The position numbers were made by a program, and so were the translations under genes. Below are positions 1 through 30,352 of a DNA stretch of 30,352 bases, one piece after another (the stretch's first letter is position 1; each line of letters opens with the position of its first letter). The stretch comes from a virus. The notes beneath the pieces were generated by a model that saw nothing but the letters and a program-made list of their open reading frames with translations, was not told the DNA's origin and did not search any database. The stretch covers positions 1 to 30,352 of IMG/VR virus record IMGVR_UViG_3300034104_006104. One strand, written 5' to 3'.

Positions 1-1
1 T

Positions 2-493
2 GTTGAAAAAGATGAGCTACCTCAAACAGTAGCTGACATTACTCAGGACGTTTCAAATGAAGTAGAGGCTAAGGTACAAGATGATTTGGATGATACCAAG
101 GAAAAGCAAGAAGAGACTCAAGTAGAAGTTGGTGAGATAGGTTTAGTCAAAGGTGATAAGTTTGAACCAACAGCAGTATATTCTGTTGATGAGACATCTG
201 ATAAAGAAAATCTAAGCCCATTAGAGAAGTATGCTCTTGATTATGTTGAACCTGAAACAAGTGGCATTGATATTGTAAAGATGCTTAAAAACTCAATTAA
301 GCTCAGAAACAAAGAAAACGAAATCAGAGATCTATTAGATTCTCTTGTGAAGAAAGGTATTTTAGCCAAGACTGGTGATGATGAAGATTCTGGCAGAGGA
401 GTTTCAAAGACTGGAGATGATTCAGTTGAGGATATATTAAAGGGCATGGGGCCAAGAGAGAATCCCGAAACTGGAGTTCTAGGCGATTTATAA
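2..493 (+). CDS. Acidic protein of unknown function, 5' end outside the window
   Basis: The reading frame is open from base 2 to the TAA at 491-493, so the gene begins upstream of the window; a TTG at 86 is probably internal. The visible part is very acidic and hydrophilic, rich in Glu, Asp, Lys and Val. It has a low-complexity N-terminal stretch, a likely helical segment in the middle (around the YALDYVEPETSG and DIVKMLKNSIKLR stretches) and a Gly/Asp-rich end. There are no cysteines, membrane segments or recognised catalytic motifs. It is followed after a few bases by a small ORF and then by nucleotide-metabolism genes on the same strand, so it may belong to the same transcript. I do not recognise the family. 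A structural or scaffold-like role is possible from the composition but not shown. Confidence 0.6.
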   Translation, partial: VEKDELPQTVADITQDVSNEVEAKVQDDLDDTKEKQEETQVEVGEIGLVKGDKFEPTAVYSVDETSDKENLSPLEKYALDYVEPETSGIDIVKMLKNSIKLRNKENEIRDLLDSLVKKGILAKTGDDEDSGRGVSKTGDDSVEDILKGMGPRENPETGVLGDL

Positions 494-506
494 TAACTAC
501 TTGGTA

Positions 507-719
507 ATGGATATCAATAAAAAAATTGATGCTTATCTAAAAGAGGGTAGGCCAGTTGATGCAGACTTTATAATTGAAATTTATAAACACGCAAAAACAA
601 CCTACCCTGAAAAGGAGTTCAAGGATATTCAGAAAGATTTAAAAGTTTTAGTTAAACTGTTGAAAAAGAGCGGGACTGATAATACAATTGTTAAAATTAA
701 AAAGTCCCGCTTAAAATGA
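507..719 (+). CDS. Small lysine-rich protein of unknown function (70 aa)
   Basis: A short ORF begins at ATG 507; an in-frame TTG at 501 is a less likely start. It has a mixed charged, mostly helical composition (Lys/Asp/Glu/Ile) and ends with several lysines. Its TGA overlaps the ATG of the phosphoribosyltransferase gene (ATGA at 716-719), which suggests translational coupling. Its last codons contain one half of a 9-bp inverted repeat whose other half ends just before the downstream start codon. No motif or family is recognised. The tight fit between its neighbours on the same strand supports it being real. Confidence 0.6.
   Translation: MDINKKIDAYLKEGRPVDADFIIEIYKHAKTTYPEKEFKDIQKDLKVLVKLLKKSGTDNTIVKIKKSRLK
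669..711 (+). promoter_or_regulatory. 9-bp inverted repeat just upstream of the phosphoribosyltransferase start
   Basis: AGCGGGACT (669-677) is exactly complementary to AGTCCCGCT (703-711), with a 25-base AT-rich loop. The right arm ends four bases before the ATG at 716. The arms are far more GC-rich than their surroundings. A T-run lies beyond the left arm only on the minus strand, so it does not look like a plus-strand terminator. A role in controlling translation of the next gene, or in mRNA stability, is inferred. Confidence 0.4.
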
Positions 720-1165
720 ACGATGAATTAAATCTTACCTGGGCTGATGTTGAACAGGGTGTAAACATTATTATTAATAGAATCGGTAACAAGAAATATG
801 ACTATGTTGTTGGAATTGCAAATGGCGGTCTTATTCCTGCTACATTAATTGCCAAAAGACTTAAGCTAAAGACCATGTCAGTTGGATTAGAGTCTTACGA
901 AAATAAAGACTTTAAGAATGTTACTCTCTGGTCTGAAATTAATAAGAGGTTGTATATTTTACAACAACAAGGCTTATGTTTACTTGTTGACGACATAAGC
1001 GACTCTGGCAAATCTTTTAACTATATCAAGAATGCCTACTTGAAAAAAGAAGAAATTATTTGCGATACTGCATCTTTAGTTGTAAAGCCAAAGACAACAT
1101 TCATGCCTGATTATTTTGCAATGAGTGTGCATACTGACACTTGGGTTAAGTTTCCTTGGGAATAA
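716..1165 (+). CDS. Purine-type phosphoribosyltransferase
   Basis: The 149-aa protein has the type I phosphoribosyltransferase pattern. An early strand-loop with GIANGG (residues 33-38) is followed by the PRPP-binding motif LLVDDISDSGKSF (89-101), and the protein ends in KFPWE, as xanthine/guanine phosphoribosyltransferases often do. Such enzymes join a free purine base to PRPP to make a nucleoside monophosphate in the cytoplasm. The start is the ATG of an ATGA overlap with the preceding gene, and the stop lies one base before the dCMP deaminase start, so the two are co-transcribed nucleotide-metabolism genes. Substrate cannot be read from sequence; guanine or xanthine is most likely from the C-terminal motif. 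A possible link to the window's DNA modification is that DpdA-type enzymes release free guanine, which such an enzyme could salvage; that is inference. Confidence 0.8.
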   Translation: MNDELNLTWADVEQGVNIIINRIGNKKYDYVVGIANGGLIPATLIAKRLKLKTMSVGLESYENKDFKNVTLWSEINKRLYILQQQGLCLLVDDISDSGKSFNYIKNAYLKKEEIICDTASLVVKPKTTFMPDYFAMSVHTDTWVKFPWE

Positions 1166-1166
1166 T

Positions 1167-1676
1167 ATGGCCTCACAGAAAGATATTGACAAGGCATACT
1201 TGCGTATGTGTGTAGAGTGGGCTAGACTATCTACAGCTCGTCGACGCAAGGTTGGCTGTCTAATTGTTAAAAGTGGCCAGATAATCTCTGATGGTTATAA
1301 TGGTACTCCTAAAGGGTTTGATAACAATTGTGAAGAAGAAGTTAATGGAGAGCTAGTAACAAAATCAATTGTTCTTCATGCGGAGAGTAACGCCATTACT
1401 AAACTAGCTAAATCTAATAATTCTTCTGATGGTGCCACCTTATATGTTACTTGCTCTCCGTGCTTTGAATGTAGTAAGCTTATTATCCAGGCTGGTATAA
1501 AGAGAGTAGTACATTGCCACTTTTATCGAAATACAAGTGGCTTAGTGTTGCTTGATCAAGCTAATATTGAATGGAGTTTTTATGATCTTAGCTCAGAATT
1601 CTCTGCTGACCATTTTCAATCGATATTGCATTCTTCTTCTCGTTCACAGGAGGGTAAGCAGCAGTTGCAGCAGTAG
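1167..1676 (+). CDS. Deoxycytidylate (dCMP) deaminase
   Basis: This 169-aa protein has the zinc-dependent cytidine/dCMP deaminase signature: HAESNA (His71, Glu73) and SPCFEC (Cys99, Cys102), preceded by the substrate-loop region DGYNGTPKGF. The enzyme converts dCMP to dUMP, feeding dTMP synthesis during phage replication. The start is taken as ATG 1167, directly after the upstream stop, because an upstream in-frame start would add residues that overlap the previous gene and are not part of the family. The last 29 or so codons (1588-1676) overlap the end of the convergent hub gene, and these residues (Ser/Gln-rich) lie beyond the usual end of the fold, so the tail looks like an overprinted extension. 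Confidence 0.88.
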   Translation: MASQKDIDKAYLRMCVEWARLSTARRRKVGCLIVKSGQIISDGYNGTPKGFDNNCEEEVNGELVTKSIVLHAESNAITKLAKSNNSSDGATLYVTCSPCFECSKLIIQAGIKRVVHCHFYRNTSGLVLLDQANIEWSFYDLSSEFSADHFQSILHSSSRSQEGKQQLQQ

Positions 1677-4059
1677 GCATTGTATTCTCTCTGCCTAATG
1701 TTCTTACATCATCTGCAGATGCCATTAATGTTAATGGCAGATTTCTGAATTGATGAGAATGTCTTCCAACATTAACTGGAATCTTTTCAGTAAAGTAAAG
1801 AGTAAAGTTACAAGGATCTCCACCACAGTTTAACACCCCGCGATAGTTAACATTTGGTAAAACATATCCCTCTAAGAACACTTCTTCAGTTTCCTGAAAC
1901 TCAATAGGAGCAGTAATATGCTGTACAGTAAGTTCTCCTTCAACGTGAGCACTTCCAGCTACTACAATATTTTGGGTAATGCCTAGATTACTATCAACTA
2001 ATACCTGTTTACCTTGAGATTGTCTTAATACTAATATATCGGATGAGATAGATAGTCTCTTTTTAGCATTAATATTAACTTCATTATTAGAAGCAATGTT
2101 AACTTGTTCTCCAGTTAAGTTTGTAATTGACCCAGCTATATCAACTGGACCATAGGATTTAAGAGCGACCCCACCTGAACCAACAAGTACATTCCATCTG
2201 TTACAAACGTTTAAATTATATGTACCACCTGGCAAGTCTTCTACATTAACATACTCCATCATAGGAGATTCTTTTTGACTTATATATACACCTTGAGCAG
2301 CAACTATAACCTCGTTGTTGGTTATTTTACCGGTGTTATCATATCTAATATTAGGTAAATCGTTCATTACTAATCCAATAGTTTCAAGTTTATGTTTAGT
2401 AATTTGAATGATCTTGGATCCACCTAACCCCATTTGTTTCTCTAAGGCTGTAATCTCATTAATCTTAGATTCAAACTTTAGCTTTAAAGCATCCTTCTTA
2501 TCTTCTACTGCCCAAATACCATCTTGAGTTGAAGGAGAAATACCTGTACCGTTACATACTGGGCATGGACCACTTCCCAAGAAGTTTCTTGGTTGTGCTG
2601 GTGGCTGTATTAATTGAGACGGTACATTGTAATTGTAAACAATAATATTCTGACCTAGATAACCAGTAGCTCGTCTTACACTAAAGCTAGAGTCGTTAAT
2701 CATATTATAAGCAGTTGTCCAATTACCACCCATTGGATTAGTTGCTGTAATAATTGCTGTGCTATTAACTGGTATATAAAGTGAGAATGTTTCTCTTCTG
2801 CTCCATATAGCTGGTCTGTTAGCTGCTGAACAAACAGGGCATTTAGCATATGAACCAGATTGGTTTTGTAGAGGGGAGGTATATGGGAACAAATTATTAT
2901 ATGAACCTGTTTGATTGCATCTCTGTATTTCAAATAATTGCTTTACTGCTGCAATTTCTTCAGCAATATCTTTCCATTGTTGAATAGCTGACTTGTTAAA
3001 GTTACCTATCTTTTCAAAATGATCACCTCTAATAATCTCATCATGATCTTTTTCAGTGTATTCATTCTTATACCCTCGAGTTGTTTCAAAAGAATCTGCT
3101 AGTGTTAAATTTTGTTTGTTTTGAGTGTTAAGTTCAATAGTAGCCTGGTTGTTCATTTCTCTATATGAACCATTATAGGCTGTCATTCTTATAGCCTCTT
3201 TATTGTCAGTATTAACTACTTCTATAGTACCACCCTTTTGGTTTAGCACCATTTTACCTCTATAGGTTTCAGTATCTGGAGTATAACCCTGAGTATCAGC
3301 TGGATTAACATTGTTGTAATCTCCTGGATAGTCTACTGGGTAAGTTTCTAGATTGCCTTGATAAACACCTAACCAATCCTGAGTACCGTAGTGAGCTGCG
3401 AATACAACTGGGTAATTAGCATCACCTTCTCTAAAGAATACCCAAACGTGAGCTCCAACATCAGGAATAGCAAATTGACCTTTAGTACAATTTGAATAGG
3501 TGTGTGGTTTATATAAATGAGTATATGGATTGACTCTATTAGGGTTACCTGTAGATATTACTCCTGTGTTTGTATTATATGTTTTGCTAAAGGCATCTGA
3601 TGGTTGTAATTCGTTAATTTCATATATTCTGCCATACTTCTCTCCAGTACCATCAACGTTAAGAGAGTATTTTGAATTAGCAGATAAAGTTGGTATAGAT
3701 GTATCAACTCTGTTAGAATCTGATATAGAAGCTTTACTATCCCAATTATAATACTTGCCAGATGCACCACCGCTAACAACTGGCAAGGCTACTTCAGCCC
3801 AAGGTAATAACCTTTTAATTTCCTCATTAACTGAGGTTAGAGAAGATTCAATGTTGTTACCCATGAATCTAAAATTCTTATCTGTATTCTCTTGCTTGAA
3901 GCTGCTATAAACAGTTTGAGAGATATGAGGCACCCATACCTTTACTCTGCCTCTTTTTTGAGGATCATTGTTCTGAACAACAATGCCGAGATAATGACCG
4001 TAATAATACGGTAGTTGTTTTCTACTGGGGCTACCTTCTAATGCGTTAGAATATCTCAT
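1588..4059 (-). CDS. gp5-like baseplate hub/spike protein without a lysozyme domain, with two CPVC zinc-type motifs
   Basis: The N-terminal half looks like the gp5/VgrG OB-fold. It has YLGIVVQNNDPQKRGRVKVW near residues 23-42, a WAEVALP strand near 87-93, and GAHVWVFFREGDANYPV near 202-218. The C-terminal part has repeating beta-type segments typical of a spike (about 590-715) and a GRHSHQF motif (765-771), reminiscent of the His-x-His iron site of some spike tips. No lysozyme catalytic domain is visible, unlike T4 gp5. Instead the middle contains two CPVC motifs (407-410 and 499-502, the second followed by NGTG as in DnaJ-type zinc fingers), about 90 residues apart. They may bind zinc together. 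The gene lies downstream of a Gly/Ala-rich protein with 5 bases between, and its 3' end overlaps the dCMP deaminase gene on the other strand by 89 bases. Confidence 0.78.
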   Translation of the reverse strand: MRYSNALEGSPSRKQLPYYYGHYLGIVVQNNDPQKRGRVKVWVPHISQTVYSSFKQENTDKNFRFMGNNIESSLTSVNEEIKRLLPWAEVALPVVSGGASGKYYNWDSKASISDSNRVDTSIPTLSANSKYSLNVDGTGEKYGRIYEINELQPSDAFSKTYNTNTGVISTGNPNRVNPYTHLYKPHTYSNCTKGQFAIPDVGAHVWVFFREGDANYPVVFAAHYGTQDWLGVYQGNLETYPVDYPGDYNNVNPADTQGYTPDTETYRGKMVLNQKGGTIEVVNTDNKEAIRMTAYNGSYREMNNQATIELNTQNKQNLTLADSFETTRGYKNEYTEKDHDEIIRGDHFEKIGNFNKSAIQQWKDIAEEIAAVKQLFEIQRCNQTGSYNNLFPYTSPLQNQSGSYAKCPVCSAANRPAIWSRRETFSLYIPVNSTAIITATNPMGGNWTTAYNMINDSSFSVRRATGYLGQNIIVYNYNVPSQLIQPPAQPRNFLGSGPCPVCNGTGISPSTQDGIWAVEDKKDALKLKFESKINEITALEKQMGLGGSKIIQITKHKLETIGLVMNDLPNIRYDNTGKITNNEVIVAAQGVYISQKESPMMEYVNVEDLPGGTYNLNVCNRWNVLVGSGGVALKSYGPVDIAGSITNLTGEQVNIASNNEVNINAKKRLSISSDILVLRQSQGKQVLVDSNLGITQNIVVAGSAHVEGELTVQHITAPIEFQETEEVFLEGYVLPNVNYRGVLNCGGDPCNFTLYFTEKIPVNVGRHSHQFRNLPLTLMASADDVRTLGRENTMPTAATAAYPPVNEKKNAISIENGQQRILS

Positions 4060-4064
4060 ATTAA

Positions 4065-5321
4065 TTAACCTTGCTTCGGAACATTGCTATTTATAGCATT
4101 TTTAATGTTATTATAGGCTCTTGCTGTACCTGAAGTAACATCAGATACAACACTAGTTGCTGTATTGCTAGCAGCAGTAGCAACAGTACTTGTAGCTGTA
4201 TTCACACTCTTATTAACAGTAGAAGGTAAGCCAGTTACAGAATTAAAAAAGTCTTTTGGTCCTTTAGCAGAGAAACCGCTAGCGGCTTGTACAACTTGAT
4301 TCTCTAAATTGTTTACAACACTATCAGCAGCAACATTAGCTACCATATCCACAATAGGGCCACCCTTTGAAAGCTTCTTTTTATTTCTAGGGGATAAGGT
4401 ATTGCATATCTTATTAATATTACTGTTTACTTCAGATGTTAACTTGGCTGTATAAAAATTTGTATTCTTAACATCTTTTATTATATCTAAACTTCCAGTA
4501 ACAGAAGTCGTTAAAGTCTTTCTTTTAAAATCTAACGTACCCAGCAATGATATTTCTGCATTAAGATGCTTGTTAATTTTCTTATTAAGTTCAATAGCAC
4601 CAGCAGCACCAGCACTTGTTATAACACCATTAACACTCACACCGTTAGGTATACTAGGTGTTATGCCTCCAAATGGAATGTTTGGAGAGGATATATTACT
4701 AAGTAAAGAACTTACAGCACTACGCAAACAATTTTTAATACCTAATCTTAAAGTACCTTTTATTTGAGTCAAACTACCTCTTACTGCAACAGTAGCAATA
4801 CCAAATGAGGATTTTGCAAAATTACCTACAGCTCCAACAGCTCCTGTTACACCATTTTGAATGGTATTACCTGATACTAATCCAGACACAGTTGATTTGG
4901 CTCCACCAACTGTAGATACAACTGCCCCTTTTAAGGAAGCTGAACCACCTCTAACAAACCCACCTATAGAGCCTCTCACACCATCACCTGAAACAGCTCC
5001 ACCAATAGCCCCACCCAAAGTGTTGATTGCTACATTATTTAATTTTGTACGAGCAGCACCTGAGGCAGCGGTTATGCCATCTTTAACCACCCCATTTGGA
5101 TTCTTTACTAATGTCTTTACTGAACCAACTAAACCTTTTACATTGGCATTAATCGGAGGCAAAGGAGGAGCAGCTATGTTTATGCCAGTCTTAGCGTTGA
5201 GTTGATCGGTTAAAGACTGTGGAACAGATGTAACTCTTCCAATCTTCTCATCAACAGCGCTGATAGTCTTAGTAATATTCTTACTAAAATTTACAGGGTT
5301 AAACTTTTCTAATGCAGCCAT
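4065..5321 (-). CDS. Glycine/alanine/valine-rich putative virion protein of unknown function
   Basis: This 418-aa protein has low-complexity composition. A short N-terminal domain is followed by a long Gly/Ala/Val/Ser-rich region (about 65-195) with repeated GG, VGAVG and GAIGGAVSG stretches. A more ordinary domain (about 200-330) follows, and then a Thr/Ser/Ala/Val-rich tail. No signal peptide or clear single membrane helix is seen, but the middle region is mildly hydrophobic, as in proteins that insert into or cross membranes. It is preceded by a late-promoter-like AATAAATA and lies 5 bases upstream of the gp5-like hub gene, so a baseplate or injected-virion role is inferred from context. 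I do not recognise the family. Confidence 0.55.
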   Translation of the reverse strand: MAALEKFNPVNFSKNITKTISAVDEKIGRVTSVPQSLTDQLNAKTGINIAAPPLPPINANVKGLVGSVKTLVKNPNGVVKDGITAASGAARTKLNNVAINTLGGAIGGAVSGDGVRGSIGGFVRGGSASLKGAVVSTVGGAKSTVSGLVSGNTIQNGVTGAVGAVGNFAKSSFGIATVAVRGSLTQIKGTLRLGIKNCLRSAVSSLLSNISSPNIPFGGITPSIPNGVSVNGVITSAGAAGAIELNKKINKHLNAEISLLGTLDFKRKTLTTSVTGSLDIIKDVKNTNFYTAKLTSEVNSNINKICNTLSPRNKKKLSKGGPIVDMVANVAADSVVNNLENQVVQAASGFSAKGPKDFFNSVTGLPSTVNKSVNTATSTVATAASNTATSVVSDVTSGTARAYNNIKNAINSNVPKQG

Positions 5322-5327
5322 TTAAAT

Positions 5328-5335
5328 TATTTATT
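5328..5335 (-). promoter_or_regulatory. Late-promoter-like AATAAATA upstream of the Gly/Ala-rich gene
   Basis: On the minus strand AATAAATAATTTAA leads into the ATG at 5321. By T4 spacing the transcript would start one base before the start codon. The site lies in the 39-base gap shared with the divergent dpdA cassette. Confidence 0.5.
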
Positions 5336-5362
5336 TGATTCTCTGAGTTTTGACACTATAAT
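5335..5362 (+). promoter_or_regulatory. Possible sigma70-type promoter for the dpdA cassette
   Basis: TTGATT (5335-5340) and a perfect TATAAT (5357-5362) are 16 bases apart, directly at the start of the dpdA reading frame. The cassette needs its own promoter, because the 3.6 kb upstream is transcribed the other way. The -10 overlaps the first ATG (5361), so translation would have to begin at ATG 5370 on a leaderless transcript, or the promoter lies elsewhere. A TTGACA at 5350-5355 has no good partner. Confidence 0.25.
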
Positions 5363-6194
5363 GACAGAGATGAATATTAAAGTATCTCATGAAGTACCTA
5401 TTAAGCTCCTTGATTATTCTCGAAACTTTAACGATTATGACTACTGTCTGGTACACCTACTGGATCAGAAACCGGAGTATAAGAAATATTATCAGTCTTG
5501 TAAACTCTATGACCGAGAATTGCTCTTGGATAATAGTATTTTCGAGCTTGGTAAGGCTTTCGATTCTGATAAGTTTGCTGAAAAGGTTGTAGAAATTGAA
5601 CCTACTTATTACATTGTTCCTGACTCTCTGCAGAACTGTGAAGAGACTATTAGCAATTGGAAGAGTTTCGTTGCTAAGTATAATGACTTGCCTGGACTTA
5701 AAATTGGTGTCGTGCAAGGCAATACCTGGCGAGAACTTAAGTATTGCTATCAGTTCATGAACGAACATGCTGACTATATTGCAATCTCGTTCGATTATGC
5801 GTATTATTTGGTTACTGGAGAGTCTCCTACTAATAACAAGCTCGAGCTCTGGTGCTCTGGACGTCAACGACTCATTCAGCAACTTATGGATAGTGGCATC
5901 TGGAATACAAAGAAGCCTCATCACTTGCTTGGTTGTTCATTGGCTAAGGAGTTTAAGGCCTATATCGGTCAAACATCTATTCGCTCCGTCGATACTTCGA
6001 ACCCAGTTGTTGCAGCCTTGCATAATCTCAAGTATAACGGTGATCTTGGATTGAAGACTAAACCGAGTACCAAGTTGGCTGATCTTATTGACTCTGAAGT
6101 TAGCAATGAGCAAATGGATCTTGTTGAGTACAATGTTGGAGCCTTTAAGGAGATCCTTGGGCGTCCCTCTGATAACTTCCTTCGAAAATTTTAA
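5361..6194 (+). CDS. dpdA: DpdA-like DNA guanine transglycosylase (7-deazaguanine insertion)
   Basis: This 277-aa protein has the pattern of the tRNA-guanine transglycosylase superfamily in the shortened form seen in phage DpdA proteins. Visible elements are LLLDNSIFELG (54-64; DNS in place of the DSGGFQ motif), IVPDS (85-89), GVVQGNTW (116-123, matching the VQG motif), HLLGCSLAKE (188-197) and SVDTSNP (209-215, with Asp211 at the likely nucleophile position). DpdA enzymes exchange guanine in DNA for a 7-deazaguanine base, protecting phage DNA from restriction. The zinc site of bacterial TGT is not seen. Starts at 5361 or 5370 are both possible. It is the first gene of a four-gene plus-strand cassette with a formyltransferase and QueF, which strongly supports DNA rather than tRNA as the target. 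The DpdA subfamily cannot be assigned by eye. Confidence 0.8.
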   Translation: MTEMNIKVSHEVPIKLLDYSRNFNDYDYCLVHLLDQKPEYKKYYQSCKLYDRELLLDNSIFELGKAFDSDKFAEKVVEIEPTYYIVPDSLQNCEETISNWKSFVAKYNDLPGLKIGVVQGNTWRELKYCYQFMNEHADYIAISFDYAYYLVTGESPTNNKLELWCSGRQRLIQQLMDSGIWNTKKPHHLLGCSLAKEFKAYIGQTSIRSVDTSNPVVAALHNLKYNGDLGLKTKPSTKLADLIDSEVSNEQMDLVEYNVGAFKEILGRPSDNFLRKF

Positions 6195-6197
6195 ACT

Positions 6198-7127
6198 ATG
6201 AAGAAATGGATAGCATTTTTCTCTAAGTCAGGAAGCGAGATTGCTGAATTAAGCAATCGATTGGGACGGTGGCCTGATCTCATCGTTACTAATCGTAATG
6301 ATGTAAATGATTGTAATTTAGCATTAGTTCAATACATTCAGAACAACTTAGATAAGATTGAATATATTAAGAACGATCCATCTGAATTAGATTATACAAA
6401 TGCAATAAACTCTTTCTGGAGTACAGATTTGTTTATTACATTGCATGGATACATGCGGATCATTCCAAAGAAGATTTGTGAGACTTATGAGATTTATAAT
6501 GGGCACCCTGGGTTAATTACTAAGTACCCTGAACTCAAAGGTAAAGATCCACAGCGCAAGGCCTGGCTTGGCGCATATAAGACTTCTGGTTGTGTAATTC
6601 ATAAGGTTACTGCAGAGGTTGATGATGGTGAGGTTCTTGCTGAAGTTGAAGTTCCAATTGGTGGGACACTTGATGATACAATTAGCATCTTGCATAAGAA
6701 CTCTATTGATTTGTGGGAAAATTTCTTGAGAGATAAGCTTATAGAGAAATCTAAAATTACAACTGATTATAGAGAACTTGTAAGAAATCATGATTACTCA
6801 GTTGAATATTGTGAACATCATTACCCGGAGACTATGCAAGAGCTGAGACGTTTGCAAAAAGAAGAGTTTCGACTATTCTGTAAAAAGCAGTTTGATTATG
6901 GCCCTGGTAATATCTCGGTTGGTCAAGACACAACTACTGCAGATGGTAAGAGAGTTTCTCTCTGCTCTATCGTCTTTAGATGCAATGATAAAGTTCAGCG
7001 TTTGTTAAATCTTGTGGTTAAGAATAATAAGTCTGCTCAGAACGAACCTGTTATGGATGCTTTCGAGGATCTTTCTCTTTACGGAAAGATTGCAAAAATA
7101 GTTGATAAAGGTGTGTGGGGCAAGTAA
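6198..7127 (+). CDS. Formyltransferase (PurN-like) fused to a DUF1599/Nmad1-like domain; candidate preQ1 formyltransferase
   Basis: Residues 1-180 look like the 10-formyltetrahydrofolate-dependent formyltransferase fold. ITLHGYMRIIP (80-90) is followed by YNGHPGLITKYPELKG (100-115), holding the catalytic Asn101 and His103. SGCVIHKVTAEVDDGEVL (130-147) then supplies the third catalytic residue, Asp142 or Asp143. Residues about 205-309 look different and match the pattern of DUF1599 (nucleotide modification associated domain 1): CKKQFDYGPGNIS, then a basic NDKVQRLLNLV segment, and a final LSLYGKIA...GVWGK. The gene starts 3 bases after dpdA. PreQ1 carries a free aminomethyl group that a formyltransferase could acylate, and 7-(formylamino)methyl-7-deazaguanine is a reported phage DNA base attributed to an enzyme called DpdN. 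I infer that function here; whether the Nmad1 part binds nucleotide or DNA is unknown. Confidence 0.7.
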   Translation: MKKWIAFFSKSGSEIAELSNRLGRWPDLIVTNRNDVNDCNLALVQYIQNNLDKIEYIKNDPSELDYTNAINSFWSTDLFITLHGYMRIIPKKICETYEIYNGHPGLITKYPELKGKDPQRKAWLGAYKTSGCVIHKVTAEVDDGEVLAEVEVPIGGTLDDTISILHKNSIDLWENFLRDKLIEKSKITTDYRELVRNHDYSVEYCEHHYPETMQELRRLQKEEFRLFCKKQFDYGPGNISVGQDTTTADGKRVSLCSIVFRCNDKVQRLLNLVVKNNKSAQNEPVMDAFEDLSLYGKIAKIVDKGVWGK

Positions 7128-7136
7128 AATCAAAGC

Positions 7137-7823
7137 ATGAGAAAGCTGTTTACGTTTACTGGCGCTCAGAGTACTGGTAAGACTACTTTGCTTAATAAGG
7201 TAAAAGAATTGTATCCTAATCGATTTGAATATGTAACTGAGGTAACTCGTCGTATTCAGCGATTAGGAGTTTCTATTAATGATAATGCTAAAAACTATGA
7301 TTTGACTCAGTCTCTTATTATTGGAGATCATTTGATTAACTACATGAAGGTGCATGAGCAACGTGAAGAGAATGTTACTGATATCTTGCTCGATCGTTGC
7401 ATTGTAGATGGTTACATTTATACAAAGTACTTTTATGAGCAAGATAAAGTGTCTCGTACAGTAATGGACTTTGCTGAATATTGGTTTAAAGAACTAACTC
7501 CTAAATATGATGTTATTTTCTATACTAATCCTTCTGATGTTAAACTTGTTGATGACGGGGTTCGTAGTACTAGTAGTGGTTTTCGAGAAAGAATTATTGA
7601 ACTCTATAATACAGAATTTATCGATAAATATGATAATATCTGTACGTTAAATGGCTCTGTTGAAGAACGTATAGAAGTTATGAAAATTGGAATGTTGTAT
7701 AGTCAATGTAACAACTGCAATATTATGATTGATCTGGATGCTAGCAAGCCCATTCGGAAGCAAAATAATTATTCAGAATCTGCTGGACAATTGTGTGAAG
7801 GCTGCTATAATAATCAAAAATAA
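7137..7823 (+). CDS. P-loop kinase-like ATPase (AAA_28/NadR type) with C-terminal zinc-ribbon
   Basis: The N-terminus carries a Walker A motif GAQSTGKT (9-16), like the NadR-type AAA_28 nucleoside/nucleotide kinases. A DRCIVDGYIY segment in the middle suits a kinase lid or DRY-type motif, and VIFYTNP is a typical strand after it. The last 40 residues add four cysteines in two CxxC pairs (Cys191/194 and Cys220/223), a likely zinc ribbon not normally part of these kinases. It lies between the formyltransferase and QueF with short spacers, so it probably acts in the same pathway, perhaps on a modified nucleotide or as an ATP-driven accessory factor; this is inference. A second gene of the same broad family without the zinc tail is at 27457-28173. 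Confidence 0.65.
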   Translation: MRKLFTFTGAQSTGKTTLLNKVKELYPNRFEYVTEVTRRIQRLGVSINDNAKNYDLTQSLIIGDHLINYMKVHEQREENVTDILLDRCIVDGYIYTKYFYEQDKVSRTVMDFAEYWFKELTPKYDVIFYTNPSDVKLVDDGVRSTSSGFRERIIELYNTEFIDKYDNICTLNGSVEERIEVMKIGMLYSQCNNCNIMIDLDASKPIRKQNNYSESAGQLCEGCYNNQK

Positions 7824-7826
7824 ATT

Positions 7827-8717
7827 ATGAGTGACATTACAAAACATCTTGGTAAGACTAGTGCCTATAAGGCTACTTACGACAAGTCTTTGCTTGTTCG
7901 TGAACCTCGTCAACGCAATCGTACCTATCTTGGTATTCAAAACGAGAGTCTTCCGTTCGTTGGATATGATATCTGGAATGCCTTTGAGGTGTCGACTTTG
8001 CTTTCTAATGGGTGCCCTGTTAGTGTAATTGCTAAGGTTACGTATAACTGTGACTCTGAATACATTGTTGAGTCAAAGTCTATTAAGCTCTACTTTAACT
8101 CCTTTAATATGGAGAAGCGAGCTCATATCAATACTGTTGAAGATGCTATTGAGTTCATCGAAGAGACTGCTAGTCAAGACCTTTCTGATCTTCTTGAAAC
8201 TAATGTAATTGTTACTTGCTTTAAGACTAGTCAGTATGTTGTTAATGATAATCTTGCTGGTTATCCTGTTCTAGAGAATGAGGTGATGTATGGTGTTGAC
8301 GAAGAGTTTACTAGCTACTCTGAGAATCCTTTGCTCTTGAAGATTAGTGATGTAACTAAGAAGCCTGTTAAGCAGTACTTTAACTCTAAGCTATTGAAGT
8401 CTAACTGTAAGGTTACTAGTCAGCCTGACTGGGGTGATGTGTATATTTACTTGAAGTCTGATAAGCTTGTTGATAAAACTTCTCTGCTTAAGTATATTGT
8501 TTCATTCCGTGATGAGTGTCACTTCCATGAAGAGATTTGTGAAGCTATCTATAAACGACTTTGGGATAATTTTGAACCAGAAGAGTTGTTAGTGTTTTGC
8601 TTCTATGTTCGTCGTGGTGGTATTGATATTAATCCTATTCGAGCATCGAATATTAATCTAATCGATAATGATATGATTGATCCGTATTTGCCGTTTATTC
8701 GAACTGGCAGACAGTAA
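7827..8717 (+). CDS. queF: QueF, preQ0 (7-cyano-7-deazaguanine) reductase
   Basis: The 296-aa protein matches the long (E. coli-type) QueF from end to end. GYDIWNAFEVS (46-56) and VESKSIKLYFNSFN (81-94) are the substrate and NADPH-binding signatures. KSNCKVTSQPDWG (191-203) carries the catalytic Cys194 and Asp201. SFRDECHFHEE (226-236) has the conserved His/Glu, and the protein ends with YVRRGGIDINPIR (260-272). The enzyme reduces the nitrile of preQ0 to the aminomethyl group of preQ1 with NADPH, in the cytoplasm. Being the last gene of the cassette with dpdA and a formyltransferase, it predicts a preQ1-derived base in the phage DNA. The start follows the kinase stop by 3 bases, and a strong hairpin terminator follows the stop. 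Confidence 0.92.
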   Translation: MSDITKHLGKTSAYKATYDKSLLVREPRQRNRTYLGIQNESLPFVGYDIWNAFEVSTLLSNGCPVSVIAKVTYNCDSEYIVESKSIKLYFNSFNMEKRAHINTVEDAIEFIEETASQDLSDLLETNVIVTCFKTSQYVVNDNLAGYPVLENEVMYGVDEEFTSYSENPLLLKISDVTKKPVKQYFNSKLLKSNCKVTSQPDWGDVYIYLKSDKLVDKTSLLKYIVSFRDECHFHEEICEAIYKRLWDNFEPEELLVFCFYVRRGGIDINPIRASNINLIDNDMIDPYLPFIRTGRQ

Positions 8718-8723
8718 ACAAAG

Positions 8724-8753
8724 AAAAGGCCGATCTTTCGATCGGCCTTTTTT
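8724..8753 (+). terminator. Intrinsic terminator, probably bidirectional
   Basis: A perfect 12-bp stem, AAAAGGCCGATC (8724-8735) with GATCGGCCTTTT (8740-8751), has a TTTC loop and a run of T after it. The A-run on the left side becomes a T-run for transcripts coming from the capsid gene on the minus strand. The element sits in the 60-base gap between the convergent queF and capsid genes and can serve both. Confidence 0.9.
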
Positions 8754-8777
8754 ATTGAACTACTATTGCTTCTAAGA

Positions 8778-10304
8778 TTAGAAGTATACAACAGATGTTG
8801 CTGGGGTGAAGGCAATGCCAAGACCCTTAACAACAACCAATGTATAGTACAAGTTAGCACCAAAGATGTTATCGACAACACCATAACGTGTTAGCAAGCC
8901 AACACGAGGAGCGAAGTCGTTAGGACCGATTGTGCGTTGTACCATTACTGGGATGTATGGACAATAGATAATACCAGTGTCATAGAACTCTGGTCCCTTA
9001 TAACCCAATAGTGCGTACTCAACTGTGGTACGTTGACCTGTTAGGTTTTGAGCATCGGTACGAGTATCGCGGTAGACTTGGAAACGACCACCAACTGTAC
9101 CAACCTTAGCAACACCTGTTGGTTGAGTGTTAACGTTACCGTCAACAGTCATCCAGCTGAACTCAGGAAGAGCCTCGAGAATAGCGCAAACTCTTGGAGT
9201 AGCGATAATGAAGTTAGCAGCACCACGGCGGTTACGAACTGCAATTCTGTTTGCTTCAACGATCAACTTCTGATAGAAGTCGCGATTACGCTCAGCCAAC
9301 CAGCGACCGTCAGCAGCAGAAGCTGTCCAGCTTGTTACGGAACCGTAAGAAGCATACTTCAAGCAGACTTGGATCATTCTGATGACCATTTCACGATCGA
9401 TTTCAGCCTGGAGCTCATAGCTCATGGCGTTTGTCAATTCAGCATCGATATCGATACCGTTCATGTTCTTCAAGTCCTGCTCCAACTCAACAGACCAACG
9501 AGCAGCTAGTCTGCGGGTACCAGCTTCAACGGCTGTCTTCTCGAAGGAGATAGAAGCTGTTGGGATCTGAGAAGTGAACTCGTAGTTGGCTAGCAACTGA
9601 GCAACACCTTGATCAGAATCAATAATCTGGAAGTTGGTGTTGTTTTCATATGCTGCTAATTCAGCAGAAGAAGCACCAGTGAAACGGGTGTCTAGGTATT
9701 GGTAACCAAGTTCACCAGAATAGGTACCACCGAACGTACCAGTGTTACCTGGGCTCACTACACCAGCAGCAGCAGCCTGCCATGGGTAAGGTCCAGGGTT
9801 GCCGTAGGCAGCATCATTGTACTTGCCTGGGATCTGGCTACCTAGTACGTCATTGTCGTACTTGTAACGTAGAGCGAAGGCGAGACCAACTGGACCGCTC
9901 ATTGGCTGAACACCAACGATTTCGTTAGTGATCAACTCAGGGAAGGTACGGCGGATCATTGGAATGAGGATCTTTGGCAAACGAGCATCACCGGTAGCAT
10001 ACCAGTCAGCATTCGTATCGCCAGTAGAGTTGTTTACGGCTGCACCGTAACCACCCATACCACCTACTGCACCGTATGCGCCACCGAAAGCTGATTGAGT
10101 AGATCCAGAAACGTTAGCGCCGGATTCTTCAATGCACCATCTCTCTTGGTTCTCAAGAAGAATGGCAGTGTTAAGACGTGTGTGATCGTCTTCGATGTTT
10201 CTCACGTTCTTGCTGTTAAAATCAAGAACAGGTGACCACTTCTCAAGAAGAGCGCCAGCTCTATCTGGAGAAATATATGACTGTGAAGGTCTGATATTTT
10301 TCAT
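8778..10304 (-). CDS. 23: Major capsid protein (gp23-like)
   Basis: The 508-aa protein reads as a T4 gp23 homologue of normal length. It has LLEKWSPVL near the N-terminus, AILLENQERW, then PKILIPMIRRTFPEL and EIVGVQPMSGPVGLAFALRY (about residues 110-150). ELTNAMSYELQAEIDREM and ANFIIATPRVCAILE follow, and the end contains YKGPEFYDTGIIYCPYIPVM. It forms the head lattice; in T4 the N-terminus is removed by the gp21 protease. A Gly/Ala-rich loop (about 66-90) may be part of the cleaved or flexible region. An AATAAATA sequence lies just upstream of the ATG, and the gp22-like scaffold gene precedes it, as in T4. Confidence 0.95.
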   Translation of the reverse strand: MKNIRPSQSYISPDRAGALLEKWSPVLDFNSKNVRNIEDDHTRLNTAILLENQERWCIEESGANVSGSTQSAFGGAYGAVGGMGGYGAAVNNSTGDTNADWYATGDARLPKILIPMIRRTFPELITNEIVGVQPMSGPVGLAFALRYKYDNDVLGSQIPGKYNDAAYGNPGPYPWQAAAAGVVSPGNTGTFGGTYSGELGYQYLDTRFTGASSAELAAYENNTNFQIIDSDQGVAQLLANYEFTSQIPTASISFEKTAVEAGTRRLAARWSVELEQDLKNMNGIDIDAELTNAMSYELQAEIDREMVIRMIQVCLKYASYGSVTSWTASAADGRWLAERNRDFYQKLIVEANRIAVRNRRGAANFIIATPRVCAILEALPEFSWMTVDGNVNTQPTGVAKVGTVGGRFQVYRDTRTDAQNLTGQRTTVEYALLGYKGPEFYDTGIIYCPYIPVMVQRTIGPNDFAPRVGLLTRYGVVDNIFGANLYYTLVVVKGLGIAFTPATSVVYF

Positions 10305-10309
10305 ATGTT

Positions 10310-10317
10310 TATTTATT
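10310..10317 (-). promoter_or_regulatory. Late-promoter-like AATAAATA upstream of the capsid gene
   Basis: Minus-strand AAAATAAATAAACATATG. By T4 late-promoter spacing the transcript would begin exactly at the A of the capsid ATG (10304). Confidence 0.55.
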
Positions 10318-10321
10318 TTTA

Positions 10322-10360
10322 GACATTATATGATGTCAAATCATAATCAGGCTTATGCCT
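10322..10360 (-). other. Two small hairpins between scaffold and capsid genes
   Basis: The 71-base gap holds GACAT-6-ATGTC (10322-10337) and AGGC-TTAT-GCCT (10349-10360). Both are short, and neither is followed by a long T-run on the minus strand. They may be weak attenuators or mRNA-processing signals that let capsid protein be made in excess of scaffold; this is inference. Confidence 0.3.
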
Positions 10361-10375
10361 CAATGGAAATTTATT

Positions 10376-11281
10376 TTAGTGTCTTGATAGCTCCTGCATG
10401 TACAACTTCAATGGAGGGTGATCAGAAGCTTCTGATGTACCTTCCTCGATTACCTGTTGAGTATTTTCAACTACAGGGCGATCAAGATTTCTAGAAACAG
10501 ACTGTGATACAGCTTGCTCGGTTAGAGTCTCGATGTTCTTAGCTTCTTGCTTTTCAAACATCTTGCTTGTATAGTCATAGTTTTCTTTAATGAATTCAGC
10601 AGACTTACCCTTGAATACCTTGGCCAAATATGCCTTCTTGTTATCAGATAAACCAGCTGTCTTCTGTTCAAAAATTAAATTAGAGACTGCTCTATTGTAA
10701 GATTCATTGAGCTGCTTGTTATCAGCCTTAAGAGCCTCAATGATCTTGGAGCTTTCATCAATCTTTTGCTTACCATCCAATACGGCTTCGCGAATTGATT
10801 CTTTACCGAGTACTAGATCGATAGAAAGCATGCTGCGTAGTTCGTTTAGAACTTGAGCAGAGCGTCTGTTTTGTACAGCCTCTTCAATGGCTGTCTTTGG
10901 CAAGTTCTCATCGAGGTATGACTCGAGATAGTTGGAAATTGATTCAACAAGAGATTGCTTGAATGATGCAGCATCCTCATTGAGAGCCTTCTCGTACTTG
11001 CGTACAACAGTCTTGAGTTTACCAGCATGGTTCTCGTTGATTGCTTCAACAACCTTCAAAAGCTTCTCAGAGTGATTACGGTCAATAGCCTCAACGAGCT
11101 TCTCTACCTTGGCAGAGTGATCTTCGTCGATTTGTACCAATAAACTCTCGAGTTGCAATTTTGCACGATCTTCAGCAGCCTTGTTTACTTGCTGCTCGAA
11201 TGCCTCAGAAATTTGATTTAGTGATTCCTCACTAAGAATATCCTTGGTAACTTCCTTTAATTTTTCAATTAGAGCTGACAT
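10376..11281 (-). CDS. 22: Prohead core scaffolding protein (gp22-like)
   Basis: The 301-aa protein is almost entirely helical and charged, with long coiled-coil heptad-like stretches rich in Glu, Lys, Leu and Ala. It contains a near-repeat of EAIDRNHSEKLLKVVEAINENH type (about 62-85), and the middle resembles T4 gp22 (RRSAQVLNELRSMLSIDL..., LFEKQ-type helices). It would build the internal core around which the head assembles and be degraded by the gp21 protease. Its place between the protease gene and the capsid gene is the T4 order, and this supports the call more than any single motif. No promoter motif is seen directly upstream; it is probably co-transcribed with the small ORF and gp21. 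Confidence 0.85.
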   Translation of the reverse strand: MSALIEKLKEVTKDILSEESLNQISEAFEQQVNKAAEDRAKLQLESLLVQIDEDHSAKVEKLVEAIDRNHSEKLLKVVEAINENHAGKLKTVVRKYEKALNEDAASFKQSLVESISNYLESYLDENLPKTAIEEAVQNRRSAQVLNELRSMLSIDLVLGKESIREAVLDGKQKIDESSKIIEALKADNKQLNESYNRAVSNLIFEQKTAGLSDNKKAYLAKVFKGKSAEFIKENYDYTSKMFEKQEAKNIETLTEQAVSQSVSRNLDRPVVENTQQVIEEGTSEASDHPPLKLYMQELSRH

Positions 11282-11284
11282 ATG

Positions 11285-11425
11285 TTAAAAAAGTGGTTTG
11301 TTCAAAGCAGTTTTAATACGGCTTTTAATCTTATTATCTAAGACTTGTTGTAAATATTTATTAGCCTCAGAGTAATTTTTTACCCCAACATGCTTAATAA
11401 ATGACTTAATAAGTTGAGTTTCCAT
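11285..11425 (-). CDS. Small prohead-core-like protein (46 aa), candidate gp67/gp68 analogue
   Basis: A short ORF on the minus strand fills the gap between the protease and scaffold genes, from ATG at 11425 to TAA at 11285. The product begins METQLIKSFIKHVG and continues with NYSEANKYLQQVLDNKIKSRI. This resembles the small helical prohead proteins (gp67/gp68-type) found near gene 21 in T4-like phages, with their EAN...F/Y...I..KI pattern. It has its own TTAAATA motif upstream, overlapping the gp21 stop codon, and its stop is three bases before the scaffold start. The call rests on position and a weak pattern. Confidence 0.6.
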   Translation of the reverse strand: METQLIKSFIKHVGVKNYSEANKYLQQVLDNKIKSRIKTALNKPLF

Positions 11426-11429
11426 ATAA

Positions 11430-12104
11430 TTATTTAAGCTTATTGATAAAAATTAATACTTGCTCTCTCAAATATTTATCCACATCTTTGCGAGGCAAGT
11501 TACCAATAGACTTTTCAAACTTATTATAAGCCTCTTCTAGATCACCAGTATCACTTAAAATCCATTGTTTAGACTCTAGAATACCGTTAACAAATGCTTT
11601 GGGACATGAAGGATCTGCAACTACGTCAATAGCAACAAGCTTCATGTTCTTTACTCTATTTACATCTTCTTTAATAGAGTCTGGTTCTAATTGACCTAAA
11701 CATCTTGTTGAGACGCCAGGAGTAACTCCATCATCAATAAGATTTTGTACAATCTTACCCATTGGAGTACTTAGAACGAGGGACTTTCCTACAAAGTAAT
11801 TACCTTCTTGTCTTAAATTTTGGACACTGTGACAGGCTCTTGCTAGATCAATATCAACAGTGGTTGGGTGGTTTAGTTCTCCTAATGCTCTACCTGACTT
11901 AATCATCTCATCGGAATATCTCTTTACTTCAGAGACCATTTCCATTAAATCATATAGACGTCTATTTTTATTGACCTCGTTTGCCATCATGAAAGGCCCT
12001 TCGATGTATAATCTTGGCCCTTTCCCGTCGCGCAGATTCTTTTCCTCTTTAATATAAGTAAAGCTGCCGAAATCAGGAGTTTCAACTAATAGTCTGTGTG
12101 GCAT
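11430..12104 (-). CDS. 21: Prohead core protein protease (gp21-like)
   Basis: The 224-aa protein has the herpesvirus-assemblin-like serine protease features of T4 gp21. ALGELNHP (73-80) holds the catalytic His79, and GVSTRCLG (130-137) holds Ser132. Before them is the IEGPFMMANEVNKNRRLY segment typical of the family. It matures the prohead by cleaving capsid, scaffold and core proteins. The length is close to that of T4 gp21. It is preceded by a perfect TATAAATA on the minus strand. The gene order (head-completion gene before it, small core ORF, scaffold and capsid after it) agrees with the function. Confidence 0.93.
   Translation of the reverse strand: MPHRLLVETPDFGSFTYIKEEKNLRDGKGPRLYIEGPFMMANEVNKNRRLYDLMEMVSEVKRYSDEMIKSGRALGELNHPTTVDIDLARACHSVQNLRQEGNYFVGKSLVLSTPMGKIVQNLIDDGVTPGVSTRCLGQLEPDSIKEDVNRVKNMKLVAIDVVADPSCPKAFVNGILESKQWILSDTGDLEEAYNKFEKSIGNLPRKDVDKYLREQVLIFINKLK
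11431..11438 (-). promoter_or_regulatory. Late-promoter-like CTTAAATA before the 46-aa ORF
   Basis: Minus-strand CTTAAATAATTATATG. The octamer overlaps the TAA stop of gp21 and ends 5 bases before the next ATG, so the predicted transcript starts at that ATG. Confidence 0.45.
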
Positions 12105-12117
12105 ATAATTATAAAAT

Positions 12118-12125
12118 TATTTATA
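12118..12125 (-). promoter_or_regulatory. Late promoter TATAAATA upstream of gp21
   Basis: An exact match to the T4 late promoter consensus TATAAATA in the short gap after the gp4-like gene. It predicts an 8-base leader before the gp21 ATG at 12104. Confidence 0.65.
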
Positions 12126-12142
12126 GTAAACGTTAGTATTTT

Positions 12143-12601
12143 TTAAGATTTTTTTGGAAAGAGCTGTTTTTCTGTCAAAATTAGGAAGTCAAAATCTTTG
12201 CCCTCACACCATTTTTTAGCAGCTTCCCACTTAGCCATATTCTTAGCATATGTTGTAGCCTCAGTAACATAAGTACTTTGTTTTTTATTACCGTGCTGTT
12301 TGGGTGGCTCTGTTTGCTTGGATGGCTTTATCTCAACGAGAAACTTCTTTACAGTATTTTCATTAATCTTGTAAACTATACTATTGTCTACATAGTACTT
12401 GTGAAATTTATTATCAAGCGGTGATTTGTATGGAATAACTACAGCTTCTGAAGTCCATTCAAGAACTTTAGGGTTATTATCACACCAACGAAAGAAAAAC
12501 AATTCATAGCTACTCCTGTAAACAGGGTCTTGTGTTCCAAGATATTTTGATCTGTTTACAGGTTTATAAATTCCTTTTTTATATTGGCCAACTTTAAACA
12601 T
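12143..12601 (-). CDS. 4: Head completion protein (gp4-like, TnsA-type nuclease fold)
   Basis: The 152-aa protein follows T4 gp4 (gp50) closely. It has KPVNRSKYLG near the start, VYRSSYELFFFRWCDNNPKV (27-46), then W(T)SEAVVIPYKSPLDN and HKYYVD. An acidic-Lys catalytic pair follows in FLVEIKPSKQTEPP (87-100), and the tail includes AKWEAAKKWCEGK. The restriction-endonuclease-like residues Glu33, Asp72 and Glu90-x-Lys92 appear conserved. The T4 protein acts late in head filling. The ATG overlaps the stop of the gp13-like gene by one base, so the two are coupled. In T4 this gene lies elsewhere in the genome. Confidence 0.88.
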   Translation of the reverse strand: MFKVGQYKKGIYKPVNRSKYLGTQDPVYRSSYELFFFRWCDNNPKVLEWTSEAVVIPYKSPLDNKFHKYYVDNSIVYKINENTVKKFLVEIKPSKQTEPPKQHGNKKQSTYVTEATTYAKNMAKWEAAKKWCEGKDFDFLILTEKQLFPKKS

Positions 12602-13473
12602 TATCCAACAAAGAATAATGGAGGTTCGGCATCTCCGAAACCTGCTGTAGACTTTGTAAACAATTGAGTTTCTAGTTTTTCTTTCTCAGCTAAACCTTGA
12701 CTCAACATGTCATTATAGTTTACAGTACCACCTCCGAATAAACTTTGTCCGGCATACTTACCTCTTATTTGGCCAATTGCTATCTTTGTAAGTGCTAATG
12801 AGTATTGCTGTACCCAAGGCTCCATGACAATATATTTTATTTGACGTTCTACATAACAACCAATTAAACCAAACCAACGACTAGAAACTGTTTGTACGGA
12901 TGGGTCCGGTAAAATCTTTAGGTACTGTGTTCTTGGATCAAAATAGAAGTAATAATACTGAGTAAGAGTCTTCGCTCTTGTGCTCATATACATCTGAGTA
13001 ATGTGCCAGCTTACCAAATCAAAACCGTAGTTACCAAGAGCATAGTTAAAGTAGGTTTGCTGAGCCAATGTTTGTTCAATAGTAAACAATGTATTAGTAC
13101 CAGTTGTAGTACCTTGATCCAAAGAGAATACATCAACGACTTTTCTATAATTATCTAGATCATAGTCAAAGTTTGCTGAGAGAGCACTCATCAAAGGTGT
13201 AATAGTAAACAATGTATCAAGCTTTACACCAGCATAGTGATCGTATAAAGCGCTATCAAAAATAAGAAACTCTTCAGTATAGCCTGCATACTTTGTAAAC
13301 AATTCACAAGCCATGGAAATGTTCTCATATACAATATCTTGAGTAACTTCAAGCTTTAGTACTGGAGCACCGAGCTGAAAGCCAATTCTTTGAGCCAATC
13401 TACTGTAAGAATTAATCTTAGTATCTAAATTGGTATTTTGATAATATGCTACTGGGTTACAAGGTATTGACAT
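12601..13473 (-). CDS. 13: Neck protein (gp13-like)
   Basis: This 290-aa protein has the gp13 pattern. An N-terminal GFQLGAPVLKLEVTQDIVYENISMACELF segment (31-60) corresponds to the LGAPIINVEL...I..AL region of T4 gp13. Close to the end, the tract ALTKIAIGQIRGKYAG (about 227-242), a YNDMLSQGLAEKEKLETQL helix and the final PPLFFVG match the conserved C-terminus. The protein would sit at the head-tail connector after packaging. It lies between the portal gene and the gp4-like gene, 6 bases after the portal stop. Confidence 0.85.
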   Translation of the reverse strand: MSIPCNPVAYYQNTNLDTKINSYSRLAQRIGFQLGAPVLKLEVTQDIVYENISMACELFTKYAGYTEEFLIFDSALYDHYAGVKLDTLFTITPLMSALSANFDYDLDNYRKVVDVFSLDQGTTTGTNTLFTIEQTLAQQTYFNYALGNYGFDLVSWHITQMYMSTRAKTLTQYYYFYFDPRTQYLKILPDPSVQTVSSRWFGLIGCYVERQIKYIVMEPWVQQYSLALTKIAIGQIRGKYAGQSLFGGGTVNYNDMLSQGLAEKEKLETQLFTKSTAGFGDAEPPLFFVG

Positions 13474-13479
13474 ATATTA

Positions 13480-15291
13480 TTAGGTTGGTAGTGCAGAAGC
13501 TTCAGCGCCTGGAGCTGGTGTTGGAGCTGCTCCACCTTCTGGTGCAGTACCTGGAGCAGGAGCCTCTCCACCCTCAGCGCCAGGTAAAGGAGTAAAGGCT
13601 GGAGGAGCTCCTCCACCACCCATACCACCACCCCCACCACCAAAGCCAGCAATCTGACCTTCAGCGGAGGTAGGCTCGGCTTGTTTTTGTTCCCAATCAG
13701 GGCCTGTGTTAACAATTTGAGCGAGCTCCCATTTCAATCCAGCATCTTTCTTTAACCATTCTCTGTTAGCCTTGATATCAACATCAGACCAACCCAAGTA
13801 CTTCTTCATGGCAAAAGAAGTAGAGAACATTTCATTAGAAGATACTTGACCGAAGTTAGCAAATTTTAATTCAAGAATCTGGTTCTGTCTTAGTTCGTAA
13901 TAATTTGTTGGTGGTACAAATTCAAGCTGAACATCACTCTCTGCAATATCATAGGTTTCAAGCAAACCTTTTAGCTTGAGCTGAGTAATAAAGGCTGGAC
14001 GTAAACCAGCAGCAAATGTTCTTTGCAATCTAATAATAAAGTTAGCAAACTTTAGCTCTTCTCTTAAGATAGTTGCAGAATCATTAGTAGTATCTTCTGG
14101 GTTAAGTCTTGTTACAGGTACCTTAAGAGCCTTATAAAGCTTCTTAATAAAATAGTTTAAGTCATCTAACTGGCCTAGATTCTGACCTGCAGCTAATGTT
14201 GTAACAGTTGTACCTTCACCACCTTGTCTCTTAGCAAACCAGAAAGCATCCATCATTGATTGTGGATTATAAGTCAAAACTGGTGAGCCGTTGTAAGCAT
14301 CATAGCTCTTTTTGCTCCAGAAGTTATTCATCAACTTCTTTAAGTAAGCCTCAGCTTTTGGCTTAGGCATATCACCAACATCAACATTAAACACCAATCT
14401 CTCAGGAGCTCTAACTAAACGATAAATGATAATAGAATCTTCAATCAAAGATAATTGACGATAGGCTCTTCTAGCATTTTCAATGAATGGTACACGAATA
14501 GTCTTTGATTGATTCCAAATACCAGAATTAATATACATAATCTGGTTCTTTTCCATTGGAATTAATTCAAATTTACCAGTAGTAGATTGTCTCTTGCTAG
14601 CCTCTGTCTTTGAATTTCCAGCAAAAGGTTTGCGGAGCAAAAACCCTTTAATCAAAAGATTCTGTACATTTTCATATACTGGATCGATTAGTTCGCATGG
14701 AATGTTAATAAAGCCAAGAATACCTTTGTCTGGTTCTTTTTGACTTACAACATTTTCGAAATATAACTCACCATCCATTAAGAGCATTCTAATATACTCC
14801 CAACCTTTGCTTTCAAGATCTAGCTTCTGTAAGAACTTTTGTAGCTCTTTATTAATAATAGTTGAAACTTTTTCATCGTGTTGAAAGTTACGTAAATTAA
14901 GCTTTACTATCTCGTTATGCTCATCTTTATTAAGAAATGAATCACAAATTTCATCTAGAGCATCAGCTACCTCAGCAAACTGAGCCATGATTCTGTATTC
15001 AAGCAAACGACGAGTCTTATCAAAGTCGACGTTAGCATACATGAACTGGCTATAGTTCTTATCAATAGTAATACCACCCATTGGGTGTGTATCCAGTTTT
15101 GGTGTTGAAACAGCCTGTCGGTTCAACATTTGGGCTTTATTTGAGCCCATTCCGTAAAACAATTTATATTTTGGGTTAATTACATCTAACGGATCGACAT
15201 TATTCAAAGGGGATGTGTAAGGAAGCTTTGAATATATCATATTCATTACTTGACCCATTGTGTCGTTTTTTGATGAACCATCAATTGCCAT
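13480..15291 (-). CDS. 20: Portal vertex protein (gp20-like)
   Basis: The 603-aa protein matches the T4-type portal. An N-terminal domain contains LLEYRIMAQFAEVADALDEICD (about 96-117), followed by SIIIYRLVRAPERLVFNVDVGDMPKPKAEAYLKKLM (about 289-324). The wing and stem regions include MDAFWFAKRQGGEGTTVTTL and LNPEDTTNDSATILREE. It forms the dodecameric gate for DNA packaging and exit. The last 57 residues or so (547-603) are an unusual low-complexity tail of Gly repeats followed by Ala/Pro/Gly/Glu, longer than in T4. An AATAAATA lies 5 bases before the ATG. Confidence 0.94.
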   Translation of the reverse strand: MAIDGSSKNDTMGQVMNMIYSKLPYTSPLNNVDPLDVINPKYKLFYGMGSNKAQMLNRQAVSTPKLDTHPMGGITIDKNYSQFMYANVDFDKTRRLLEYRIMAQFAEVADALDEICDSFLNKDEHNEIVKLNLRNFQHDEKVSTIINKELQKFLQKLDLESKGWEYIRMLLMDGELYFENVVSQKEPDKGILGFINIPCELIDPVYENVQNLLIKGFLLRKPFAGNSKTEASKRQSTTGKFELIPMEKNQIMYINSGIWNQSKTIRVPFIENARRAYRQLSLIEDSIIIYRLVRAPERLVFNVDVGDMPKPKAEAYLKKLMNNFWSKKSYDAYNGSPVLTYNPQSMMDAFWFAKRQGGEGTTVTTLAAGQNLGQLDDLNYFIKKLYKALKVPVTRLNPEDTTNDSATILREELKFANFIIRLQRTFAAGLRPAFITQLKLKGLLETYDIAESDVQLEFVPPTNYYELRQNQILELKFANFGQVSSNEMFSTSFAMKKYLGWSDVDIKANREWLKKDAGLKWELAQIVNTGPDWEQKQAEPTSAEGQIAGFGGGGGGMGGGGAPPAFTPLPGAEGGEAPAPGTAPEGGAAPTPAPGAEASALPT

Positions 15292-15296
15292 AAAAT

Positions 15297-15304
15297 TATT
15301 TATT
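15297..15304 (-). promoter_or_regulatory. Late-promoter-like AATAAATA upstream of the portal gene
   Basis: Minus-strand CAATAAATAATTTTATG. T4 spacing places the transcript start at the A of the start codon. Confidence 0.55.
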
Positions 15305-15332
15305 GTTTAGAACATGTATTTCAATTTTATTA

Positions 15333-16709
15333 TTACAAATGTGTTGGTGTAGGAGTAGGGGTACTACTAGTTGTTATTGAAGGGGTAGGTGAAGCAGAAG
15401 GAGTAAAGCAGAATGGGAATACATTAGAGTTAATATAACCACCACCAGTCATAATAGTAAACGAGGTATTAATGTCGTAACCCAAACCACCTGGCTTATA
15501 AGCATAGTTAATTACCCCTTGAGGAGTCAAACCTTGCAAGTACCAACCATTTAGAGATGGTAAGTAAGTCAAGTGAGAAGTTGGAGCTGTGTTATTTGTG
15601 TATTGTATCACATCATCTGTAACACGGTATAATACACCGTTAATGTATAGAGAGTAAGTTAATCTGCCTACAAATGCTAATGTATAGCAACCATAAACAC
15701 AGAAGTCGTTACCAACACCTGTAATAATAATTGCAGGTCCAAGGGTTGGTGTTAATCCTGGAGTTAATGTAGGGGTAGGTGTAGGTGTCGGTGTTGTAGT
15801 TTGAGTTGGAGTAACCCCTGGGGTGCTTGTCGGTGTAATTGTCGGTGTACCTGTAGAGGTAACAGACTGAGTTGGGGTAGGTGTTGGGGTAGGAGAAAGA
15901 ATACCAGGAGTCGTAGTAACAGTGGGTGTTGGTGTAGGTGTCGCAGGACTAACATCAAATATTGTAATACCATCTGAAATACAATATCCAGACTTATTAA
16001 ATGTAATAAACTTAATTGTCTGACCACTACTAAAATTACTTAAAGGTGGTAGGGTAAATAAAGCTTTACTGTTTGATAGTTTAACGAAGTTTGTTACTCT
16101 TACAGCCGAAAATGCTGGATAAGCTGTAGAGAGATTATAAACAGTGGTTGGTAAGTATCTTAACGAAACTAGATTTGCTGGAGAGAAGAAATTAACATAC
16201 TCTGTAGTTAATGGAGAAAATAACGAATTGTCAGTAGCGCTAAGATAAATTTCATCTAAGAATAAAAAGTTACCTGTAATTGTTACATCTCTAAATGTAG
16301 ATCTCTTACCATATCTTGAATAATGAACATATGAAATACATGGCAAAGCTGATATAACTACAGTCTCAGTTAATATAGAACTTGCTGGTAAAGTGTATAT
16401 ATCCCCACCTGAAACATATTCAGATGTTATGTAAATTGTTTCTGTAAGATTAGAACTGGCTGGAAGAGAGTAGGTATTTCCACCTGAAACGTATTCAGAT
16501 GTTATATAAATCGTTTCAGTTAAATTAGAACTAGCTGGTAAAGTATATGTATTTCCACCTGAAACATAATCAGATGTTATATAAATGGTCTCTGTAAGAC
16601 TGGAACTAGGAGGTAATGAGTAGGTGTCCCCACCTGAAACGTATGCAGCTGTAATGTATATTGTTTCGGTTAGATTCGAACTATAAGGTGGGTAGTTTGT
16701 AGAACTCAT
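15333..16709 (-). CDS. Repeat-containing, Thr/Pro-linker putative virion surface protein
   Basis: The 458-aa protein has three parts. Residues about 10-118 hold four full and one partial copy of a 25-residue repeat with the core SSNLTETIYIT..YVSGG. A beta-rich domain (about 120-250) follows. A long Thr/Pro linker (about 254-326) then joins a second small domain with FCVYGCYTL and LTYSLYINGVLYRV, and a second short Thr/Pro tail closes the protein. There is no signal peptide. Such repeat plus TP-linker architecture is common in phage fibre, head-decoration or neck-appendage proteins, so a surface-exposed virion role is inferred. It lies between the gp15-like and portal genes, 2 bases after the gp15-like stop. 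I do not recognise the exact family. Confidence 0.6.
   Translation of the reverse strand: MSSTNYPPYSSNLTETIYITAAYVSGGDTYSLPPSSSLTETIYITSDYVSGGNTYTLPASSNLTETIYITSEYVSGGNTYSLPASSNLTETIYITSEYVSGGDIYTLPASSILTETVVISALPCISYVHYSRYGKRSTFRDVTITGNFLFLDEIYLSATDNSLFSPLTTEYVNFFSPANLVSLRYLPTTVYNLSTAYPAFSAVRVTNFVKLSNSKALFTLPPLSNFSSGQTIKFITFNKSGYCISDGITIFDVSPATPTPTPTVTTTPGILSPTPTPTPTQSVTSTGTPTITPTSTPGVTPTQTTTPTPTPTPTLTPGLTPTLGPAIIITGVGNDFCVYGCYTLAFVGRLTYSLYINGVLYRVTDDVIQYTNNTAPTSHLTYLPSLNGWYLQGLTPQGVINYAYKPGGLGYDINTSFTIMTGGGYINSNVFPFCFTPSASPTPSITTSSTPTPTPTHL
15732..15950 (-). repeat. Thr/Pro-rich linker-coding low-complexity tract
   Basis: Codes for about 73 residues dominated by TP and PT dipeptides. On the plus strand it reads as irregular GGTGTAGGTGT-like units. 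It is part of the virion-surface gene, not a separate element. Confidence 0.75.
16356..16682 (-). repeat. 75-bp in-frame tandem repeats (about 4.4 copies)
   Basis: Four full units and one partial unit, each encoding 25 residues with the core LTETIYIT..YVSGG. The copies are similar but not identical, with many synonymous differences, so the array is old or under protein-level selection. It lies within the coding frame and has no spacers. Confidence 0.85.
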
Positions 16710-16711
16710 TT

Positions 16712-17377
16712 TTAGTATACATCAAATCCAGAAACAGGTATGAAATTAGCGTCAATTACAAAAATATTATTAACAGACCCTTGATCTTTTGGAAACAACC
16801 AACCTTTTATAGTAAAGCTAGTATCTGCTGAGACTCTATAAGGAGTTGTACTATCAATATCTGTTGGATAGGACATGTTCATACTCTCAGACCATAACAC
16901 CTCTGTTCTTATCTCTTGAGGTACTTGCACGAAAGCTGGTGGTATTTTCCAAGATATAACTACGTAAGGGTTACTGTATGGTATGAAATTGCTTAGTATC
17001 TGATCCATATCTGTTTGATATTTGGTCAAGATACTCATGTTAACATTAATGTTGATTGGGGTTGGTTGAGGTAGAAAATCTGTTGTACCAACACCATTGT
17101 TAGCATAAAAAGAACCTAAAATCTTATTGAATACTCTTGAGCTATCTCTTTGAATACCACCAATTGTTACAGCAATTACTGGTAAAGTTAAATGCATTGA
17201 CTTGTTAACTAAGTCTTGTATAACTCTTTGTTTTGGTGAATAAACGTATGAAACTCTAAGTTTTTTCTCATCAGGTACTCTGTCTTTGTCATATCGATTA
17301 ATAACTACAGAGTTAAAGGCAGCTACGAACTGCGTAATCAGATCTTTTATTTCAAAATAGAATGGTTGATCTCTCAC
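16712..17377 (-). CDS. 15: Tail completion / sheath stabiliser protein (gp15-like)
   Basis: The 221-aa protein follows the T4 gp15 layout. It has an N-terminal F..FNSVVINRYDKDR, a RVSYVYSPKQRVIQDL strand-helix (about 42-57), and PVIAVTIGGIQRD. The central block PTPININVNMSILTKYQTDMDQILSNFIPYSNPYV (about 104-138) corresponds to IKMIYELSIFTRYEDDMFQIVEQILPYF in T4. Near the end is a beta region with TSFTIKGWLFP. The product caps the tail sheath and joins tail to head. It begins with a GTG at 17377, placed directly after a TATAAATA late promoter. The divergent neighbour is a glycosyltransferase-like gene on the plus strand. Confidence 0.78.
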   Translation of the reverse strand: MRDQPFYFEIKDLITQFVAAFNSVVINRYDKDRVPDEKKLRVSYVYSPKQRVIQDLVNKSMHLTLPVIAVTIGGIQRDSSRVFNKILGSFYANNGVGTTDFLPQPTPININVNMSILTKYQTDMDQILSNFIPYSNPYVVISWKIPPAFVQVPQEIRTEVLWSESMNMSYPTDIDSTTPYRVSADTSFTIKGWLFPKDQGSVNNIFVIDANFIPVSGFDVY

Positions 17378-17382
17378 AGAAA

Positions 17383-17390
17383 TATTTATA
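17383..17390 (-). promoter_or_regulatory. Late promoter TATAAATA upstream of gp15
   Basis: Exact consensus, in the 31-base divergent gap. T4 spacing puts the transcript start on the G of the GTG start codon (17377). Confidence 0.65.
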
Positions 17391-17408
17391 AGTAGTTTAG
17401 GCTTTTAT

Positions 17409-18296
17409 ATGTTGAAAGTTCTATTTATCAACAACTTCAATCAACCAGACTATTTATCTAACATGCTCTATATAGGGCTAGCTAATAAGCAAGATGTTGA
17501 ACTATATACTTATGCAGCTCCTTTTCACTTAATATCTGGCATTGGTTGGAATGATAAATTTATAGTTAATAGTAAATGGGAAGACAATATTAAAGCTCCA
17601 GGCTTTACAGTTTGTAGTAAAATTAAAAGAGGTCCTATTATAGATTTTGCACAAGAAATTAAATTTAGAATTCAAAATCATTTTTACGATAAAATTATCT
17701 ATTCTTCTATTTGGAGAGATCAAATGTACTTTGAAGACGTTATAAAGACCTATAGCAAAAAAGATATTATTATGATCGATGGAGATGATCATGAATTAAT
17801 ACTTGAGTCGGTTGCAGATAAAGGTATCTATTTTAAGAGAGAATTATTCATTGATAGAACGGATATTAGACCAATAGCAATGGCTATACCAGATTCTATT
17901 TTACAATCAGACTCTTCAACAAACAAAACACAGCTCTTTTCTACTGTATATCCAGGTAGACCTGAAACTTATATTTTTAAAACAGAACAAAGCTATTACG
18001 AAGATTACCAAAAATCGTATTTCGGTACTACATTTAAGAAGGGTGGTTGGGATTGCTTGAGACACTATGAAATTATAGGCAACAAATGCATCCCCTACTT
18101 TATAGGGTTAGAAGAATGCCCAAAAAATATTTTATTTAATTGGCCAAAAAAACTTATTTTAAAGACAAATGAGTACGCAAAAAACAGTATAGCGCCTCAA
18201 GAGTATGACGAACTCTTAGAAGAGCTATACTGTTTTGCGAAGCAGTATATGACTACATCTGCTTTAGCTAATTATGTTATTGAAACCTCTGAATGA
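17409..18296 (+). CDS. Glycosyltransferase-like protein
   Basis: The 295-aa protein begins with a Rossmann-like strand LKVLFINNFNQ and has a second strand with KDIIMIDGDDHE (about 117-128). The C-terminal half has FKKGGWDCLRHYEIIGNKCIPYFIGLEECP (about 210-239). That block resembles the donor-binding region of GT-B and exostosin-like transferases (D-x-LRHYE-x(3)-G-x-IP). I read it as a glycosyltransferase of unknown acceptor. It is alone on the plus strand between the late module and the helicase operon, and its last 20 bases overlap the helicase gene end. Substrates could be phage proteins, DNA or host glycans; nothing in the sequence decides. Confidence 0.5.
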   Translation: MLKVLFINNFNQPDYLSNMLYIGLANKQDVELYTYAAPFHLISGIGWNDKFIVNSKWEDNIKAPGFTVCSKIKRGPIIDFAQEIKFRIQNHFYDKIIYSSIWRDQMYFEDVIKTYSKKDIIMIDGDDHELILESVADKGIYFKRELFIDRTDIRPIAMAIPDSILQSDSSTNKTQLFSTVYPGRPETYIFKTEQSYYEDYQKSYFGTTFKKGGWDCLRHYEIIGNKCIPYFIGLEECPKNILFNWPKKLILKTNEYAKNSIAPQEYDELLEELYCFAKQYMTTSALANYVIETSE

Positions 18297-19944
18297 AGTA
18301 TTGAGGTAGCTTATCCTTACACTTCATGAGCACAAACTTAATTGCCCCATCTAAGATATAAGTATCACAATGATCTTCTTCAGTTCTGATACCACGACCA
18401 CAAGCCTGAACAAGACTGCTTAGCATCTTATTCTCGTACCATTCAGGATCAAGCTTAAAGAGAGTTTCTACCCGCTTAGAGCCAAGTGGCAAGTAAGGTA
18501 GTTTCAACACAATCTGAAAGCGAGCTAGCTCATCCTTAAGATCAACCCCATGAGTAAGTGAAGGAGATACTAGAACAGTTGGCTTGTCAGACTCTACATG
18601 CTCTTTAACAATATCTTCGTTAGTTTTACCTGATTGACGGTAAAGCATTCGATCACCATAGTCATCAAATTTAGCTTTAACGTATTCAGTAATTTTAAAC
18701 GAATGTGTATGAATAATACCTTTATCGTTCTTATACTTGTCAACTAGCTCTTTTGCAATATTGCAAACATGAGGTAGGTTCTGTTCAAGGTTAGCATGAT
18801 TTAGCTTATACTTAGTATGAACAAAAATTGGAGCCTTCTTAGGATCAAACGATGAAGGCATTTCAACATACTCATACTCTTCAATGCCAAGACTCTTAGC
18901 AAAATTAACTGGATCAATAATAGTTGCTGACATCAGAATAATCTTCTCACCATGATTAAAGATATGACTTGAGAGCTTATCAACCTTCAACGGAGAGAAG
19001 TTAACAGCTGTAGCAGACTTCTCAATCACATACTTACAATCATTCCAATGACCAGTAACAGTCTTAACAGAGTGCACAACATTATTCAAGCCACGAAGCT
19101 TATTTTGCTGAGCATCAGAAAGCTCTTTCTTATTACGCTTTTCAGTTAGAATCTTGATTTGTTCTTCAATAACACACAATAGATTAGTAAGCCATTCAAT
19201 GACTCGATTAGGTACATCAGTAGCTAGCTTTTGAGTATGAATTCCAAGCTGAGCCAAACGCTCATAGCTAATATCAAACCCGAAACGCTTTACCAATTCG
19301 TCTTCAAGCTCTGCAGCCTCATCACAAATCAAAAGCTCTTTACGCTTCAGTTGGTCTGGTAGAGCCAAAAACATACTATAATTAAGAATGCCAAAATTAC
19401 TAGTAACAACTCGATTACGAGCCTCATAGTACGGGCAAATACACTTTTTCCAGCAATCATCTTTAATCTTTCCAACAACAACACAAGGAGCAATTTCAAC
19501 ATCCTTAGTTTCATCAATTGTACATTGATAGTTAGATTTACCTTTTAAAATATCAGAATCATCAAAAAACTCCTTGTATTGGTTCTGCAAATTCTTTGAA
19601 ATTGTCAATACCATTGAACCAAAAGGTTGTTGCTTATCAATTTCTTCTTGATTAGAGAATTCACCAGACTGATCCATCTGATAAATAGAATACGAATCAA
19701 CCAAATGCTTAAAGTCTTTGCTACAAGAGTCAGTCAAGTTAGCTACAGTGCGAGAAATATAAGACTTACCTGAGCCTGTAGGCGCACATAGAATAAGAAA
19801 CTTTTTATCTCCACGAAGAAACTTTTCAATCTTCTTTAAGACAGCAGCCTGCTGTGCTCGAGGGGTGTGGTTACTTGGAAATGCTGATAGGATGTCTTTC
19901 TGTTTCACTACGTTGAGTATAGCGTCACGTGAAATGAAAAGCAA
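18277..19944 (-). CDS. Rad3/XPD/DinG-type superfamily 2 DNA helicase with Fe-S cluster cysteines
   Basis: The 555-aa protein has Walker A APTGSGKSY (54-62) and a Walker B LICDEAAELED (205-215; DEAA in place of DEAH). LMSATI forms motif III, and QACGRGIRTEED is motif VI near the end. Between motifs I and II are five cysteines (141, 154, 164, 168, 170), enough for the 4Fe-4S cluster that defines the XPD/DinG group. A replication or repair helicase role is likely. The listed ATG overlaps the upstream gene by 20 bases; a GTG at 19908 would avoid this overlap and still keep all motifs. Its end overlaps the convergent glycosyltransferase-like gene by 20 bases. Confidence 0.85.
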   Translation of the reverse strand: MLFISRDAILNVVKQKDILSAFPSNHTPRAQQAAVLKKIEKFLRGDKKFLILCAPTGSGKSYISRTVANLTDSCSKDFKHLVDSYSIYQMDQSGEFSNQEEIDKQQPFGSMVLTISKNLQNQYKEFFDDSDILKGKSNYQCTIDETKDVEIAPCVVVGKIKDDCWKKCICPYYEARNRVVTSNFGILNYSMFLALPDQLKRKELLICDEAAELEDELVKRFGFDISYERLAQLGIHTQKLATDVPNRVIEWLTNLLCVIEEQIKILTEKRNKKELSDAQQNKLRGLNNVVHSVKTVTGHWNDCKYVIEKSATAVNFSPLKVDKLSSHIFNHGEKIILMSATIIDPVNFAKSLGIEEYEYVEMPSSFDPKKAPIFVHTKYKLNHANLEQNLPHVCNIAKELVDKYKNDKGIIHTHSFKITEYVKAKFDDYGDRMLYRQSGKTNEDIVKEHVESDKPTVLVSPSLTHGVDLKDELARFQIVLKLPYLPLGSKRVETLFKLDPEWYENKMLSSLVQACGRGIRTEEDHCDTYILDGAIKFVLMKCKDKLPQYFIQRFQ

Positions 19945-20260
19945 GCTTATTGTTTAGGTATTTAGACTTATAAAGTTTGTAATACTCATCTATTTTAATT
20001 TTCAGAGTAATATCATCTGTAAGAAGCTCTACTTTATAGTCGAATAAAAATCCAGCTGCAGTTTCAACTATTTTAAATGGTAGTGGTATTTCCAAATACT
20101 TGTTCTTGTTATTTGAATTGATACAAAAAACTAAATAGTATTCTTTTGGAGCAAATAAGATAAACTTACCTGTTCTCAATACTTTTTCATTCAAAAGAAT
20201 TTGTATGTTCTTTTGAAAGTGTTTCTGTAATTTTTGCTCCAGTACAAGACTATCTATCAC
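19925..20260 (-). CDS. Unknown 111-aa protein
   Basis: The ORF begins with GTG at 20260 in line with the operon, just after the previous stop at 20275. It has a helical N-terminus (LVLEQKLQKHFQKNIQILL), then several beta strands with YYLVFCIN and LEIPLPFKI, and a lysine-rich end. No motif is recognised. It lies in the helicase/co-chaperonin operon and overlaps the helicase start, so it could be an accessory factor; no function is claimed. Confidence 0.55.
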   Translation of the reverse strand: MIDSLVLEQKLQKHFQKNIQILLNEKVLRTGKFILFAPKEYYLVFCINSNNKNKYLEIPLPFKIVETAAGFLFDYKVELLTDDITLKIKIDEYYKLYKSKYLNNKLAFHFT

Positions 20261-20274
20261 AAATATTAATTACA

Positions 20275-20652
20275 CTAAACGCGCATAAAGTCAATTTTTT
20301 GCTTCTCTGTCATAAAGGCTAGCTTCTCATTATAGTATTGCCAAAATTCATCATTAGCCTTTATTGTAGCTACAACTTGACAGGCTGCTACATTAACTTG
20401 TCTATAGTCTTGTTCAAAAATATCCCAGGTAACAACTAAACCTTTTAATTCTGGATTATAATCTAATTGCTGGTGTGGTGGGCGGTAGTTAAGAGCAACT
20501 CTACCCTTTGTGCTGTTTAAGAGAGAATAGCTGTTGGTACAAAGCATTCTTCTAAAAAGAGGTTCGCCAGGCTGCGGTCTGCGCCTGGCGAATTTAAGTT
20601 CTACTACGTTTTGCTGTAAGAGAAGTTTTAACTGATTTAGGCTTACTTTCAC
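20275..20652 (-). CDS. Putative SH3-barrel-like phage protein (125 aa)
   Basis: The start is a GTG at 20652, placed immediately after an AATAAATA motif. A strand-rich core (VVELKFARRRPQPGEPLFRRMLCTN, about 16-40) is followed by LVVTWDIFEQDYRQVNV (72-88). The pattern of a beta-hairpin with RRMLCT and a W-D-x(4)-D-x-R resembles the small SH3-like barrel proteins (DUF2693-like) common in T4-like phages. The match is weak. A GC-rich 10-bp inverted repeat lies inside the gene (20563-20592). Confidence 0.45.
   Translation of the reverse strand: MKVSLNQLKLLLQQNVVELKFARRRPQPGEPLFRRMLCTNSYSLLNSTKGRVALNYRPPHQQLDYNPELKGLVVTWDIFEQDYRQVNVAACQVVATIKANDEFWQYYNEKLAFMTEKQKIDFMRV
20563..20592 (-). repeat. 10-bp inverted repeat inside a coding sequence
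   Basis: TTCGCCAGGC (20563-20572) and GCCTGGCGAA (20583-20592) form a perfect stem with a 10-base loop. It is GC-rich in an AT-rich genome and lies within the SH3-like gene, where it codes for the ARRRPQPGE stretch. There is no T-run beside it on either strand. Confidence 0.5.
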
Positions 20653-20657
20653 CTAAT

Positions 20658-20665
20658 TATTTATT
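20658..20665 (-). promoter_or_regulatory. Late-promoter-like AATAAATA before the GTG-started gene
   Basis: Minus-strand GTTAATAAATAATTAGGTG. The octamer touches the stop codon of the co-chaperonin gene, and the predicted transcript start is the G of GTG 20652. Confidence 0.5.
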
Positions 20666-21101
20666 AACTCATTGTAACTGCTGGCTGTTCTGCTTTAGAG
20701 CAAACACCGAAAATACGAGTCTCATCCAAGAAAATAGACTGCTTAATCTTCCCAAGACCTCTTACAACAACGTTTGATACTGGAATGCCTTTATCATTTG
20801 GAAAGCAAACGTAATCATCAACCTTAACATTCTTGCAATCAGGACCAGCAAGAATAATCTGTCCAATTCTCCAGGCCGCCTTGGTGTGGTCGATTGGTAC
20901 TAGAATACCGTTTCTCATAACAGTTTGATTACTGTCAGGTGTATCAACATAGCGAACTAGAATAATATTATCAAGAACCTTATCAAGTTCAAAGTCATCA
21001 ATAAGAGTGAATGTATCACTGGCATGTTTGTCAAAGTTCAATGCGCTTGTTTTTTGCATATGAACTGGGACAGGAACATTAGTAGGAAGTGTTGGTACCA
21101 T
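20664..21101 (-). CDS. GroES/gp31-like co-chaperonin
   Basis: The 145-aa protein has an N-terminal extension of about 45 residues (VPVPVHMQKTSAL...) and then a GroES-type core. The core includes DNIILVRYVDTPDSN, a mobile-loop-like MRNGILVPIDH and WRIGQIILAGPDCKNVKVDDYVCFP, the dome and strand pattern seen in GroES and T4 gp31. DETRIFGV closes the fold. A phage co-chaperonin lets host GroEL fold the large capsid protein, which fits the gp23-type capsid here. It lies between the gp62-like and SH3-like genes in the minus operon. No phage motif proves chaperonin binding; the fold pattern is the evidence. Confidence 0.7.
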   Translation of the reverse strand: MVPTLPTNVPVPVHMQKTSALNFDKHASDTFTLIDDFELDKVLDNIILVRYVDTPDSNQTVMRNGILVPIDHTKAAWRIGQIILAGPDCKNVKVDDYVCFPNDKGIPVSNVVVRGLGKIKQSIFLDETRIFGVCSKAEQPAVTMS

Positions 21102-21123
21102 ATTTGTATATAGTTATTATTAG

Positions 21124-21483
21124 TTACTTTTCAAGATGCTCTGCGTACATTTTAATCTCTCGCTGAGATAATTCAAGATTGCGAGCAAGCATTTCCAGAT
21201 TTTCATCCTCCTTAGTCTTTTCTTTCTTTACTTTTTTAATGTATTCGATTTTCTTATATCGCATGCGAGGAATTACATTAATAAGAAACTTATTTTGTTC
21301 ATCCTTAGACAAACACATCCAATAGCGATTAGATGTTTCGTTAACAATAGTAGCAACTTCACCACTATGCATACTCAACCACCTATTAACAAGGAAAAAC
21401 TGATACTCCCGCTCTTCTTCAACAGAAATATCAGTCTTCTTTTTTAACGTGGTGATATTAGTAATAATATCAAAAATCGTCAT
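21124..21483 (-). CDS. 62: Clamp loader small subunit (gp62-like)
   Basis: The 119-aa protein resembles the short gp62 proteins of marine T4-like phages. It begins with an FDIITNITTLKKK helix, has FFLVNRWLSM (29-38, the NR-x-LS signature) and a DEQNKFLINVIPRMRYKKIEY block, and ends with a helical segment (LSQREIKMYAEHL). gp62 works with gp44 to load the sliding clamp gp45 on DNA. The length is shorter than T4 gp62 (187 aa), but this is usual in related phages. Its ATG overlaps the stop of the DUF366-like gene by one base. The gp44 and gp45 genes are not in this window. Confidence 0.68.
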   Translation of the reverse strand: MTIFDIITNITTLKKKTDISVEEEREYQFFLVNRWLSMHSGEVATIVNETSNRYWMCLSKDEQNKFLINVIPRMRYKKIEYIKKVKKEKTKEDENLEMLARNLELSQREIKMYAEHLEK

Positions 21484-22064
21484 TAGATAACCTTACTAGT
21501 AGCAATAAAGATATCATCAGTAATAGCATAAAAAATCTCAACAACCTTCTTCATAAACTCTTCAACTTGCTGATGAGTCATGTTAGTCGAGAATGCAAAA
21601 GCAGGAGCCTTCTTACCAGCAGTAACGTTAATAGCGGTATGACCTAGAGCAGCACCATTAACCAAATGAGTAATACTCACACTAGCCTTACCCTTGGGTT
21701 GAATAATACCATGCTGGTTATGCTCAGCATGAACAATCAAATCATCCCCATCAACCTCAATAGGTTTATTGATAATGGAAGTAAGAATATTTGCAATCTG
21801 AGTATTAAAGAGACGCTGAAATGAAACAGCCGCGAAAGCATCAATATTAGGAATTTCCCAGCAAAAGTTAACTGCGTCATCACTGTAAATGTAGTCATTA
21901 TTAAGAATATCTTCTGTATCAATCATACCCTCAGCTTCAACATGCATCGGTGCACGGAATGCAACAATGTTGCCGATAGGCAAGGTACGATCTCGAAAGA
22001 ACTTATAGGCAAAGCGCTTATGAATGAGATTGCCATCGTAGATCGGAATATTATTCAATATCAT
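21483..22064 (-). CDS. DUF366-like protein of unknown function
   Basis: The 193-aa protein resembles the archaeal DUF366 family as I recall it. An opening IPIYDGNLIHKRFAYKFF is followed by GNIVAFRAPMHVEAEGMIDTEDI and YSDDAVNFCWEI. A second half has VDGDDLIV, KGKASVSITHL and GHTAINVTA. The VDGDDLIV...KGKASVSI arrangement is also reminiscent of the biotin/lipoate-ligase fold, so an acyl-transfer or ligase chemistry is conceivable; this is a weak inference. It overlaps the glycosyltransferase gene before it by four bases (ATGA) and gp62 after it by one base. Given the QueD/QueE/QueF/DpdA genes in the window, a role in base modification is worth testing, but neither position nor motif proves it. 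Confidence 0.5.
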   Translation of the reverse strand: MILNNIPIYDGNLIHKRFAYKFFRDRTLPIGNIVAFRAPMHVEAEGMIDTEDILNNDYIYSDDAVNFCWEIPNIDAFAAVSFQRLFNTQIANILTSIINKPIEVDGDDLIVHAEHNQHGIIQPKGKASVSITHLVNGAALGHTAINVTAGKKAPAFAFSTNMTHQQVEEFMKKVVEIFYAITDDIFIATSKVI

Positions 22065-23440
22065 GCGTTGATTCTAATATATTTTTCAGCGAGTTCAACT
22101 GAAACCTTTTCAAGTTTTAATTCTTCTAGCAGCTCTAATATTCCTACATTCCCACGCTTTGGATTTCTGCAGTCATAGAAATACAAATAATCGTCAATAT
22201 AAACTTCATTCTCTGCAAATGAAGGTATAGCCAATGAATAGAATCTATCTTCTTGATCGTTCATCTCTGGAAAGAGAATATTCAGAGCAATAGATTTCTT
22301 AACAGGGGACAAATGGTTGGGGCAACGATAGTAGGTTACAGGTTGAGCTGATCCATCAATTGTACCCATTTTATGGCTCCAGTTCTTATGCTTCATTGTA
22401 ATCTCAACACGTCTAGGAGTCTTACCATTGAAAGTAATAATACTGTTAAAACCAACAACATCAGGCTTGCTGTCAGTTGCTTTGAGAATTTTTTCGACAT
22501 ATTTTTCTGAAACCCAATCATCATCATCAATAAAAGCTATATACTCTCCTGATGCATTGTGAATTAAGTCGTTACGCTTCTTACCAATAGTTAGCTCTCT
22601 ATTATCTTTTGCTACAAGAATTTCTACTTCTGGGGTTAGTTGAGGTTTTAGTCTTGTTTTAAGGCGCTCAAGATAATTCTCTCTACCATTCACTGTGCAA
22701 ATTAGCAAACTAAGTCTCTTGTAAGGCTTTGGAACAAATCTAGTATTCCATTTTTCTTTGAAGATAGCATGCTGAAAATCCATACTACATAAATTACGAT
22801 CTTCTGCTTTAATAGTTCCATGAGACTTACTAAGCAAATGATGTATATGAGAGCTTGTACACAAGCCATGCTTCACATTGTAAGAGTTATACATCTCGAC
22901 CCAGTCATTGTCTTGATAATAAAAGGCAAAGCGTTCATCAAAACCACCTAAAATATTAAATAACTTTCTACGAATAATAAAACTCCAACCAGTAAACTCG
23001 TAAGAGGTTCTTGTTCCAATGTGAAGTTCTTTTAATGAGCTAAAGATAGACTCGGTATGTCTGTGCCACTTACGATCAATTGGGCTAACAGACATTAACT
23101 CAGGATCAATTTCAAATTGTTTTGCAATAGCAGTAAACCAACCCTTGTAATAAATAACATCATTATTTGTAATTAGCACCAAATCGTTTTTACATTCTCT
23201 CAAACCAATGTTTAAGTATAGATTGTAATTAAATTTAGGTACTTGTGGGATAAGAAACTTTGCTCTTATTTCAGAAAGCTTGTGAGTAAACAAAGAAGAA
23301 ACTTCTTTGCAAGATTCAACAACAATTACGTTAAATTTATGCTCTGGTTCTGAATCATGAATAGAATCAACAGTTTGTTTAAGAATATCAAACAACTCGT
23401 TAGTAGTTGTGTTGCTAAGAATAATTACATCGACGTCCAT
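22061..23440 (-). CDS. Tandem GT-A (GT2-type) glycosyltransferase, two catalytic domains
   Basis: The 459-aa protein is two family-2-like glycosyltransferase domains in one chain. Domain one (about 1-235) has DVDVIILSN at the start, ITNNDVIYYKGW (90-101, with the DxD-like site) and GGFDERFAFYYQDNDW (165-180). Domain two (about 240-459) has LSLLICTVNGR (243-253), GEYIAFIDDDDW (298-309, clear metal-binding acidic run) and, later, MNDQEDRFYSLA. They would transfer sugars from nucleotide donors. The start codon overlaps the preceding glycosyltransferase gene by 16 bases. Acceptor and sugars cannot be read from the sequence. The two domains may add successive sugars. Confidence 0.8.
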   Translation of the reverse strand: MDVDVIILSNTTTNELFDILKQTVDSIHDSEPEHKFNVIVVESCKEVSSLFTHKLSEIRAKFLIPQVPKFNYNLYLNIGLRECKNDLVLITNNDVIYYKGWFTAIAKQFEIDPELMSVSPIDRKWHRHTESIFSSLKELHIGTRTSYEFTGWSFIIRRKLFNILGGFDERFAFYYQDNDWVEMYNSYNVKHGLCTSSHIHHLLSKSHGTIKAEDRNLCSMDFQHAIFKEKWNTRFVPKPYKRLSLLICTVNGRENYLERLKTRLKPQLTPEVEILVAKDNRELTIGKKRNDLIHNASGEYIAFIDDDDWVSEKYVEKILKATDSKPDVVGFNSIITFNGKTPRRVEITMKHKNWSHKMGTIDGSAQPVTYYRCPNHLSPVKKSIALNILFPEMNDQEDRFYSLAIPSFAENEVYIDDYLYFYDCRNPKRGNVGILELLEELKLEKVSVELAEKYIRINA

Positions 23441-24243
23441 AGAGTTTTAGTCTTAATAGCCTTTAATCTTTGCAGAACAATGTCCTGCTTAGTATCAGAA
23501 ATAGATACAGGAGAGTCTTTATATATCAAGCTGAAATAATTGGCTCCATCTTGAATATTCTTTTTCCAATCTGATCTTGGTCGAATAGTAGAATCGTTTT
23601 CTGAGCAAGCCAATTCTTCGAGAAAATCACTTGAATTAACAATATCAGGCCACCACCAATAGGCTGGTAGATACCCGTTTAGAACAGCTCTATAACTGTG
23701 TTCTACATGTTCCCAAGCATTAACAAAAGTCTCATCAAACAAACCAATTCTCATTAGGAGATCCCTGCTATAGTAACAGAAGCCACCTACGCAATTAGGG
23801 TTGAATGCTAGTTTAGTTTTACTATATTCAACTACACAGCGAGGGTCTGGCTTTTTATCTTTCTTATTAGCTGGACCGTGATATCCAAACATTAGGTGTT
23901 TAATGCCAGAATCTTTACTCGCCTTAATATATTCATCAAAGACGTTAGAGTCTTTAATAAAAATATCATCTTCAAGCAAAAAGATATCAGTGCAATCTTG
24001 GTTAAGCAAATGAAGCATAGCTTTATTTTTGCTACGACCTACACCAATATTCTTTTCATTCTTTAAGTATGTTAAATTCAGAGTATCTACTATTGATGGT
24101 AAAGGCTCATTACCATCGTCTACAAGAACAACCTCATCAAGCCTATTAAAAGGTATTGTTTTAAGAACCTGTTTAAGGAATACAGGTCGATTGCAGGTAA
24201 TAATACCCAGTCCGATTTTTTGTTTTGTTTTAGTTTCTATCAT
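23425..24243 (-). CDS. GT2-type glycosyltransferase
   Basis: The 272-aa protein starts at ATG 24243 (MIETKTKQK), which leaves a 14-base overlap with the oxygenase gene; a more upstream ATG would add about 20 unrelated residues. It has the GT-A N-terminus KIGLGIITCNRPVFLKQVL (9-27), VVLVDDGNEP (38-47), NEKNIGVGRSKNKAM (62-76) and the metal-site FLLEDDIFI (88-96). A later GLFDETFVNAWEHVEHSYR region resembles the acceptor-loop ED/EH motif. It belongs to an operon with a second, double-domain glycosyltransferase and a 2OG-Fe(II) oxygenase. Confidence 0.8.
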   Translation of the reverse strand: MIETKTKQKIGLGIITCNRPVFLKQVLKTIPFNRLDEVVLVDDGNEPLPSIVDTLNLTYLKNEKNIGVGRSKNKAMLHLLNQDCTDIFLLEDDIFIKDSNVFDEYIKASKDSGIKHLMFGYHGPANKKDKKPDPRCVVEYSKTKLAFNPNCVGGFCYYSRDLLMRIGLFDETFVNAWEHVEHSYRAVLNGYLPAYWWWPDIVNSSDFLEELACSENDSTIRPRSDWKKNIQDGANYFSLIYKDSPVSISDTKQDIVLQRLKAIKTKTLWTSM

Positions 24244-24934
24244 CTTGACAAGTCCATATTTGGAGGTTAAACCGATTATTTTCCCAAGGCATAGCTGGAT
24301 CACAGATTACTTCTGAGCAAGCATGCGGTAATCTAGATGGAAAAATACATAAGAAATTATTTTTAAGAGGGTATTCATAACATTTACCCTCATGCATAAA
24401 CAGCTGGCTACCACCCTTAAGTAGAGATTCATCTTTGACAAGAGTATACGACATGGTAAAGACAGGTGTCATAGCTACTTCTTTACCTTTAATTGAAAGA
24501 CCGTAAATTCCATCATCAGAATGCCAATTATAATAATCACCATTACCGTAGCTAATAATATGAGTTCTTCCATTAAGACCATATCGAGAACCCAATTGAA
24601 ACTCTCTACTCTTGCATTGACCCATAAACTTGAGTATGCCTTGATGAAAGAAAAACTTATCAAGGTTGTTTAATGCATAGCCAGCTGGAATGTTATGATC
24701 AGGAAGCCAAACATCACTACCCCAACAAAGATGGTTTAAATTATTCTTAGTTGTTTCAAAATCAGTAGAAGTATCTTGCTGTCTTGTTGCACCATCTCCA
24801 AATTTCCAAACAGGGGTACCAAAATACTGTTTGATATCAGTCATTTCTTTATAGATAGTATCAACAACAGCTCTTGGAAGAAAGTTTTCAGCCCATATAA
24901 TAGGTGGGTCAGTTTCCTCATGTAGTAAGAACAT
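24230..24934 (-). CDS. 2-oxoglutarate/Fe(II)-dependent oxygenase
   Basis: Starting at ATG 24934 gives 234 residues; an upstream in-frame ATG at 25006 would run into the divergent phoH gene and is unlikely. The double-stranded beta-helix iron site is clear. YYNWHSDDG (134-142) carries His138 and Asp140, GGSQLFMH follows, and FPSRLPHACSEV (198-209) holds His204. Arg221 in NRFNLQIW fits the 2OG-binding position. The family hydroxylates proteins or nucleic-acid bases. Because the next two genes are glycosyltransferases, hydroxylation followed by sugar addition is an attractive inference, on DNA or on a virion protein. Confidence 0.8.
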   Translation of the reverse strand: MFLLHEETDPPIIWAENFLPRAVVDTIYKEMTDIKQYFGTPVWKFGDGATRQQDTSTDFETTKNNLNHLCWGSDVWLPDHNIPAGYALNNLDKFFFHQGILKFMGQCKSREFQLGSRYGLNGRTHIISYGNGDYYNWHSDDGIYGLSIKGKEVAMTPVFTMSYTLVKDESLLKGGSQLFMHEGKCYEYPLKNNFLCIFPSRLPHACSEVICDPAMPWENNRFNLQIWTCQDDRN

Positions 24935-24995
24935 ACATTTTATTTTAAAGTAAAAATTTGGATTTTCAACTAAATATACATATATATCTTTGATT
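24935..24995. promoter_or_regulatory. Divergent promoter region between the oxygenase and phoH genes
   Basis: A 61-base AT-rich gap between two outward-facing start codons. On the plus strand ACTAAATA (24969-24976) resembles a late-promoter octamer and would give a 14-base leader for phoH. No clear minus-strand octamer is seen. Confidence 0.35.
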
Positions 24996-25682
24996 ATGTC
25001 ATCCAAAACTCCAAAGACATTTAATGTAGCAGAGAAGTTTGAGCTTTCTGAAAATCACAAACGGATTGTAGATGCTATATTAGATAGAGACAATAAGCTT
25101 ATCTTTATTGATGGACCAGCAGGTTCAGCCAAGACATACTGTGCTGTATTAGCAGCCTTAAAACTTGTTCAAAGAAAGAGCTTCAAGAGCATTCTTTATT
25201 TGAGAAGCATTGCTGAATGTTCTAGTCAAAAACTAGGTTCATTACCTGGAGAGTTGCATGAGAAGATTGGTCCGTTTGGAGCCCCATTTTTGGAAAAGCT
25301 TAGCGAAATGATTTCAGAGGCTGCAATTACTAAGTTAGCATCTGAAAGCGCTTTAGATATTCAGCCTCTTAACTTCTTGAGAGGTACTACATTCCATGAT
25401 AAGATTGTATTGCTAGATGAGGCTCAAAATGCTGAACTCGATCAGCTCATCATTGTTCTAACCCGTCTTGGAGAACACGGAAAGCTTGTTGTTATCGGAG
25501 ATAGTAACCAAGTAGATATTAGAGATAAGAAGAGCTACGGAAATGTTGTAGCTAAGTTTAATAGTGAGGAATGTAAGAGTGTTGGCATTCAATCCTTCAC
25601 TCTCACAGAAGATGATATTAAAAGAAGTAAGATCTTAAAGTTTATTGTTGGTAAGCTTAATGAACTTAAGTCTAACCGTTGA
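24996..25682 (+). CDS. phoH: PhoH-like ATPase
   Basis: The 228-aa protein starts at ATG 24996 (a TTG two codons upstream is less likely). It has the PhoH pattern: FELSENHKRIVDAILD before the Walker A FIDGPAGSAKTY (37-48), then YLRSIAEC, PGELHEKIGPF and QPLNFLRGTTFHDKIVLLDEAQNAE (Walker B). GDSNQVDI is the sensor-like motif. PhoH-type ATPases are common in marine T4-like phages; their cellular role (RNA-related or phosphate stress) is unsettled. It is the only plus-strand gene between the two minus operons, and its end overlaps a small minus gene by 11 bases. Confidence 0.85.
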   Translation: MSSKTPKTFNVAEKFELSENHKRIVDAILDRDNKLIFIDGPAGSAKTYCAVLAALKLVQRKSFKSILYLRSIAECSSQKLGSLPGELHEKIGPFGAPFLEKLSEMISEAAITKLASESALDIQPLNFLRGTTFHDKIVLLDEAQNAELDQLIIVLTRLGEHGKLVVIGDSNQVDIRDKKSYGNVVAKFNSEECKSVGIQSFTLTEDDIKRSKILKFIVGKLNELKSNR

Positions 25683-25887
25683 TGTGAAACTTAAGAGCTT
25701 TGGAAATCTTTTCCATAATCTTTTTAGGATGATTTCCTTCTTTTAAAAGTCTATTGTACTCGCTTTTGAAGCTTGTAATAAACTCTTCAGACAACTTTAG
25801 ATTTCTTGGATAAAATAATCGAGACTGTGTTCTTAACGGGGCATAGTTCTCGAGTAATTTATTGAAGTTGTTATTGAATTCTTTCAT
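25672..25887 (-). CDS. Small basic protein of unknown function (71 aa)
   Basis: The longest reading frame begins at 25926, but that start lies inside the previous gene. Two adjacent ATGs at 25890 and 25887 directly follow an AATAAATA motif, so the second is chosen here. The product is basic and helical (MKEFNNNFNKLLENYAPLR..., SFKSEYNRLLKEGNHPKKIM). No known motif. It overlaps phoH tail-to-tail by 11 bases. Confidence 0.5.
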   Translation of the reverse strand: MKEFNNNFNKLLENYAPLRTQSRLFYPRNLKLSEEFITSFKSEYNRLLKEGNHPKKIMEKISKALKFHING

Positions 25888-25892
25888 CATAG

Positions 25893-25900
25893 TATTTATT
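25893..25900 (-). promoter_or_regulatory. Late-promoter-like AATAAATA for the 71-aa ORF
   Basis: Minus-strand AAAATAAATACTATGATG. It overlaps the stop codon of the lysine-rich gene, and the predicted transcript start coincides with the A of ATG 25887. Confidence 0.5.
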
Positions 25901-26111
25901 TTTTGCAATGAAAATTTAAAAACCAATTAGACTGTGCTTTTGTATGAGCAGTAGCCTTTTTGGTTTTTAGCTTTCTAGCCTTGCTACAAGTCATCTTGCC
26001 TTTACCGAATTTCTTGGTAGCTTTAGCTTTAAGAGTACCTTTACCACCTCGCGGAGTGGTGCGGGTGGTTTTTTCTAAAAGAGTAAAAAATCTCTTTTCG
26101 TACTTGTTCAC
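25896..26111 (-). CDS. Small lysine-rich, probably nucleic-acid-binding protein (71 aa)
   Basis: Starts at GTG 26111 shortly after an AATAAATA motif. The composition is strikingly basic (many Lys, few acidic residues). It has an RGGKGTLKAKATKKFGKGKMTC segment and then CSKARKLKTKKATAHTKAQSNWF, with only two cysteines. The charge suggests DNA or RNA binding, as in histone-like or internal head proteins; no named family is recognised. Its late-type promoter suggests a virion or packaging role. Confidence 0.55.
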   Translation of the reverse strand: MNKYEKRFFTLLEKTTRTTPRGGKGTLKAKATKKFGKGKMTCSKARKLKTKKATAHTKAQSNWFLNFHCKK

Positions 26112-26117
26112 TACAAT

Positions 26118-26125
26118 TATTTATT
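26118..26125 (-). promoter_or_regulatory. Late-promoter-like AATAAATA upstream of the lysine-rich gene
   Basis: Minus-strand AGAATAAATAATTGTAGTG. The predicted transcript start is one base before GTG 26111. Confidence 0.5.
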
Positions 26126-26157
26126 CTTTTTAGTTTGTTCGCGCCAAAGATATTAGT

Positions 26158-26730
26158 TTATTTTTTTAAAAACGTATATAAACTCTCCCAATTATAAACT
26201 CTATCCCCTGTCCAGTTTTTATTGTATGGGTGATCCATAATTATACTTCGCAACCCAACTTGTTTACCGCTTTCTGCATGAGAAACACTATCCTCTAACC
26301 AAAAATAATTTTTATCCTTGTACTGAACTTTAAGAAAATCTAATTTACTTTTTTTAAAATCTAAACTACAATTAATATAGTCAAACACATCTCCAAATAG
26401 GTGTTTTAAATTGTTTACTCTTAACCTTTGAGCGTATTTGTCAATATGTAAACAACTGATAACTTCAAACCTCCAACCATCTTCTGCTAATTTTTTTACA
26501 AATTCTTGAGCATCTCGGAAAGGCGGAAGAAAACCAACTGCTCCACTTTCATTAAACCTTGATATACAATCTAAGGCTACCTCTTCAGGTAGCCCATATC
26601 TAGCACCTTGATAAAAAATGTGGTCGGTGTTAGGTAATCTTTCATAGCCTCGCTCACTCATCCATACATCGAAAGCAAAAGACCAGTCAAGTAAAACACC
26701 GTCACAATCAGTGATTAATTTCTTATGCAT
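26158..26730 (-). CDS. HAD-superfamily phosphatase
   Basis: The 190-aa protein has the HAD motif I ITDCDGVLLDW (6-16; Asp8 nucleophile and Asp10). A motif II-like strand FEVISCLH lies in the middle, a lysine follows near DFKKSKLDF (motif III), and WLEDSVSHA supplies the acidic motif IV. These enzymes remove phosphate from nucleotides or sugars. The ATG overlaps the nucleotidyltransferase stop by 8 bases, so the two proteins are made together and may act on the same sugar phosphate, or this could be a 5'-nucleotidase-like enzyme. The two genes look more AT-rich than their neighbours, by eye. Confidence 0.72.
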   Translation of the reverse strand: MHKKLITDCDGVLLDWSFAFDVWMSERGYERLPNTDHIFYQGARYGLPEEVALDCISRFNESGAVGFLPPFRDAQEFVKKLAEDGWRFEVISCLHIDKYAQRLRVNNLKHLFGDVFDYINCSLDFKKSKLDFLKVQYKDKNYFWLEDSVSHAESGKQVGLRSIIMDHPYNKNWTGDRVYNWESLYTFLKK

Positions 26731-27448
26731 TTTTTATATACTTGTTTAATTCTTGCCAAGTACCTAAATCAATATAATCCTCTACTTCGATCCCCTTACT
26801 TAAATACAAAGGGGTACTTTTTATCTCGTTTAAAAGTACCCGCTGCTTCAAGGTACTTTTTTCCATAAATGTTATGCTTTGATCGAATGCTCTTTTTCTA
26901 AACGCAAAACTACACCAAAAAGCATTAAATCTCTCTAATTTTTCTTGCGGCTTATCTTCATATAGTTCTATTATATTGTTTTCATTAATATAAAGGGAAC
27001 CTTTTGTTTTAAGCATAGCAGGGTTCTGTTCTCTTTTATAAAAAAAAGAGAATCCGGTTTCTGTAAGACTATTTTCTACAGATGTAAATAAATCCACCCC
27101 TAAACCTAGTTTCATTAATGTGTCGGGTAGTAATATAACATTGTGTTCTCCAAACAAATGTTTTGCGCTTTTTATAGCACCTGTATATTCTTGCTCATTA
27201 GGGTTTTGAAAAGTAAAACTAATATCAAACCTATCTTTATACTTGGAAAGATAATTTACAACATCTAGTTTATTTTCGTTTATAACTATAACAAACTCTA
27301 CATCTTTTCTACCGTAATCTCTAAAAAAATTAAACGAAAAATCAATTAGAGAAGAATCTTCATCGACTCTAAGGATTTCTTTTGAATATGGTAATTTTAA
27401 CCTACTACCCTTACCAGCTGCAGGTATAATTACAGTTAGTTTGCTCAT
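26723..27448 (-). CDS. Sugar-phosphate nucleotidylyltransferase-like protein
   Basis: The 241-aa protein opens with the GlmU/RfbA-type signature IIPAAGKGSRLKLPYSKEIL (7-26), which binds the NTP. It has a middle VILLPDTLMK strand with a metal-site Asp and ends with VEDYIDLGTWQELNKYI, typical of the family's C-terminus. Such enzymes make NDP-sugars from sugar-1-phosphates. The HAD phosphatase gene directly downstream, and three glycosyltransferase genes in the window, suggest supply of a donor sugar for phage glycosylation. Which sugar cannot be told. Confidence 0.75.
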   Translation of the reverse strand: MSKLTVIIPAAGKGSRLKLPYSKEILRVDEDSSLIDFSFNFFRDYGRKDVEFVIVINENKLDVVNYLSKYKDRFDISFTFQNPNEQEYTGAIKSAKHLFGEHNVILLPDTLMKLGLGVDLFTSVENSLTETGFSFFYKREQNPAMLKTKGSLYINENNIIELYEDKPQEKLERFNAFWCSFAFRKRAFDQSITFMEKSTLKQRVLLNEIKSTPLYLSKGIEVEDYIDLGTWQELNKYIKNA

Positions 27449-27456
27449 ATGTCTCT

Positions 27457-28173
27457 TTATTTATTTTTTTCAGGTTTCTTTTGCTCAGGTCTTGCCAAGG
27501 CTTCTAAGGCCTCAATATCTTCCATGCCGAGATTTGGATCGTTAAAGATATTAGCATTAGGGTCCATTGAGTCTCCATCCGCATCAAGATAGAGCTTCAT
27601 GATCTGAATACGTTCATTACGCTCACCGTATGTTTCAATAATAGGTGGTCGATCATCAGCATGAAAATAATTAGATTTTGGATTATCTCTATTTTCCATT
27701 GCAAACACCTTAAAGAGATTATCAATCTCAACTCGCATAAAAGGGTTAGCATCTCTCATACCATCTTCTTGAATATCAGGAGTCTTGGCTGCTCTTGTAA
27801 TTGGGATATAGAAAATAATATCAATATGTTTTAGAGCATCACGAACAACTGGGATACACTTCTTAATAAAGTCAAAATCAATATCTCCAACGTTGTGATG
27901 ATAGGCCCACATAGAATACACGAGATTATCTAGCGGACAACGATCAAATACAATTCTATCACTTTTGCGAGTACCTTCTAGTTGCTTGACCATAAAGTCA
28001 AGAATAGCCTGTTGGGATTCTTTAGTAGTTTTTGAGCTATGGGTTAAACCTTTTTCAACTAAAACATCTCTATATGTCTTTTCTGGAGATTTATAGTTAG
28101 TCCACTCAGCAAGAAAATCTTTAATCAGAGTAGATTTGCCCATGCACTGGGCACCGGAAATGGCAATTCTCAT
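27457..28173 (-). CDS. P-loop kinase-like ATPase (AAA_28/NadR type)
   Basis: The 238-aa protein has Walker A GAQCMGKS (7-14), a DRCPLDNLVYS segment in the middle and a strand with HIDIIFYIP. The same overall pattern is seen in the kinase of the dpdA cassette (7137-7823). The C-terminal 40 residues are acidic and then Lys-rich, with no zinc-ribbon. It is probably a nucleoside/nucleotide kinase; the substrate is unknown. Its stop codon is part of the AATAAATA motif upstream of the nucleotidyltransferase gene. Confidence 0.65.
   Translation of the reverse strand: MRIAISGAQCMGKSTLIKDFLAEWTNYKSPEKTYRDVLVEKGLTHSSKTTKESQQAILDFMVKQLEGTRKSDRIVFDRCPLDNLVYSMWAYHHNVGDIDFDFIKKCIPVVRDALKHIDIIFYIPITRAAKTPDIQEDGMRDANPFMRVEIDNLFKVFAMENRDNPKSNYFHADDRPPIIETYGERNERIQIMKLYLDADGDSMDPNANIFNDPNLGMEDIEALEALARPEQKKPEKNK
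27458..27465 (-). promoter_or_regulatory. Late-promoter-like AATAAATA upstream of the nucleotidyltransferase
   Basis: Minus-strand AAAATAAATAAAGAGACATATG, overlapping the kinase stop codon. It predicts a 4-base leader before ATG 27448. Confidence 0.45.
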
Positions 28174-28208
28174 GATACTATTATATAGTTCATGTATTGA
28201 TAAATCTA

Positions 28209-28493
28209 CTAAAAGTTAAACATTGGTGACTCTCCCTGAAAGAACTTAACAGACCCAACATTCAATAGAGATTTAATCTTTTGTTTATCTTCCTGTGTAA
28301 GAAGTGTAAACATATTTCTATATGTCTCGTCTGCTATATTAATGTTCTTTCGCTTGCACATACCACAGCTAGTCTTTCTAGCAGTACTAACAACACCCAT
28401 GAAGCTTTGTATCTTAGTGCTTGTAAAGTGAGTATTGTTTGTATTAAGAAAATCGTAAAACTCGTTGAAGTTTTTAAAAATATGTTCGCTCAT
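28209..28493 (-). CDS. Unknown 94-aa protein with a CxxC motif
   Basis: Starts with the ATG of an ATGA overlap with the membrane-protein gene. It contains SCGMCKRK in the middle and a helical LTQEDKQKIKSLLN near the end. One further Cys pair is absent, so a full zinc finger is not evident. No family is recognised; the gene lies between the kinase and the membrane protein. Confidence 0.55.
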   Translation of the reverse strand: MSEHIFKNFNEFYDFLNTNNTHFTSTKIQSFMGVVSTARKTSCGMCKRKNINIADETYRNMFTLLTQEDKQKIKSLLNVGSVKFFQGESPMFNF

Positions 28494-28837
28494 AGTTCTA
28501 GCTTTTTAATTAATAAGTATGAAATATAGATACCATACCAATACAATGATACATAAAAAAAGTCTGGAATAATATTTATACTGAACAATAATACTGAAGA
28601 CCAAAAAGAAATACAAAACGGGCAAGCCAGCAGACTGGTAATAACATTTTTATATTCTGTTTCTAAAAACAAAGGGAAGTCAATGTTGTTTAAATTTCTT
28701 CGCCATCTCCTCACAAGGCCTACTTGATCCATTGATACAAAAGAAAGAACATCTGGAATAAGACTAGTGTCCTTCCAGATGTAAATTAACAACGAAATAA
28801 AAATAACTAGACATACGCTTAAATCAAACAAGCTCAT
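28490..28837 (-). CDS. Small membrane protein with CPFC motif (DUF1360-like)
   Basis: The 115-aa protein has an N-terminal membrane helix (about 4-21), a short basic cytoplasmic-type loop (VRRWRRN), then LLACPFCISFWSS (69-81) entering a second hydrophobic region, and a third hydrophobic stretch near the end (94-111). The CPFC-x-SFW pattern resembles the small phage/bacterial DUF1360-type membrane proteins. It follows an exact TATAAATA late promoter, so late expression at the host envelope is likely. Function unknown. Confidence 0.55.
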   Translation of the reverse strand: MSLFDLSVCLVIFISLLIYIWKDTSLIPDVLSFVSMDQVGLVRRWRRNLNNIDFPLFLETEYKNVITSLLACPFCISFWSSVLLFSINIIPDFFYVSLYWYGIYISYLLIKKLEL

Positions 28838-28846
28838 ATATCTAGT

Positions 28847-28854
28847 TATTTATA
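28847..28854 (-). promoter_or_regulatory. Late promoter TATAAATA upstream of the CPFC membrane protein
   Basis: Exact consensus in the gap between QueE and the membrane protein gene. It predicts a 4-base leader before ATG 28837. Confidence 0.6.
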
Positions 28855-28874
28855 TGTATCAGACTTTCAAGCCC

Positions 28875-29606
28875 TTAAACCTTGAGAGCTTTATTCCACA
28901 AGACCAATTGCAATCGAGGACTAAAGTTAAAACCATGCTTCTTGCAAACCTCTGCTACCCAAGGAGCAACAGCATTATGCTCATCTCGAGAACCACAGCA
29001 AGGCATCAACCAAATTTGATCTTCAGTAATACTAAAAGGTTTGATATACTTTTCGATAATCTCTTCAACATCACTATCTTTCTGCACAACAAACTTAAAG
29101 TAAGAGTAGATACTAGCGTGGTAAGCAATAACCTCTGGAACGTATCTCTTCTCTTCTGGATCTCCGTTAGTAGACAACTTAGGAGACACAGTAAAAGTAG
29201 CATTTATACTTTCCCAAAAACTTGAAGGATTAATCGTACAGTTAGTTTCAAAATCAATAACAGGATAGAAATCGAACTTTCTGAAAAAGGCTTCAATAAA
29301 CTCAATCAAAGCCTTTTGCTGAATAAGAGGTTCACCACCAGTAATCTTAAGAACATGATTGCCTTTCAACTTATTTAGGTAATCATTATCTTCAAAGATC
29401 TTAAAGATCTCTTCAAAGGTTAGCTTATTCTTCTTAGACCAGCTAACATAGCTATCACAACCAAACGGAGAATCAGGAGACTTAAACCCGATGCAAGTCA
29501 AGTTGCACATTGCCAATCGCATGAAGATGCTTGGCTTACCAACCAAATGACCTTCACCTTCGATAGTTTCAAAGACAAAGTCATCAGAGAGAAATAATGA
29601 ACTCAT
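28875..29606 (-). CDS. queE: QueE, 7-carboxy-7-deazaguanine synthase (radical SAM)
   Basis: The 243-aa protein shows the QueE start ETIEGEGHLVGKPSIFMRLA (13-32) and the radical SAM GGEP motif (90-93). The cluster cysteines are spaced unusually: Cys34 and Cys38 as in the normal CxxxC, but the third is Cys50 (GCDS), so an extra nine residues sit between the second and third. QueE turns 6-carboxy-tetrahydropterin into 7-carboxy-7-deazaguanine with SAM and Mg2+. The gene starts 30 bases after the QueD stop, so the two consecutive steps are co-transcribed. Confidence 0.85.
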   Translation of the reverse strand: MSSLFLSDDFVFETIEGEGHLVGKPSIFMRLAMCNLTCIGFKSPDSPFGCDSYVSWSKKNKLTFEEIFKIFEDNDYLNKLKGNHVLKITGGEPLIQQKALIEFIEAFFRKFDFYPVIDFETNCTINPSSFWESINATFTVSPKLSTNGDPEEKRYVPEVIAYHASIYSYFKFVVQKDSDVEEIIEKYIKPFSITEDQIWLMPCCGSRDEHNAVAPWVAEVCKKHGFNFSPRLQLVLWNKALKV

Positions 29607-29636
29607 AATTTAATGATATAGGAATCACTCTTAAGT

Positions 29637-30332
29637 TCAAGCCCATTTAGTACCAAAGTCCCAGGTACTAGGACGATTCTTACCACCGACTGGAACCCCT
29701 TGCGGAGGAGCATCAGTCTGCTTAGGGGTAACCCTAACTGGTTTATTTGTGTCATAAGCCAAGGCTTCAGTCTGCTTTTCAGACTTAGCAGGCGGAGCCC
29801 AGACAGGTTCAGCAGTCTTACCCTTCTTGCCTTTGCCTTTAGCAGGCGCAGCCTCAGCTTCATCAGCAACTTCTGCTGTAGATTCTTGAGCAGTTTCAGC
29901 AGAATAAATAGCAGAGTTCTTCTCATGCTCAAACACCTCAACAGAATGAGCTCGAACTCGACCGCTAGTCTTATGCTTCACGTAGCTATCTGCAGCATTA
30001 AAGCAATACTTTGCAAACAACTCAATTCCAACCCCTTCATCCATAACAACGATTGAGGCAGCTCCAGCCTTTTCAAGAGCCTCAAACTCTTTCATAGCAG
30101 GGTCATTCTTAGCAAGAACGAGAGTATGATCAAACTTCTCCTGCAAGAATCCCTTCAATTCGTCAAAGTCTCCGAAGTCAACAACCCAATTGTTGCCGTC
30201 AAGAGAATCAGAAGTAAACGTAAATTTACCAACCAATCGATAACCATGAATGAATCTGCAATGGGACTTTGCATTAGGCTGACGAAATGCAGCACTTCCG
30301 AGTTCAATAACCTTCGTGGAATAATATCTCAT
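29637..30332 (-). CDS. queD: QueD-like 6-carboxy-tetrahydropterin synthase with a long basic/proline tail
   Basis: Residues 1-143 fit the T-fold QueD/PTPS family: SAAFRQPNAKSHCRFIHGYRL (13-33), NNWVVDFGDFDELKG (47-61), FDHTLVLA (67-74) and RAHSVEVFEHEKNSA (127-141). QueD converts dihydroneopterin triphosphate to 6-carboxy-tetrahydropterin. The usual zinc-binding histidine after AA is Phe here, and HGH is HGY; the SHC...HGY form is, as I recall, typical of a phage/proteobacterial subgroup. Residues about 144-231 form a Ala/Glu, then Lys/Gly, then Pro-rich tail not needed for the fold. It is the first gene of the queD-queE pair at the right end; the ATG is clear at 30332. Confidence 0.82.
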   Translation of the reverse strand: MRYYSTKVIELGSAAFRQPNAKSHCRFIHGYRLVGKFTFTSDSLDGNNWVVDFGDFDELKGFLQEKFDHTLVLAKNDPAMKEFEALEKAGAASIVVMDEGVGIELFAKYCFNAADSYVKHKTSGRVRAHSVEVFEHEKNSAIYSAETAQESTAEVADEAEAAPAKGKGKKGKTAEPVWAPPAKSEKQTEALAYDTNKPVRVTPKQTDAPPQGVPVGGKNRPSTWDFGTKWA

Positions 30333-30352
30333 ACTCAGATATGTTATGAACA

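What the first reader, a model, noticed from the sequence alone, without database searches (positions are those of the whole stretch)
5361..8717. Compact phage cassette predicting preQ1-based, possibly formylated, 7-deazaguanine DNA
Four plus-strand genes with 3-9 base spacers encode a DpdA-like transglycosylase, a PurN-type formyltransferase, a P-loop kinase and QueF. QueF makes preQ1 from preQ0, DpdA puts deazaguanine bases into DNA, and preQ1 has a free amine for the formyltransferase. This set predicts 2'-deoxy-7-(formylamino)methyl-7-deazaguanine, a base recently reported in phages. QueD and QueE at 28.9-30.3 kb provide the upstream steps.
Basis: partly seen in the sequence, partly recalled or inferred. 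Interest (0 to 1): 0.88.

Follow-up and report, generated by a model that had tools for sequence, protein, structure and literature searches.

The report
Phage operon for formylated deazaguanine DNA
A large bacterial virus carries a compact operon that very probably swaps guanine in its DNA for a formylated 7-deazaguanine; relatives show that a kinase and a nucleotide-hydrolase-like partner belong to the set, which raises the testable question of whether the odd base is made before the DNA is copied rather than after.

Summary
Four + strand genes at 5361-8717 encode a TGT-fold DpdA, a PurN-type formyltransferase, a P-loop kinase and QueF. QueE, QueD, FolE and QueC lie in the same phage (a 230 kb record 100% identical to the window's end), so it encodes the whole route to preQ1. 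The same gene order is in Flavobacterium phage immuto and in about 75 distinct metagenomic phage loci. The predicted product, formylated preQ1 in DNA, is well supported as a prediction but has not been measured.

Its C-terminus (about aa 195-309) is a DUF1599/Nmad1 domain, a separate gene in most relatives. In a marine sister group that slot holds DUF5664 (PF18909), a family shown elsewhere to turn dATP/dGTP into dNMP. This partner occurs in 72 of 77 loci with the formyltransferase and in 0 of 20 without it. The kinase is in all 97 QueF-containing loci. A purely post-replicative model needs neither.

Best reading: a member of the known DpdA/QueF/formyltransferase type, in a variant whose architecture suggests, without proof, modification or formylation at the nucleotide level.

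The parts
5361..6194 (+). DpdA-like guanine transglycosylase, 277 aa, TIM barrel; no zinc-site cysteines conserved
   Evidence: 45.5% to annotated phage DpdA; AF2 pLDDT 91.5; Foldseek top 50 all TGT, best E 3.4e-9; invariant D57, D88, D211, near-invariant Q119
6198..6752 (+). N-terminal PurN-type formyltransferase domain (about aa 1-185)
   Evidence: PF00551 E=2e-13; Foldseek to PurN/GART E 2e-12; PurN N106, H108, D144 and S8, G11 all invariant
6780..7124 (+). C-terminal DUF1599/Nmad1 domain (about aa 195-309), fused here, a separate gene in most relatives
   Evidence: Separate ORF in most loci; weak PF07659 hits in 6 of 14 members, best E=0.0026; tblastn relatives annotated DUF1599; helical bundle in the model
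7137..7823 (+). P-loop kinase (AAA_28; NadR/dNK/thymidylate-kinase-like) with GAQSTGKT P-loop and DRC..DG..YT motif
   Evidence: PF13521 E=1e-16; phrog_2107 E=5e-26; profile hits NadR, dNK, TMPK; in all 97 QueF+ loci
7827..8717 (+). QueF, preQ0 nitrile reductase to preQ1
   Evidence: TIGR03138 E=1.6e-74, below its equivalog cut-off; 3bp1 E=3.6e-42 with SNC-x6-D aligned
8724..8751 (.). 12-bp GC-rich hairpin, terminator-like, between QueF and the convergent major head protein gene
   Evidence: one found, 1.2 expected by chance; read here as a terminator from its place
28875..29606 (-). QueE (radical SAM, CDG synthase)
   Evidence: phrog_2076 E=4e-44; TIGR03963 E=4.5e-15
29637..30332 (-). QueD (PTPS family); FolE follows just past the window end in the 230 kb record
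   Evidence: PTPS E=7e-16; window 26001-30352 = G001 16786-21138 at 100%; FolE at G001 21294-21830, QueC at 37607-38263
27457..28173 (-). Second kinase, paralogue of the cassette kinase, beside QueE/QueD; possible accessory
   Evidence: AAA_28 E=1e-12; a second copy in 14 of the 15 kinase-positive records searched

Best explanation
The operon makes a formylated preQ1 form of guanine for the phage's own DNA. FolE, QueD, QueE and QueC (all phage-encoded) make preQ0, and QueF reduces it to preQ1. The DpdA-type transglycosylase exchanges guanine for preQ1 on a deoxyribose. The PurN-type enzyme formylates the free aminomethyl group with 10-formyl-THF, giving 2'-deoxy-7-(formylamino)methyl-7-deazaguanosine, which should hide the DNA from host nucleases. 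Supported by computation: the gene content, folds, catalytic residues and conservation of the set. Inferred: the final base, its amount, and the order of steps. The kinase and the Nmad1 domain are parts of the system; I think they handle the nucleotide pool (kinase: modified dNMP to dNDP, or guanine recycling; Nmad1: a dNTP pyrophosphohydrolase-like partner of the formyltransferase).
For: DpdA: all top 50 PDB folds are TGTs. FT: PurN fold and catalytic triad intact. QueF. FolE and QueC in the same phage. Same order DpdA-FT-kinase-QueF in Flavobacterium phage immuto, annotated DpdA/formyltransferase/QueF, with QueC, QueD, QueE and FolE. FT occurs only with QueF: 66 of 66, i.e. only where its amine substrate would be made. 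Loci without FT keep DpdA-kinase-QueF (20 distinct), as expected for a separable decoration step. Phage Dp-1, with QueF and a DpdA, has dPreQ1 in its DNA (PMC6884629).
Against: No nucleoside analysis exists for this phage. FT is only about 21% identical to PurN and its substrate is untested. QueF scores below its equivalog cut-off, and QueF/QueF-L calls are known to be hard (PMC6884629). Conserved kinase, Nmad1/DUF5664 and GMP reductase are not explained by the simple scheme.
Confidence: 0.72

Rival explanations
1. Nucleotide-level route. dGTP is cut to dGMP (by the Nmad1/DUF5664 partner or a host enzyme), DpdA exchanges the base on the mononucleotide, FT formylates the preQ1 deoxynucleotide, the cassette kinase makes dNDP, host NDK makes dNTP, and polymerase inserts it.
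For: Kinase in 97/97 QueF+ loci and 5/21 others, and beside remote DpdA homologues in Campylobacter phages CP220 and CC_R7 and Bacillus-group phages BSTP12 and Youna2. Among 50,697 phage records the kinase's homologues (E<1e-3) occur only in Flavobacterium immuto and Campylobacter phages, nearly the set with this DpdA. The FT partner slot is Nmad1 or DUF5664, never both; 72/77 FT+ and 0/20 FT-. DUF5664 converts dATP/dGTP to dNMP, and the Z-DNA phage enzyme DmtZ exchanges bases on dNMP (PMC12884076). FT keeps PurN's S8/G11 phosphate-loop residues, and GAR, like dPreQ1MP, is a 5'-phosphoribosyl compound with a distal amine. A modified-dGTP route was proposed for Campylobacter phages (PMC6884629).
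Against: Known TGT/DpdA enzymes act on nucleic acid. Nine related DpdA loci with que genes lack any such kinase. 9g and Dp-1 modify DNA with no such kinase in the stretches examined. Nmad1 has no proven activity, and hhalign found no significant link to DUF5664.
Confidence: 0.38
2. Post-replicative DpdA on DNA with the kinase and GMP reductase as guanine-recycling helpers: each exchange frees one guanine, which is salvaged (PRTase to GMP) and converted to IMP or GDP.
For: GMP reductase in or beside the cassette in 25 of 97 distinct loci; a PRTase gene at 716-1165 in the window and one near the que genes in immuto.
Against: GMP reductase is missing from the window phage record; the kinase resembles NadR/dNK/TMPK rather than guanylate kinase specifically; this does not explain why Nmad1/DUF5664 follows FT.
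Confidence: 0.3
3. The formyltransferase is a purine-synthesis PurN acquired as a metabolic gene, unrelated to the base.
For: Nearest characterised fold is PurN; cyanophages carry PurN.
Against: FT is 41-51% identical within the cassette family but about 21% to E. coli PurN, whereas P-SSM2 PurN is 35% to E. coli PurN; it occurs only with QueF.
Confidence: 0.06
4. The enzymes modify tRNA (queuosine path), not DNA.
For: FolE-QueDEC-F and TGT are the queuosine set.
Against: The DpdA is short, has no conserved Cys for the TGT zinc site and is most like annotated phage DpdA; no QueA/QueG was looked for or seen.
Confidence: 0.05

Closest known systems
Flavobacterium phage vB_FspM_immuto_2-6A cassette (NC_055915, gp202-gp206)
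   Same: DpdA, formyltransferase, kinase, QueF in this order, with QueC, QueD, QueE and FolE elsewhere
   Different: Only 45-47% identical for DpdA, FT and QueF and 28% for the kinase; FT is a single domain with no Nmad1; a small ORF lies between DpdA and FT
DpdN/fdPreQ1 system of Cui et al. 2023 (doi 10.1093/nar/gkad657; recalled, paper not held)
   Same: Predicted product and enzyme logic: QueF, DpdA, formyltransferase
   Different: From memory that paper treats insertion as post-replicative; the kinase and the Nmad1/DUF5664 partner found here are not accounted for in what I recall of it
Campylobacter Firehammervirus CP220 group (dADG in DNA)
   Same: Same DpdA family (44.5-45.7%) next to the same kinase family
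   Different: No FT, Nmad1 or QueF hit in the 12.8 kb examined
DpdA of Enterobacteria phage 9g and Streptococcus phage Dp-1
   Same: TGT-type enzyme with preQ0 genes; Dp-1 makes dPreQ1 (PMC6884629)
   Different: No hit to the DpdA, kinase, FT or Nmad1 profiles of this family in the stretches examined
Z-DNA phage toolkit (PurZ0, DmtZ, DUF5664; PMC12884076)
   Same: DUF5664-type dNTP to dNMP enzyme beside a base-exchange enzyme
   Different: Adenine replaced, not guanine; DmtZ is NDT-like, not TGT-like; the window itself has Nmad1, not DUF5664

Membership tests
DpdA (DNA-guanine transglycosylase) | TGT-type TIM-barrel fold | tested here: met
   Foldseek top 50 all TGT
DpdA (DNA-guanine transglycosylase) | Conserved catalytic aspartates | tested here: met
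   D57, D88, D211 invariant over 31 diverse relatives; their match to TGT D102/D156/D280 is my reading of motif order, not a structural superposition
DpdA (DNA-guanine transglycosylase) | Acts on DNA | not testable with these tools
   Needs enzyme assay
DpdA3 subfamily (Cui 2023) | Subfamily assignment | tested here: inconclusive
   45-46% to CP220-type DpdA, but no labelled DpdA3 reference was available
QueF nitrile reductase | Catalytic Cys and Asp (SNC-x6-D) | tested here: met
   Aligned with Vibrio QueF 3bp1
QueF nitrile reductase | Equivalog model TIGR03138 above cut-off | tested here: not met
   251 bits against 293
Formyltransferase (PF00551/PurN fold) | N, H, D catalytic residues and PF00551 over cut-off | tested here: met
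PurN (GAR transformylase) equivalog | TIGR00639 above cut-off | tested here: not met
   52.4 against 150.1 bits
DpdN (dPreQ1 formyltransferase) | Homology to the published DpdN | not testable with these tools
   Reference paper and sequence label not held
DUF1599/Nmad1 | PF07659 match over cut-off | tested here: not met
   Best member E=0.0026, below gathering score; the window copy itself has no hit; homologues annotated DUF1599 by tblastn, E about 3e-4 to 6e-4
DUF5664 dATP/dGTP pyrophosphohydrolase | PF18909 in the window phage | tested here: not met
   No hit in the 230 kb record of this phage; hit E=2.3e-22 for the protein in the same slot of sister phages

The most novel reading that the evidence does not exclude
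In this phage group a TGT-family enzyme works as a deoxynucleotide base exchanger: dNTP pyrophosphohydrolase (Nmad1 or DUF5664), DpdA, PurN-like formyltransferase and a dedicated kinase form a pathway that makes formyl-preQ1 dGTP for the polymerase, giving genome-wide guanine replacement before, not after, replication.
Probability: 0.33. Interest if true: 0.85.

Novelty: new variant of a known kind. Interest (0 to 1): 0.6.

Why it matters
Formylated preQ1 DNA is, from memory, a recently reported base; this shows that its predicted cassette is widespread in metagenomic contigs of large phages and can be predicted from a compact operon. More usefully, a kinase present in every QueF-containing locus and an FT-specific partner of a dNTP-hydrolase type make the question 'is 7-deazaguanine put into DNA before or after replication?' directly testable with a few purified proteins. 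If the nucleotide route holds, it would be a new use of the TGT fold, parallel to the route for 2-aminoadenine DNA, and a way to make modified dNTPs.

Tried and rejected
PDB sequence search with the DpdA profile gave only chance hits, so fold comparison was used. hhalign of Nmad1 against DUF5664 aligned only the shared YG..N motif, not significant: homology between the two slot-mates is not claimed. PDB search with Nmad1 gave nothing, and with DUF5664 only chance hits. Cui et al. 2023 and the 2024 MMBR review are not held; several literature searches were unproductive. Rejected: the kinase as a hydroxymethyluracil-type DNA kinase (preQ1 has no hydroxyl to phosphorylate; from knowledge, not tested).
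Full report
What was claimed and what is there. The four ORFs exist at the stated places, on one strand, with spacers of 3, 9 and 3 bases. The window is a 30 kb fragment of a phage record with head genes that match the PHROGs families major head protein, head maturation protease and portal. The operon runs on + between minus-strand structural genes, a baseplate-hub-like gene with a further gene on one side and the major head protein gene on the other, and ends in a terminator-like hairpin at 8724-8751. Families of the hub-like and head genes occur near the cassette in 58 and 48 of 79 distinct loci.

The pathway is complete in the phage. Window 26001-30352 is 100% identical to a stretch of a 230 kb record that also holds the cassette. 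FolE starts about 160 bases beyond the point matching the window's end, and QueC about 16 kb further on. All 8 large records tested have QueC and all 13 tested have FolE. With QueD, QueE and QueF this gives GTP to preQ1 without the host (pathway: PMC6884629).

The transglycosylase. No Pfam or NCBIfam model recognises the 277-aa protein. It is 45.5% identical to the protein annotated DpdA in Flavobacterium phage immuto and 44.5-45.7% to 'hypothetical' proteins of Campylobacter phages, a group that the 2019 survey listed as carrying preQ0/G+ genes but no DpdA, while noting dADG in their DNA (PMC6884629). The AF2 model (pLDDT 91.5) matches only TGTs among the top 50 PDB hits. Aspartates D57, D88 and D211 are invariant; no cysteine is invariant, so the TGT zinc site appears to be lost.

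The formyltransferase is a fusion. Aa 1-180 have the PurN fold with N106, H108 and D144 of PurN conserved. Aa 195-309 form a separate helical domain, which is a stand-alone gene in most relatives and belongs, by tblastn neighbours and weak Pfam scores, to DUF1599/Nmad1, 'nucleotide modification associated domain 1'. FT is 41-51% identical across most of the cassette family but about 21% to E. coli PurN, while a cyanophage PurN is 35% to E. coli PurN, so it is a distinct family, not a purine-synthesis gene.

QueF carries the SNC-x6-D active site aligned with Vibrio QueF and is 47% identical to immuto QueF. It scores under the NCBI equivalog cut-off, so preQ1 is the likely but not certain product. 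In phage Dp-1 a phage QueF does yield dPreQ1.

Conservation of the set. Loci were collected in IMG/VR by FT, by DpdA, by a DpdA profile and by the DUF5664 protein. In 118 distinct DpdA loci with enough downstream sequence, QueF is present in 97, and all 97 have the kinase; of 21 without QueF, 5 have it. Of the 97, 77 have FT and 20 do not. The core is therefore DpdA-kinase-QueF, with FT a separable module. Counts are not corrected for relatedness, and two of the four searches were seeded with FT or its partner, so the share of FT+ loci is inflated. On a DpdA tree the gene contents need 10 changes in all against 60 for shuffled labels, so the contents follow lineages and the Fisher p-values overstate independence.

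The partner slot. Between FT and kinase lies Nmad1 (fused in the window's clade) or, in a marine group, a 114-aa protein with PF18909/DUF5664 (E=2.3e-22; dATP/dGTP diphosphohydrolase). The two are never found together, also over whole records (11 records with Nmad1, 2 with DUF5664, none with both). One of them is present in 72 of 77 FT+ loci and 0 of 20 FT- loci. DUF5664 of phage Wayne turns dATP, dGTP and dUTP into monophosphates, and in such phages a base-exchange enzyme working on dNMP (DmtZ) gives a second route to dZTP (PMC12884076). That is a close functional parallel. It is inference that Nmad1 has the same activity: profile comparison did not show homology.

The kinase. It is NadR/dNK/thymidylate-kinase-like, with an intact P-loop. 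In 50,697 phage records its homologues at E<1e-3 are only in immuto and Campylobacter phages, nearly the same set as this DpdA. Even remote DpdA homologues (about 25%) in Campylobacter phage CC_R7 and in Bacillus-group phages BSTP12 and Youna2 sit next to a thymidylate-kinase-like gene. It does not accompany every DpdA: a group with 32-39% identity (L099-L108 and relatives) has que genes and no kinase, also not elsewhere in its two records searched, and profile searches found none in the stretches of 9g and Dp-1 examined.

Other inserted genes. A GMP reductase lies in or beside the cassette in 25 of 97 loci, 24 of them FT+; single or few loci carry a tryptophan-halogenase-like enzyme, an ornithine-cyclodeaminase-like enzyme or a radical SAM-SPASM protein.

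How it most likely works. Shown by computation: gene content, folds, catalytic residues, conservation, complete precursor path. Inferred: preQ1 is exchanged for guanine and formylated, giving formylated preQ1 in DNA. Two schemes remain for the level at which this occurs. In the DNA-level scheme, kinase and GMP reductase recycle guanine; in the nucleotide-level scheme, pyrophosphohydrolase, base exchange, formylation and kinase make a modified dNTP. The FT-specific partner, its fusion to FT in the window, the kept PurN phosphate-loop residues and the constant kinase favour the second; the known habits of TGT enzymes and kinase-free relatives favour the first. I give the nucleotide scheme about 0.33-0.38.

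Novelty. The FT-Nmad1 fusion, the kinase present in every QueF-containing locus and the Nmad1/DUF5664 slot make it a variant worth testing. I could not check whether others have noted these features.

Noticed in passing
window 27457-28173 (-): A second kinase of the same family beside QueE/QueD; a paralogue is found in 14 of the 15 kinase-positive records searched. Its role is unknown.
   Followed up: partly
window 7690-7820: The cassette kinase of the window's clade has a C-terminal extension with two CxxC pairs (CNNC...CEGC), absent from other cassette kinases; looks like a small zinc ribbon.
   Followed up: no
L094:6813-8387: A flavin-dependent tryptophan-halogenase-like gene (PF04820 E=2e-75) sits between DpdA and FT; possible extra base decoration.
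   Followed up: no
L015:6563-7534 and about 24 other loci: GMP reductase gene inside or next to the cassette; suggests purine pool rebalancing.
   Followed up: partly
L078:8637-9953 and L192: Radical SAM-SPASM protein between kinase and QueF in two loci; L014 has an ornithine-cyclodeaminase-like gene between FT and Nmad1.
   Followed up: no
L138:4782-9920 (Microcystis phage Mel-JY01): Nmad1 relative in a replication operon with a GuaB/GMP-reductase-type gene 3.5 kb away and no FT in the 10 kb seen.
   Followed up: no
window 28875-29606 (-): QueE has an unusual spacing of the putative cluster cysteines (CNLTC...FGC), unlike CxxxCxxC; it may be a variant cluster motif.
   Followed up: no
window 716-1165 (+) and 1155-1676 (+): Phosphoribosyltransferase and dCMP deaminase genes upstream of the cassette; the former could salvage guanine released by DpdA.
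   Followed up: no
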